A stretch of 56,584 nt of DNA, from contig QHVV01000112.1 of NCBI GenBank assembly GCA_003222385.1, positions 17,286 to 73,869 on the forward strand. Reading direction: 5' to 3'. Position numbers and translations under genes: made by a program. This DNA comes from Acidobacteriota bacterium. GTDB lineage: Bacteria; Acidobacteriota; Thermoanaerobaculia; UBA5066; Gp7-AA6. Below the pieces are notes generated by a model. It was given only the letters and a program-made list of their open reading frames with translations, made no database searches and had not been told where the DNA came from. Below, piece after piece: positions 1-56,584 of this stretch. The first letter of the stretch is position 1. The number at the start of each line of letters is the position of its first letter.

Positions 1-1262
1 GTCGTTGAAGAAGTTGCCGAAGATCGAGTCGAGCCGCCCTCCGGCCGAGGCGGTCTTGACTTTCTGGTCGACGCCGGTCGAGAACGCGCGGATGCCGCCG
101 AAGTCCCGGCGATCCGATTCGTCGCGCCAGTTTCCCGTGAACTCGGCGGTCTCACCCGTCGCCGGCTGCCACGTGAGCTTTCCGAAAGCGAGCTTGGAGT
201 GGAACGGCGACTTCACGTCGCCCTGGTCGAAGCCGGTGAACCGGGCGGTGACCTCCGGAGGCTCCGTCGTGGGATGACCGAAGAGAACGTTGTTGAAGCG
301 GTCCTGATCGTTCTGCTCGTAAGAGCCGAACCCGAAAAGCCGGTCGCGGATGAGCGGCCCACCGACCGATGCACCCCACTGATAGCGCTTGTAGTCCGGC
401 GTGCGGTCCTGGAAGATCGTCTTCGCGACCATCCCGCGGCTCTGGTAGAAGAGGAACGCGTCGCCGTGCAGGTCGTTGCCCCCCGACCGGGTCGAGACGT
501 TGATGATGGCGGCGGCGGCGTTCTCGTACTCGGCCTTGTAGTTCTGGGTCAGCACCTGGAATTCCCCGACCGAGTCCTGGGGGAACGGGTTCCCGCGGCT
601 CGAGTCCTGCATGAACGCGCCGCCCTTCAGGATGTCGTTCTTGTACGACAACCCGTCGATGAACACGTTCACCTGGCGGGCGTCCTGGCCGCCGCTGCGG
701 AACATCGCGCCGCCGTAACGCGTGTCCTCGCCGAAGTCGGCGGTGACGGCGACTCCCGGCGCGAGCGCCGCGAAGTTCAGGAAGTTCCGGCTGTTCTGGG
801 GAAGGTATTGGATCTGCTCGGGCGTCACGTTCGTCGTCACTTCCGGCGTGCGGAAGTCGACGGCCGCGGCCGCGGAGACCGTGACGGTCTCGCTCACCCG
901 CGCCGCGACCTTGAGCTCGAAGTCGAGTCTCACGATCTGGCCGACCAGGACGCGCACCTTTTTCGTCTCGGTGCCGAAGCTGGGCAGTGTCGCGGTGACG
1001 CTGTACGGCCCGGGCGAAACTGCGATGTTGAAGAACCCGTTGGTCTCCGTCGTGGCCGCCGCGCGGGCGCCGTTGTCGTCGTTGATCGCCTCCACCGTCG
1101 CACCGTCGCTCCCGGCAGCGCGCCGCCCGATTCGTCCTTGACGTTGCCCCTCAGGGTCCCGGTGGTCGTCTGCGCGTGCGCGAGCGGTGCGAAGAGCGCC
1201 GCCGCGAGAAGCACAGACGCCGCGGTCGCGACCCCTCTTCGTCTGGGAACCATGGACCTCAT
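1..1262 (-). pseudogene. Oar-like TonB-dependent receptor, frameshifted, 3' end beyond window
   Basis: Outer-membrane receptor of the Oar/SusC-like group, presumed to import a large ligand with TonB energy. The start is the ATG at 1262, preceded by a clear AAAGGAGG ribosome site and overlapping the lacI stop as ATGA. A signal peptide ending near LAHAQTTTG leads into a carboxypeptidase regulatory-like domain (GTLRGNVKDESGGALPGATV). There the frame breaks at a tandem 8-bp duplication (1094-1109). Removing one copy restores AIN...NGFFNIAVSPGPYSV and then the plug domain, including VFIDGLSYKNDIL and INVSTRSGGNDLHGDAF; this downstream frame reads open to position 1. The coupled LacI gene suggests carbohydrate control. 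The barrel lies outside the window. The break could be real decay, a slippage switch or a sequence error. The family call is firm. Confidence 0.85.
1094..1109. repeat. 8-bp tandem duplication causing a frameshift in the receptor gene
   Basis: Two adjacent copies of ACCGTCGC (1094-1101 and 1102-1109) lie in codons about 50 residues into the receptor. On the coding strand they read GCGACGGT twice. Eight bases is not a multiple of three, and dropping one copy rejoins the two open frames exactly. Confidence 0.85.
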
Positions 1263-2344
1263 GGGGAATGCCTCCTTTCGGTTGGGAGCGTAGTTTTCCG
1301 GTTCGATGGAAATTCCGTTCCTTCGGGTCGAGCGTCTCTTCCGACAGCCGCTCCGCACGACTCCCGGACGACCAGCGTCGTCGAAAGCGTTTCCTGCCGG
1401 CGGGGTCGCCGCGTGGCTCCGGCCAGGGCGCGGAAGAGCAGCCGCGTCGCGCGCGCCCCGAGTTCGGCGATCGGCACGCGGACGGTCGAGAGCGGCGGAG
1501 TGGAGAATCGCGCGATCGGAATGTCGTCGAAGCCCGCCACCGCGACGTCCTGCGGAACCCGCACGCCGCTTTCCTGGAAACAGGCGAGCAGGCCGATCGC
1601 CATCGCGTCGTTGGCCGCGAAGACCGCAGTGGGAAGGTCTTTCCACGTTAGCAGGCGGCGGCCCGCCTGGTATCCGGCGTCTTCCCGGAAATCGCCGGTC
1701 AACTCCAGCTCTCGCGACGACCGGCCTCCGAACGACCGCATGGCGTCGCGGTATCCGCGAAGCCGTTCCGTGGCGTCCCGGTTCCCCGCCGGCCCGGCCA
1801 GGTGCGCAATGCGCCGGTGCCCGAACGAGATCAGGTGATCCACCATCGCGCGCGCTCCCCCGAAGTTGTCGATGTGGATCGAGTCGAACAGGCGCCGATC
1901 GTTCATCCCGTTGACGAGAACGATCGGGATCCCGTCGGTCGAATTCGTCTTCAAGGCGTGCGGATCCACCTCCGGGGACATCACGATCATGCCGTCCACC
2001 CGCCCCCGCGTGGCGCGTAGAACCGCCTCGATCTCGGCGCGGTCGCTGTGGGAGCCGGAGACCAGGAGGTGATACCCCCGCTCCCGCGCGCAGGAATCGA
2101 TTCCCCGGATCAGTTCCGAAAAGAACTCGCCGTGAACGTCGGGTAGAAGGACACCGAGCGTATTCGTTTTCCGGGTGATCAGACTGAGAGCGGCGCCGTG
2201 CGGGGAATAGCGGAGGCGGTCCACCACCGCCCGGATCCGGCGCTGCGTCTCTTCCCGGACGGGCCCTTTCCCGTTCAGGGCACGGGAGACGGTTGCGACC
2301 GAGACCGAGGCCGCCCGGGCAACCTCGCGGATGGTCACGCTCAC
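1259..2344 (-). CDS. LacI-family transcriptional regulator
   Basis: DNA-binding repressor or activator of the LacI/GalR family, 361 residues (typical is about 340). The N-terminal helix-turn-helix reads TIREVARAASVSVATVSRAL followed by the hinge NGKGPVREETQRRI. The rest is the periplasmic-binding-protein-like effector domain (NTLGVLLPDVHGEFFSELI; FAANDAMAIGLLACFQESGV; VAGFDDIPIARFSTPPLSTV), which in this family binds sugars or nucleosides. The last 25 or so residues are a poorly conserved tail. It starts with GTG, and its TGA stop overlaps the ATG of the Oar-like receptor, so the two are translationally coupled. A LacI-type palindrome lies in its leader, suggesting autoregulation. The effector cannot be read from the sequence. 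Confidence 0.95.
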   Translation of the reverse strand: MSVTIREVARAASVSVATVSRALNGKGPVREETQRRIRAVVDRLRYSPHGAALSLITRKTNTLGVLLPDVHGEFFSELIRGIDSCARERGYHLLVSGSHSDRAEIEAVLRATRGRVDGMIVMSPEVDPHALKTNSTDGIPIVLVNGMNDRRLFDSIHIDNFGGARAMVDHLISFGHRRIAHLAGPAGNRDATERLRGYRDAMRSFGGRSSRELELTGDFREDAGYQAGRRLLTWKDLPTAVFAANDAMAIGLLACFQESGVRVPQDVAVAGFDDIPIARFSTPPLSTVRVPIAELGARATRLLFRALAGATRRPRRQETLSTTLVVRESCGAAVGRDARPEGTEFPSNRKTTLPTERRHSP

Positions 2345-2415
2345 CGTCCCGGACTCCGGAAACGCCGGGACCGGCGAAAGAGGCTCCGCGTGCGAGCCTG
2401 CAGAAAATTGTCTTG

Positions 2416-2429
2416 TGTAATCGTTTACA
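2416..2429. promoter_or_regulatory. LacI-family operator-like palindrome
   Basis: TGTAATCGTTTACA is a 14-bp near-palindrome centred on CG, with one mismatched pair, close to the common LacI/GalR operator shape TGTAAACGTTTACA. It sits about 11-24 bases downstream of the predicted transcription start of the lacI-receptor unit, where a bound repressor would block transcription. Confidence 0.7.
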
Positions 2430-2446
2430 TCGAGCCTACGGCGTCC

Positions 2447-2474
2447 TTCTAACGCGGTCTCCGAAGAGTGTCAA
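2447..2474 (-). promoter_or_regulatory. Predicted sigma-70 promoter of the lacI-receptor operon
   Basis: On the minus strand there is a perfect TTGACA (-35, 2474-2469), a 16-base spacer and TTAGAA (-10, 2452-2447). The predicted start near 2440 leaves a leader of roughly 95 bases holding the operator-like palindrome before the lacI GTG. Confidence 0.55.
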
Positions 2475-2681
2475 GCAAAGTCCGGCGACGCCGCTCGAAC
2501 CTTTTCCGGCGAGGTCCGCGCACGCTGGCGACGGTCCGGACGGCGAGGCGCCCCCGAATGAATCCGGCGGCGATGCGATGGGCAGGCTATTCGGATGGGC
2601 TCGAATCTGCGAGATGCATTGCACGATGCGAGCCAGAAGGAGCCCGCCCTTTGATTTGAACGAGTTGTGACGACACGGGAT
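2475..2681. other. Intergenic stretch without recognised gene
   Basis: Between the lacI promoter and the hairpin after the zinc-ribbon gene I see no protein with family features. Open frames here are short, arginine- or serine-rich and lack ribosome sites. The local AT content is slightly raised around 2610-2670. Confidence 0.5.
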
Positions 2682-2707
2682 CTTCGGGCCGCGCGGGCGG
2701 CCCGAAG
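2682..2707 (-). terminator. Strong GC hairpin after the zinc-ribbon gene
   Basis: CTTCGGGCCGC and GCGGCCCGAAG form a perfect 11-bp stem with a 4-base loop, 9 bases past the stop of the zinc-ribbon gene. No U-tract follows on either strand, so it may act as a processing or stability hairpin rather than a classical intrinsic terminator. Confidence 0.5.
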
Positions 2708-2715
2708 CGAGGGAT

Positions 2716-2898
2716 TCAGGCGATTCGGGTCGGGCGTCGAGCGATCTGACCGGAGGCCTCACCGCCGCGTTCGCGACTCGGCTGGATGCGCACCACCCAG
2801 TGGCAGAAATCGCACTTGACCTTGCCGTCCGCCTCGATCGGGGTGCTGTTGGATCGGCCGCAATTCCGGCAGTGCCAGTTTCGGACGTCGTCTTTCAT
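2716..2898 (-). CDS. Small zinc-ribbon protein
   Basis: A 60-residue protein with two cysteine knuckles, CRNCG near residue 10 and CDFCH near residue 29, spaced as in a zinc ribbon. The final ligand of the second knuckle may be Cys or His. The tail of about 25 residues is basic and looks disordered. Such stand-alone ribbons commonly bind RNA, DNA or partner proteins; no specific role can be read here. It stands alone, divergent from the GT39 gene and followed by a strong hairpin. Start ATG (MKDDVRNWHC). Coding status is likely because the Cys spacing is regular and no other frame makes sense. Confidence 0.7.
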   Translation of the reverse strand: MKDDVRNWHCRNCGRSNSTPIEADGKVKCDFCHWVVRIQPSRERGGEASGQIARRPTRIA

Positions 2899-3098
2899 GA
2901 CTACTCGCTTTCACGCCGAAGACCGGCGACGGTCGCTTGCCGAATCGGCGGACGGAGCCGTCGGAGGGATCGGAACGGCTTTCAGCTTACCACGCGACCG
3001 GCTTACCCGGGGCCTGAGGGCTGAGGAGGGTGGAGAGTGCCCCGCGCGCCTATACTCGGAGCCGGTCGGACGGACGGACGCGCTCCCGTGCTTTGCGA

Positions 3099-4709
3099 GT
3101 GCCCGAAGTGAAGAGGATTTTTTTCGGTCCGGATTTCGAAGTTCCTGCCTGGCTGCCGGGCGCTCTGACCCTTCTTCTTCTGCTGCCCGGTATTACGCGT
3201 TCCTTCTGGGACCGGGACGAGGCGCAGTACGCCGCAATCGCGAGAGACATGGAGGAGGCCGGTCACTTCTTCAATCCGGAGCTCTTCGGCCGGCCTTATG
3301 CCGAGAAGCCTCCGCTCGCGATCGCGCTGACGGCGGTTTCCTTCCGGTGGCTCGGAGAGACCGAGCTCGCCGGACGCCTCCCCCACGTTCTCCTGTTCTC
3401 GGGCGCCTCGGTCCTTCTCTTTCTCATCGGACGGCGCATTTCCGACCCCCGCCGCGCATTCTTCGCCGCCATGATGTTGCCGACTTCTCTGCTCGGGCTG
3501 CTCTGCGGCCGCCTCGTCCTGACCGATTCGGCGCTGCTGTTCTTCGCGCTCGCCGCCGTTTTCTTCCTGCTCGACGTCCTCGGCGGTCGTGGAAGCTTAC
3601 GGGCCGCGTGTCTCGCCGGAGCGGCGCTCGGCCTCGGCGTGCTGACGAAGGGACCCGTCGCGGCCCTTTCGCCGGGACTCTTCGCGATCGGCCATTGTCT
3701 CGGAAGTCGCCGGGTGGATCGCGCGGCGCGAAGACGACTCTTCCTGTCGGCGGCCGTCGCCGTCGGGATCTCCGCTCCCTGGTTTCTCCTCCAGTCGTTC
3801 GCGACACACGGAGAGGCGTTTCGCTCCTTCTGGCTGCGGGAAAACGTCGAGCGCTTTCTCCATCCCCTGGAGCGCCACAGCGGGCCGGTCGTGTACTACC
3901 TTCCGGTCCTCCTGCTCGGTTTCTTTCCCTGGAGCGGTCTCCTCGCGGGCGTCTGGAACCGCCGGTCGCTCGCGAGAGACTCGGTGGGCTGGGGACTCTG
4001 GTTCTGGGCCGGCGGAGTTCTCGTCTTCTTTTCGATCTCGGCGACCAAGCTCCCGACCTACCTCCTGCCCCTCCTGCCCGCAGTCGCTCTCCTGATCGCC
4101 CGCTCCTCCGACTCCGCCGATCCGGCGGTTTCCCGGACCTCGCGGTGGCTCACGGCGGGCGTCGGCGCCGGCCTTCTCGCGGCCTCGGTGGCCGCCGTTT
4201 CCCGCTTCGAGATCCTTTCGGATGCCCCGGCGATCCTCTGGCCTCTCGCGACGGCGACGCTGCCGTTCCTCGCGCTGCCCCTTTTTCCGAAGCGGACGGG
4301 AACGTCCGCCCGCATGCTCGGGCTCGCGCTGGCGGGCTCACTGGGGCTGTCTCTCTTCCTGCCGCCGATCCTCGACCATGCCCGGTGCTGGGCGAAACTG
4401 GGTCGGCGCGCCCGGATCGAGAGGCTGCGCGCCGAAGAAGTTGGCACGGTTCGGCTGTCGGAGCCGGCCCTCGGTTATTACGTCGGGACGGGGGGAACGG
4501 GGATCTGGCGGAGCCGCGAAGACATGATCCGCTCGACGGCGGTGAGCCCGCACCGGTCGTTCCTCGCCTGTATCACGGCGACGGACGCCTTCGAGGCGGC
4601 CCGGGACGGCCGCATACACGTCCGGATCCTCAGACGGGGCTGGAACCTGCTGGAAGACGGCCCGCACGAAGCGATCGAGCTGTGCCGTCTGACCGCGCGG
4701 CACGGATAG
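3099..4709 (+). CDS. GT39 (ArnT/PMT-like) integral membrane glycosyltransferase
   Basis: Polytopic inner-membrane glycosyltransferase that should transfer a sugar from a polyprenyl-phosphate donor to a lipid or protein on the periplasmic side. The first external loop carries the family signature SFWDRDEAQYAAIARDM, where the acidic pair is catalytic in ArnT/PMT enzymes. A run of hydrophobic helices follows (LLFFALAAVFFLLDVL; WLWFWAGG-type segments; TYLLPLLPAVALL), then a soluble C-terminal region of about 120 residues. The frame opens at 3030, but a TATACT box at 3051-3056 suggests transcription starts downstream, so GTG 3099 or GTG 3108 is the likelier start. The acceptor is unknown. The gene converges on the ferritin-like gene. 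Confidence 0.88.
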   Translation: MPEVKRIFFGPDFEVPAWLPGALTLLLLLPGITRSFWDRDEAQYAAIARDMEEAGHFFNPELFGRPYAEKPPLAIALTAVSFRWLGETELAGRLPHVLLFSGASVLLFLIGRRISDPRRAFFAAMMLPTSLLGLLCGRLVLTDSALLFFALAAVFFLLDVLGGRGSLRAACLAGAALGLGVLTKGPVAALSPGLFAIGHCLGSRRVDRAARRRLFLSAAVAVGISAPWFLLQSFATHGEAFRSFWLRENVERFLHPLERHSGPVVYYLPVLLLGFFPWSGLLAGVWNRRSLARDSVGWGLWFWAGGVLVFFSISATKLPTYLLPLLPAVALLIARSSDSADPAVSRTSRWLTAGVGAGLLAASVAAVSRFEILSDAPAILWPLATATLPFLALPLFPKRTGTSARMLGLALAGSLGLSLFLPPILDHARCWAKLGRRARIERLRAEEVGTVRLSEPALGYYVGTGGTGIWRSREDMIRSTAVSPHRSFLACITATDAFEAARDGRIHVRILRRGWNLLEDGPHEAIELCRLTARHG

Positions 4710-4743
4710 CCGCGGCGCGACCCCTCTCCGAACGGTCCGGGCC

Positions 4744-5319
4744 CTAGCGGCCGGACTGCGTCGGGTCGAGCGTCGCGAGCAGCTTGTTCAGGTCGTCGGC
4801 GTGCTGCTCTTCGTTCTCGAGGATCTCCTCCATCAACCGGCGGGTCGTGATGTCGCGGTCCCCCAGGAAGCGCACGATTTCGCCGTACGACTCGATCGCG
4901 ACCCGCTCCGCGACCAGATCCTCGCGAATCATGTCGATCAGGCTGTTCCCCTCCACGTACTCGGAGTGACTGCGGGTCGCGAGCCCCTCGGGATTGAAGT
5001 CCGGCGCCCCGCCGAGCTGCGTGATCCGCTCCGCGATCCGGTCCGCGTGGCCCTGCTCCTCGTTGGCGTGCTCCAGGAACTCCTGAGCGACCGCCTGGGC
5101 GTGGATGCCCTGCGCCATGAAATAGTGGCGCTTGTATCGGAGCACGCACACGATCTCCGTCGCCAGGGCCTCGTTTAAGACCGCGACGACTTTTTCCGGA
5201 TCCGCGCCGTAGCCCTCCGTCACGGCCCCGTTTTCGATGTGCTGCCGCGCCCTCCGACGGAGCTCCTTCACGTCGGTCAGGAACGGGCCTCCTTCGCGTT
5301 CCTTCTCTTTCGAGTCCAT
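4744..5319 (-). CDS. Bacterioferritin/Dps-like ferritin-superfamily protein
   Basis: Four-helix-bundle ferritin-like protein of 191 residues that probably stores iron or protects against peroxide. Diiron-type ligands are visible: EALATEIVCVLRYKRHY, EFLEHANEEQGHADRIAERI, then EDLVAERVAIESYGEIV and EEILENEEQHADDL, giving the usual Glu...ExxH...Glu...ExxH order. The C-terminal helix and this spacing match the bacterioferritin group more than Dps. The start is placed at ATG 5319 because GAGGTG lies six bases upstream; an in-frame GTG at 5328 is the alternative. It stands as a single gene, converging with the GT39 gene 34 bases away. Confidence 0.9.
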   Translation of the reverse strand: MDSKEKEREGGPFLTDVKELRRRARQHIENGAVTEGYGADPEKVVAVLNEALATEIVCVLRYKRHYFMAQGIHAQAVAQEFLEHANEEQGHADRIAERITQLGGAPDFNPEGLATRSHSEYVEGNSLIDMIREDLVAERVAIESYGEIVRFLGDRDITTRRLMEEILENEEQHADDLNKLLATLDPTQSGR

Positions 5320-5365
5320 CCGCTTCACCTCGCCCGGATCTTGTCAGAGATCGCCCGCCGGCTCG

Positions 5366-5767
5366 TCATCCGCCCGGCGTCGTCGTGGTCCGGGGGGCCG
5401 CGCCTGTCGTCGCGGGCGTCGGGACGGCCGGAGCCGGAGTGCCCTCGACCCCGAGGACGAGGCCCGCGGGCGTTCGAAGAGCCGCGACCGGAGTCGTGTC
5501 GGGAGTCGGCGGAGGAGACTCGGCAGCCCGGGCGCGGGTCGCGTGCTCGGAGTGTTTTGCTTTCGAACAACCCGGTCCCAACCCGCAGACCGCGGCGACG
5601 AGCAGCAGCCACGCGAATCTCTTCGCGTTTTCGGAACGCGCGGCGCAACGCCGACGGACAGATTTTGTCGCTTCGCGCGTTGCCCCGTTGACCGACTTTG
5701 ACGCGAGCCGTGCGGGGCCCGACTGCAACTCGTTGAACTGCAACGAAGAGAACGCTCGACTTCTCAT
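5366..5767 (-). CDS. Putative small lipoprotein, proline/threonine-rich
   Basis: Hypothetical 133-residue protein. A hydrophobic stretch FAWLLLVAAVCGLGPGC near residue 55 ends in a possible lipobox (LGPGC), followed by a low-complexity tail rich in Pro, Thr and Ala. The ATG at 5767 is chosen because TAAGAT lies 13 bases upstream, a -10-like box at a spacing similar to other genes here. The roughly 45-residue basic N-terminus before the hydrophobic stretch is long for a signal peptide, so the true start may be internal. No family is recognised. It could also be chance coding in GC-rich DNA. Confidence 0.4.
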   Translation of the reverse strand: MRSRAFSSLQFNELQSGPARLASKSVNGATREATKSVRRRCAARSENAKRFAWLLLVAAVCGLGPGCSKAKHSEHATRARAAESPPPTPDTTPVAALRTPAGLVLGVEGTPAPAVPTPATTGAAPRTTTTPGG

Positions 5768-5827
5768 GGTACGGCGTTTGATCTTATCGGTGCCCAAGAA
5801 GAGTGCCGGCATGGGAGTTCCGGCATG

Positions 5828-5860
5828 GGGGGGAGCTGAAGAGCTCCCCCCTTTGTTGTT
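5828..5860 (+). terminator. Intrinsic terminator-like hairpin with U-tract on the plus strand
   Basis: GGGGGGAGCT, loop GAAG, AGCTCCCCCC is a perfect 10-bp stem followed on the plus strand by TTTGTTGTT. The neighbouring genes hflX and the putative lipoprotein are both on the minus strand, where no U-run follows. It may serve hflX as a stem alone, or stop plus-strand antisense transcription. Confidence 0.65.
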
Positions 5861-5872
5861 CGGCCGACACGT

Positions 5873-7165
5873 TCAACGCGCTCTCCGCCGGACGCGAGCC
5901 GGCTCCGAAGCGGCTTCGTCCTCGACGAAGCGTGAAAGCGACCCCAGGTTCCGGCGCTCCCCGGCGATTCTCAGCCGGAGCGATTCGCCCTGATCTTCTT
6001 CGTCGAGGACTCGGAACGCGGCGCGCGACTCCGCGATCGCGCGGGCGTTCGAATAGGGAATGTCGAGCGTGAACCGATCGGGCTCGGGACGGACCCGCGC
6101 CCGGATGACTCGCTCGAGCGCTTCTGAGCCTGCCCCGGTCGAGGCCGAAATGCCGATCTCGCCGCGCGGGACCCGCGCTCCCGGAAGATCCATCTTGTTC
6201 CAGACGGGGATGATCCGTTGCGCCTCGACCCCCAGGTCTTCGAGCACGTCGGCCGCGACGCGCCGTTCCTCGTCGACGCGGAGAGAAGCGGCGTCGAGGA
6301 CGTGGAGCACGACGTCTGCGTCCCGGATCTCGGCGAGCGTCGAGCGGAACGACGCGACGAGCGAGGGAGGCAGCTTGCGGACGAAACCGACGGTGTCCAC
6401 GAACACCACCCCGGAGAGCCGGGGAGACGCTCCGCGCGCGCTCTTCGAGTCGAGCGTCGCGAAGAGACGGTCCGCCGCGTACGCGGACTCCCGTGTCAAG
6501 CGGTTGAAGAGCGTCGTTTTTCCGGCGTTCGTGTAGCCGGCGATCGCTACCTGGACCCGACCCGCTCGCGCGCGGCGGCGGACCTGGCGCGACGTCTCGA
6601 TCTTTTCGAGGTCTCTTCGCAGCCGCGCGATGCGGTCCCGGATCTTGCGGCGGTCGAGCTCGAGCTTCTGCTCTCCGGCGCCCCGTCCCCCGATTCCACC
6701 GGCCAGACGGGACAGATGACCGTACCGTCCGGCGAGACGCGGCAGCAGGTACTGGAGCTGCGCGAGATCGACCTGCGTGCGCGCTTCGCGGGTCCGGGCG
6801 TGCGACGCGAAAACATCGAGGATCAAGCCCGGGCGGTCGAGAGCCGTGATTGCTTCTCCCCAGCGTTTTTCCAGATTCCTCACCTGGCCCGGCGTCAGCT
6901 CGTCGTCGAACACCACCAGAGCCGCATCGTCTCTGCGGGCCTGCTCCCCGATTGCCTCGACCGCTCCGCGGCCCACGTAAGTCGCCGGATCGGGGGAAGA
7001 GCGTTCCTGCACGAAGCGCCCGACGACCTGCCCGCCGGCGGAATCGACCAGCCGCTCGAGCTCGTCCAAGTGCTCTTCGGCGACGGATCTCGGCAGCGCG
7101 CGCGAAGAGACTCCGACGAGCACGACCCGCTGGCGCGGGAGAGCGTTGCTGCCGGGTCGCTTCAA
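5873..7165 (-). CDS. hflX: GTPase HflX
   Basis: Ribosome-associated GTPase; in characterised bacteria HflX splits stalled or heat-damaged 70S ribosomes. The N-terminal HflX domain (RVVLVGVSSR; VGRGAVEAIGEQ; VVFDDELTPGQVRNLEK) precedes the GTPase core, with the P-loop GYTNAGKTT, switch region DTVGFVRKLP and NKMD specificity motif. The glycine-rich linker GGIGGRGAGEQKLELDRR is typical. The minus-strand frame stays open to 7336, but a good promoter sits at 7240-7212, so a start inside the transcript is favoured; TTG 7165 (LKRPGSN) gives 430 residues, a normal length. It is divergent from the TIGR02757 gene with overlapping -10 boxes. The function is secure; the exact start is not. Confidence 0.93.
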   Translation of the reverse strand: MKRPGSNALPRQRVVLVGVSSRALPRSVAEEHLDELERLVDSAGGQVVGRFVQERSSPDPATYVGRGAVEAIGEQARRDDAALVVFDDELTPGQVRNLEKRWGEAITALDRPGLILDVFASHARTREARTQVDLAQLQYLLPRLAGRYGHLSRLAGGIGGRGAGEQKLELDRRKIRDRIARLRRDLEKIETSRQVRRRARAGRVQVAIAGYTNAGKTTLFNRLTRESAYAADRLFATLDSKSARGASPRLSGVVFVDTVGFVRKLPPSLVASFRSTLAEIRDADVVLHVLDAASLRVDEERRVAADVLEDLGVEAQRIIPVWNKMDLPGARVPRGEIGISASTGAGSEALERVIRARVRPEPDRFTLDIPYSNARAIAESRAAFRVLDEEDQGESLRLRIAGERRNLGSLSRFVEDEAASEPARVRRRAR

Positions 7166-7211
7166 CTCAAAGGAATCGGCCGCGCGTGGAGACGAGAACT
7201 CACTCGGCCGG

Positions 7212-7240
7212 ATGGTAAGATCCGCGCTCGACCGTGTCAA
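7212..7240. promoter_or_regulatory. Divergent promoters of hflX and the TIGR02757 gene with overlapping -10 boxes
   Basis: Minus strand: TTGACA (7240-7235), 17-base spacer, TACCAT (7217-7212), directed at hflX. Plus strand: TAAGAT (7216-7221), 12 bases before the GTG start of the TIGR02757 gene. The two -10 hexamers share positions 7216-7217, and the hflX -35 overlaps the first codons of the other gene, so the two polymerases should exclude each other. Confidence 0.55.
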
Positions 7241-8172
7241 ACCTCGCCGCGCGCGAGCTCCTCCTCGCCGCCCGACTCGACCGGCTCTCCCGCTCCTACG
7301 CTCCGGCGGCCGGCGAGACCGACCCGATCCGCTCACCCGCGCGCTATCGGCGTCCGGAAGACCGCGAGGTCGCGGCCTGGATCGCGTCGGCGTTCGCCTA
7401 CGGCCGGGTCGAGACGATCCTCTCCTCGGTCGACCGGATCTTGGAAGCGCTCGGTCCGCGCCCGGCCGAAAGGCTCGACCGGATCGCCGACTTCCGCCGG
7501 TTCGCTCGGGAAGAGCTCGCGGGATTCCGGCACCGCTTCCACTCCTCGCTCGACGCCTCGGCGCTCCTCTACGCGATCGCGCGGGCGCGCGCGGAGGCCG
7601 GATCGGTGCGCGCCTTCTTCGAACGGGAGTATCGGGCGGAGGAGAGAGACGTCGGCGGGCTTCTCTCGCGGGTGACGCGCCGGATTCTCGCGTTCGACTG
7701 GCGGCCCGCGATCCGCCGGCGAACGCTGCCGGAACGCTCCGCGATCCGGTTCTTCTTCCCGGACCCGGCGTCCGGGTCGGCGTGCAAGCGTTGGAACCTC
7801 TATCTCCGCTGGATGGTCCGGAAAGACGCGCTCGACTTTGGACTCTGGCCCGGGATTCCGGCGAGCCGGCTCGTGATCCCGACCGACACGCACGTGCACC
7901 GGGTCGCGAGGAGGCTCAATCTCACTCGCCGCAAAGCGGCGGACTGGAAGACCGCACGCGAAATTACCGATCGTCTGGCGCGTTTCGACCCGGACGATCC
8001 GGTGCGCTACGACTACGCGCTCTGCGAGATCGGGACGCTCGGGATCTGTCGCACGTCGCTCGCGGCTTCGAAATGCGGCGAATGCCCAGTCGCCGAGGGC
8101 TGCCCCGCCGGCCGGCGGCGGCTTCGGATTTTCCTCATCCCGAGCGCAGCGAGGGATCTCTCGGTCGCATGA
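7234..8172 (+). CDS. TIGR02757 family (DUF2400) protein
   Basis: Conserved protein of 312 residues related to helix-hairpin-helix DNA glycosylases; the family has no settled function. Visible family segments are DREVAAWIASAFAYGRVETIL, CKRWNLYLRWMVRKD, PTDTHVHRVARRLNLT and DPVRYDYALCEIG. The C-terminus has four cysteines, CRTSLAASKCGECPVAEGC (C-x8-C-x2-C-x5-C), resembling the endonuclease III [4Fe-4S] loop with a slightly longer first spacing. The start is GTG 7234, with a -10-like box 12 bases upstream and no ribosome site. The last dozen residues (IPSAARDLS) come from a dispersed repeat. The gene overlaps the TlpA-like gene by ATGA. Confidence 0.88.
   Translation: MSNLAARELLLAARLDRLSRSYAPAAGETDPIRSPARYRRPEDREVAAWIASAFAYGRVETILSSVDRILEALGPRPAERLDRIADFRRFAREELAGFRHRFHSSLDASALLYAIARARAEAGSVRAFFEREYRAEERDVGGLLSRVTRRILAFDWRPAIRRRTLPERSAIRFFFPDPASGSACKRWNLYLRWMVRKDALDFGLWPGIPASRLVIPTDTHVHRVARRLNLTRRKAADWKTAREITDRLARFDPDDPVRYDYALCEIGTLGICRTSLAASKCGECPVAEGCPAGRRRLRIFLIPSAARDLSVA
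8135..8160. repeat. SAARDL-type dispersed repeat at a gene end
   Basis: The stretch centred on CCGAGCGCAGCGAGGGATCT encodes PSAARDL in one frame and HPERSEGS in another. I recognise this motif from many unrelated bacterial genomes as an intergenic repeat read into proteins. Here it supplies the end of the TIGR02757 protein. Only one copy is seen in the window. Confidence 0.6.
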
Positions 8173-8705
8173 GAGCCCGAAGCCTCCTGACGGTGGCGAC
8201 CGCCGTCGCGCTCGCGGTCGTCGGCACGCTCTGGATCCGTTCGCTCGTGCCTCCCGAGTCGCCGACCGGATCGCTCGCGTTCCTCTCGGCGGCGCGAGAG
8301 CTTCCAATCTACAGCCGCTCGGGCGGGAAGATCGACCTCGCGCGGGAGAAGGGGCGATTCATCATCGTGCACTTCTGGGCGACGTGGTGTCCGCCCTGCG
8401 TCGACGAGATCCCCGCTCTTTCGCGATTCTGGGCGAAATATGGCGGCCGGGACGACCTCGTTCTCTACTCGATCTCGGTCGACAAGGACTGGAAGACGAT
8501 CGACGCGTTCACCGCCCGGAACCCGAACCGGCTGCCGGTCTACCGCGACCCCGACGGCAGGACGTCGACGCGCTTCGGAACGAGCCAGTATCCCGAGACG
8601 TACATCACGAACCGGGCCGGGCGCGTGCTCTATCGCGTGCAGGGCGCGGTGTCGTGGGACGACCCGGAGGTGCGCCGCCGGATCGACCAGCTCCTGGCGT
8701 CGTAG
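8169..8705 (+). CDS. TlpA/ResA-like thioredoxin-fold protein
   Basis: Membrane-anchored thiol-disulfide protein of 178 residues. An N-terminal hydrophobic helix (LLTVATAVALAVVGTLWI) acts as an uncleaved anchor or signal. The thioredoxin fold follows with the redox centre FWATWCPPCVDEIPAL and the cis-Pro region SQYPETYITN. Proteins of this type reduce cysteines of apocytochromes c or other exported proteins. The ATG overlaps the preceding TGA as ATGA, so it is co-translated with the TIGR02757 gene. No cytochrome maturation gene is adjacent, although a multiheme cytochrome lies 2 kb away. Confidence 0.92.
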   Translation: MRARSLLTVATAVALAVVGTLWIRSLVPPESPTGSLAFLSAARELPIYSRSGGKIDLAREKGRFIIVHFWATWCPPCVDEIPALSRFWAKYGGRDDLVLYSISVDKDWKTIDAFTARNPNRLPVYRDPDGRTSTRFGTSQYPETYITNRAGRVLYRVQGAVSWDDPEVRRRIDQLLAS

Positions 8706-8735
8706 CTTGTCGGAGCGCGACCGGTCCCGCGCGCC

Positions 8736-9818
8736 TCAGCTTCTCCGGATTTCGCCGGCGCCGCCCCTCTCTCCTATCGCCGACACGTAGAGATCCGCCA
8801 CCTTCGGCGCGATGACCTGCAGGTCGTACTCGCTCTCGACGCGGCGGCGCGCGATCTCGCCCATGACGCGGCGCTTCTCCGGGAATCGGAGGAGGAACCG
8901 GAGGGAATCGAGCCACGCCTTCGGATCCGAGGCCAGGAAGCCGGTCGCGCCCGGGACCACGACCGTCCGATTCATGCCGACCGGAGATGCGACGGCGGGC
9001 AGGCCGGCGGCCATGTACTGCAAAAGCTTGAAGGCTCCCTTTCCGGCAGCCCAGGCGTCATCGGACAGCGGCATCAACCCGACGTCCGACGTCGCGAGGG
9101 CGGCCGCTTCGGTCGCGTCCGACCAGAACAGCCGCTCGAGCCGGAGCTCCGGCCATTGCGGAAAACGGTTGCAGACGACGCGCAGACGCAGGTCGGGCAT
9201 CTCCCGCGAAAGCTCCTGGAGCGGCGCGCGAACCAGATCGAGGTAAGGGAGGTTTCCCGGCTGTCCGATCCAGACGAGTCGGTTCCCGGTCCGCGGGACG
9301 TCGGGCGAGTATCGCGAGACGTCCACCGCCGTCGGAACGAGTTCGACGCGGCGCGCCCAGCGCTTCGCCTCGCGCGCGAGGGCCGGACTTCCCACCACGA
9401 CCAGGTCGGCCGCGCGGCACGTCGCAGCGAACTTGCTCCGGCGGAAGAAGGAGTCGTCCGGCGCTTTGCCGGGGAGCTCCGGCTTTCCCAGAAAGATCGC
9501 GTCGACGAAGTCGTAGACGATTCGACGCGCGGCGCGGCGCACGATGCGCGCCTCGAAAGGCAGCAGCTTCAGCTTCGCGATCACCAGGAGATCGATTTCC
9601 CGCAACCGCGCGAGCCTCTCGAGGACGCGCGTGGCGTAACGCCGGCGCGGGAAGACCTCCGTGCGGCAAATGAATCCCCGGGCTTCCAGGGTCGGGAAGA
9701 GCGCCGCTAGACGATGGCGAAAAGAGGGAGCCTCGGGGTCGTGAACCCAGAAGTCGATGGTCCGGGGCTTTGTATCGGGCGAGACCGCGCGGGCGATCCG
9801 TTCGGACGCGGAGGACAT
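8736..9818 (-). CDS. GT4-family glycosyltransferase
   Basis: GT-B fold glycosyltransferase of 360 residues. The N-terminal domain has LRE-IDLLVIAKLKLLPFEA and VYDFVDAIF, followed by a group-1-type C-terminal donor-binding domain: RLVWIGQPGNLPYL, SDVGLMPLSDDAWAAGKGAFKLLQYMAAGLPAVASPVGMN, then GATGFLASDP. The G-K-x(n)-K-x2-QYMAAGLP-V-A-S-P pattern is the nucleotide-sugar site. Its substrate is unknown; it could build a surface glycan or glycolipid. It follows the Nei/Fpg gene on the minus strand with a 93-base gap, at the end of the respiratory gene block. Confidence 0.88.
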   Translation of the reverse strand: MSSASERIARAVSPDTKPRTIDFWVHDPEAPSFRHRLAALFPTLEARGFICRTEVFPRRRYATRVLERLARLREIDLLVIAKLKLLPFEARIVRRAARRIVYDFVDAIFLGKPELPGKAPDDSFFRRSKFAATCRAADLVVVGSPALAREAKRWARRVELVPTAVDVSRYSPDVPRTGNRLVWIGQPGNLPYLDLVRAPLQELSREMPDLRLRVVCNRFPQWPELRLERLFWSDATEAAALATSDVGLMPLSDDAWAAGKGAFKLLQYMAAGLPAVASPVGMNRTVVVPGATGFLASDPKAWLDSLRFLLRFPEKRRVMGEIARRRVESEYDLQVIAPKVADLYVSAIGERGGAGEIRRS

Positions 9819-9911
9819 GTCGCGGCGATGATCTCGCGAAGATGCGGCGCGGTCTTCAGCGGAGCGAAAGAAATCTGTAAGAAATGTAACGGGTCGAACC
9901 CTCCGCCGGAG

Positions 9912-10751
9912 TCATCGTTGCAAGGCGCGCGCCGCCGGTTTCCGCCGCGGCGCTTTCGGCTGGCACTCCGGGCACGCGAACATGCGCCGTCCCGAGAGCG
10001 GCATCTCGCGCAGCCTCGATCCGCACCGCCGGCAGATCGTCTGACCGTAGACGTAGAAGTCGTCGTCTTCCGGAGAGCGGGACGCGAGCGCCCGCGGATG
10101 CGCTTCCTCGCCGGGGGCGACCGTGACGGTTCCCTCGCCGACGCCGCGCTGCATGAGCTCCCGAAGCGTGTCCCACAGCGCGCCCCATTCTTCGGCTGAC
10201 AGTCTTCTCCAGGGGCGCAGCGGATGGATGCCCGTCAGGAAGAGCGCCTCGTTGCGGTAGATGTTGCCGATTCCCGCGACGACGCGCTGGTCGAGGAGCG
10301 CATCGCCGATGGAGCGCTCGGGGCGAGCGTCGAGCGCCGCCCGGACGCCGTCGGGATCCGCGTCACCGCGGAGAGGATCCGGGCCGAGCCGCGCGAGGAT
10401 CGCGCGCCGCTTCTCCTCGGTTATGAGCTCGCACATCGGCGGCCCGATCAGGTCGACCGTGACCGGCGGCGCAGCGAGCCGGAGGCGGACACTCGGACGG
10501 GCGCGGGGGGCGTTCCCCTCGAATCGATGGAACTCTCCCGCCATCCCGAGGTGGACGTGGACGATGCGATCCCCTTCCCAGAAGTGGAACAGGTGCTTCC
10601 CGTGCGCGTCGGCGCGCACGAACCGGCGCCGATCGAGCCTCCGCGCTTCCCGCGCGAACCTGCCCTGCGGAGACCGCGCGCGAACGAGACGGCCGCCGAA
10701 GTCCTTCGTGTGCTGCCGCGCGAGGCGGTGGATGGTGTTGCCTTCGGGCAT
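9912..10751 (-). CDS. Nei/Fpg-family DNA glycosylase (endonuclease VIII-like)
   Basis: Bifunctional DNA glycosylase/AP lyase for oxidised bases, 279 residues. The N-terminus MPEGNTIHR supplies the catalytic Pro2 and Glu3; PEGNT rather than PELPE places it near Nei2-type enzymes. The helix-two-turn-helix segment is LDQRVVAGIGNIYRNEALF, and the C-terminal zinc finger reads CRRCGSRLREMPLSGRRMFACPEC. It lies 63 bases after the 35-residue membrane protein gene in the same direction, so it may be transcribed with the respiratory operon without sharing a function. It continues past the zinc finger with a basic tail. Confidence 0.93.
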   Translation of the reverse strand: MPEGNTIHRLARQHTKDFGGRLVRARSPQGRFAREARRLDRRRFVRADAHGKHLFHFWEGDRIVHVHLGMAGEFHRFEGNAPRARPSVRLRLAAPPVTVDLIGPPMCELITEEKRRAILARLGPDPLRGDADPDGVRAALDARPERSIGDALLDQRVVAGIGNIYRNEALFLTGIHPLRPWRRLSAEEWGALWDTLRELMQRGVGEGTVTVAPGEEAHPRALASRSPEDDDFYVYGQTICRRCGSRLREMPLSGRRMFACPECQPKAPRRKPAARALQR

Positions 10752-10814
10752 CGCGTTCCGACGATAACCCGCCGCGGAAATCGTGCTGTCTCCCCTGGAT
10801 GCTCCCGAGGCGTT

Positions 10815-10922
10815 TTACGGACGATTCCGCCGTTCCCGCATCAGCCAGAGGAACAGGACGAGCGCCGCCGCGGCGAGACCCAGGCTTGCCCAGTAGAGAG
10901 CGACGTCGAGGGCGCCGGGCAT
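10815..10922 (-). CDS. 35-residue single-span membrane protein, candidate subunit of the bc-type complex
   Basis: Very short gene found by reading the gap after the octaheme gene. The protein MPGALDVALYWASLGLAA... has one hydrophobic helix (about residues 7-28), then the positive tail MRERRNRP, so the C-terminus should face the cytoplasm. The ATG lies 12 bases after the octaheme stop, with a weak GGCGGAG site upstream. Size, topology and position resemble small accessory subunits of respiratory complexes, such as CcoQ/CydX-like or PetG/PetN-like peptides, but no homology is claimed. Coding is inferred from the clean hydrophobic profile and tight spacing. Confidence 0.6.
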   Translation of the reverse strand: MPGALDVALYWASLGLAAAALVLFLWLMRERRNRP

Positions 10923-10934
10923 GCTCCGCCGGAG

Positions 10935-13900
10935 TCAGCGCCCCGCCGGGTTCGGGAGAGTTCGACCGCCGGTCGACCGGGCGGTCCGCGCCGCGGGCGT
11001 CGGAACAGGGTTCGCGGGAGCCTCGGCCGCCGGTCCCGCCGGTGCGCTTCCGCCGTTGATGCCGACCGACCAGACATAGTCGCGCAGCGCCTTCGTGACC
11101 TGGTCGGGGTCCGAGAGAAACGATTTCGCCCTGTCGTCGCCGCCCAGGAGCCGCGCGAACTCGGCGCGGTCGGCCGCGAAAGTCGGCGCGTCGAGAAGCG
11201 CGGCGATCGGCGAGGTGCGCTTGCCGTCGTCCCCCTTCGGAAAGTTCGTCGGCATCCGCGTCCCCGGCATCCACTCGTCGGGCCGCTTGATCCAGTCGGA
11301 GATCCAGTCGTGGCGCAGGCGTGTCGACGCCATCTGCAGGTTCGGCGCGAGAGACGCGCGGTCGACGCCGGGCGCGTTCATCTCCTGCTCGTTGCGGGGG
11401 TGACACTGCTTGCAGCGCAGGAGCTCGAAGACCTTCTTCCCCGCGGCCCACCGGCCCGGCTCGGCCACGTAGTCGCGGGCGAGGAAGGGATACGAAGAGC
11501 GGTCGAGCGAGGCGAAGTATCGGGTCAGGTCATTCAGCTCGGCGGCGGTGAAACCGAACGTCGGCATGTGGACTTCGAGCCACGGCCGGATCTGGCCGGT
11601 TTTCGGCGCTTTCAGGAACGAGAAGAGCCAGTCGCTCTGCACCTTCGCGCCCTCTCCCTGGATGATCGGCGGAGCGAGCGACGTGTCCGCGACCACCGAC
11701 CGGAAGGAACCGCCGTATCCCTCGATGACGTGGCAGCCCAGACAGTTGTGGTTCTTGACGATCCGGCGCCCACGCTCGATGGCTTCTTCCCGGGGCGAGA
11801 GTCTCTTGCGCGCGTTCGGAGCGGCGTTTAGCTCCTGGAATCCGAGGACGACCGTCACGACCCGGTCGCGCTCGCTCTGCGAGAGGTGGAAGTCGGGCAT
11901 CCGAGCCTTCTCTTCCCAGCCGCGGGCGCGGTCCCGATCGAAGATCCGGGGGCTGTGCACCTTCATGTCGAACCAGTCGTGGCGCGTGTGCGGGAGATCG
12001 ATGAAACCGAAATCGAGCAGATGGACGGCTTTCGAGCCTTCCTCGGTCAGCTCCGTCCCGATCGGTTTCGCGTCTTCGAAGCCCGGGATCTTGTGGCACG
12101 CGAAGCAGCCGTAGTGCGCAATCAGCTTTTCCCCCGCGTACACCTGCTTGGAATGCAGGTCCATCTTCGCGAGAGCCGCCTTCGCGTCCAGCATGGTCTT
12201 GTCCGCCATCTCGAAGTACAGCGAGATGCGGTCGAGCGCCCCGGCATCGATCGCCGGGAGCGCCGTCTGTTCGAACGCGGGCGGTGCCTTCAGCGTCGAC
12301 AGGTACTCGGCGATGTCGAGCGCGTCCTGCGGCGTCAGGCGCAGGTTCGGCATCTTCGTGTCGGGGTTCCACGCCTTGGGGTCCAGGATCCAGCGGTAGA
12401 TCCAGTCGCGGCTCGCCTTGCTCCCGATGCCCGTCAGGTTGGGCCCGAACTGACGGTATGTCCCGGTCAGATCGCGCCGCGCGTTCGGGTCGGCCAGGTG
12501 GCAGCCGAAACACCCGCGGTCCGAGAAGAGCTTCTGCCCGCGCGAGGCGTCTCCCCGGCCGGCGACCGCGGCGACGTCCGCCGGATGCGACTTGTCGAAG
12601 AGATATGTCACGATCGCGTTGACCATGACGTCGTTCTCGATCCGCCCCTGCTCGTTCATCCTCTTCTGCGCGACTGTCGGCGCGCGAGGGCCCGAGACGT
12701 TCACGAAGTTCTCCAGGTAGAAGAACTGAGGCATCCGCGTCGAGGCGCGAAAAGCGTCCGGCCGCATCACCCACCGCGTCGCCCAATCGCGCGTCACCTT
12801 GGATGCCACCTTCTCCAGAGACGGCCCGACCTTCGGAAGATTCTGGCGATCCAGCCCTTCGATTCGGTGACACCCCCAGCAGCCCAGGTCCTCGACCGTC
12901 TTCATTCCGGCGTCGAGCGTCGGCGCCTCGCGGAAATTCGTCTCCTCGGAATGGCAGCGGTAGCAGCCCGCCTCCGTGTATTTCATCGGGAGGATCGGGG
13001 TGTCGTTGAAGCGATCGAACTTCCACCCGAGCGCCCGCGTCCACCGCCCTTCCTCGCGCGGGTTCTCCGGCGAGTGGCCCGCCGACCAGAACGAGGTCGA
13101 GCGGTCGCGGCCGCCGTGACACGGGCTGCAGCCAAACAGGTTGTACGGGTGCGGCGACTCCGTCCCGACCATGAGTTCCTGGCGGGGATGGCTGCGGAAG
13201 ACTTCGTTCAGCTTTGGATCGTCGAACCCCTTGCGGTCCGCTCCGATGTGGCAGGTCTCGCACCGGTCGATCCGGGGAATCCGCATGAAGTTGACGTTGA
13301 TGAAGTGGTCGGGCAGCTGGACCTGCTGCACCCGGAGCGAAGGGTTGACCATGTCGAGGATCGGCGAGTTGCGGAGCTTGAAGATCGTGTCCTCCTGAAG
13401 ACTCGCCAGGCGCTTCAGCGAGGTTCGATAGTCGGACGTCAGCTTTTCGAACTCGGTCTGGACGTCCTCGCGCCGGGCGACCAGAGTCTCCCGGGCGGCC
13501 TTCGCCGAGGTCTCGGCCTGTTGCAGGCGCGCCAGCCGCAGCCGCCGGCCCTCGAACTCGCGCTCGAGCTCGTCCAAGCCCCGCTTCTGTTTCGAGGCCG
13601 AGCGGGGGGCAGTCGCGAGCGCGTTCTCGTACTTGTAGCGCTGTGCGTCGAGCGATGCCTTCGTAAACTTCGCCTGCTGGTCCGCGAGGTAAATCTGCGG
13701 CGAGAGGTCTTTTAACTTCTTGTCGAGCCGCGCCAGCTCCCGGCGGTGCGCGGCGAGCTGCTTGTTCGCCTCGATCATCCGGGCCCGGAGGCGCGCCCTC
13801 TCTTCGCCGAGCGCCGTCCTTCGTGCAGCGAGCGCCGCCTCGCGGGCCTTCCGCGCGTCGATCCGGGCGAACGCTCGCTGAATCCGCTTCCAGCCGCGCG

Positions 13901-14027
13901 AATAGTCCTCGACGACCATGCCGATGAAGACGACGGTCAGGACGATCCCGGTCGCCGCGAAGACGCGGTTCAGCTTCGAGATGTTGTAGTGATGATCGAT
14001 CGGCTCGGCGGGCGAACGGCGGGGCAT
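10935..14027 (-). CDS. Membrane-tethered octaheme c-type cytochrome with long coiled coil
   Basis: A 1030-residue electron carrier. An N-terminal helix (about residues 19-42) anchors it. Residues about 45-210 are Arg/Glu/Leu/Ala-rich heptad-like sequence, a probable coiled coil. Eight CxxCH heme sites follow: CETCH (~257), CSPCH (~300), CYRCH (~356), CWGCH (~383), CFGCH (~507), CFACH (~641), CLGCH (~761) and CKQCH (~873). Repeated W-x-W-x5-P...MP segments with Met (for example DWIYRWILDPKAWNPDTKMPN) look like serial monoheme cytochrome c domains with Met as the second axial ligand. It directly follows cytochrome b genes, so it probably accepts electrons from the Rieske centre in place of cytochrome c1. 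A low-complexity Ala/Pro tail ends it. Confidence 0.93.
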   Translation of the reverse strand: MPRRSPAEPIDHHYNISKLNRVFAATGIVLTVVFIGMVVEDYSRGWKRIQRAFARIDARKAREAALAARRTALGEERARLRARMIEANKQLAAHRRELARLDKKLKDLSPQIYLADQQAKFTKASLDAQRYKYENALATAPRSASKQKRGLDELEREFEGRRLRLARLQQAETSAKAARETLVARREDVQTEFEKLTSDYRTSLKRLASLQEDTIFKLRNSPILDMVNPSLRVQQVQLPDHFINVNFMRIPRIDRCETCHIGADRKGFDDPKLNEVFRSHPRQELMVGTESPHPYNLFGCSPCHGGRDRSTSFWSAGHSPENPREEGRWTRALGWKFDRFNDTPILPMKYTEAGCYRCHSEETNFREAPTLDAGMKTVEDLGCWGCHRIEGLDRQNLPKVGPSLEKVASKVTRDWATRWVMRPDAFRASTRMPQFFYLENFVNVSGPRAPTVAQKRMNEQGRIENDVMVNAIVTYLFDKSHPADVAAVAGRGDASRGQKLFSDRGCFGCHLADPNARRDLTGTYRQFGPNLTGIGSKASRDWIYRWILDPKAWNPDTKMPNLRLTPQDALDIAEYLSTLKAPPAFEQTALPAIDAGALDRISLYFEMADKTMLDAKAALAKMDLHSKQVYAGEKLIAHYGCFACHKIPGFEDAKPIGTELTEEGSKAVHLLDFGFIDLPHTRHDWFDMKVHSPRIFDRDRARGWEEKARMPDFHLSQSERDRVVTVVLGFQELNAAPNARKRLSPREEAIERGRRIVKNHNCLGCHVIEGYGGSFRSVVADTSLAPPIIQGEGAKVQSDWLFSFLKAPKTGQIRPWLEVHMPTFGFTAAELNDLTRYFASLDRSSYPFLARDYVAEPGRWAAGKKVFELLRCKQCHPRNEQEMNAPGVDRASLAPNLQMASTRLRHDWISDWIKRPDEWMPGTRMPTNFPKGDDGKRTSPIAALLDAPTFAADRAEFARLLGGDDRAKSFLSDPDQVTKALRDYVWSVGINGGSAPAGPAAEAPANPVPTPAARTARSTGGRTLPNPAGR

Positions 14028-14031
14028 CGTT

Positions 14032-15117
14032 TCAGATGTTGAAGCTGGCTTCCGGGATGTTCACGATGTACTTCAGGTTGAAGATCCAGCGCAGGTACAT
14101 CTTGATCGGCAGCGCCAGCATGATGAGCGCGAGGTTGACGCCGATGAGATACCGGACGATTCCCATCTTTTCGTAGAAGCGGCGCAGGACCGTCTTCGCC
14201 AGGATCGGGGGCAGGAGGCCCATGTAAAGGACGACGAGAGCGAGACCGAAGATCTCGCGGAACAGCCAGAACCCGGGCATCCCGGTCTTGAAGATCTTGA
14301 TCCAGATGATCTCCGAGAGGTTGATGTTGTTGAGCGGCACGAGCTTGTTGATGTCCCAAAACTCGTAAGGCCCGAAGAAGTTCCAATTCGGGCCGCGCAG
14401 GAAGGTCCCGAGCACGATCAGGATGCACCAGAGCACGAGGAAGCCCACGAGGAAGATCGTGATCTCGTAGCGCCTCTCCTTGAACGTGAAGTAGCCGTTG
14501 CCCTTCGGGTTCGTGTCGATGTAGGGGATGGCCATCAGGCCGACGATGATGAGCGACGGCAGCACGACACCCGCCATCCAGGGGTCGTAGTACACCAGGA
14601 TTTCCTGGAGCCCCAGGAAGTACCAGGGCGCCTTCGACGGGTTGGGCGAATCGGTCGGGTTCGCGGGTTCTTCCAACGGCGCCTTCAGGAAGATCGACCA
14701 GACGATCATCACCGCCATCACGACGACGAGACAGATGAGCTCCACGTAGACGAGGTCCGGCCACGAGAAGACCTTCTGTGCGGAGTCCTCCCCCTCGATC
14801 GTCGGCCGGCCTTCCGCGATCCGGCGATCGTTCTCGTAGGCGTTGTGCATCGCCCACCAGAAGAAGAAGCCGACCAAGAAAATCATCCCGACGATTGGGA
14901 CGTTGTCCGGCAGCGTCGCCACCTTGTTGAAGTTAGGGTCGAGGTAGGAGAGCGCGAAGAAGAGGACTCCCCCGATCCCCAGCACGACCCCGCCTCGCTT
15001 CGTCCAGATCGCGCGCACGTTGATCGCGACGATCAACAGAACGAGAGCGACCGTGACGAGGTACTGCGGCGCCGACAGGAAGTTGACGAGACCCCTGGCC
15101 GCGTTGACGATCAGCAT
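14032..15117 (-). CDS. Cytochrome b C-terminal (subunit IV-like) protein
   Basis: Multi-span protein of 361 residues matching the C-terminal half of a split cytochrome b. The quinol-oxidation-site motif family PEWY appears as the variant PSKAPWYFLGLQEIL. At least seven hydrophobic segments are visible, more than the three of plastid subunit IV, including an extra N-terminal pair (TVALVLLIVAINV; VVLGIGGVLFFAL). It sits 13 bases after the N-terminal cytochrome b gene and 4 bases before the octaheme gene, so the three are one operon. It should form the quinol site facing the Rieske protein. Confidence 0.9.
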   Translation of the reverse strand: MLIVNAARGLVNFLSAPQYLVTVALVLLIVAINVRAIWTKRGGVVLGIGGVLFFALSYLDPNFNKVATLPDNVPIVGMIFLVGFFFWWAMHNAYENDRRIAEGRPTIEGEDSAQKVFSWPDLVYVELICLVVVMAVMIVWSIFLKAPLEEPANPTDSPNPSKAPWYFLGLQEILVYYDPWMAGVVLPSLIIVGLMAIPYIDTNPKGNGYFTFKERRYEITIFLVGFLVLWCILIVLGTFLRGPNWNFFGPYEFWDINKLVPLNNINLSEIIWIKIFKTGMPGFWLFREIFGLALVVLYMGLLPPILAKTVLRRFYEKMGIVRYLIGVNLALIMLALPIKMYLRWIFNLKYIVNIPEASFNI

Positions 15118-15130
15118 CGCGGCGAGCGCC

Positions 15131-15886
15131 TCACACCGGACCCGAGATGCCGCCGTCCTTGCGGACGCGCCAGAAATGGACCGCCATCAGAAACGCGGCG
15201 ACGAGCGGGATCCCGACGCAGTGCAGGACGTAGAAGCGCAGGAGCGCGCCGGCTCCGACGAACCTACCGCCGAGCAGGGCGAACCGAGCATCGTTCGAGG
15301 ACGTGACGAGCTGGATGTCTCCGATCTTGAGCAACCCCGCGGCCGGCCCTTCGATCCCGATCAGGGGCGTCGCGGCCGCCATGTTCGAGCCGACCGTGAT
15401 CGCCCAGATCGCGAGCTGGTCCCACGGGAGCAGGTATCCGGTGAACGAAAGGAGGAGCGTCAGGACGAGCAGGATGACGCCGATCACCCAGTTGAACTCC
15501 CGGGGCGGCTTGTAGGAGCCGGTCATGAAGACCCGGAACATGTGGATCCAGACCGTGATCACCATCGCGTGCGCGCCCCAGCGGTGCACCTCCCGCATGA
15601 TCCCGAAGGGGACCTGCTCGCGCAGGTCGAGGATATCCACGAAGGCGTACTCGACGGTCGGGCGGTAGTAGAACATCAGGAGCAGCCCGGTGAAGGTCAG
15701 CACCAGGAACAGGAAGAAGGTCACCCCGCCGGCGCACCATGTGTAACGCATCTTGACGCCCGACTTTCTCGTCTTGACCGGGTGCAGATGCAGCACCACG
15801 TTGCCGAGCATCGCCAGGACCCGCTTGCGGTTCGTGTTCGGAATGCCGACGCGGAAGAGAGACTTCCAGAACTGGCTCTCCACCAC
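15131..15886 (-). CDS. Cytochrome b N-terminal (b6-like) subunit
   Basis: Diheme cytochrome b half of a quinol:cytochrome c oxidoreductase, about 251 residues. Family features are [42 protein letters not shown] (two heme histidines), [18 protein letters not shown] and [24 protein letters not shown] (the partner histidines). The ending [11 protein letters not shown] is common in split b6-type proteins. Two adjacent GTG codons (15886, 15883) are the likely starts; no clear ribosome site is seen. It lies 38 bases after the Rieske gene and immediately before the subunit IV-like gene. Confidence 0.93.
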
Positions 15887-15924
15887 CGACTGCTGAAAGC
15901 GATTCCAGCGACGACCCAAGACGA

Positions 15925-16482
15925 CTATGCCATCTTCACGAAGGCCTTCGGGTCGCTCCACTGACCCCGCTCGTAGATGTACCGAACGGCGGTGTCGACG
16001 ACGAGCTGTCCGTCGTCCGTGGAGACCTCGATCTCGACGCGCTCCATCGGTCTCGGGGTCGGACCCTCGAAGTTCACGCCGGACATGTAGTAGCCGGAGC
16101 CATGGCACGGACACTTGAACTTGTTCTGCGCCTGCAGCCAGTTCGGCGTGCAGCCCAGGTGCGTGCATCGGGCGAAGATGGCGTACATCGAATCGCTGTT
16201 CCGCACGATCCAGACCCGGTACTTCGCCTTCCACCTCTCGTCCACGCCGAAGGCGTAGGTCGACGGGTCGCCCGCCTTGAAGCGGGTCGGCGGCTCGAAG
16301 AGGACGTTGGGAAACAGGAAGCGCAGCGACGCGGTCAGGCCGGCGCCCGTCGCCGCCGCGAACCCGACCCAGGCGATCGTCATCCACTTGAAGGTCGAGC
16401 GGCGCGTGACTCCGTCCTCCAGGACCTCGGTGGAAGGAGCCTCACGAGACGGCCGGATCGCTCTCTTCTGCGGCGTCGACAT
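15925..16482 (-). CDS. Rieske iron-sulfur protein
   Basis: High-potential [2Fe-2S] subunit of the bc-type complex, 185 residues. One N-terminal helix ([20 protein letters not shown]) anchors a periplasmic domain with the two cluster loops CTHLGC and CPCHGSGY. The ATG at 16482 (MSTPQKRAI) is preferred over the in-frame TTG at 16500, which begins an unsupported six-residue extension. It heads the cytochrome part of the block. A REP-type hairpin separates it from the HEAT-repeat gene upstream, so it may have its own promoter or be differentially stable within a longer transcript. Confidence 0.95.
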
Positions 16483-16504
16483 GCTCAGCGAGATTACCAA
16501 ACTC

Positions 16505-16567
16505 GGGGTCAGGTCTTCACCTGGCCACGCCGTCGGCGGAGCGAGTCCGAGGTGAAGGCCTGACCCC
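16505..16567. repeat. REP-type inverted repeat with GGGGTCAGG arms
   Basis: Arms GGGGTCAGGTCTTCACCT (16505-16522) and AGGTGAAGGCCTGACCCC (16550-16567) pair over 18 bases with a single G-T mismatch; a GC-rich 27-base centre can fold further. The GGGGTCAGG-C/T-CTTCAC core is a repeat I associate with REP elements mobilised by Y1/RAYT transposases. It lies in the 103-base gap between the Rieske and HEAT genes. No transposase is present in the window. Confidence 0.75.
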
Positions 16568-16585
16568 AGCCATGCCGTTCTCGTT

Positions 16586-17491
16586 TCAGCCCGCGGGCCG
16601 CCGCGTCGCTTCGATCGCCTGGCGCGCGGCGTCGCGCACGCGCAGGTTCAGATCTTCGCGCGCGACTTTTTCGAGGATCGGGAGGCTCCCTTCGTCGCGC
16701 AGGAGAGCGAACGCTTTCAGCGCGTTCACCATCGCCGACTCGACCTGATCCGAGGACAGAGGCGCCTGCCGCGCGAGCGCCGCGCGGTCGATCATCGATC
16801 GCAGCACCGCGACGCCGGAGCCGTCACCGAGAGACGCGAGCGCGATCGCCGCGTTCCATCGCACGTCGGGAACGCGGTCTTCGAGCAGGACCCGCAGCCG
16901 CGGAGCGGCCGAGCGGTCTCCCAGCTTTCCCAGGACGTAAGCCGCCATCTTGCGCATGCCCGGGTCTTCCGAGCGCGAAGCCTCTAGGACGACGTCGAGC
17001 GCGCGCCGGTCTCCGAGCATCCCGAGCGCCCAGATCGAGTACAGCCGGGTTTCGGGGTCCGGATCCGTCGCCGCGGTCTTCAGAACCGGAACCGCCGAGC
17101 GGTCCTGGAGCTTTCCGAGCGCGAGGACGAGATACCGGCGGACCCGGACGTCGTCGGGCCGGGAAGGCGAAAGCGCCGCGAACAGGCGCAGGCTCTCGCG
17201 AGCGACGGCATCGCGCTCCGGGCCCGGCTTCATGCTGCCGATCCGACGCGACAGCTCGAACGCGGCCTGCCACCGGCGCCCGGCGGACCCTCCTCGCACT
17301 TCGTCGAGATAATCTCGCGGCGAGCGGCGCTCGAACGTCATCAGGCTGAAGAGGAGAAAGATCCCGACGGCGGTTCCGACGACGAGAAGCGGAAGGACGA
17401 AGAATCGGACGACGAGGCGCCCGGCGCCGGGCGGCCGTCCGAGCTCTTCGTCTTCGGAGAGCTCGTCCGCCGGCGGGCGGTCCTCGGTCAC
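16586..17491 (-). CDS. Membrane-anchored HEAT-repeat protein
   Basis: A 301-residue protein. An acidic N-terminus leads to one transmembrane helix (VVRFFVLPLLVVGTAVGIFLLFSL, about residues 27-50), then about six HEAT-like helical pairs: VRRYLVLALGKLQDRSAVPVL, TRLYSIWALGMLGDRRALDVV, MRKMAAYVLGKLGDRSAAPRL, VRWNAAIALASLGDGSGVAVL and others. Such repeats bind proteins. Its place between the polyferredoxin (19 bases upstream) and the Rieske/cytochrome b genes suggests an assembly or docking role for the electron-transfer complex; that is inference from position. Confidence 0.85.
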   Translation of the reverse strand: MTEDRPPADELSEDEELGRPPGAGRLVVRFFVLPLLVVGTAVGIFLLFSLMTFERRSPRDYLDEVRGGSAGRRWQAAFELSRRIGSMKPGPERDAVARESLRLFAALSPSRPDDVRVRRYLVLALGKLQDRSAVPVLKTAATDPDPETRLYSIWALGMLGDRRALDVVLEASRSEDPGMRKMAAYVLGKLGDRSAAPRLRVLLEDRVPDVRWNAAIALASLGDGSGVAVLRSMIDRAALARQAPLSSDQVESAMVNALKAFALLRDEGSLPILEKVAREDLNLRVRDAARQAIEATRRPAG

Positions 17492-17510
17492 GGAATCGGG
17501 GGGCGGCAGC

Positions 17511-17957
17511 TCACAGAACGGGCAGGTATCGCTTCGCCTGCGTGATCGGGTTCGGAACGAAGATCGCGTCCTTGTCGCAGACGGTCTCGCAGAGCCGACA
17601 GGAGACGCACGGACCGGCGTCCACCTCCGCGATCTTGTGAAAGGTCTCCTGCAGCGGGTCGTCGATCAGATAGATGCAGTCGAACGGACAGATGTCGATG
17701 CAGAACTCGCAGCCGGTGCAGAGGTCCCGGTCGACGATCGCCTTGGGGATGTCGCGGGGCTTGACCTTCTCGATGAGCTCGCCCTTCTGGTCCTGGATGC
17801 AGGAGACCGGGCAGTAGCGGGCGCAGACCGAACAGTCGATGCAACGGTCCGCGTGGATGACGTACTTCTCGTTCTTGTCCCCCGTGATCGTGTGGGTCGG
17901 ACACTTGATCTCGCAGACCCCGCAGCCGATGCAGGTGTCGGTGATGAAATGCGGCAT
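17511..17957 (-). CDS. Polyferredoxin with four [4Fe-4S] motifs
   Basis: A 148-residue soluble iron-sulfur protein. Four cluster motifs are visible: CIGCGVCEIKCP, CIDCSVCARYCP, CTGCEFCIDICP and CVSCRLCETVCD, so two tandem 2x[4Fe-4S] ferredoxin domains. No signal peptide or membrane helix is seen, so it should work on the cytoplasmic side. It is the first gene of the minus-strand respiratory block and is followed by the HEAT protein and the bc-type complex. That arrangement raises the possibility that it carries electrons to or from the membrane complex. The donor is unknown. An AT-rich leader (17958-18020) probably holds its promoter. Confidence 0.93.
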   Translation of the reverse strand: MPHFITDTCIGCGVCEIKCPTHTITGDKNEKYVIHADRCIDCSVCARYCPVSCIQDQKGELIEKVKPRDIPKAIVDRDLCTGCEFCIDICPFDCIYLIDDPLQETFHKIAEVDAGPCVSCRLCETVCDKDAIFVPNPITQAKRYLPVL

Positions 17958-18107
17958 CTTTCGAGAAAACCTTGATAAAGACGGAGTTATTCTGCTCCAA
18001 CCGGCTTGTGAAAAATATCACGAGCTCGGCCCGAGGCCGGCCGCGGCGAGCGGCGGAGAGAGAACTTTCCGCCGCCGACCGCGTTCTGTGAGACGAGGGG
18101 GACTTGC

Positions 18108-18668
18108 ATGAAGGAGATCCGGGCGATCGTTCTGGGCCTGGTGGTCTTGATGTTGATCGCCGCTGCACTGGCGTTCTGGCGCCGTCCGGCGCCCGAGTTT
18201 TCGCGCGTGAAAGGGTTCAAGGTCGAGATGAAGGAACGGGAGGGAGACTCCACCCATCGCGTTACTTTCTCGCTCCCCTCGAGCCTGGTCGCGCGGGTCG
18301 CCAAGCTCTCTCCGATCCGGCGCTTCGGCGCCGACCTCCACGGGAGCTGGGACAGTAGCGACATCACGCCGCGCCAGATCTTGGACGCCGCCGGACAAAG
18401 CGCCCCCGGCCGGCCCGGCGTGATCAAAAAAGAGGACCATACGATCGAGGTCATGGCCGAAGGCTCCGCCCTCGACATCGTGTTTCGCGACGACTGGGGA
18501 AAGACAGTTCACGTGAGGATGCCCCGGGCCATCGTCGAGAGCCTCTCGGGCGACCGCGAGATCACGCCCAAAGAGCTGCTTCAGCGCATCGATGAGCTCG
18601 GGCCGGGCGACGTCGTCGTCGTGAAGGACGGTGACAAGGAAGTCACGATCACGGCCGAGCCGCGATAG
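18108..18668 (+). CDS. Membrane-anchored hypothetical protein
   Basis: A 186-residue protein of unknown function. One N-terminal helix (IVLGLVVLMLIAAALAFW) is followed by a soluble extracytoplasmic domain of about 155 residues with regular beta-strand-like hydrophobicity (TFSLPSSLVARVAKL; ALDIVFRDDWGKTVHVRMPRAIVESL; GDVVVVKDGDKEVTITAE). No cysteines are present. The start ATG follows a GAGGGGGA site seven bases upstream. It is divergent from the polyferredoxin gene and 48 bases before the DUF255 gene. I do not recognise the family. Confidence 0.75.
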   Translation: MKEIRAIVLGLVVLMLIAAALAFWRRPAPEFSRVKGFKVEMKEREGDSTHRVTFSLPSSLVARVAKLSPIRRFGADLHGSWDSSDITPRQILDAAGQSAPGRPGVIKKEDHTIEVMAEGSALDIVFRDDWGKTVHVRMPRAIVESLSGDREITPKELLQRIDELGPGDVVVVKDGDKEVTITAEPR

Positions 18669-18716
18669 ACCCTCTCTCAGGAATCCTCCGGGGGCGCGGC
18701 GGGTTATCCCGTTCCC

Positions 18717-20751
<2,035 letters not shown>

Positions 20752-20759
<8 letters not shown>

Positions 20760-21174
20760 TTCGATCGGTCCCGGAAGGCTGCGGGCCGTCGGTCCGTCCG
20801 AGCCCGCGAAACCGCGCCGGCGCGGCCCGGGGATCGCCGTGATCGCGGTCATGGTCTACGGTCTCGCGTTCGTCGGAATGCTCTGGTTCTTCGCGGGAAA
20901 AGCGCGACACCCGGCTCCGCGGCCGAAGGCCGTTTCGCCGGCCACCTCCTTGAGCACCAACCGCGCCTCCCTTCTCGCCGGCACCGGGCTGCCGCCGCTC
21001 GCGCGCGAGGAATACGTGGGCCGACTCGTTATGGACTGCTGCGACTGCGGCTGCGACTTGAACCTCCGCCGTTGCCTTCTCTCGGACCGGTCCTGCACCC
21101 GGAGTCCGGAGCTCGCGAAGGACCGTCTGCAGCGCGCGGCTTCGCCTCCCGAGCTCGCCGCTTCCGCGCCGTGA
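20752..21174 (+). CDS. Cysteine-rich membrane-anchored small protein
   Basis: A 140-residue protein with a single membrane helix ([23 protein letters not shown], about residues 27-49) and a C-terminal cysteine cluster, [21 protein letters not shown]. The C-x-C-G-C...C...D-x2-C layout looks like a small metal- or disulfide-bearing module that I have seen attached to periplasmic thiol proteins, but I cannot name a family with confidence. Its ATG overlaps the DUF255 gene and its stop overlaps the deacetylase start, so it is translated within that operon; the pairing with a CHWCH protein hints at redox or metal handling. Confidence 0.65.
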
Positions 21175-22190
21175 CGACGGGCCTCGTCTTCGACGAGGTC
21201 TTTCTCCGCCACCGCGCGCCGTACGAGCATCCGGAACATCCCGGACGCCTCGCCGCAATCTGGAACCGGTTAAAAGAAATCGGTCTGCTCGACCGCTGCC
21301 GGCGGATCCCGGCGCGGGAGGCGACTCGCGAAGAGCTTCTCGCAATCCACACCCCGGATCACGTCGACAGAGTCTTCGCCACGGCTCGCCGCGATTTCGT
21401 CCAGCTCGACCCCGACACCTACACGAGCCGAGAATCCGCGGAAGTGGCCCGGAAGGCGGCCGGCGGCGTGGTCGACCTCGCGCTCGGGGTCGTCTCCGGA
21501 ACGCTCGCCAACGGCTTCGCGCTGGTCCGCCCGCCGGGACACCACGCCGAAGCGGATCGGGCGATGGGTTTCTGCCTCTTCAACAACGTCGCAATCGCCG
21601 CTCAGGCGGCGCGGCTTGCGGGCCTCCGCCGCGTGCTGATCGTGGACTGGGACGTTCATCACGGCAATGGCACGCAGGCGAGCTTCGAGGAAGACCCGGA
21701 CGTCCTGTACTTCTCGACGCACCAGTTTCCGTTCTATCCGGGCACGGGCGCGGCGACGGAAGTCGGAAGCGGAGCCGGCCGCGGCACTACCGTCAACGTG
21801 CCGTGGCCGGCGGGAATGGGAGATGCCGAATATCTCGCGGCCTTCGACCGCGTGCTGCTGCCGATCGCCCGCGAGTTCCGGCCGGAGCTCTCCCTCGTGT
21901 CCTGCGGGTTCGACGCGGCCGCGGGCGATCTCCTGGGAGGGATGCTCCTTTCCCCGGACGGTTACGCGGCGATGACCGAACGCGTCGCCTCTCTCGCCGG
22001 AGGACGGGTCGTGCTCGCCCTCGAAGGAGGCTACAACCTCGAGGCGGTCGCGGCGGCCGCCGCGGCGTGCACGCGCACGCTGCTCGGTGAAAGCGTCGCC
22101 GGACCCGAGGCGGGTCCACCCAACGCGGTGGCCGAGCGGGTCATCCGGAAGACGCTCGACGCGCAGCGGCCGTACTGGCCGGGGCTCTGA
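21171..22190 (+). CDS. Histone-deacetylase-family (acetoin utilization/APAH-like) hydrolase
   Basis: Zinc-dependent amidohydrolase of the arginase/deacetylase fold, 339 residues. Catalytic segments are intact: LVRPPGHHAEADRAMGFCLFNN (active-site His pair), VLIVDWDVHHGNGTQ (zinc Asp and His), SCGFDAAAGDLLGGM (second zinc Asp) and LALEGGYNLEAV (the position of the transition-state Tyr). Bacterial members remove acetyl groups from polyamines, acetylated lysines or small amides; the substrate here is unknown. The GTG start at 21171 overlaps the preceding TGA, and the next 15 codons ([25 protein letters not shown]) match the family N-terminus. Confidence 0.94.
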   Translation: MTTGLVFDEVFLRHRAPYEHPEHPGRLAAIWNRLKEIGLLDRCRRIPAREATREELLAIHTPDHVDRVFATARRDFVQLDPDTYTSRESAEVARKAAGGVVDLALGVVSGTLANGFALVRPPGHHAEADRAMGFCLFNNVAIAAQAARLAGLRRVLIVDWDVHHGNGTQASFEEDPDVLYFSTHQFPFYPGTGAATEVGSGAGRGTTVNVPWPAGMGDAEYLAAFDRVLLPIAREFRPELSLVSCGFDAAAGDLLGGMLLSPDGYAAMTERVASLAGGRVVLALEGGYNLEAVAAAAAACTRTLLGESVAGPEAGPPNAVAERVIRKTLDAQRPYWPGL

Positions 22191-22235
22191 GCTTCATCCG
22201 CGATTCACCTTTTCCGGGCTAGACTGTTCTCTCCG

Positions 22236-23021
22236 ATGACAACGTCTCTTCCCGGGCGAAAGAGTCGAGAGAGCCGCGGGCCGGCGATCTCCCGGACCCT
22301 CCGGTCGGCCGGATTTCTCGGGCTCGCCATTCCGGCCTACGCGATGCTCGCCTACGTCGTGCTGCCGGCCGTCTGGCGCCGGCACGGCGCGCTGCCGCCG
22401 GACGGAGCGTTTCCGCGCCTGACCTACACCGCCGAAGGGATTCCGGCCGATCCGATCAACGTCGCTCTCGTCGGGACGAGAGAGGACGTCGTCGCCGCGA
22501 TGCGCGCGGCCGGTTGGATCCAGGCCGACCGCATCACTTTTCGGAGCGGCCTGCGCGACGCGGGGAGCGTTCTGTTCGACCGGCCGTACTCCGCGGCGCC
22601 TATGAGCACGCATTTCGTGGCCCGCCGCCGGCCGCAGGACATCGCGTTCGAGCAGCTCGTCGGAAGGAGTCCCCGACGACGGCACCACGTCCGATTCTGG
22701 CGCTACGGCGGGAGGAGCGGCGGACGAGCCGTCTGGCTCGGCGCAGCGAGCTTCGACCGAAGCCTCGGGATCTCCCGCTTCACGGGTGAAGTGATGCACC
22801 ACATCGACCCGCGGATCGATGCCGAGCGTGACAAGCTGATCGAAGACCTCGGCCACGCCGGTCGCATCGGCGGAACCTCCCGCGTCACCGGATATCTCTC
22901 CGCGCGCCGGGGCCGCAACGGCGGCGGTGACTGGTACGTCACGGACGGGCGGCTGGCCGTCGTCGTGCTGCGGCCCCTCGCCCCCGTTACTTCTTTTTCT
23001 TCGACGCGGCCGCGGGCTTGA
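22236..23021 (+). CDS. LssY C-terminal domain protein
   Basis: A 261-residue protein. A membrane helix (FLGLAIPAYAMLAYVVLPAVW) is followed by the LssY C-terminal domain, recognisable from DPINVALVGTREDVVAAMRAAGW, PMSTHFVARRRPQDIAFEQ, RHHVRFWRY and LGAASFDRSLGIS...HHIDPRIDAERD. The domain appears alone or fused to PAP2 phosphatases and is of unknown function. A TAGACT -10-like box ends 10 bases before the ATG with no ribosome site, so a leaderless mRNA is likely. Its 3' end overlaps the convergent gene by 35 bases. Confidence 0.85.
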   Translation: MTTSLPGRKSRESRGPAISRTLRSAGFLGLAIPAYAMLAYVVLPAVWRRHGALPPDGAFPRLTYTAEGIPADPINVALVGTREDVVAAMRAAGWIQADRITFRSGLRDAGSVLFDRPYSAAPMSTHFVARRRPQDIAFEQLVGRSPRRRHHVRFWRYGGRSGGRAVWLGAASFDRSLGISRFTGEVMHHIDPRIDAERDKLIEDLGHAGRIGGTSRVTGYLSARRGRNGGGDWYVTDGRLAVVVLRPLAPVTSFSSTRPRA

Positions 23022-23277
23022 CCTCGACGGAGGTCGCGGTCATCCGGTATTCGATCGTGACCTTGTCGCCGACTTTCAGGTTCGCCGGGACTTTCGACGA
23101 CGGATCCCGCGCGATTTCCCAGCGGTCCTTGCCCTTCTGGACCGCGATCATGTCGTTGGAGACCTCGAGGACCGGTCCCGTGACCTGGTAGGTCTTCGCG
23201 GTCATTCCCCGGGCGCCGGCGGCCAGCAGAAGACCCGCCACGAGAAGCAGTGCAAAGAGCGTCGAGCGTCGGACCAC
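22987..23277 (-). CDS. Small secreted hypothetical protein
   Basis: A 96-residue exported protein. The signal peptide (LFALLLVAGLLLAAGARG) is followed by a compact beta-rich domain, TYQVTGPVLEVSNDMIAVQKGKDRWEIARD...LKVGDKVTIEYRMTATSVEV, and a Lys-rich tail. The pattern resembles small OB-like or DUF5666-type periplasmic modules (a value, then 'flow'/'identity' strands), but the family is not certain. The GTG start has a good AAAGGAG site. It overlaps the end of the LssY-C gene tail to tail. Confidence 0.75.
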   Translation of the reverse strand: MVRRSTLFALLLVAGLLLAAGARGMTAKTYQVTGPVLEVSNDMIAVQKGKDRWEIARDPSSKVPANLKVGDKVTIEYRMTATSVEVKPAAASKKKK

Positions 23278-23307
23278 GTGTGTTCTCCTTTCGAAAGTGG
23301 AGCGATT

Positions 23308-25663
23308 CTATTTCGGCCGGAGGACCAGGGTCTTGCGCGGAGGCGCGACGAACGGAAGGTACTCGCCCCGCCTCCAGAGCGGCAGCAGATCGCGATAGCG
23401 GCGATCGAAGACGTTTCCCGACTGGCCGGTCGGGTGAATGAAGACGGCGGCGCCGGGATCGGCGAGGTCGACGATCTGCCGGTAGCTCGGCCCGTCTGTC
23501 ATCCGGAAGGAGCCGTCGAGCCGGTAAGCGCCGACGTTGACGGTCGAGGCATCGCCGCCCTGCCCCGCCTCCAGGCTGAAGATTCCGCGGAGGCCGGCGA
23601 CCGCCTCGAACACGCCGTGCGGGAATCGGGCGTGGTGAAGGCGATCCCAGCGCCACCGCGCCGGATCATGCCCGAGCCGTCCCCGAAGGAACGAGACTGC
23701 GCGCGCGAGCGTCGCGCTCCGGAAATCGGCGCACGCTTCCCGCGCCGGAGTCCGCACGTCGTCGCACCAGTCCGAATCCGAGGCGAGCGCGCGGATGAGA
23801 AATCGAGACCGGACGACGCCCGCCGGAACCGATCCGAGCTCGTCTTCCGGCATCCGCGCGAGCTCGCCGTACCAGGCGGCGTAGATCGCGGCCGCCGCCG
23901 ACTCCGGCGCGAACTCGCGATTCCAGGCGGAGAGTCTCGCGAGCGCGTCGCGCGACGGCGCATCGGCCGGCATAGTGTCGAGCAGCAACGGGAGGAGCTC
24001 TTCGGCCTGGAGCGAAACCCGGTCGAGCTGGATCGATCGGACGTCGGAAACGCCGAGCTTCCCCTCCGCGAGAATCCGCTGCGTGATGCGCCGCGCGCGG
24101 TAGGGCTCCTGCCAGTCGCCTGCTATCCGATCGGCGGCTCGGCCCGGCACGACCCGGTTGTTCGCGGCCACGAGGAAGCCGCGCGCGGGGTCGAGCGCGC
24201 GCGGGAGCTCTTCGAAGGGGACGTACCCCCGCCAGTCGTCCTCTCCCGCGCCCGACGCGGGAAGAAGACCGTCCGCCCGCGGGCGGATCGGGATCGCTCC
24301 CGACGCCGTGTAGCCGATGTGGCCGGCGACGTCGGCGTAGAGGAAGTTCTGCGGGGGCGCGCGGAACAGCCGGACCGCGGAGACGAACTCATCCCAGCCC
24401 GGGGCGCGGTCGATTCCCTCGATCGCTTCGGCCGTGCGATCGGAGTCGTCGAGCGCCGTCCACCGCAAGGCGACGGCGCGGCCGAGCGTCGACGCGCCTT
24501 CCAGGACGTCCGAGACGACCGGGCCGTGGACGGAAGAGCGAACGAGGACGACGGCGTCGGAGCCGCCGCGGACGCGGATCGTTTCGCGCCGCGTCTCGAA
24601 GCGCTTCCATTCCTCCCGCCACCGATACCGCGAAGGATCCGCCGGATCGAGCTTCTCGATGAAGAGGTCTTCGACGTCCGGTTCGAGGCTGGTGAGCGCC
24701 CACGCGATCCGATCGTTGTGCCCGATGACGACGCCCGGAAGGCCCGGGAGCGTCGCGCCCGCGACGGAGAATCCGGGCGCAACGAGACGCGCGACGTACC
24801 AGACCGACGGAGCGCGCAGCGCGAGGTGCGGGTCGTTCGCGAGGATCGGCTTTCCCGAGACGGTCCGGGAGCCCGCGAGGACCCACGAGTTGCTGCCGGG
24901 GCCCGGATCGTCGGGGTCGCGGGCGCCGGCGCGCTCGAACGCAGCGTCGAGCCGCTCCCAGACCGGGAACGGAAATCGGTCATCGGGCATGGGGAATCGA
25001 GGCGGAAATCGATTTCCGCTTGCCAATTTTCGATTCCCGGCTCCGGGCTTCCACTCTCCTTCCTCCAGGATCGTCGGCTCTTCCGGCACCGGCGGCAGCA
25101 GCTCCGCGGCGCGCTTCTCTCCGACGGCGGCGACGAAACGCGCCCGGCGGATCTCGTCGCGGGCGTTTCTCGCCAGATCCCAGGCCATCAACTTCGCCCA
25201 GACGAGGGAGTCGACCGGATCGAAGGGCGCCGGAGTGCAACGGAGGATCCGGAACTCGACCGGCCGCGCGGACGACGAAAAGAGGAACGAGTTGATCCCG
25301 CGGACGTAGGCCTCGACGAGCTCCCGCGCGCACGGCGAAAGACTTTTCCACGCCGACTCGGCGGCGCGCCGGAAGCCGATCGTCCGGAGAAACCGATCGG
25401 CCGGCGCCGATGCGCCGCTGGTACTCCATCTGCCAGAGCCGGTCGCGCGCGTGGACGTAGCCCAGGCCGAAGAGAGCATCACCTTCGCTCGCCGCGCGAA
25501 TCGTCGGGACCCCGTGGGCGTCGGTCTCGATCGTCACCCGCGCCGAGAGCCCGGAGACCCGAACCGCCCCGCTCTCGCGCGGGAAGGTCGAAAGCGCGAG
25601 AAGCACGAGCGCCGCGACCGCCGCGCCCGTCGACACGGCGAGCGCGACGAGAACCTTTTTCAA
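23308..25663 (-). pseudogene. Penicillin acylase family (Ntn hydrolase) gene, broken near the N-terminus
   Basis: Periplasmic Ntn hydrolase related to penicillin/acyl-homoserine-lactone acylases. The signal helix VLVALAVSTGAAVAALVLLAL and alpha-chain start VTIETDAHGVPTIRAASEGDALFGLGYVHARDRLWQMEYQRRIGAG lie in one frame. From about 25405 the protein continues in another frame at ADRFLRTIGFRRAAESAWKSL. Family members have about a dozen extra residues between these blocks (typically RL-E-x-G...L..D), so a short out-of-frame deletion is likely. The nucleophile region GSNSWVLAGSRTVSGKPILANDPHL and later motifs are intact. The start could be TTG 25663 or ATG 25732. A start inside the second frame would lack secretion. 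Confidence 0.8.
24992..25037. repeat. Nested inverted repeat inside the acylase linker
   Basis: A perfect 18-base palindrome, GCGGAAATCGATTTCCGC (25002-25019), is enclosed by GGGAATCGA (24992-25000) and TCGATTCCC (25029-25037). The local AT content is well above the surrounding gene. In frame it gives the low-complexity linker NRKLASGNRFPPRFP just before the catalytic beta chain. Confidence 0.65.
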
Positions 25664-25703
25664 GCCGGCGCGACTGCTAGGAAAGGGACATTCGAGCGAG
25701 AGT

Positions 25704-26249
25704 CTAGTCTTGGTCGCTTGCTCCGGGAACATCTCCGAGAACGAGCCCGAGATCGTACGAGCCGTCGCCGAACTCGAGGGTCAGGGCGCCCTCGGCAAAG
25801 ACGGTCCGCTCCAGAGACAGGTCGATCCCGGGCGGCATCCACGGAGCCAGGTTCACCACCATGATGCGATCGTCCGGATAGTAAGTGAGGAGGCCGCGCG
25901 GCGCCTGCTGCACAAGGTACGAGAGGAGCTGATCCGGGATCGGGATGAAGGAGAGCGCCTGGACCTTGTCCAGAACGAACGCCAGGAACCCGTCCTTCAG
26001 CCGGAGCTGCGAGAGGGTCGCTTTCGCCGAGAGCGGCACGCCGAACCGGTGAATCATTGCCGTGACGGCGAGCTCGCCCGGCGTCACGTGGACTTTCAGG
26101 TCCTCGATCTCCGGAATCCGCTCGGCGAGGAGGGCGACCAACCGGTTCAGGGTCGGCTCGTCGAAGATGAGCGCGAGACCGCGCCAGCGAACGCGAAGGT
26201 CCTCGGAGGATGCGAGAGGAATCCGCTCGGTCGCCGATTCACGGTCCAT
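25704..26249 (-). CDS. Conserved hypothetical protein
   Basis: A 181-residue protein without signal peptide or membrane helix. It reads like a two-sheet beta sandwich: VRWRGLALIFDEPTLNRLVALL, LKVHVTPGELAVTAMIHRFGVPLSAKATLSQLRLKDGFLAFVLD, then LLSYLVQQAPRGLLTYYPDDRIMVVNLAPWMPPGIDL. The alternating pattern suggests a lipid-binding or scaffold fold but I cannot name a family. A TAGAAT box, which contains the UbiA stop codon, ends six bases before its ATG, so it can be transcribed as a leaderless mRNA as well as from the operon. Confidence 0.75.
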   Translation of the reverse strand: MDRESATERIPLASSEDLRVRWRGLALIFDEPTLNRLVALLAERIPEIEDLKVHVTPGELAVTAMIHRFGVPLSAKATLSQLRLKDGFLAFVLDKVQALSFIPIPDQLLSYLVQQAPRGLLTYYPDDRIMVVNLAPWMPPGIDLSLERTVFAEGALTLEFGDGSYDLGLVLGDVPGASDQD

Positions 26250-26258
26250 CGATTGATT

Positions 26259-27254
26259 CTAGGGGCTCAGGTTCGATGAAGCCAGGTACGCCAGGGCAAA
26301 ACCGATCTGCGCCGCCATCAGAAGCAGGTACATGTGCGTCCAGGCGGGATGGTTCTCGGTCCTCGCGAGCTCGTCCGGATTGCGCAGGAGGAGGCGCGCC
26401 GCATAGAGGCCCCAGCCCGCGAGCCCGACCCCGAGGATCGTGAGGAGCACGCGGTTGCCGGTCAAGAGGAACGCGCCGGGCCGGGCGGGATCGGGAAGAC
26501 CTGCAAGGACCGGCACCAGGAGCCACGGGACGACGAAGAACGGCGCGATCACCCGAGCCGCCGTCGAGACCCCGAAGCGAACCGGCAGCGTCCGGATCCC
26601 GTGCTCGCGGTCTCCCGGCATGTCGGAGAAATCCTTGGTCGACGTCGCGCCCAGGAGGAACAGCGCGAAGACCCCGCCGATCGCCCAGGGCTCGGGCAGA
26701 GCAACCGAAGCGATGAAAGACCACCCGGCGACCTTGAGCAGCCCCCCCCGCGTTACCGCAATCGTGAAATTCGACCAGAACCAGTGCCGTTTCGAGCGCC
26801 CGAACGCCGGAAACGAGTACACGAACGTCGCGAGAGCTCCGATCGAATAGATGAAGAACGCGGCGTGAACGTGCAGAGGAGCGCGCATCCGATCCGCGAA
26901 CGACTCATGCGGGTACGGGACGACCAGCCATGTCGGCACGATGGCGGCGACGTAAAGAAGCGCCGCGACCGCCCAGGCTTTCGGAATCTCGACCTCGCCC
27001 GTGACGAGCGGACGGTCCGGCTTGTTCCGTCGGTCGATCTCGAGGTCCGCGATCTGGTTGACGATGTTCGACGCCGCGTTCATCGCCGAGGCGCACAGGG
27101 ACCCGATCGCGACTGTCAGCAGGATCTGCCAGGTCACGCGCCTCGACACGTCCGGATTGTGTGCGGACCCGAACGCGCATACCGCGCCCGACAGAATCCC
27201 GAGGAGCGGCGGGAAGAGCGTGAAGGGGCGAGCGAGCCGCAGCCAGTGCTTCAT
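26259..27254 (-). CDS. UbiA-family prenyltransferase
   Basis: Polytopic membrane enzyme of 331 residues that joins a prenyl diphosphate to an acceptor ring or lipid. Both magnesium-binding motifs are visible: NQIADLEIDRRNKPDRPLVTG (first Asp-rich loop) and KDFSDMPGDREHGIRTLPVRFG (second). About eight to nine hydrophobic helices follow the family pattern. The start ATG 27254 (MKHWLRLARPFTLF) overlaps the stop of the upstream prenol-kinase fusion as ATGA, implying coupled translation and a shared pathway. The acceptor (quinone precursor, chlorin, glycerol lipid or other) cannot be told from sequence. Confidence 0.93.
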   Translation of the reverse strand: MKHWLRLARPFTLFPPLLGILSGAVCAFGSAHNPDVSRRVTWQILLTVAIGSLCASAMNAASNIVNQIADLEIDRRNKPDRPLVTGEVEIPKAWAVAALLYVAAIVPTWLVVPYPHESFADRMRAPLHVHAAFFIYSIGALATFVYSFPAFGRSKRHWFWSNFTIAVTRGGLLKVAGWSFIASVALPEPWAIGGVFALFLLGATSTKDFSDMPGDREHGIRTLPVRFGVSTAARVIAPFFVVPWLLVPVLAGLPDPARPGAFLLTGNRVLLTILGVGLAGWGLYAARLLLRNPDELARTENHPAWTHMYLLLMAAQIGFALAYLASSNLSP

Positions 27255-28597
27255 CCCGGCTGGACCGGCCACCAGACCGACCCCATCTCGACCGAAAGAG
27301 CGATCTCGAGAGCGATCAACCCGCCTGCGAACGTATTGAAGGCGTTCGCGAACTCGTGGTCGAGACGGAATCCCAGCCGGCGGCCCAGGTCCGTGAGAAC
27401 GCTCTCGGAGAGCGCGCCCAGGAATCCTCCGGCGAGGACCGCGATCACGAGGCCGCGCGGCAGCCAGCCCGCGACCCAGGCGGCGAGCGCGATCGCGACG
27501 GCGCCGGCGAACGCGGCTGCCGTTCCCGCGCGGGAGACCGCGCCGGGCATCCCGGGCGCGAGCGTCTCGAAAGTGAGCGGCGAACGGGGATGGCGACCGA
27601 ACAGCGTTCCGACCTCGGTCCCGAGAGTGTCCGCGAGCGCCGCTCCGAGCGCGCCCGCGAAAGCGGCGGCCGGCAGTCCCAGGACCAGGAACGCGATCGG
27701 CACGAGACAATTGGCAGCGACGTTCGCCGCTCCGCGGCGACCACTGTCGGCTTGCGCCACGCCGGCGTCTCGCTTCTCGCGGTAGCCCCACTTCGTCGCC
27801 GCGGTGGCCGCCAGGAAGAAGGCCCACAGAAGAGCGTAGGCGGGCCACCCGCCGTACGCCATCACGAGAAACCCGGCGACCGCCCCGGCCAGAGCGCCGG
27901 AGCGCGAGACGAGGCCGGTCCCTCCGCTCACGAGAGCCGCCGCGAAGTTCACCGCGAGGGCGACCCCGAGGCGCCCCCACGAGCCGGCGTGAAAGGGAGC
28001 GAGTGGCGCCTCCGGCCAGCGGCCGAGCTGGACGAGAAAGAGAGCGGTGGGAACGGCGGCGACCAGGTTGTCGTCGATCCCCGCCCGGACCGACTCCAGA
28101 AAAGCGTAGACCGCGGCTCCGGCGACGAGCAGCACCGCCGCGGAGAGCTCGAGCGGCCGGGCCGACACGAACCAGAAAACCAGGACGGACGCGGTCGCGC
28201 CCGCCGCCCAGTTCGCGACGAGACCGATCCATCGCTTGGTTCGGTTCCAGGGAAGCGTCGGGCCGTCCAGGAGCTCCCCCGCAATCGCGGCCGCGGGATC
28301 GCCGAAGGCCATCATCGCCCATACCGCCGCGGCCACCGTCAGATAGTGGTCGCGCAGGAGAAGCACCAGTGCGAGCACCATCGCGGCGTACGCCACGATG
28401 CCCGGGTCTCTCGATCTCTTCGCGTCGCGATAGATCCCGCGGCCGAAACGCGGCAGAACGAAGAGGTTGAAGAGGAGAGCGGCGAAGGCGACCGCCGCCG
28501 CCGATTTCCAGTCGAGCCATCGAAACGAGAGCGCGAAGAGGCCGAAGCCCGCGTGGATCGCCTTGCGGCTCCACTCGCCCGCGGTGATCGTCACCAC
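27251..28597 (-). CDS. Fused prenol kinase (VTE5/dolichol-kinase-like) and DUF92 prenyl-phosphate kinase (VTE6-like)
   Basis: A 448-residue membrane protein with two domains. Residues about 1-185 resemble the phytol/dolichol kinase family: RKAIHAGFGLFAL at the N-terminus, a GDPAAAIAGELLDGP motif, then RTKRWIGLVANWAAGATASV. Residues about 210-445 are DUF92, the VTE6 family: NFAAALVSGGTGLVSRSGALAG, GRRGAANVAANCLVPI, AGALGAALADTLGTEVGTLFG, and a GGFLGALSESVLTDLG tail. In plants VTE5 makes phytyl phosphate and VTE6 phytyl diphosphate, the prenyl donor for tocopherol. Here both steps sit in one chain overlapping a UbiA gene. It starts 5 bases before the rfbD stop-side boundary. The domain calls are by motif; the substrate is inferred. 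Confidence 0.83.
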   Translation of the reverse strand: MVTITAGEWSRKAIHAGFGLFALSFRWLDWKSAAAVAFAALLFNLFVLPRFGRGIYRDAKRSRDPGIVAYAAMVLALVLLLRDHYLTVAAAVWAMMAFGDPAAAIAGELLDGPTLPWNRTKRWIGLVANWAAGATASVLVFWFVSARPLELSAAVLLVAGAAVYAFLESVRAGIDDNLVAAVPTALFLVQLGRWPEAPLAPFHAGSWGRLGVALAVNFAAALVSGGTGLVSRSGALAGAVAGFLVMAYGGWPAYALLWAFFLAATAATKWGYREKRDAGVAQADSGRRGAANVAANCLVPIAFLVLGLPAAAFAGALGAALADTLGTEVGTLFGRHPRSPLTFETLAPGMPGAVSRAGTAAAFAGAVAIALAAWVAGWLPRGLVIAVLAGGFLGALSESVLTDLGRRLGFRLDHEFANAFNTFAGGLIALEIALSVEMGSVWWPVQPG

Positions 28598-28601
28598 GGC
28601 G

Positions 28602-29561
28602 TCACGCTTCCGGCCGCGCCCGTCGCGCCATGTACTCGAGAAGCGGCTCGCGGAAGTGCCGGATCGGGCGGTTGGTCAGGGCCTCGTATTTCGAGGTGTC
28701 GAGGACCGAATTGGACGGGCGCGACGCCGGCCGCGCGATCGCCGCCGCCGTTGTCGGGACGACACGGACGTCCCCGTGTCCCGCGAGGGTCAGGATCTGC
28801 CGGGCGAACTCGAACCACGTGACCTCGCCCCGGTTGGCGAAGTGGACGACTCCCGTGACGCCGAGCGTGAGAAGGGCGAGGATCGCTTCGGAGAGATCCG
28901 TCGTCGCGGTCGGTCGGCCTTTTTGATCGTCGACCACCGGCAGCGTCCGCTTCCCCCCCTCGACCTGCTGGAGGATCGCTTCGACGAAGTTCCACCCTCC
29001 CCGGCCGAAGAGCCACGACGCGCGGACGACGAGCGCGGTCGGCGACTGCAGCGCCGCCTCCTCCCCCGCCCGCTTTCCCCGGCCGTAGGCGGAGATCGGC
29101 GCGGTCTCGTCGAGCTCGGTGTAGGGCGCCTGCTTTTCTCCGTCGAAGACGAAGTCGGTCGAGACCTGCACGAGGCGCGCCCCGTGCCGGACGCAAGCCT
29201 CCGCGAGAATCGCGACGCCGTCCGCGTTGACCGCGAAGGCGGCGGCGTCGCTCTCGCACGCGTCCACCCGCGTGAAAGCCGCGCAGTTGATCACGATCTC
29301 TGGCCGGATCTGTCGAAACGCGCGCGCGACCTCTTCGACGTCGGTCACGTCCAGCTCCGCGCGGGGGCGCGGATAAACCTCGTACCCCGCGCCCGCGATC
29401 ACGGGAGTCAGTTCCGAACCGAGCATTCCCGACGCTCCCGTGATCAGGACGCGGAGACGCTCTTCCGCCGTGGGGCGCGGGGAAGCGAGAACTCCCGGCT
29501 GGGGCTCGGCGGAGGCGACGGCGGCTTCCGGAGCGAGTGAGCGACCCGGCTGCGACATCAT
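28602..29561 (-). CDS. rfbD: dTDP-4-dehydrorhamnose reductase
   Basis: Short-chain dehydrogenase of 319 residues that reduces dTDP-4-dehydro-L-rhamnose to dTDP-L-rhamnose. The NAD(P) motif is LRVLITGASGMLGSEL, with the substrate block INCAAFTRVDACESD, catalytic VQVSTDFVFDGEK and YGRGKRAGE (YxxxK), and GNWNF-type segment GRGGWNFVEAIL. It carries an N-terminal extension of about 35 Pro/Ala-rich residues that RfbD enzymes normally lack, so a start further in is possible. It follows rfbB by 10 bases. An rfbC epimerase gene is not present in the cluster. Confidence 0.93.
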   Translation of the reverse strand: MMSQPGRSLAPEAAVASAEPQPGVLASPRPTAEERLRVLITGASGMLGSELTPVIAGAGYEVYPRPRAELDVTDVEEVARAFRQIRPEIVINCAAFTRVDACESDAAAFAVNADGVAILAEACVRHGARLVQVSTDFVFDGEKQAPYTELDETAPISAYGRGKRAGEEAALQSPTALVVRASWLFGRGGWNFVEAILQQVEGGKRTLPVVDDQKGRPTATTDLSEAILALLTLGVTGVVHFANRGEVTWFEFARQILTLAGHGDVRVVPTTAAAIARPASRPSNSVLDTSKYEALTNRPIRHFREPLLEYMARRARPEA

Positions 29562-29571
29562 CGCGGCCGGC

Positions 29572-30615
29572 CTATCCGGGTGGTTTCGCCGTCGAGGAAG
29601 ACGTCGCGAGGCGGTCGCCGTACTGCGTCTTGTAGAACTCCTGGTAGGCGGCGTCCCTCTCCTTGATCGGTCGCCACCAGTCTTCCCGCTCCCCGTACCA
29701 TCGCACGGTTTCCGCGAGTCCCTCGTCGAACGGGGTCACGCTCCGGAAACCCAGGCGGCCGAGCTTGCCGGCGTCGAGTGAATAGCGCCGGTCGTGGCCG
29801 GGCCGGTCGTCCACGAACCGGATGAGGCTCTTCGGCTTCTGGAGGAGCGCGAGGACCTTGTGCGTGATCTCGATGTTCTCCGCCTCGTTTCCCCCCGCGA
29901 TGTTGTAGGTCTCTCCGGGCTCTCCGGCGTCGAGCAGGAAATCGATCGCCGCCGCGTGATCCTTCACGTAGAGCCAGTCGCGCACGTTGCGCCCGTCGCC
30001 GTACAGAGGCAGAGGATGGCCGTCGATCGCGTTCGTCACGAAGAGAGGGATCAACTTCTCCGGATACTGATAGGGCCCGTAATTGTTCGAGGCGCGCGTC
30101 ACCACGACCGGAACGCCGTATGACGCCCAGTACGAATACGCGAGGCGGTCGCCGCCCGCCTTCGAGGCGGCGTACGGGTTGCGGGGATTCAGCGGCGAAT
30201 CTTCGTGGAAAGAACCTTCCGCGATCGTGCCGTAGACCTCGTCGGTCGAGATCTGGATGAACTTCGCAATGCGCCGGCGGCGCGCCTCCTCGAGCAGCAC
30301 GAAGACGCCGCGGACGTCGGTCTCGATGAACGAAGCGTCTCCCAGGAGGGACCGGTCGACGTGCGTTTCCGCGGCGAAATTGACGACCGCGTCGCAGCCG
30401 TCCATGGCAAGGCGAACCATGTCGGGGTCCGCGATGTCCCCCTTGACGAAACGGTAGTTCCGCCGGCCGGCGACGTCGGCCAGGCTCGCCGGATTCGCGG
30501 CGTAGGTGAGCTTGTCGAGGTTGACGACGGTGACCCCGTCGCCGCGCGACTCGAAGAGGCGTCGGACGAAGTTCGACCCGATGAAGCCGCAGCCCCCGGT
30601 GACGAGGACCTTCAC
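29572..30615 (-). CDS. rfbB: dTDP-glucose 4,6-dehydratase
   Basis: Extended SDR enzyme of 347 residues that converts dTDP-glucose to dTDP-4-keto-6-deoxyglucose. It shows VLVTGGCGFIGSNFVRRL (NAD-binding), NFAAETHVDRSL, ISTDEVYG (catalytic Thr-Asp-Glu), YAASKAGGDRLAYSYW (YxxxK) and the substrate segment RASNNYGPYQYPEKLIP. The GTG start at 30615 overlaps the rfbA stop (GTGA), so the two are translationally coupled. The enzyme feeds RfbD two genes down; together they make the activated 6-deoxysugar for cell-surface glycans. Confidence 0.96.
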   Translation of the reverse strand: MKVLVTGGCGFIGSNFVRRLFESRGDGVTVVNLDKLTYAANPASLADVAGRRNYRFVKGDIADPDMVRLAMDGCDAVVNFAAETHVDRSLLGDASFIETDVRGVFVLLEEARRRRIAKFIQISTDEVYGTIAEGSFHEDSPLNPRNPYAASKAGGDRLAYSYWASYGVPVVVTRASNNYGPYQYPEKLIPLFVTNAIDGHPLPLYGDGRNVRDWLYVKDHAAAIDFLLDAGEPGETYNIAGGNEAENIEITHKVLALLQKPKSLIRFVDDRPGHDRRYSLDAGKLGRLGFRSVTPFDEGLAETVRWYGEREDWWRPIKERDAAYQEFYKTQYGDRLATSSSTAKPPG

Positions 30616-31676
30616 AGGATCCCGATCTCGGAGTTGTCGCTGACCAGGAAGCGGTGAACCCGCGGCCGTTCCGCGCCGGGGTGGATCCGGACGTGCTTGC
30701 CGATCAGCGAGTCCGCAATCCGGCCCGGGATCCGTTCGAGCGCCGAGCCTTCGAGGACGATCGAGTTCTCGATTTCGCACCTCTCGATGCGGCAGCCCGG
30801 ACCGATCGACGTGTACGGTCCCACGAAGGCGGCCCGGATCTCGGTCCCGGCCCCGATGATCGCGGGGCCGCGGATGGTGCTCGCATAGATCTGGGCGCCC
30901 GGCTCGATGACGACCTTGCCCTCCACGCGCGAGCCTTCGTCCAGCCCCTCGGCGCCGCTCGCGAGGAACGTATCGAGAATGATCCGGTTCGCCTCCAGCA
31001 TGTCTTCGACTTTGCCGGTGTCCTTCCACCAGCCCGAGACCACGTGGGGATGGACGCTCCTTCCATGGTCGATCAGCCACTGGATGGCATCCGTGATCTC
31101 GAGCTCGTTTCGCGCGCTGGGCCGGATGGACTTGACGGCGTCCCAGATCGTGTCGTCGAACATGTAGACGCCGACGAGAGCCAGGTTCGAGCGCGGCTCC
31201 TTCGGCTTCTCCGTCAGGCGGATCACCGTGCCGTCGGAGAGCTCGGCGACCCCGAACTGCTCGGGGTTCGGAACCTTCGCGAGCAGGATCTGGGAGTTGC
31301 AGCCGATCCTCCGGTACTCCTCGACGAGCGAGGCGATCCCGTCGGCGATCAGGTTGTCACCCAGATACATGACGAACGGTTCCCTTTTGAGGAACGGCTC
31401 CGAAATGAGAACAGCGTGCGCCAGGCCGAGGGGATCGCCCTGCTCGATGTAGGTGAACTCGGCTCCGAACCGGGAGCCGTCGCCGAGCGCCTCCCGGATC
31501 TCGTCTTTCGTCTCGCCGACCACGACCCCGATGCGCCGGATTCCCGCGGCCACGATGGCTTCGACCCCGTAGAAGAGCACCGGCTTGTTCGCGACCGGGA
31601 CGAGCTGCTTCGCCCGGGTGTAGGTGAGCGGACGCAGACGGGTGCCCTTGCCGCCCGACAGGATCAGGCCCTTCAT
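30612..31676 (-). CDS. rfbA: Glucose-1-phosphate thymidylyltransferase (long form)
   Basis: Nucleotidyltransferase of 354 residues making dTDP-glucose from dTTP and glucose-1-phosphate. The N-terminal catalytic domain has MKGLILSGGKGTRLRPLT, KQLVPVANKP and YLGDNLI, with VSGWWKDTGKVEDMLEANRIIL near residue 220. Residues from about 245 are a left-handed beta-helix (GAQIYASTIRGPAIIGAGTEI...SIVLEGSAL), which the short enterobacterial RfbA lacks; this long form is common outside Proteobacteria. It begins the dTDP-sugar genes, 24 bases after lptD. Confidence 0.95.
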   Translation of the reverse strand: MKGLILSGGKGTRLRPLTYTRAKQLVPVANKPVLFYGVEAIVAAGIRRIGVVVGETKDEIREALGDGSRFGAEFTYIEQGDPLGLAHAVLISEPFLKREPFVMYLGDNLIADGIASLVEEYRRIGCNSQILLAKVPNPEQFGVAELSDGTVIRLTEKPKEPRSNLALVGVYMFDDTIWDAVKSIRPSARNELEITDAIQWLIDHGRSVHPHVVSGWWKDTGKVEDMLEANRIILDTFLASGAEGLDEGSRVEGKVVIEPGAQIYASTIRGPAIIGAGTEIRAAFVGPYTSIGPGCRIERCEIENSIVLEGSALERIPGRIADSLIGKHVRIHPGAERPRVHRFLVSDNSEIGIL

Positions 31677-31700
31677 GTGGACAGATGATACCTAGTCGAG

Positions 31701-34007
31701 CTACCGCGTCCCGAAAATCCGGTCGAGCGACCCGTTCATGTCGAGCAGCGTCCCGACGTCCTTCAGGTTCACGACGAGCCGGTAGTCGCGCCGCGTCGTG
31801 GGAGGCAGCCGGAGCTGGCGAACCTCGAGGAAGAGCGCGTAACACGACCCGGTGTAGGACAAGAGCGAGCGGTCCTCCAGCAGGCGGCTCTGCTGCGCGT
31901 CGTAGTTCAACTGCGTATCGATGCGCAAGGCCTTTCCAAGGTCGATCCCGGCGGCGAGACGGATCTGATCGGTCCGCGAAGAAGTCGTTCCGCCGACGGG
32001 AGCGGGTTCGCTTCCGAACCAGGTCGCGTTGACGTAGTTGGTCTTCCAGTTGACCGACGTCGCGACCGAGACGGCCGTGATCCGCGACACGTGGATGTCG
32101 TAAGCGACGCGGCCGTCGAAGCTGAACAGGCTGCCGGGGACGAGCCGGAGGGTCCCTTCGACCGGGCCCGTCTTCTCGACGAACGACTCGAACGAGGACG
32201 CCGTCGACGCGGCAACCTGGGGCAGCCGGAACGCGTGGGTCTGGGCGATCTCGAACGACGCGATCTCGTTGGCTCCGCCGCCGGCCTTCGGATCGGCCGG
32301 GCGCGCCAGCAGCCGGTTCACGATCGCGTAGCGGATCTGGTTCCTGCCGAGAGCCGTGTCCACTTCGTCGTAGACCGGAATCGAGAGCGGATCCCCGACG
32401 TCCGACGCGTAGTCGTAGTCGACGCGCGGCTCGATGACGTGCTTGAAGCGTCCGAACGGGCCGATCGATCCCTCGTAGATGCGGGAGAACGAGGGACCGA
32501 CGAGCGACGCTCCGGCTTCGGCGACCGTCCGCGTCCGGCTCTCGCCCGTGAACGCATTCTGGGCCTCGTTCGTCGACTCGGTGTACTCCGTCCAGCGGCC
32601 CCCGCCTTTCGCGGTCAGTGAGAGCCACGGAACGCTCTTCCATGGAATGGAGATCGTCGGATGGAAGTCCGCGCGCCCGTATTGCCCGTGCATCAGACCC
32701 GGCCCGCGGTCTACGTAGAGCCAGGAGACCGATGACTCGAGAGCGAGGAAGAACGGCGAGTTCCCGAGGCGCGCGGTCCGATGGAAGTACTCGAGCGAGG
32801 GAAGCCGCTCCTGGATGACCTCGGTTCCGAAGAAAGTCTCGCTCCGCTCGACGCGCAGATTGACCGAGTCGTCGCCGAAGTTCTTCGTCAGGAAACCGCG
32901 GGAGAGGGTCTGCCGCGCCGCCGACAGCGCGAAGGCCCGCTCGAAGTCGCGAAGGAATTGCTCATCCGAATACTCGCGCACCGACAGGACTCCGCGAAAT
33001 CCGAACGGGAGGTCGTCGGAGACGTGGTCCAGCCGGGTCTTCCACCGCGTCCTCTCTCGCTTTGCGAACACGCCGGACCGGCCGTCCGCCAGGATGCAGG
33101 GCTGCGTCCCCGTCGGCTCGTCTTCGAACGGCACGCAGACGGTGGAGTCGGGGTCGCGGATCATGTATGCCTGCACGATTCCGGCGGACTCGGGCGTTGG
33201 AGTCCAGCGCAGCTCCTCTCCGAGGCCGAGCGCCCCGTGGGAGTACATGTCGAGCTGCGTCGTCGAGTCCGTCGCGCGCCCCGTGACCCAGTAGTACGAG
33301 AGGCCGAGGTAGGCGCCGCGGGTGCTGTTGAATCCGACGCCCGGGACGAGCAGGCCGGAGGCGCGGTCCTGCTTCGTGGGCCAGACGAGCCAGGGAGTGA
33401 AGAGGACGGGTACCGGCCCCGCGCGAAGGGAGACGTTCCTCATCCGCGCGTAATCGTCCAGGGTCACGTCCGCGGTCGAGAGGTAGAACGACCACTCGGG
33501 GTGCGGCAGATCGCACGAAGTGAAGATGCCTTTCTCGATCCGGTACGTTTCGGGCCCGATCTTGTCGATCGCCTCCGCGACGACGTGGTACGTGGGAGCC
33601 AGATCGGCCGTCGCGTTCTCCAGCCGCCCGGTCTTCTCCTCGACGCGGAAGACGCCGTGGCTGCCGGAGAGCCGCGTCGGCCCCTGGTCGATCACGACGT
33701 GGCCATCGAGCGTCGCGGTCTTCGTGGGAAAGTCGTATCGAGCGCGGTCCGCCGTGATCTTGACGTCCTGGTATTCGATCGTGACCTCGCCCGATCCCTC
33801 CCAGAAAACGTCCTTCTCGTAGTGAGCCGGGTTCTTCGTGGTCAACCGGACTTCCCCGCCCTTTTCCGGCACCCGAAAGCGAATCTGGAACGTCGGTTTG
33901 GTCTTCAAGCGCGACTCGAATGGGTCGCTGGGGCCGAACGGCGTCTGGGCGGCCGCGGGAAGAGCGAGCAAGGAGAGGAGCGCGGCGACCGGAACACGTC
34001 GGCTCAC
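31701..34007 (-). CDS. lptD: LPS-assembly protein LptD
   Basis: Outer-membrane lipopolysaccharide insertase, 768 residues. The signal peptide ends near PAAAQTPFG. Residues about 45-145 form the OstA/LptA-like jellyroll (VTIEYQDVKITADRARYDFPTKTATLDGHV; YRIEKGIFTSCDLPHPEWSFYL). The rest is the beta-barrel LptD domain (RNVSLRAGPVPVLFTPWLVWPT; GLLVPGVGFNSTRGAYLGLSYYW). The conserved T-x-C...W segment is present. The gene starts with GTG 3 bases after the methyltransferase stop and is followed by rfbA, joining lipopolysaccharide export to surface-sugar synthesis. It indicates a didermic envelope with LPS. Confidence 0.93.
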   Translation of the reverse strand: MSRRVPVAALLSLLALPAAAQTPFGPSDPFESRLKTKPTFQIRFRVPEKGGEVRLTTKNPAHYEKDVFWEGSGEVTIEYQDVKITADRARYDFPTKTATLDGHVVIDQGPTRLSGSHGVFRVEEKTGRLENATADLAPTYHVVAEAIDKIGPETYRIEKGIFTSCDLPHPEWSFYLSTADVTLDDYARMRNVSLRAGPVPVLFTPWLVWPTKQDRASGLLVPGVGFNSTRGAYLGLSYYWVTGRATDSTTQLDMYSHGALGLGEELRWTPTPESAGIVQAYMIRDPDSTVCVPFEDEPTGTQPCILADGRSGVFAKRERTRWKTRLDHVSDDLPFGFRGVLSVREYSDEQFLRDFERAFALSAARQTLSRGFLTKNFGDDSVNLRVERSETFFGTEVIQERLPSLEYFHRTARLGNSPFFLALESSVSWLYVDRGPGLMHGQYGRADFHPTISIPWKSVPWLSLTAKGGGRWTEYTESTNEAQNAFTGESRTRTVAEAGASLVGPSFSRIYEGSIGPFGRFKHVIEPRVDYDYASDVGDPLSIPVYDEVDTALGRNQIRYAIVNRLLARPADPKAGGGANEIASFEIAQTHAFRLPQVAASTASSFESFVEKTGPVEGTLRLVPGSLFSFDGRVAYDIHVSRITAVSVATSVNWKTNYVNATWFGSEPAPVGGTTSSRTDQIRLAAGIDLGKALRIDTQLNYDAQQSRLLEDRSLLSYTGSCYALFLEVRQLRLPPTTRRDYRLVVNLKDVGTLLDMNGSLDRIFGTR

Positions 34008-34010
34008 GGT

Positions 34011-35177
34011 CTAGGGGCGGCCGCCGGCGGGTCGGGCCACCACGACGAATTCCGCGACCGAAAGATCGGGAGAGGCTCCGGGATACCCCGAAAGCCGTGC
34101 GAGGAGGCGGGCGCCTTCGGGCGAAGGAGGAAGCGTGACGGTATCGACGGATTCGACGCGGTAGCCGGTCGCCTCGAAGAGATCGCGGACCGCCGATCGC
34201 GTGAAGTGCCGCACGTGGGTTCCGGAGAGAAGGGAGTAAGGGATGTAGTCGAAGCGCCCGGCGAGGAGGTCCGCCACGATCGCCCAGTTCCCCACGTTCG
34301 GAACCGACGCGACCACCACTCCCGGTAGGGAGAGCCAGGGCCGGACGCGGACGAGCGCGTCGGACGGGTCTTCCAGGTGCTCGAGGACGTCGCCGAAGAG
34401 AATCGCGTCGAACTCGCCGGAAAACTCGTCGGGCGCAACCGCCTCCAGCGTCCGGGAGAGGACCCGGTCGTACACCCGAACCGCTTGCGCCGCGTCCTCC
34501 TCGTCCGGCTCGATGCCCACGATCCGCGAGACCCCGCGCCGCCGCAGCGCTTCCGCAGTCGCGCCGCGGGAGCAGCCCACGTCCAGGACCGAACGGGCGC
34601 CGTCGGGAACCTTCGCTGCGAGGTCGTCGCGGGCCTGTGCGTCCATTTCACCGTATCGGTGGAGGTAGGCCCCCGGATCCGCCAGCGCGCGCCCTCCCGC
34701 CCGATGGATCGCGGGAGGCGCGTCTTCGAGCGGCAGGTCCGCGGAGAGCCCGAAAAGCGAGGCCCGACGGACGGCGAAGACCGGCGAGCGCGGCGAGGCG
34801 ACCGGGAAGGAGGACGCCGCGGACGCGGCGCCGGCGTGCGCGGCGGCGGCTTCCAGGAGCCCGGTCGGCGTCGAATACGCGAAGGACGGAGCGTGTCGGA
34901 CCTCCTCCGTCCAGGGCTCGTTCGAGACGGGAAGGACGAGGGCCGCCTCCGGAGAGCGTTCGAGCGTCTCGAGCAGATGTCCGGCGGCCGGCGGGGCGAG
35001 ATACGACTCCGGGTCCGCCCAGACGAGGAGCAGGGGCGAATCTCCTCGCGCGTCCGCGACCGTCGGCTTGCGTCCGCGAACCTCGACGACGTCCCGCGCC
35101 GGCATCTCGCGCACCCACCGGCGCGCGACGCGCCTCGCCCAGGGAGCTTCCGGCCCGAAGCGGGGAACGCCGCCCAA
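34011..35177 (-). CDS. Class I SAM methyltransferase with a glycosyltransferase-like N-terminal region
   Basis: About 388 residues. The C-terminal 220 residues are a SAM-dependent methyltransferase: SVLDVGCSRGATAEALRRRGVSRIVGIEPDEEDA (motif I and acidic loop) and FDAILFGDVLEHLEDPSDALVRVRPWL (motif IV region), with the later segment SVPNVGNWAI typical of enzymes that act on glycan precursors. The first 160 residues (LILGGVPRF; PLLLVWADPESYLAPPAAGHLLETLERSPEAALVLPVSN) look like a degenerate GT2-type nucleotide-sugar region. No ATG is available: a TTG at 35177 is used, but the frame stays open through the thiolase gene. It lies between thiolase and lptD. Confidence 0.8.
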   Translation of the reverse strand: MGGVPRFGPEAPWARRVARRWVREMPARDVVEVRGRKPTVADARGDSPLLLVWADPESYLAPPAAGHLLETLERSPEAALVLPVSNEPWTEEVRHAPSFAYSTPTGLLEAAAAHAGAASAASSFPVASPRSPVFAVRRASLFGLSADLPLEDAPPAIHRAGGRALADPGAYLHRYGEMDAQARDDLAAKVPDGARSVLDVGCSRGATAEALRRRGVSRIVGIEPDEEDAAQAVRVYDRVLSRTLEAVAPDEFSGEFDAILFGDVLEHLEDPSDALVRVRPWLSLPGVVVASVPNVGNWAIVADLLAGRFDYIPYSLLSGTHVRHFTRSAVRDLFEATGYRVESVDTVTLPPSPEGARLLARLSGYPGASPDLSVAEFVVVARPAGGRP

Positions 35178-35197
35178 GATCAGGTCGAACGGTCCCG

Positions 35198-36373
<1,176 letters not shown>

Positions 36374-36448
36374 GAGCGCAGGAATGTTAACCCGCCGCGC
36401 GGAAGCCGACTTCCCGATCGGAGTCGGCGGCTCGGTTACTCTTCCCGG

Positions 36449-36859
36449 GTGAAACGGATTCTCGCGATCGACTTCGGTGAAAAGCGAATCGGGCTGGCGA
36501 CCGCGGACGCCTCGGCCGGCCTCGTCACCGCGCGGCGCACGATTCTCCGCGCGAGCGACCGATCTGCGGCGACCGAGATCGTGCGGTTCTGCCGGGAGGA
36601 GGAGATCGGGACTCTCCTGGTCGGCCTGCCGCGATCTCCGGAGGGCAAGGAAAGCGCGATCTCACCGCGGATCCGCTCCTTCGCCGACCGGCTCGCCCGG
36701 GAGACGGCTCTGCCGGTCGTCTTCCACGAGGAAACGCTGACGTCCGACGAGGCCCTGCGGCGCCTGCGCGGCCGCCGCTCCCGCGCGGGTGTCGACGCCG
36801 AAGCGGCCGCAGTCCTGCTCGAAGACTGGCTCGCCGACCACGGCCGGGAGTCGGCTTGA
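36449..36859 (+). CDS. ruvX: Holliday junction resolvase-like RuvX (YqgF)
   Basis: RNase H-fold nuclease of 136 residues, involved in pre-16S rRNA 5' end processing and possibly recombination. Catalytic acidic residues are visible in ILAIDFGEKRIGLATAD (first Asp), the Glu region LLVGLPRSPEGKES, and VVFHEETLTSDEA. The GTG start at 36449 has a TACTCT box six bases upstream and no ribosome site. It overlaps mltG by four bases, a common bacterial pairing. Its stretch of N-terminal open frame further upstream has no coding support. Confidence 0.93.
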   Translation: MKRILAIDFGEKRIGLATADASAGLVTARRTILRASDRSAATEIVRFCREEEIGTLLVGLPRSPEGKESAISPRIRSFADRLARETALPVVFHEETLTSDEALRRLRGRRSRAGVDAEAAAVLLEDWLADHGRESA

Positions 36860-37971
36860 GCGCGCGGCGTCGGTTCTCGGGGATCGTTCTCGTCGCGCTC
36901 TTCTCGGTCGCCGCGGCCGCGGCGTACTTCTACTACCGGCTGGAGAACCCGCCCGGCTCGCGTCGGCCGGGCGAAGAAGTGACGGTCGAGATTCCGCCGG
37001 GCACTTCCACTTCCGAGATCTTTCGACGGTTGAAAGCGGCCGGCGTCATCGAGGACGCGCGCCTGGCCGAGATCTACTACCGGCTCCACCGCCGCCGGAC
37101 CGCGCTCCAGGCCGGCGAGTACCGTTTCCATCATCCGATGCCGATCGACGAGGTGATCAACCGGATGGGGCGCGGCGACGTCGTCCGCCACGCGATCGTG
37201 GTCCCCGAAGGACTCACCGCCGAAGAGACGTTCGAGCTCTTCTGGAAGGAGGGGATCGGCGGCCCCGACGCGTTCCATGCGACACTCGTCGAGACGGAGC
37301 TCGTCCCCGGCTTGACGAAGGGAGTCTCGGACCTCGAAGGGTTCCTCTTCCCGGACACCTACGTGGTCACGCGAACGACGTCCGCAAAACAGATCGTCGA
37401 TCGAATGGTCGCGAACTTCCGACAGCACTTCAGCCGCGAGATCCAGCGTCGCGCCGGGGCGCTCGAGCTAACCACGCGCCAGGCGGTGACTCTCGCTTCC
37501 ATCGTCCAGCGGGAAAGCGCCGTCAAGTCCGAAGGGCCCTTGATCGCCGGCGTTTATCTCAACCGGCTGCATCGGGGAATGCGACTCCAGGCGGACCCAA
37601 CCGTGGTCTACGCGTTGAAGCGGGACAAAAAGTGGGCCGGCCTGCTCCACCGGTCCGACTACGACTACGAATCGCCGTACAACACGTACCTGCATGACGG
37701 GCTGCCTCCCGGCCCGATCTGCAGTCCCGGAGCAGACGCCCTTCGGGCGGCGGTCAACCCGGCGCGCACCGCCTATCTCTACTTCGTCGCGGACCCGTCG
37801 AGCGGCGGCCACACTTTCTCGGCGACGTACGAGGACCACCTGGTCGCGATCGCGATGGCGAGGCGCGCGCGCGCCGTGGCCGGCGAGACTCCGCAGTTGC
37901 TGGGACCTCAGACGCCGGTGACACCGGGAACCCCGGCCGAGACGCCCGCTTCCGGGGCGGGGGGTAAGTAG
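36856..37971 (+). CDS. mltG: Endolytic murein transglycosylase MltG
   Basis: Inner-membrane enzyme of 371 residues that cleaves nascent peptidoglycan strands and sets their length. The N-terminal helix (GIVLVALFSVAAAAAYFYY) precedes a LysM-like region and the YceG domain. The catalytic glutamate sits in TLASIVQRESA, and the conserved LQADPTVVYALKRD, DYESPYNTYLHDGLPPGPICSPG and NPARTAYLYFVADPSSGGHTFS follow. The TTG start at 36856 overlaps the ruvX TGA. A Pro/Thr/Ala-rich tail of about 25 residues is extra. A long hairpin follows. Confidence 0.94.
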   Translation: MSARRRFSGIVLVALFSVAAAAAYFYYRLENPPGSRRPGEEVTVEIPPGTSTSEIFRRLKAAGVIEDARLAEIYYRLHRRRTALQAGEYRFHHPMPIDEVINRMGRGDVVRHAIVVPEGLTAEETFELFWKEGIGGPDAFHATLVETELVPGLTKGVSDLEGFLFPDTYVVTRTTSAKQIVDRMVANFRQHFSREIQRRAGALELTTRQAVTLASIVQRESAVKSEGPLIAGVYLNRLHRGMRLQADPTVVYALKRDKKWAGLLHRSDYDYESPYNTYLHDGLPPGPICSPGADALRAAVNPARTAYLYFVADPSSGGHTFSATYEDHLVAIAMARRARAVAGETPQLLGPQTPVTPGTPAETPASGAGGK

Positions 37972-37988
37972 GAGAGATCCCTGACGGG

Positions 37989-38019
37989 GACCGCGGCGTT
38001 CGCTTCGCGAACGGCGGTC
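37989..38019. terminator. Hairpin between convergent mltG and DsbA-like genes
   Basis: GACCGCGGCGTTCGC and GCGAACGGCGGTC pair around a TTC loop with a small bulge. It lies 18 bases after mltG and 30 bases after the end of the opposing DsbA-like gene. No U-run follows on either strand, so bidirectional termination is plausible but not certain. Confidence 0.5.
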
Positions 38020-38049
38020 AGAGAGTTCTAACGAAGGCCTTTGAAAGCA

Positions 38050-39201
38050 TCACTTCTCGTAGACGATGGTCTTCAGCCTCGGGAACTTCGTCCGCAGGAA
38101 ATCTTCCATGATCTTGTCCTCGGTCCAGGCGATCTGCGTCCCGTCCACGAAGTACGTCGGGGTCGAATTCACCCCGAGCCGGTATCCCTCGTCCATGTCT
38201 TTGCGTACGCGGTCGAAGCTTTCGTCCCGCAGGTAGCAGCCGAGAAAGTCGGATCGCGCCGCTCCTTCCCCTTCGGCGGAGGTGATGGCGAGCTCGTCGA
38301 TCGCCGAGACCGAGAGGTTGTCCTGGCGGCCGTACACCAGCTCCTTGAACCGGAAGAACGCCGGCGCGCCGGACAGGCGGAAAAGACAGTCTCCCGCGGA
38401 CGCCGCTTTCATGGCCCACGCGTGGGTAAACCAGAGCGGAAAAAATTTGTAGTGCCGTCGCACGCTGGCGATCCCGTTGTTCGCGGCCAGGAGCTTGTCG
38501 AGCTGTTTACCCCGGAAGCGGCAGTACTGGCACTCCATGTCCGCGTACTCGACGATCGTCACGGCCGCGTCGGCGGGACCGGAGACGCGCTGCGCCGTCA
38601 GGTCGATCCGGCGGCGGCGCTCGGCGCGCGGGTCGGCCTGGAAGTCCCAGAGCGACCCCGCGAGATAGATGCTGCCGTCGGGGGTCACGAGCCCCGGTAT
38701 CGCGACGGAACCGAAACCGCTCTCGAGGACGATCGCGATCCCTTTCAGCCCGGCCGTGTCGCGTTCCGGCACGAAATGCATCCGCGCCCTCGCGCCGACC
38801 AGCTTCGTGTACCGCGCTCCGATCCAGGCAAGGTCCGCCTCGGACCGGAGCGGCGTCGGGCTCGGGTTCCGGAAGGAGTCCCCTTCGAAGAACCACTTGC
38901 CGTCGTTCGAAACGAACACGACCGCCTCGGCCTTCAACGACTCGTAGCGGCCGGTCCGCTGGACCCGCCACGACGAGAAGCCCGGGAGCTTCAACGTCGC
39001 CTTCTGGACCGTGATCTTGCCGTCGGGATCCCAGGGCAGGTACAGCCCGGCGTACTCGACGAGCCGTTTCTCGGTTCCCGCGGCCGGGGCCTCGGGGACC
39101 GGGGCGGAAGGATGCGTCGGCGCCCGTTTCGTCCTGGCCGGAGCCAGCCCGAAGAGCGACAGGGCCGCGAGAAGCAGAGCCGCGCGATTTCTTTTTCTCA
39201 T
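38050..39201 (-). CDS. Secreted DsbA/thioredoxin-like protein, two-domain
   Basis: A 383-residue exported protein. After a signal peptide (ALLLAALSLFGLAPA), residues about 45-205 form a first domain (VQKATLKLPGFSSWRVQRTG; EAVVFVSNDGKWFFEGDSFRNP; GSVAIPGLVTPDGSIYLAG). The second is a DsbA-like fold with VTIVEYADMECQYCRFRGKQLDKL (CQYC redox motif) and VNSTPTYFVDGTQI (cis-Pro). A paralogue with the same layout lies 3.2 kb upstream. It is last in its operon, 34 bases after the phosphodiesterase-TPR gene. It could be a disulfide oxidase, an isomerase or a redox sensor; partners are unknown. Confidence 0.85.
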   Translation of the reverse strand: MRKRNRAALLLAALSLFGLAPARTKRAPTHPSAPVPEAPAAGTEKRLVEYAGLYLPWDPDGKITVQKATLKLPGFSSWRVQRTGRYESLKAEAVVFVSNDGKWFFEGDSFRNPSPTPLRSEADLAWIGARYTKLVGARARMHFVPERDTAGLKGIAIVLESGFGSVAIPGLVTPDGSIYLAGSLWDFQADPRAERRRRIDLTAQRVSGPADAAVTIVEYADMECQYCRFRGKQLDKLLAANNGIASVRRHYKFFPLWFTHAWAMKAASAGDCLFRLSGAPAFFRFKELVYGRQDNLSVSAIDELAITSAEGEGAARSDFLGCYLRDESFDRVRKDMDEGYRLGVNSTPTYFVDGTQIAWTEDKIMEDFLRTKFPRLKTIVYEK

Positions 39202-39235
39202 CCCGCCAATTCTCTCCTGTCTCCGCGAAGATCTC

Positions 39236-41266
39236 TCAGATGCCGCGGCGGACCATGTTCAGCGACTGGACCACGCCCGGCTGGTCCGGCTTCAACTTCA
39301 GCGACCGTTGAAAGAGCGCGACCGCCTCGTCCCGATGTCCCAGGCAAGTCTGAAAGAGGCCGAGCGCGTTCAAGGTCTCGGTGTCGGTGGTCTTTGCCTC
39401 GAATCGCGAGAGCGCTTCGAGGGCGCCCGGGCAGTCGCGCCACTTCTTGAACTTCAACAGACCGAGCTCGCGCGCGAAAGGCTCGTTTTCCGGGAAGCGC
39501 CGAACAGCCTTCTCCAGCAGAGAGCGCGCGGACGGAAGCCGCCCCTTGCTCTCGAACTCGCCGACCCAGTCGGCGATCGTCCGCTCCGGCTCGGCGTGAC
39601 CCGCATCGAGGGAGCGGAAGAGCCAATCTTCCGCCTTCGCGTCTTCCGTCTTCATCCGATAGAGGATCGCGAGGTTGAACATGGGGGACGAGTAGTCCGG
39701 CCGAAGCTCGAGCGCCTTCAAGAGAGCGGGCTCGGCGGCGGTCAAGTCGCCCACGGTCTCGCGCAGGTAGACCCCGAGGTTGTTCCAGGCGCCTTCGGTC
39801 ATCCCGGGCCGGTCTCCCGCGGCCGGTGCGACCGGCCGGCTCTCCGCTCCCGTCAGGTATCCGAGGGCCTTGAGCTTCTTCGCGTATTCGCTCGCCTGCT
39901 CCGCGGTGATCGACTCCGCGGCCACGCGCCGGACGGTCGCCGTCGAGAAAACGTCCTTCCGGGGAGGGGGGCGAAGTCCGGCGAACGCAGCGGTCACCGG
40001 TTTCCCGGTCATCCGCCGGTCCGCCGGCAGATCGAGCAGGGCGAGAACGGTCGGCGCGACGTCGAAGATCGAAACCTTCGCGCGGGCCTTCGACGGGCGT
40101 ACGCGCGCGCCCCAGGCGGCGAAGACTCCGGTCAGGCGGTGCCAGTACGCGGCCGTCGACCAGTTGAGCGACGACCGCGCGCAGGTCCGGTCGGCGCCCC
40201 ACCGGAACCCGTGGTCGGAGTGCACCAGGAGAGTGGCTCCGTCCTCTCTGGCGCGGCGCATCCACTGGCCGAGCATCCGATCCACCACGCCGTAATAGAC
40301 GTCGACCGCCCGGTGGTATCGGGCGAAGTCTTCTTCGCTCGTGCAATCGAGGCGCGGAGGCGAATAAGGAGCGAAGACGTGACCGATCTCGTCCGTGCCC
40401 TCCAGGTAGAGCGCCATCAGGTCGGGCCGGGTCCGGTCGTAGAGGTCGCGGGCGATGTGATGGTTCACGCGAGTCGCGGCGAGGATCCGCGAGAGCGCGA
40501 CGATCGGGTTCTCCATCCCGGCGCCGCTCGCCCGCGCCGAGGAGATTTCGGCGGAGGGAACGTCGACGAACCGCGCGAGCTCGGCGTCCGTCACGGCGCC
40601 GTCGCGCGCCACGATCTGCTCGACTCCGGCGGAGAGCGTCGCGGGATACGCGGCCCCCGCGCGCGGAAGATCGCCGAAGAGAAGCGGGCTCGCCCGGTCC
40701 GAGACGAAAAACCCGTTGACCTCCTCGGCCGGATGCGTCGCCCACCATCCCACGACTCCGACCTTTTTTCCGGCGGCGGAGGCCACGTTCCAGACCGCGG
40801 GAACCGCGCGCGAGAATCCGGAGATGGGGAGCTTCACGCCGGTCCGGGGATCCGTCTCCTGGAAGTCGAGGATGCGGTGCACGTCGGCGCCGACTCCCGT
40901 CGCGGCCGTCGTCCACAGGATGGGAGACAGGACCGGCAGGAAGCTCGCCAGGTTTCCCTGGAATCCTTCCGACGCGAGCCGCGCCCAGTTGGGCATCTTT
41001 CCCTCGCGCGACAGACGGTCGAGGATTTCCCAGTCGAGCCCGTCCAGGCCGAGCCAGATCACGGGAGCCGGCGCTGTCGCGGGACGCGGAGATCGCGCGG
41101 TTTCGTCCGCATCTTCGATCGGAGTCACCGCCGCCGCCGGCGCGCCGGTCTCCCGGGACGGCCCGGCGGAGCGGGCCGCGATCTCGGTCCGGCGGCAGGC
41201 GAAGATAGAGAACGCGGCGAGGGGAAGCGCGCAGAGGAGCAAGGCGCGCTTGCGACGCATGGTCAA
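39236..41266 (-). CDS. Alkaline-phosphatase-fold phosphodiesterase with C-terminal TPRs, lipoprotein
   Basis: A 676-residue extracytoplasmic protein. The signal ends in a possible lipobox (FSIFAC). The type I phosphodiesterase/nucleotide pyrophosphatase domain starts at VIWLGLDGLDWEILDRLSREGKMPNWARLASEG, where the metal Asp is LDGLD. LSPILWTTAATG supplies the nucleophile Thr, and ALYLEGTDEIGHVF, LLVHSDHGFRW and further His complete the metal site. From about residue 475 onward there are TPR-like helices (MTEGAWNNLGVYLRE; ALLKALELRPDYSSPMFNLAILYRM; AVALFQRSLKLKPDQPGVV). Substrates of such proteins include phosphodiesters and GPI/phospho-glycan ethanolamine. ATG 41260 is an alternative start. 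Confidence 0.87.
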   Translation of the reverse strand: MTMRRKRALLLCALPLAAFSIFACRRTEIAARSAGPSRETGAPAAAVTPIEDADETARSPRPATAPAPVIWLGLDGLDWEILDRLSREGKMPNWARLASEGFQGNLASFLPVLSPILWTTAATGVGADVHRILDFQETDPRTGVKLPISGFSRAVPAVWNVASAAGKKVGVVGWWATHPAEEVNGFFVSDRASPLLFGDLPRAGAAYPATLSAGVEQIVARDGAVTDAELARFVDVPSAEISSARASGAGMENPIVALSRILAATRVNHHIARDLYDRTRPDLMALYLEGTDEIGHVFAPYSPPRLDCTSEEDFARYHRAVDVYYGVVDRMLGQWMRRAREDGATLLVHSDHGFRWGADRTCARSSLNWSTAAYWHRLTGVFAAWGARVRPSKARAKVSIFDVAPTVLALLDLPADRRMTGKPVTAAFAGLRPPPRKDVFSTATVRRVAAESITAEQASEYAKKLKALGYLTGAESRPVAPAAGDRPGMTEGAWNNLGVYLRETVGDLTAAEPALLKALELRPDYSSPMFNLAILYRMKTEDAKAEDWLFRSLDAGHAEPERTIADWVGEFESKGRLPSARSLLEKAVRRFPENEPFARELGLLKFKKWRDCPGALEALSRFEAKTTDTETLNALGLFQTCLGHRDEAVALFQRSLKLKPDQPGVVQSLNMVRRGI

Positions 41267-41275
41267 GCGAGGAAA

Positions 41276-42373
41276 CTACCGGGCCGCCGGCTTCGAAGCA
41301 GGCGCGGGCTTGCCCGCCGGCGACAGCCTGTCTTTCAAGTAGGCCTCGAAGAGGTCCGGCTCCGCCGAGACGAAGTTGCCGTCGTGCAGGAACGATGGGG
41401 TGCCCGAAAGCCCGAGCCGCAGGGCGAGGCGGATGTCGCGGAGGACCCGTTCCCGCGCCCGTCCGCTCGAGAGCTCGGATTCGAACTTCTCCTTCGCGCC
41501 GGCTGCCTCTGCGATATCGGAGGCGAGCTGGCGGGCGGTCGCCGCAGTCGTTCCCTCGCGGGTGAAGAGCGTCTCCTCGTACTTCGCGTAGAGCGCCGCG
41601 TCCACGTTCGCGAGCGCGGCGCCGTACTCCGCGGCCGGGAAGGCCCAGTCGTGGACTTTCGCGAGCGGGAGAAGCCTCACCTCCATCGCTCCGCCCTTTT
41701 CGACCACGAACTTCTTCACCTCGGGCGCGCGCACGCGGCAGCGCTCGCACTGGAAGTCTACGAACTCGGTGACGTAGAAGCTGCCCTTCGCCGGGCGGAT
41801 GCCGGAGCTTTCCGCGAGCAGCTTGCGTCGGATCGCCGGAGCGTCCGAGGAAAGCGGCACGAACTCCCCGATCATCAGTGTCGCTCCGTCGTCGGAGACG
41901 AATCCGGGAATGGAGACCGGCGCGTTCTCCGCCTCCCGGAGGGTGATCGTGATCGGCTTCAACGAAGCCCGGGTCGAGTCTTCGACCTTCACCCTGGCCG
42001 GCAGGCCGTAGGCCTCCGAGAGTGAACCTTCGATCGGGGGCACGTCCGCGGCGGCATTGAACGGGCGCTTCGCCATTCGCCGCACGAGGTCGTGGAAGAC
42101 CTCTCCGACGAAGACCTCGTCCTTCGTCCGGTCGACGAGGGCGACGTTCGATTCCCGATGGAGCTTCGACTCGCAGGTCCGCTCGACGCGATAGGTCTCG
42201 AAGCCTGCGATCTCGACCTCCCGGCTCTCGCTCACACGGATCAGCGAGTTCGGATACCACGAGTACCAGCCGCCGAAGAAGTGGACCAGGCGGTTGCGCG
42301 TCTCGACGTCGGCGGCCGCGGGCGAGGCCGCGGCGAGCGCCAAAATCAGAGCCAGGAAGGCGATTTTTCGCAC
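41276..42373 (-). CDS. Secreted DsbA-like protein, paralogue of the one at 38-39 kb
   Basis: About 365 residues, with the same layout as the other DsbA-like protein: signal peptide (IAFLALILALAAASPAAA), an N-terminal domain (SREVEIAGFETYRVERT; VALVDRTKDEVFVGEVFHD; APVSIPGFVSDDGATLMIG) and a DsbA-like domain with FYVTEFVDFQCERCRVRAPEVKKFV (CERC motif) and LGLSGTPSFLHDGNFV (cis-Pro). The frame opens at GTG 42382, but TAACGT overlaps that codon, so GTG 42373, seven bases downstream, is the likelier leaderless start. It precedes the phosphodiesterase-TPR gene by 10 bases. Confidence 0.85.
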   Translation of the reverse strand: MRKIAFLALILALAAASPAAADVETRNRLVHFFGGWYSWYPNSLIRVSESREVEIAGFETYRVERTCESKLHRESNVALVDRTKDEVFVGEVFHDLVRRMAKRPFNAAADVPPIEGSLSEAYGLPARVKVEDSTRASLKPITITLREAENAPVSIPGFVSDDGATLMIGEFVPLSSDAPAIRRKLLAESSGIRPAKGSFYVTEFVDFQCERCRVRAPEVKKFVVEKGGAMEVRLLPLAKVHDWAFPAAEYGAALANVDAALYAKYEETLFTREGTTAATARQLASDIAEAAGAKEKFESELSSGRARERVLRDIRLALRLGLSGTPSFLHDGNFVSAEPDLFEAYLKDRLSPAGKPAPASKPAAR

Positions 42374-42427
42374 GGCGCGCACGTTAACACGCGCCTCCGC
42401 CGGAGGATTTCCCGGCGGGCGACCGAG

Positions 42428-43510
42428 CTAAGCCGCCTGGCGGAGGTGCGACTTCGCCTTCTCCAGCGTGTCCAAAACCTGGGTCTCCCGCTGGAGGACG
42501 TTCGCGCCGTATCCCTCCTTGGTGACGAACTCGAAGTCGACCTGGAAGTACGGAATCCCCTTCGGCAGATTCTCGTGCCGGTAGTGCCAGACCTCGCGCC
42601 AGTTCTTCCCGGCGTCGTTCACGGAGTTGCCCGGGCCCGTCACTTTGTCGACCCGGCGAGCGTGGTCGGTCGTCGTGCCTCCCGGCAGAGAGGCGATCCT
42701 GAGGTCGGAGGGGCGGTACTTGAAGAGGCCGGCTTTGTCGTTCGCGTCATCTCCGGAAGTGAGCGGTTTCTGTCCCGCGTACGTCGGGGGTCCGAGGAGA
42801 ATGAACACCATCCCCCGATCGGTCAGACTGCCGGCGGTCTCTCCCTGGGTGAACCGGGAATTCGCGAACGCCACCCGCCTTTCGAACTCGTCGCGGAATT
42901 CGTTCTCCGGAGTCTCGGGCTTCGGATCGCGCTTCTTCCAGAACGCCGTCACGTATTCCGATCGAGACACCGGATCGGCGAGACGGGTGAAGTTGTGCCG
43001 TTCCTCGGGAGTCATGAGGAAGCGAACCGGCCCTTCCGCCCACTCCTCGCCGAGAGAGATCTGCTCCTCGCGGCGGGGTTTTGGAAACGTCCGGTAGGAC
43101 GTCGCCAGCGATCCGGTCGAGACCGGCAGCTCCTTGTTGGCAGCGAGAGTCCGCCTCGCGCCTTCGAGACCCGCGATGACCTTCTTCGAGTAGATGGCGG
43201 GATCGAGGACCGCGTTCGGCTGGAACGCGAGAAACGCCTGGAACTGCGGTTGCGCCTCCGCCGGTCGGTCGAGAGACGCGAGGCACGCGCCGCGGTAGAA
43301 CGCCAGGACGGGAGCGAGAGCCGTGCGTTCCTTTTCCAGACCTTCTTTCTGGCTCTCCGCCTCGAGGATGTCGAGCGTCTTGAGCGCGTCGGTGTACGCC
43401 GCGAGCCGGAACTGGTCTTTGGCCTTCTGCAGGAGCTGGGGAAGATTCGAAGCGGCGAAGAGAGAGGCGGTGAAGAAGAGCGAAGCGGCGATCACGGGAA
43501 AGCGCTTCAT
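42428..43510 (-). CDS. GWxTD domain-containing protein
   Basis: A 360-residue exported protein of a family seen mostly in Acidobacteriota and Bacteroidota-like groups and without known activity. The signal peptide (VIAASLFFTASLFAAS) is followed by TPR-like helices (QFRLAAYTDALKTLDIL; VLAFYRGACLASLDRPAEAQPQF), then the GWxTD region EEWAEGPVRFLMTPEERHNFTRLADPVSRSEYVTAFWKKRDP...EFERRVAFANSRFTQGE and DRGMVFILLGPPTYAG. It has a good GGAGGT site before its ATG. It is 46 bases before the DsbA-like gene and may begin that operon; a terminator separates it from the receptor upstream. Confidence 0.9.
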   Translation of the reverse strand: MKRFPVIAASLFFTASLFAASNLPQLLQKAKDQFRLAAYTDALKTLDILEAESQKEGLEKERTALAPVLAFYRGACLASLDRPAEAQPQFQAFLAFQPNAVLDPAIYSKKVIAGLEGARRTLAANKELPVSTGSLATSYRTFPKPRREEQISLGEEWAEGPVRFLMTPEERHNFTRLADPVSRSEYVTAFWKKRDPKPETPENEFRDEFERRVAFANSRFTQGETAGSLTDRGMVFILLGPPTYAGQKPLTSGDDANDKAGLFKYRPSDLRIASLPGGTTTDHARRVDKVTGPGNSVNDAGKNWREVWHYRHENLPKGIPYFQVDFEFVTKEGYGANVLQRETQVLDTLEKAKSHLRQAA

Positions 43511-43550
43511 GAGATACCTCCGGGAAATCTCAATCCTACCGCCAAACGGA

Positions 43551-43578
43551 CAACGAAAGGGGGGCCCGAGGGCCCCCC
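43551..43578 (-). terminator. Intrinsic terminator of the Oar-like receptor gene
   Basis: GGGGGGCC and GGCCCCCC pair around the loop CGAG (43559-43578). On the minus strand the stem is followed by TTTCGTTG. It lies 22 bases past the receptor stop and just before the GWxTD ribosome site region. Confidence 0.85.
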
Positions 43579-43600
43579 AGACGGAATCGGAGAAGAGAAA

Positions 43601-46600
43601 TCAGAACGAGATCTTGAGAGCCACCTTGATCTGCCGCGGGTCCTGACGGGCCGACGGCTTGGCCCAGTCCTGCTGCGGCACCGGGGAGCCGTAGGGAACG
43701 GTTCCGAGTCGGTTGAAGTTGCGCTGCGTCATCCAGGGTTGCCCCGTGTCGGCGTTGACGTTCAAGCCGCACCCGGCGGTATCCAGACAGAAGGTGCCAT
43801 CCGGGTTGAAGTCCTCGACGACGTCGGTCACGCCCTGACGGTTCAGAACGTTGAAGATATAGACCGCCGGCGTGATCGAGACCGCTCCGAGGTTGATCGT
43901 GTAGCCGAGCGAGAGGTTCGCTTCGTACTGGCCCGGTAGCCGTCCGTCGGAAACCGCCGTGTCGTTTCCGCGCTGCACGAGGTGCAGAAGGTCTGGATAG
44001 AAGACGTTGTACCAGCCGTATCGGGAGACCGGCGGACCGCTCCGGTAGAAGGCGCCGATTCCGACGTTCAGGCCGAAGGGGGCCGTGTAGACGGCGTCCA
44101 AGCGGGCCTGATGCGGCCGGTCGAGGTAGAGCTTTCCGTTGGCGTTCCTCGCGAAGAGGTAGTAGTCGTAGTCGGCGTTGATGCCCGGGTCGGTCTGGCC
44201 CGACGCCACTCGCACCGCGCCATCGTAGTTACCGCGGAGCTGCGAGTAGATGTAGGACGCCTGCGCCCACAGGTTCTGGCTGAAGGTCTTGCGGGCCGTC
44301 AGCTCGATGCCCTGGTACTTGCGGGTGGCTGCCGGAATGTGCGGCGTTGCGGTCGTGAAGCACTGACCGGCGGTCGGTGAGACGAAAGGATCGCCGGCGT
44401 TGTCGCACCAGCCCCAGCCGGTGCCGGAGCCCCAGAAACCGCCGGCGCCCGGGTTGACCATGGCACAGGTGGAGCCCTGGTTGATCGGGTCGGAGCCGTC
44501 CAGGTCGCAGCGGTCCTCGATCGCCCGGCCGAGCTTGCGGTACATGCCCTTCACGCCGAGCGCGAAGGTCGGGGTCAGAGCGAGCTCGCTGCCGACCGTG
44601 AACTCGTCCTGGTACTGGCCCTTGATCCCCCGGTCCACGGGCTCGTTCGCCGCGCCCTGGATGAGCGAATTGCGGTTGGGCGGACCGGTGCCGGGGCCGC
44701 CCGGAGCGACGCTCCACCCGCCGGAGGGCGGAAGCTGGTTGTAAACGGTCGGTCCGTCGTAGTTGAACGTGATCCTCGTGAACTGGGAGCCATAGACCCG
44801 GACGTTCAGATCGTTCGGGATGAGGTAATAGAAACGGCCGTAGGACGCGTAGAGTTTCGACGAGCCGTCGCCCTTCCAGTCGTAGATCAAACCGATCCGC
44901 GGCTGCCACTCGTTCTTCAGATCGATGACGACGTCCCCGAACCCGTTCTTGATCTGCTCCGCGTCGTAGCGCACGCCGGCATTCACCGTGAAGCGCGGAG
45001 TGATCCGCCAGGAATCCTGGAGGAACGCGGACCAGGCCTCCGACGGCGGCGCCGAGTTCGTGAACGGGAGAATGTCGAAGCTCGTGGAGTTGGACGTGTA
45101 GTAGCCGTGGTAGAAGTAAACCCGTTTGGGGTCGCCCCGGTAGTTCGTGAAGCTCACGCCCTCGCCCGCCGGGCAGAAGCTGGAAGAAGCCGGGTTCGTG
45201 CTGCAGGGATACACGCGGATGAACTGCTGCCCGGTGTAGTACGAATTGTCCGTGGTGACGTTCTTGACCCAGTCGCCGCCCACCTTCAGCTCGTTGTTTC
45301 CGAAATAGGCGGTGAAGCTTCCGTCGTAGTCCTTGCGCTCTCCCTGGTTGTTGCGGAGGTATCCGCGGACAGCGCCGAAGCCCACAAAGGATGGGTAGAA
45401 GGGGTAGTCGGAGGCGACGGTGCGGTCGAAGATCGCGATCCGGCTCCGATCGAGCGGTTTGAAGCGGAGCTTGTCGTTGTGCCTCGAGGCCTGCAGCGTC
45501 AGCACGCCGAAGGACCCGAAGAGCTGGTTGAAGCGGCCCGCGTAATCTTCCGAGCCGATGTCGTAGCGGCCCGCGAAGGAGTTCGGGTCCGGCCCGGTCG
45601 GCGTGAACACCGCGCCGTCCCGGACCTCGGGATCACGGAAATACGTCCCGACGAGCGTCGAGCCCTGGACGATGTTCCAGGTCAGCTTCCCGGAGAAGAG
45701 GTTGAAGAGGTCCTTCTCGTTGAAGTGCTGGTTGTTGACGGACGGCGACGCCTTGGGAACGCGGTCGCGGTTGTTGTCGACGCGGTCGTACGCCGTGAAG
45801 AACCAGAGGTGGTCCTTGACGAAGAAGCCGCCCACGTCCGCGCCGTAGTCGAGCTCCTTCACGTCCTCGAAGGTCGTGTTGAACTTGTCTCGACCCGTCG
45901 CGTAGAACGTCTTGGAGCGGAACGAGGTCGGGCTCAAGTTGCCGAACACGTCGCCGTGGAACTCGTTGCCCCCCGACTTCGTGATGACGTTGATGATCCC
46001 GCCGGTCGAGCGTCCGAACTCGGCCTGGTAGCCGCCGGTCTTGACCTCGACCTCCTGGATGAACTCGTTGTTGATGACCTTGCCCTGGACTCCGCGGTTG
46101 ACCTGGTTCGTGTTGACTCCGTCGATCACGAACACGTTCTCCGCGGACGTCGAGCCGTAGATCGAGAGCGCGAGCCCCCGGCCCTGCGTGTCGCCGGTGT
46201 CCTTGTTGACGCCCGGCTGAAGCTGCACGACGCTCGCGTAGTTTCGACCGAGCGGCAGCTTCTCCATGACCTTCGCCGAGTAGTTGGAGCCGCCCGTCGT
46301 GTTCGTGACGTCGACGACCGGCGCCTGCCCGCTGACCACGATCTCTTCCTTCTGCGAGATCTGAAGAGTGTGGTTGACGGTGGCCGTCGAACCGAGCGAG
46401 ACGGTCGCCGTCTTCTCCGCCGTCGCAAACCCGGCCAGGGAGCAGACCACCTTGTAGTTGCCGGGCGGCACGGTCGAGATGCGGTACGAGCCGCTGTTGC
46501 TGGTGATCGACGAGCGCGACCCCTGCAACTGCGGGCTCGTCGCCGTGCAGGTCACGCCGGGCAAAGCGGCGCCCGACGTATCGGTCACGGTGCCTGTGAT

Positions 46601-46696
46601 GTCGCCCGTGGTCTGGGCGAACGCCAGGCTTCCCGTCGCCGCGCCGACGATCGCGATCGCCAGCAACGGCAAGAAGTACCTCCGAAATCGCCTCAT
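43601..46696 (-). CDS. Oar-like TonB-dependent receptor (carboxypeptidase regulatory-like N-terminus)
   Basis: Complete outer-membrane receptor of 1031 residues. Signal peptide ending near SLAFAQ, then the regulatory-like domain [22 protein letters not shown]...[23 protein letters not shown], a TonB-box-like [13 protein letters not shown], the plug ([42 protein letters not shown]), and a barrel ending in ALKISF with the terminal aromatic typical of outer-membrane barrels. The ligand is unknown. It has its own promoter (46836-46864), a GGAGGGAG ribosome site and a strong terminator, so it is monocistronic. It is a distant paralogue of the broken receptor at the window start. Confidence 0.96.
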   Translation of the reverse strand: [1031 protein letters not shown]

Positions 46697-46835
46697 AGAA
46701 CTCCCTCCTCTGTTATTCCGACGCGAATGGGTGGCTCCCGAAGGGTCGAATCACGGGACGAAGACACGAATTCGTAGGACGACACGCGCGCGATAAAGAG
46801 CAATCAAACTGCCAATCGCCGGAGTGTTGGGGCGA

Positions 46836-46864
46836 ATTCTAAGTCTCTGAGTCTACGGAATCAA
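46836..46864 (-). promoter_or_regulatory. Predicted promoter of the intact Oar-like receptor
   Basis: Minus strand: TTGATT (46864-46859), 17-base spacer, TAGAAT (46841-46836). The predicted start near 46829 gives a leader of about 130 bases ending in a GGAGGGAG ribosome site, unlike the leaderless pattern of many other genes here. Confidence 0.5.
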
Positions 46865-46973
46865 GCGGATACGACGCGACCTGACCGGCGGGTCAGGGAT
46901 TCGCCTTTCGGTATCTCCGTCCAAGAAATTGGATAAGGGAGGCCAGAAAGTCTCGTCGCGAGGATCGACCTTT

Positions 46974-47537
46974 TCATCCTTCGACTCCGCGGCTTGGAGC
47001 CTCGGAACAGGATTCCTCCTGCTCCAATCGAACGAGCAACGCCCCGGCCTCGACCGGGTCGCCCGCCGCACACTCGACGCGTTCCACGCGGCCGGAGGAC
47101 TCGGCGCGAATCTCGTTCTGCATCTTCATCGCTTCGAGAACGACGAGCGTCATTCCCGCTGTGACGCAGTCTCCGGCGGAGACCCGCACCTCGACGACCC
47201 GCCCCGGGATCTGTGCCCGCACTTCCGACGCCTCTCCCGGACGGTGCGAGCCGGCCGACGCGAGGTCCCGCAGCGGATCGGAAAGACCGATCGGAAGCCG
47301 GCGCCCGCGCACCCAGGCTTCGACGCATCCGTCGCGGCCCGCGACGACGCGGCCGGCGACCTGGCGTCCCGACGGGGCGATGACGCTCGCCCCGCCACCG
47401 GGAAGCGGCGCGAAGTCGACGAGATGCTCATTGGCTCCTTCCTGGACCCGAGCCTTCCCGTCGCGCGGGACCTCGACGACGAGCTCGGTGGGAGGGCTGT
47501 CCTCGCGGCGCCACCGGAACCGGCGACGGAGTCTCAT
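46974..47537 (-). CDS. Biotin carboxyl carrier subunit of acyl-CoA carboxylase
   Basis: A 187-residue protein carrying the biotinyl domain at its C-terminus: AQIPGRVVEVRVSAGDCVTAGMTLVVLEAMKMQNEIRAESSGRVERV, where the Lys of AMKM is biotinylated. The first 100 residues form a beta-rich region (ELVVEVPRDGKARVQEG; FAPLPGGGASVIAPSGRQVAG) like the BT domain that docks the carrier in propionyl- and methylcrotonyl-CoA carboxylases. Its ATG overlaps the biotin carboxylase stop (ATGA). It is the last gene of the operon. The substrate is most likely propionyl-CoA or another acyl-CoA rather than acetyl-CoA alone. Confidence 0.9.
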   Translation of the reverse strand: MRLRRRFRWRREDSPPTELVVEVPRDGKARVQEGANEHLVDFAPLPGGGASVIAPSGRQVAGRVVAGRDGCVEAWVRGRRLPIGLSDPLRDLASAGSHRPGEASEVRAQIPGRVVEVRVSAGDCVTAGMTLVVLEAMKMQNEIRAESSGRVERVECAAGDPVEAGALLVRLEQEESCSEAPSRGVEG

Positions 47538-49036
47538 CGACGGAGGCGCCCTTCCCCCGACCGCAGCGCCGCGGCGCGCGCCGTCTCCCTCCACCGGGAT
47601 CGGTCCCGCGCCGGCCGCGGCGACGCGCGGCCGGCGGCCTCGGTGAGAGAGAGCGCCGCGAGGAACGTTTCTTCGGCGGTCGCTTCTCGGGCGACGAGCC
47701 GCGGCGACGCGAGCCAGTCGTCGAGCCACTGCGTGTGGAACCTGCCGCTGCGAAAATCCGGTTGGCGGACGAGCTCCCGGAAGAGCGGCAGCGTCGTCTC
47801 GACTCCGGTCACTTCGTACTCCTCGAGAGCGCGCGCCAACCGGTCGATCGCGGTCTCGCGATCCGGCCCGAAGACGACGAGCTTTCCCAACATCGGGTCG
47901 TAGTCGATCGGCACCCACGATCCCGCTTCGATTCCGACGTCGTTGCGGACCCCCGGACCCTCCGGAAGATGAAGGCGCTCCACGACGCCCGGCGACGGTG
48001 AAAATCCGCGCGCCGGATCTTCGGCGTAGATGCGGCACTCGATCGCATGGCCGCGCGCCGCGATGTCGGGCCGAATCGAAAGCTTCTCCCCCAGAGCGAT
48101 GCGGATCATTTCGGTCACGAGGTCGACCCCGAAGACTTCTTCGGTGACCGGGTGCTCGACCTGGAGCCTCGTGTTCATCTCCAGGAAATAGAAGGAGCCG
48201 TCCGGCGCGACGAGAAACTCGACCGTGCCGCAGGAGTCGTAGCCGACGGCGTCCGCCGCGGCGAGCGCCGCCGAAAACAGGCGGTCGCGGAGGTCCGGTC
48301 CGATCGCTGCGGAGGGACACTCCTCGACCACCTTCTGGTGGCGCCGTTGGAGGCTGCACTCGCGTTCTCCGACCGCGACGCGGTTGCCGCGACGGTCCGC
48401 GACGAGCTGAACTTCGACGTGGCGCGGGCGCTCCAGGAGTTTCTCGGCGTAGATCGATCCGTCGTTGAACGAGGCCTTCGCCTCCGCCGCCGCGCGCGAG
48501 AACGCCGCCGCGAGGTCCTGTTCTCGATCGACCCGGCGCATGCCCTTTCCGCCGCCGCCTGCCGAAGCTTTCAGGAGGATCGGATATCCGGCGCTTCGCG
48601 CGAAGTCCTGGAGGTCGCCGGCGCCCCGAGCGGCACTCGTGGTCCCGGGCACCACCGGAACTCTCGCCTTCTGCATGAGCTCGCGGCTGCGTGTCTTCGA
48701 CCCCATCGCCTCGATCGAGGCGGCCGACGGTCCGACGAATGTGACACCCGCCGACTGGCAGGCGCGCGCGAAATCCGCGCTCTCGGCGAGGAAACCGTAG
48801 CCGGGATGCACGAGCGCCGCTCCGGTCGCGCGGGCGGCCTCCACGATCCGAGGAATCGCGAGGTAGCTCTCGGCGGAAGGAGGCGGACCGAGTCGGACGG
48901 CGTAGTCGGCCGACGTGACGTGCGGCGCCGCGCGGTCCGCGTCGGAGTAGACCGCGACGGTCTCGATTCCGAGATCGCGGCAGGCGCGGAAGATCCGGAG
49001 CGCGATCTCGCCGCGGTTGGCGACGAGGAGCCTCAA
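47534..49036 (-). CDS. Acyl-CoA carboxylase biotin carboxylase subunit
   Basis: ATP-grasp enzyme of 500 residues that carboxylates biotin with bicarbonate and ATP. N-terminus [24 protein letters not shown] is canonical, and the TTG start at 49036 overlaps the carboxyltransferase TGA. Also present are [10 protein letters not shown], the Gly-rich ATP loop [43 protein letters not shown] and the catalytic [16 protein letters not shown]. The C-terminal 60 residues are a variable extension ([12 protein letters not shown]...) seen in propionyl-type subunits. It is the second of three enzyme subunits encoded in tandem with overlapping stops and starts. Confidence 0.95.
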
Positions 49037-50574
49037 AGGGGGATATTCCCGTGTTTCTTGGCCGGGAGCGAGCTCCTCTTCCCCTCGAGCAGCCCGAACG
49101 CCGCGATCAACTTTTCGCGCGTCTCGGAGGGCTCGATGATCTCGTCGATGAAGCCGTGGCGCGCGGCGACGTACGGATTCGCGAAATTCTCGACGTACTC
49201 CGAGACCTTCTCGGCCCGCGCGTCCGGTCCGTCCTCTTCGAGCTCCCGGCGATAGAGGATGTTGACCGCGCCCTGGGGACCCATCACCGCGACTTCCGCC
49301 GTCGGATAGGCAAAGTTGAAATCGGTGGCGAGATCCTTCGAAGCCATCACGCAATACGCGCCGCCGTAGGCCTTGCGAGTGATGACGGACACCTTGGGAA
49401 CCGTCGCCTCGGCGAACGCGTAGAGCAGCTTCGCGCCGTGCCGGATGATCCCGCCGTACTCCTGCTGCGTGCCGGGCAGGAAGCCGGGCACGTCCTCGAA
49501 GACGACCAGCGGGATATTGAAGGCGTCGCAGAACCGGACGAAGCGGGCGCCCTTGACGGAGGCGTCGATGTCGAGCACTCCGGCGAGATGCATCGGTTGA
49601 TTCGCGACGACCCCCACGGACCGCCCCGCCAGCCGGATGAAGCCGACCAGGAGATTCCGGGCAAACGCTGCATGCACCTCGAGGAACTCGCCGGCGTCCG
49701 CGATTCCTCGAACGAGCTCCGCCATGTCATACGGCTTGTCGGGCTCTTCGGGAATGAAGCGGTCGAGCCGTCGGCCGCCGTCGGCCGGCTCCCGGCTCTC
49801 CCGGCGCGGCGGATCGTCCAGGTTGTTGGAGGGAAGATAAGAGAGCAGGTCGCGGATCGCCAGGAGCGCGCCTGCATCGTCTTCCCGGACGAAGTGTGCG
49901 ACCCCCGAGACCGCGGAGTGCGTCCGCGCGCCGCCGAGTTCCTCTTTCGTGACTTCTTCATGGGTGACCGTCTTGATCACGTCGGGTCCGGTCACGAAGA
50001 GGTAGGAGGTCTTTTCGGTCATGAAGACGAAATCGGTGATCGCCGGGGAGTAGACGGCTCCGCCCGCGCACGGGCCGAGGATCGCGGAGATCTGCGGAAC
50101 GACCCCGGAAGCCCGGGTGTTGCGGAGGAAGACCCGTGAATATCCGGCGAGCGAGACGACCCCTTCTTGGATTCGCGCTCCGCCCGAGTCGTTCAGTCCG
50201 ATGATCGGCGCGCCGTTCACGACGGCGAGGTCCATGATCTTGCAGATTTTTTCGGCGTTCGTCTCGGAGAGGGAGCCGCCGAAAACCGTGAAGTCCTGCG
50301 CGAAGACGTAGACGGGCCGACCGTCGACCGTTCCGGCCCCGGAGACGATCCCGTCCCCCGGGATCAGCGTGCGATCCATTCCGAAGTCCCGGGAACGATG
50401 CTCGACCAACCGGCCAAGCTCGAAAAACGAGCCCGGATCCAGCAGCAGCTCCACGCGCTCGCGCGCCGTCAGCTTGCCCTCCGCGTGCTGTCTCGCGGTG
50501 CGCTCCGGACCGCCCCCCTGAAGGCTCCTCTCGCGGAGCGCTTCGAGGTCGGCGAGCCGTTTCTCGATCGTCAC
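49033..50574 (-). CDS. Acyl-CoA carboxylase carboxyltransferase (propionyl-CoA carboxylase beta-like)
   Basis: A 513-residue crotonase-superfamily subunit that moves carboxyl from biotin to acyl-CoA. Features: [22 protein letters not shown] at the N-terminus, [46 protein letters not shown] and [19 protein letters not shown] (first oxyanion hole), then [40 protein letters not shown] and [13 protein letters not shown] (second). Its layout and ending fit PccB-type subunits. It follows the DUF507 gene by nine bases and overlaps the biotin carboxylase gene. The acid side of the pathway would lead to methylmalonyl-CoA if propionyl-CoA is the substrate. Confidence 0.95.
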
Positions 50575-50583
50575 GGAGGCGAG

Positions 50584-50862
50584 TTAGAGAACGATCCCGC
50601 GCTGTTCGGCGAGCTTGCGTCGGATGCGACGGAAGAGCTCTTGACCATCGACTCTCCCGGCGGCGATCTCGTTGCGGGCGCCTTCCATCATCCGGCGCGC
50701 CTCTTCGTCTAAGGTCCGCTCCTTTTCGGCCTCGGCCGCGAGCGCCGAGACGACTGCTTCGCGCAGGGCACCGGGAGCTTTCTCGTCGAAGAGCTTCCGC
50801 GAAACGAGTCCGCGCGCGGTCTTGACCGCGACGAAGTCCTTTTTTCGATCCGTCAGGCTCAT
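50584..50862 (-). CDS. DUF507 family protein
   Basis: A 92-residue helical protein. The C-terminus EIAAGRVDGQELFRRIRRKLAEQRGIVL matches the DUF507 hallmark ending (KLAxERGIxL), and the N-terminus MSLTDRKKDFVAVKTARGLV fits its first helix. The function is unknown. It starts the acyl-CoA carboxylase operon, nine bases before the carboxyltransferase gene, with an ATG 60 bases from the divergent tldD start. A TAACAT box lies 17 bases upstream. Confidence 0.87.
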   Translation of the reverse strand: MSLTDRKKDFVAVKTARGLVSRKLFDEKAPGALREAVVSALAAEAEKERTLDEEARRMMEGARNEIAAGRVDGQELFRRIRRKLAEQRGIVL

Positions 50863-50884
50863 CCGCGCTCCGATCGGGGCGATG

Positions 50885-50913
50885 TTACAGCGGGAAAAAC
50901 GATCACACATAAT
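50885..50913 (+). promoter_or_regulatory. Predicted promoter of tldD
   Basis: TTACAG (50885-50890), 17-base spacer, CATAAT (50908-50913), then nine bases to the tldD ATG at 50923. The predicted transcription start falls within a few bases of the start codon and no ribosome site is present, so the mRNA is probably leaderless. Confidence 0.6.
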
Positions 50914-50922
50914 CGCGGCGGA

Positions 50923-52239
50923 ATGGAAATCGACGACTCTGCCGTCGCCCGCTGGCTCGAGCCGCTCGCGCCCGGGCGCGGCGACATCGCCGAGGTATTC
51001 GCCGAGACGCGGCGAAAGACCATCGTGGAGTGGCGGGACGGCGAGCCGGGCGACGCGCGGGTGTCGATCGAAGCGGGCGTCTCGGCGCGGCAGCGTCGCG
51101 GTGGGCAGGAGCGGCTCGCTTTCGTCTCGGGGTCCGGCGAGGCGGCGATCCGGGAGGCCGTCCGGGTCCTGCAGGCGTCGGCGAGAAAGTCCGTTCTGCC
51201 CAGCAGGCCCGCCCCGGCCCCGCCCGATCACGCGCCGCCCTCCTCCGTCGAGCGCTGGGTCCGCCGTCTCGAGCCGATGCTCGTCCGGCACGTTCCCCGC
51301 CACCGTTTTCGCTGGTCGCACGAAGACATCTCACGCCACGTCGTTCCGTTCGGATCCTCCGCGTCGACTTCGACGCGTCGGCTCTTCTCCCTCGAGGGAT
51401 CCTTCACAGCCGCATCCCGGCGCGGCGACGAGACCCGCAATTTCTCGTTCCACGCCCCGGAAGCGGATGCGACCGCGGACGAGCTGCGGCAGGCCTTGAC
51501 GGCGGCCGCGGCCGCGCGCGAGCGGACGGTCCCCTTCGGCGACGGAACGGCCGACGTCCTTTTCTCCGGCGCGACCGCGGCCGTTCTTTTTCACGAGATC
51601 CTGTCGCACGCGCTCGAGGCGGACGCCGGGGAGACGCCGCTCTCGAGACTCGCGAGCGCGCGGATCTCGGTCCCGGACCTCGAGGTGCGGGACGATCCGA
51701 CGCGCCTCGACCTCTTCGGAGGCTACGAGAGGGACGACGAGGGAACCCGGCCGCGGATGGTCCGGCTCCTCGACGCGGGCCGCCTCGCCGCGAGCCTGAC
51801 CGATCGCGCGCACGCCGACGCGCGCGGCTCGAGCGGACACGGCCGGAGGGCGGGTCCCGCGGACGCTCCGCTTCCCCGCGGCTCGAACACCGTCGTCTCG
51901 GCGGGCGCGGCGACGTCGGAGGAATTGATCCGCCGGCTCGGAAACGGGCTCTGGATCGAGGAAATCGGGTCGGGCACGGTCGAGCTTTCGAGCGGCCGCT
52001 TTCGCCTGGCGTTTCCGCGCGGAAGGCGCGTGCGGCGGGGCCGGTTCGCCGATGAGATCGGAGCGGGATTCCTCGCCGGGGAGATCCTGCCGGCGCTCTC
52101 GGCGGTCGAGCCCATGATCGGCCGCGACGTTCGCGCGTGTCGGTCGCTCGGCTGGTGCTCTCGGGCCGGCCAGGTCGTGCCCGTCGGCGGAGAGGCTCCG
52201 GACGTCATCGTCCGCCGGCTGTCGGTCCGCGACCGATGA
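50923..52239 (+). CDS. TldD/PmbA-family metalloprotease, TldD-like subunit
   Basis: A 438-residue protein of the modulator-of-gyrase family. In other bacteria TldD pairs with TldE to cut unfolded peptides, microcin precursors or the CcdA antitoxin. The zinc site is visible as LFHEILSHALEAD (HExxxH with the following Glu), and the later segments (RPRMVRLLDAGRLAASLTDR; NTVVSAGAATSEELI; RRGRFADEIGAGFLAGEIL) match the domain. The N-terminal half is divergent. It overlaps the TldE-like gene (ATGA) and is read from a leaderless-type promoter. Confidence 0.88.
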   Translation: MEIDDSAVARWLEPLAPGRGDIAEVFAETRRKTIVEWRDGEPGDARVSIEAGVSARQRRGGQERLAFVSGSGEAAIREAVRVLQASARKSVLPSRPAPAPPDHAPPSSVERWVRRLEPMLVRHVPRHRFRWSHEDISRHVVPFGSSASTSTRRLFSLEGSFTAASRRGDETRNFSFHAPEADATADELRQALTAAAAARERTVPFGDGTADVLFSGATAAVLFHEILSHALEADAGETPLSRLASARISVPDLEVRDDPTRLDLFGGYERDDEGTRPRMVRLLDAGRLAASLTDRAHADARGSSGHGRRAGPADAPLPRGSNTVVSAGAATSEELIRRLGNGLWIEEIGSGTVELSSGRFRLAFPRGRRVRRGRFADEIGAGFLAGEILPALSAVEPMIGRDVRACRSLGWCSRAGQVVPVGGEAPDVIVRRLSVRDR

Positions 52240-53513
52240 TCGACGTCGATCTCGAGAGAGAGCTCGAACGACGCTTCCCCGGAGCGTGGGAGCTGTACCG
52301 CAAGACGGCCGACAGCCGGGAGCTCGAGACGTCGGCGGCCAGCCGTCACGAGGCGTGGCGAAGGGAGGAGGGTTGGGCCGTTCGCTGGTGGGAAGGCGGT
52401 CTGCGCTTCGCGACCGGATCGGACCGACAGAGGCTTGCCGCCGCGATCCCGCTCGCGGGAAAGTTGCCGGCCCGATCGGAACCGGCGCCGCCGTTTCCGA
52501 CCGGGGGTGTGATCCCCGAAGGGGGTCAGATCCCTCTTCACCCGGACGACCCGACGGCCGCGGTCGCGGCGCCCCCGGACGTCTTCGCTCCGCTCGCGCA
52601 GCTCGTCTCGGAGAAATCCCGCGGGGAGGCGGTTCTCGTGACGCTCACGCTCCGGCAGGGCCGCGCGGTCGAGGAGATCCGGAACGCCGCGGGGGGCCGG
52701 GTCAGGATGCAATCGTCGCAGCTGGACGGCGTTGCTCGGGCGCTCGGCCGCCGCGGCCCGCACATGTGCGAAAGGCGGTCGGTCTTTCGCTGGGATTCGG
52801 AGCCCGATCTGGCGGGGGTCGCCGGGCGTCTCGCGGACGGAGCGACGCTTCCTCTCGCGGCCCGCGGCCCCACGTTCTCCCGCGGGGCCTGGCTGCTCGA
52901 TCCGGCGGTCGCCGCGTCCCTTCTCGCCGCCCTCGCTCCTCTTTTCTGTGTCGATACCCTTCCGCTCTGGGTGAAGCGGGGCGAGATCGCGTCGCGCCGC
53001 GTCACCATCGCCGACGACGCCTCGGCGGACGCACCCTGCGACGGCGAGGGCACTCCGACCCGGCGGGTCGTTCTGGTCGAAGACGGCGCGCTCGTGTCGC
53101 GGCTCCACGATCTGCGCTCGGCGCGGCGGGCGGGCGGGGCGTCGACCGCGCACGGCGTCCGGCCGTCCTATCGGAACCCGCCGCGGCCCGGAGCCCGGCG
53201 GCTCTTCTTCGAGACCTCCGGCGGGGTTTCGCCGCGGGAGCTGCTCGGCGGCGTCGCGCGCGGCATCTTCGCGCGAGCTCTCACGGCGCCGGTTTTCGTC
53301 GACTTAGAAGCCGACCGTTACGAGGTCGAGTTCACGGGGGTCGCGCTGATAGCCGGGCGGGCCTCCGAGCCGGTCGCGGGCGCGCGCGTGTCGGGGCGGA
53401 TCTCCGAGCTCTTGACCCGCATCACGCAGGTCGCGACGGACCGTCAGTTCTTTCCGATGCCGTATCCGATCGGAGCGCCGACGGTCTTAGTCGAGAGGGT
53501 GAACTTCCAGTAG
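52236..53513 (+). CDS. TldE/PmbA-like partner protein
   Basis: A 425-residue protein of the same family but without the HExxxH zinc site, as expected for the TldE/PmbA partner. Conserved parts include VAASLLAALAPLFCVDTLPLWVKRGEIASRRVTIADDASADAPCDGEGTPTRRVVLVEDGALVSRLHDL, RPSYRNPPRPGARRLFF and RVSGRISELLTRITQVATDRQFFPMPYPIGAPTVLVERV. The ATG overlaps the TldD stop. About residues 90-105 (TGGVIPEGGQIPLHPDDP) look inserted and derive from REP-like DNA. The partnership with TldD is inferred from position and family. Confidence 0.85.
   Translation: MIDVDLERELERRFPGAWELYRKTADSRELETSAASRHEAWRREEGWAVRWWEGGLRFATGSDRQRLAAAIPLAGKLPARSEPAPPFPTGGVIPEGGQIPLHPDDPTAAVAAPPDVFAPLAQLVSEKSRGEAVLVTLTLRQGRAVEEIRNAAGGRVRMQSSQLDGVARALGRRGPHMCERRSVFRWDSEPDLAGVAGRLADGATLPLAARGPTFSRGAWLLDPAVAASLLAALAPLFCVDTLPLWVKRGEIASRRVTIADDASADAPCDGEGTPTRRVVLVEDGALVSRLHDLRSARRAGGASTAHGVRPSYRNPPRPGARRLFFETSGGVSPRELLGGVARGIFARALTAPVFVDLEADRYEVEFTGVALIAGRASEPVAGARVSGRISELLTRITQVATDRQFFPMPYPIGAPTVLVERVNFQ
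52502..52531. repeat. REP-like GGGTGTGATCCCC / GGGGTCAGATCCC insertion in the TldE-like gene
   Basis: GGGTGTGATCCCC and GGGGTCAGATCCC lie head to head around GAAG, an imperfect hairpin. GGGGTCAGATCCC resembles a repeat core I know from intergenic REP elements. Read in frame it gives a Gly/Pro-rich stretch that the family does not need. Confidence 0.45.
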
Positions 53514-53526
53514 ACGTCTCCGGGCC

Positions 53527-54393
53527 TCACGGAAGCGGGGTCGGCTGAGGAGTCGGCGGCGGCGGCGGCGGAACCGCGGGCGGTATGAGCGGCGGCGTCC
53601 CGGTCGGCAGACCCGACTGCGGCCGCGTCTGACCGGGCTTCAGCGGGAGCATCTTGGGCGTCTTTTCACCAGCCGGTTTCGTCGGAGCCGTGACGGTCGC
53701 GTCCACCGGCTCGGGCTCGGGCAGGTCGCCGACTTCTGACGACGACACCGGTCGATCGACCGGTACTCGGCGGAACCGCGCTTCATCCGCGAAGACCTGG
53801 TCCGAGTTCATCGAGGCGATCGCGATGTCGCGGTCGTAGTTCGTCAGCGAGATCCGGTCGAGAAGCCGCGTGTCGACGATCAGAGAGTTGGTCTTCGGGT
53901 CGCGCATCTGCGGATCGAGCCGCAGCGCCTTCGCGTACTCCTTGATCGCGAGACCGTCCTGCCCGCGCTGCTCGTAGAGCCGGCCCAGCCGGAAGTGGGA
54001 CTGTGGGAAGCCCGGCTTCCTCGCCGTGGATTTTCGGTACGCCCAGATCGCTTTCGACGGCCGGCCCTCCGCTTCCCAGAGCAGTCAGAGGTTGTAAGCG
54101 GCCAGGAAGTTGGTCGAGTCGAGCTCCATCGCCTTTTCGTACTGGCGCTCGGCGTCTTCGACGAAATGCCGTTCCGCGAGGAGATTCCCGAAATCGTTGC
54201 GCAGATCGGCGGAGTCCGGCTGCGCCTCGACGCGCCGTTCCTGTTCCGCGATCCGGTCGTCGAGCGTGTTGCCGGCGACCAGGTACTTCCGGTAGAAGGG
54301 TTCGGTCGACTTCTCCTTGTGCTTCAAATGCAGGAAGCATCCGGCGGCGGCGAACGCGGTAATGAGAACGAGCGCGGGCGAGAGTTTTTTCAT
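53527..54393 (-). pseudogene. TPR lipoprotein gene interrupted by an in-frame TGA
   Basis: The gene encodes a lipoprotein-type signal (ALVLITAFAAAGC), then TPR helices: RVEAQPDSADLRNDFGNLLAERHFVEDAERQYEKAMELDSTNFLAAYNL, a TGA at 54087-54085, then in the same frame LLWEAEGRPSKAIWAYRKSTARKPGF, SHFRLGRLYEQRGQDGLAIKEYAKALRLDP. These halves belong to consecutive TPRs, so a Gly or similar codon was probably changed to TGA. After the repeats comes a long Pro/Thr-rich tail. It shares direction with the MXAN_5187-like gene, whose stop is 21 bases upstream. It could be truncated, or the base could be a sequence error. Its function is unknown. Confidence 0.75.
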
Positions 54394-54400
54394 CGAATTG

Positions 54401-54434
54401 TTCCGTTTCCCGTTTTACGCTTTCCGTTTTCCGG
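54401..54434. repeat. GGAAA/AAACG-rich short repeat between genes
   Basis: On the minus strand the tract runs as several copies of a GGAAA(A)CGG-like unit, ending the MXAN_5187-like gene (its last codons and TAA stop) and entering the TPR gene leader. It resembles the GGAAATCG tract inside the acylase gene and is distinctly less GC-rich than its surroundings. Confidence 0.5.
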
Positions 54435-55014
54435 CGACCGGCCTGGCCACGAGCTTGACGCGGCCGTCGCGCTCGACGACGTCGAAGTCGACTTCCGCCG
54501 GATCCATGCGAGCTTTCAACTTCTCCCGTTCGACATCGAGCCGTTCGAGAAACGCCTCGAATCGATATCCGGCGACGTCTTCGCCGCGGCCACGCTTGGC
54601 GGCGACGTAGCGCTCGAAGAGCGCGCGGTCCGGCGATTCGACGGGACTCCGATCCTTTCTTACGGAGCCGGGGCGCCGTGCGTTGGCCGCCTCCGCCGCC
54701 ATCCCCGCGGCCGGCGTCCCGACCGGGGAAACGAAGCCCCCGTGGACCCCGGGCCGGCGACCCGCCTCTTTCTCCGCCACGAGCCGTTCCCACCGCTCGC
54801 AAAGCGTGAAAAAGCGGCCTTGGAGGGCCGAGAACATGTACCGCTCAGCCGCCACATCCGGGGGGGTGGCGGCCAGCAAGCGGATCATCTCTTCGACGTG
54901 GCGGCGGCTCTCGATCGGGGGCCGGTTCGTGGACCCGTACAGGAAGGCGTCGTATTCGCCGTTCAAACGGCGAATCGCCTCGTTCAACACCTTCAGCTCG
55001 CGTTCCCAGGACAT
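54415..55014 (-). CDS. MXAN_5187 C-terminal-like protein
   Basis: A 199-residue cytoplasmic protein. Residues about 1-85 are helical (LKVLNEAIRRLNGEYDAFLYGSTNRPPIESRRHVEEMIRLL; FSALQGRFFTLCERWERLV) and match the region N-terminal of the MXAN_5187 C-terminal domain; residues about 130-195 (LFERYVAAKRGRGEDVAGYRFEAFLERLDVEREKLKARMDPAEVDFDVVERDGRVKLVARPV) match its end. The middle is a Gly/Pro-rich linker. Function unknown, seen in Myxococcota and Acidobacteriota. The ATG is eight bases after a TATTAT box shared with the divergent selA promoter. Confidence 0.78.
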   Translation of the reverse strand: MSWERELKVLNEAIRRLNGEYDAFLYGSTNRPPIESRRHVEEMIRLLAATPPDVAAERYMFSALQGRFFTLCERWERLVAEKEAGRRPGVHGGFVSPVGTPAAGMAAEAANARRPGSVRKDRSPVESPDRALFERYVAAKRGRGEDVAGYRFEAFLERLDVEREKLKARMDPAEVDFDVVERDGRVKLVARPVAGKRKA

Positions 55015-55021
55015 CGTTTCC

Positions 55022-55028
55022 GATAATA
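55022..55028. promoter_or_regulatory. Shared divergent -10 box of selA and the MXAN_5187-like gene
   Basis: Plus strand GATAAT (55022-55027) lies seven bases before the selA GTG. Minus strand TATTAT (55028-55023) lies eight bases before the ATG of the MXAN_5187-like gene. The intergenic gap is only 20 bases and neither start has a ribosome site, so both messages should be leaderless and mutually exclusive. Confidence 0.6.
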
Positions 55029-55034
55029 GCGCCC

Positions 55035-56363
55035 GTGAGCGCGGACCGCCCCCCCTCGATGGACTCGCTTCTCTCCCGGCCCGAGACGGCCGAGCCGCTG
55101 TCGCTCTACGGGCGCGAGGCGGTCAAAGAGGAGCTGCGGCGCGCGATCGCAGCCGGGAGCACGGAACCGGAGACCCTGATCGGTGCGGCGCGCGAGTCGC
55201 TCTCGCGGCGTTTCGCCCCGACGGTCGTCCGCGTCGTCAACGGCACCGGCGTGCTCCTCCACACGAACCTGGGCCGGTCGCCTCTGGCGGAGGGAGCCCG
55301 CGACGCGATCGCCCGAGTCGCCGCGGGTTACTCGACCGTCGAGTACGAGCCGGCGACCGGCCACCGCGGCAAGCGCCAGGACCACGTGCGCGGCGCGGCC
55401 CGCGCGCTCTTCGGCGCGGAAGAGGCGCTCGTCGTCAACAACAACGCTTCGGCCGTCTACCTCGCTCTCACCGCGCTCGCGCGCGGACGCGCGGTCCTCG
55501 TTTCCCGAGGCGAGCTGGTCGCGATCGGCGGCAGTTTCAAGATCCCCGAGATCCTCGAAGCCTCCGGGGCCTTCCTTCGCGAAGTGGGCACGACCAATCG
55601 GACGACCGCCGACGACTACCGCCGCGCGCTCTCCGCCGACACCGCACTCCTGCTGACGGTGCACCCGTCGAACTACGAGATCCGGGGCTACGCGATCTCG
55701 CCGGAGCCCTCCGAGATCGCGGCGGTGGCGCGCGAAGCCGGAATCCCCTGGGTGCACGATCAGGGAACGGGTTGCGTCGTCTCGCTCGACGAGTTCGGCG
55801 TCTCCGGGGAGCGGACGGTCACGAACTGCCTCGCGGACGGCGCGGACCTGGTCACGTTCTCGGGCGACAAGCTCTTCGGCGGCCCGCAGGCGGGGTTCGC
55901 GGTCGGCCGCGCGTCGCTCCTCTCGAAGCTCGCGGAGCATCCGGTCGCGCGCGTCGTGCGGCCCGACAAGCTCGCGCTCGCCGGAATCGCCGCGACGCTG
56001 ACGGCGTGGAAGACCGGGCGGTGGCGCGACTTCCCGCTCTACCGCGCGGCCGCCGCTCCGATCGAGGCGCTCGAGGCGCGAGCCGAGAGGATCCGCTCTT
56101 CGATGGCCGGGAGCGCGTTCGCGATCGAGATCGTTCCGTCATTCGCGGTTTTCGGCGGCGGGACGAGTCCCGAGAAGAAGTTCGCGTCGCGCGCGCTCGC
56201 CGTCGCGCGGGAAGGGCTGTCGGCCGACGAGCTCACCCTGCGGCTTCGATCCGGGACTCCTCCGGTGATTGCCCGCGTGGAAGCGGGCCGGGCGCTTCTC
56301 GACCTGCGCACGATCCTGCCGGAAGAGGACGTCGTCGTGGAAAGAGCTCTCAAGGAAGTCTGA
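55035..56363 (+). CDS. selA: L-seryl-tRNA(Sec) selenium transferase
   Basis: PLP enzyme of 442 residues that converts seryl-tRNA(Sec) to selenocysteinyl-tRNA(Sec) with selenophosphate. Seen: VVNGTGVLLHTNLGRSPLA, GYSTVEYEPATGHRGKRQDHV, NNNASAVYLALTALARGRAVLVSRGELVAIGGSFKIPEIL, EVGTTNRTTADDY, and the PLP lysine in VTFSGDKLFGGPQAGFAVG. Length and motifs match SelA. It begins with GTG 55035 after a GATAAT box. A downstream selB is expected but lies outside the window; the next gene converges. Its presence means the organism can make selenoproteins, though none is recognised in the window. Confidence 0.97.
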   Translation: MSADRPPSMDSLLSRPETAEPLSLYGREAVKEELRRAIAAGSTEPETLIGAARESLSRRFAPTVVRVVNGTGVLLHTNLGRSPLAEGARDAIARVAAGYSTVEYEPATGHRGKRQDHVRGAARALFGAEEALVVNNNASAVYLALTALARGRAVLVSRGELVAIGGSFKIPEILEASGAFLREVGTTNRTTADDYRRALSADTALLLTVHPSNYEIRGYAISPEPSEIAAVAREAGIPWVHDQGTGCVVSLDEFGVSGERTVTNCLADGADLVTFSGDKLFGGPQAGFAVGRASLLSKLAEHPVARVVRPDKLALAGIAATLTAWKTGRWRDFPLYRAAAAPIEALEARAERIRSSMAGSAFAIEIVPSFAVFGGGTSPEKKFASRALAVAREGLSADELTLRLRSGTPPVIARVEAGRALLDLRTILPEEDVVVERALKEV

Positions 56364-56378
56364 CGCCCGGCCTCCGAA

Positions 56379-56584
56379 CTACTCGTCGAGCGAGTGCTCC
56401 TTCAATTTCGCTTCGAGCCTCCGCCGCGACAGACCCAGCTCCGAAGCCGCCGCGGTCCGGTCGCCTTTGGCTCGTTCGAGCGCGCGGGCGAGCCAGAGCC
56501 GCTCGGCCGTCTTCGCGCCGCGCTCCCGCACCTCCTCGAGGTTCTCTCCGCGCCGCTCGGACTGTTCTTCGGTCGCATCGGGCG
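56379..56584 (-). CDS. C-terminal part of a Fis-type (sigma-54-regulator-like) transcription factor
   Basis: Only the last 68 codons are in the window. The end reads WLARALERAKGDRTAAASELGLSRRRLEAKLKEHSLDE, a Fis/HTH_8 helix-turn-helix as found at the C-terminus of sigma-54-dependent response regulators. The preceding sequence is a charged linker, and the start lies beyond the edge. Identity of the upstream domains is unknown; a NtrC-type AAA+ regulator is likely. It converges on selA with a 15-base gap. Confidence 0.75.
   Translation of the reverse strand, partial: PDATEEQSERRGENLEEVRERGAKTAERLWLARALERAKGDRTAAASELGLSRRRLEAKLKEHSLDE

Follow-up and report, generated by a model that had tools for sequence, protein, structure and literature searches.

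Few genes for prenol and prenyl-phosphate kinases are known, and this handful comes from plants and cyanobacteria (PMC9782597). Among them are VTE5, a phytol kinase, and VTE6, for which comparison with bacterial COG1836 sequences led to the proposal that it is a phytyl-phosphate kinase (PMC9782597). In plants, the pair takes geranylgeraniol and geranylgeranyl phosphate as well (PMC13415981). In dolichol kinases, a CTP motif with the consensus DxxAxxxGxxxGx8KKTxEG has been described (PMC5853391). Our literature search found no account of the gene cluster presented below; a bare VTE5-VTE6 fusion in bacteria may have been noted before, in vom Dorp 2015 or Seaver 2014.

The window, that is, the whole 56,584-nucleotide stretch of acidobacterial DNA analysed here, encodes a membrane protein of 448 aa with a GTG start (27251-28597, minus strand), in which a CdsA/dolichol-kinase-like N-terminal domain precedes a DUF92 domain of the VTE6 family. 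Its TGA stop overlaps the ATG start of a UbiA-family prenyltransferase of 331 aa (26259-27254, minus strand) by 4 bp, so that the two genes share the letters ATGA. Both reading frames and their overlap were found as reported in a preliminary description of this DNA, whose identification of LptD, RmlA, RmlB, RmlD and a thiolase among the neighbours also proved right in a Pfam search. The spacing is operon-like throughout. The gene for RmlD, a dTDP-4-dehydrorhamnose reductase (28602-29561, minus strand), ends 4 bp before the fusion and is preceded by those for RmlB, a dTDP-glucose 4,6-dehydratase (29572-30615, minus strand), and RmlA, a glucose-1-phosphate thymidylyltransferase of the long type (30612-31676, minus strand), which overlap by 4 bp. 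All three proteins score above the cut-offs of their models (TIGR01214, TIGR01181 and TIGR01208, respectively). Further upstream lies the gene for the outer-membrane LPS assembly protein LptD (31701-34007, minus strand), a conserved neighbour of the fusion. On the other side, an orphan protein of 181 aa (25704-26249, minus strand) begins 9 bp past UbiA. It has no Pfam match, is kept beside UbiA in close relatives and is a candidate for an extra component.

Elsewhere in the window, a penicillin-amidase gene (23308-25732, minus strand) is split over two frames. One of its reading frames (24980-25732) has a plausible start for the family, the other (23308-25482) matches profile positions 44-667, and the cause is either a frameshift within the gene or an error of sequencing or assembly. 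The long reading frames at 36436-37428 (minus), 39198-42260 (minus), 2786-4747 (plus) and 51723-53153 (minus) have no Pfam match at E<=1e-5, and some of them may not be real genes.

By profile comparison, the C-terminal half of the fusion (residues 201-448; 27251-27997, minus strand) belongs, with plant VTE6, to DUF92/TIGR00297. The Pfam model PF01940 (DUF92) matches residues 219-401 with E=2.9e-37 and 128.9 bits against a gathering threshold of 27.5, and TIGR00297 matches with E=2.1e-35 and 122.6 bits, which is under its curated cut-off of 205.85. TIGR00297 is also matched by all 61 aligned fusion sequences at E<=0.5 (best 2.2e-68), and the DUF92 domain is present in 27 of the 27 relatives scanned. 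The residues D323-T324...E328-x-G330 and the glycines G349, G352 and G358 are invariant. We take COG1836 to correspond to DUF92.

The N-terminal half (residues 1-200; 27998-28597, minus strand) has seven predicted helices and an RKxxH motif at residues 11-15. In the window protein, it has no Pfam or NCBIfam match of its own. Among the relatives, the N domain matched CTP_transf_1 in 2 of 27 (best 7.4e-5) and had no NCBIfam match. The dolichol-kinase motif, relaxed so that K/R followed by G is accepted at its KKTxEG end, occurs in register in 49 of 61 N domains and in 3 of 3050 shuffled sequences. The window protein falls outside these 49, owing to D111, which replaces the fourth motif glycine held by most relatives; it keeps D100, A103, G107, K121 and G125. 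In hhalign runs, which are single pairwise comparisons and not database searches, the N domain aligned to the CdsA proteins of the same genome with E=8.9e-6, across the CTP motif, and to the C domain of the fusion with 4e-4, and the C domain aligned to CdsA with 1.5e-4. AlphaFold models of the fusion and of its N domain are confident (pLDDT about 94; N domain 94.3). In a Foldseek search of the PDB with the N-domain model, the top match was the CDP-DAG synthase 4q2g with a probability of 0.97 and a TM score of 0.52, the next best reaching about 0.2, although no E-value reached significance (best 0.3). The model of the N domain by itself told more than that of the full-length fusion, which gave no useful match in the PDB. 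Searches of PDB sequences returned no match for the fusion profile and one, judged to be due to chance, for the N-domain profile. VTE5-like references were sought on plasmids, with no match.

The motif in register, the alignment to CdsA, the alignment of N to C domain and the predicted fold together place the N domain in the CTP-transferase superfamily with the CdsA/dolichol-kinase fold, and this superfamily is the level at which it can be placed; an assignment to a subfamily is not possible. The preliminary description had put this half in the dolichol/phytol kinase family. Motif, alignment and fold carry that proposal to the superfamily, whereas the domain's own Pfam and NCBIfam searches were blank. 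The broader claim of two lipid-kinase-type domains in one chain held up, with a DUF92/VTE6-family domain at the C terminus, preceded by one of the CTP-transferase superfamily that bears the CTP motif of dolichol kinases. Because the C domain can be aligned both with the N domain and with CdsA, the sequences suggest that the fusion consists of two homologous kinase domains in tandem. A fused two-step CTP-dependent lipid-alcohol kinase is a prediction well supported by homology, and a phytol kinase would be one possible kind of it.

In a survey of 297 genomes, all of them Acidobacteriota, the fusion was found in 99 (in a few of them as a fragment where a contig ends), and DUF92-type matches without the fusion in 26. 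The fusion is neither a chance reading frame nor an assembly join, because about 90 further genomes of the phylum have it as a single uninterrupted frame. The UbiA subfamily, called by profile at E<=1e-40, is present in 84 genomes, every one of which (84 of 84) also has the fusion; 15 genomes have the fusion without this UbiA. Counted by family, 37 families have both, 7 the fusion only and none UbiA only, with the total of 80 families taken from their numbering; Fisher values on these family counts ignore phylogeny. UbiA lies directly downstream of the fusion and on the same strand in 53 of the 84 genomes, next to it in another orientation in 3, and farther away or on a different contig in 28, in some perhaps through breaks in the assembly. 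One of the unlinked cases is the complete genome of Sulfidibacter corallicola, where both genes are present. The fusion profile also matched 18 of 19 genomes reached through UbiA loci, most of which had been picked because UbiA there had no adjoining fusion. The genome survey for the fusion beside UbiA that had been proposed earlier thus returned, within Acidobacteriota, both co-directional adjacency and strict co-occurrence, which together support a functional link between the two proteins. The fusion itself has some UbiA-independent use, given the 15 genomes that keep it without this UbiA, unless UbiA is incomplete there or too diverged for the threshold. Three loci of one family (f41) and three of another (f16) belong to this group; in f16, RmlB and two SDRs still precede the fusion.

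UbiA matches PF01040 with E=2.3e-32 and 112.7 bits against a threshold of 34.2. It carries the motifs NQxxDLxxDxxNKPxRPL and KDFxDxxGD, and the Asp residues of both Asp-rich motifs are invariant in 81 of 81 sequences. Near the C terminus, ENHPxWxHMY is a signature of the subfamily. The nearest solved structures by profile are digeranylgeranylglyceryl phosphate (DGGGP) synthase (6m31, 2.8e-21) and chlorophyll a synthase (5.7e-19). UbiA stays below every NCBIfam cut-off listed, for example with 95 against 313 bits for ChlG and 62 against 296 for the GGGP geranylgeranyltransferase, and it scores weakly, not at equivalog level, with the quinone, heme O and phosphoribosyl models. The genome's other UbiA proteins are CyoE, an MqnP-like enzyme encoded beside UbiX (the latter read from sequence) and a protein like decaprenyl-phosphate phosphoribosyltransferase. 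These are separate, stronger candidates for heme O, quinone and phosphoribosyl transfer, and we rejected the idea that the window UbiA serves the genome in making quinone or heme. With these functions covered elsewhere, it probably has a distinct acceptor of its own that is neither a standard quinone nor heme. Relatives with small genomes have this UbiA and one other with an NPRT-type motif.

What is observed are the identities of the domains, their catalytic motifs, the conservation of the operon and the co-occurrence. From this, we propose that the fusion sits in the membrane and phosphorylates a prenol in two CTP-dependent steps to feed UbiA, a reading to which we give a probability of roughly 60%. 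Here, the N domain would use CTP to phosphorylate a prenyl alcohol to the prenyl phosphate, a further phosphate added by the C domain (DUF92) would yield the diphosphate, and the co-translated UbiA would attach this to its own acceptor. DGGGP synthase and chlorophyll synthase use C20 diphosphates, and as these enzymes are the nearest to UbiA, the donor would most likely be a C15-C20 prenol. The order of the reactions, the substrate and the product are inferred, as is the source of the alcohol, which may be recycled or come from outside. The preliminary description is confirmed in what it observed and partly supported in its biochemical interpretation.

The surroundings of the fusion bear on the product. 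A recurring gene order runs from MEMO over lptD, rmlA, rmlB, rmlD, one or two SDRs and an HpnA-like SDR to the fusion and UbiA, with different parts absent in different lineages. In many Acidobacteriota (12 of the loci inspected), the gene immediately upstream of lptD encodes a MEMO/AmmeMemoRadiSam-B protein. In 33 of 50 informative loci, lptD is located within 7 kb upstream of the fusion, and in a MAG of Thermoanaerobaculum aquaticum, lptD, fusion and UbiA are consecutive. The fusion and lptD are also close in Sulfidibacter and in a Holophagae genome, where UbiA is located elsewhere, and SDR and rml genes remain with the fusion in several genomes that do not have this UbiA. The suggestion of a surface lipid, made speculatively before, gains support from the proximity of lptD, including at loci with UbiA elsewhere. 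As the pathway appears to be a widespread acidobacterial trait set in an outer-membrane/sugar-nucleotide operon, its product is probably an envelope lipid. Only tentatively do we go further and suggest that the fused kinase and this distinct UbiA form a widespread pathway dedicated, in Acidobacteriota, to a so far undescribed product, either a prenylated lipid of the outer membrane or a glycolipid associated with LPS, and that this pathway is organised jointly with LptD and dTDP-sugar synthesis.

The same persistence of lptD and the RmlA/B/D and SDR genes where UbiA is absent or distant would also be expected if the fusion were a kinase for long-chain polyprenols of the undecaprenol type, recycling the glycan carrier lipid for the LPS/rhamnose pathway next to it, with UbiA as a co-inherited user of polyprenyl diphosphate for another lipid. 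The dolichol-kinase motif of the N domain fits this as well. A monophosphate suffices for recycling, however, which leaves the second step of DUF92 unexplained; the fusion is present in every genome with UbiA, and the nearest solved relatives of UbiA take C20 diphosphates. We therefore regard carrier recycling as unlikely.

The preliminary description had suggested a salvage module for phytol, geranylgeraniol or another polyprenol, which in its strict form would mean true salvage of phytol, farnesol or geranylgeraniol from the environment. The pairing of the domains fits the logic of VTE5 and VTE6, as does the acceptance of geranylgeraniol and its phosphate by the plant pair (PMC13415981). Moreover, the SDR upstream of the fusion matches HpnA (TIGR03466) in many relatives at E=1e-70, which is below the model's cut-off, and we infer that the group could act on lipid alcohols or aldehydes. 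Against this, no protein of the window genome matches HpnA at E<=1e-30, and what is conserved across the phylum is a place beside lptD, not one in a catabolic or mobile context. The genome also encodes two trans-polyprenyl synthases of its own and a dxr gene (read from sequence), which makes salvage from outside possible yet unneeded. Environmental salvage as the true function thus seems improbable. Geranylgeranyl reductase was considered as an obligatory partner and rejected, with no match in 3 of 8 genomes and none above the cut-off in any. The CdsA genes of the genome are separate from the fusion. A second uppS-cdsA pair at the end of contig C192 is distinct from the uppS-cdsA-dxr operon on contig C103 and represents either a paralogue or a contaminant contig.

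With 6m31 as its best PDB match (E=2.8e-21), UbiA could also be a DGGGP-synthase-like enzyme for archaeal-type ether lipids. We rejected this route as very unlikely, since a search for GGGP synthase (PcrB, PF01884) gave no match in the window genome, nor in the majority of the 8 genomes tested, and UbiA scores far under the NCBIfam cut-offs for the enzyme. Placement of the N domain in the CdsA/dolichol-kinase superfamily, with no subfamily, would accommodate a kinase for another lipid, such as diacylglycerol in the manner of the CTP-dependent Dgk1, linked to UbiA by shared membrane-lipid regulation only, but DUF92 is the family of phytyl-phosphate kinase and the co-occurrence with a family that uses prenyl diphosphates would be left unexplained, so that we consider this highly unlikely.

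If the two-step prenol kinase reading is correct, the module suggests that a common soil phylum has a prenylated lipid still to be assigned, and a bacterial kinase on one chain, coupled throughout a phylum to a single subfamily of prenyltransferases, would be a simple system in which to study both phosphorylation steps.

Taken together, the locus resembles several known systems and is identical to none of them. With plant and cyanobacterial VTE5 and VTE6, it shares the DUF92/COG1836 family of the C domain, a CTP-dependent lipid-kinase motif and fold in the N domain, and a presumed two-step phosphorylation that feeds a prenyltransferase. Unlike in these systems, the acidobacterial domains form one chain and stand beside lptD and sugar-nucleotide genes, and the N domain is known as a superfamily member only. 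The dolichol kinases SEC59, DOLK and AtDOK1 have their motif in register with the fusion N domains, where it is relaxed at the KKTxEG end; these N domains, however, are bacterial, fused to DUF92 and about 200 aa long, compared with 569 aa for AtDOK1. CdsA (CTP_transf_1) resembles the N domain in fold and in the region of the active-site motif, as judged by Foldseek and hhalign, whereas RKxxH and LPWNxxK(S/T)W are specific to the fusion family. DGGGP synthase and chlorophyll synthase, the best PDB profile matches of UbiA, share with it PF01040 and both Asp-rich motifs. The window UbiA differs from both as a distinct subfamily with its C-terminal ENHPxWxHMY and with scores far below all equivalog cut-offs listed, and from DGGGP synthase also in that no GGGP synthase partner was found in its genome. 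The parts thus come from known families, and what appears to be new is their arrangement in a single chain, the coupling to a distinct subfamily of UbiA throughout the phylum and the lptD/sugar-nucleotide neighbourhood.
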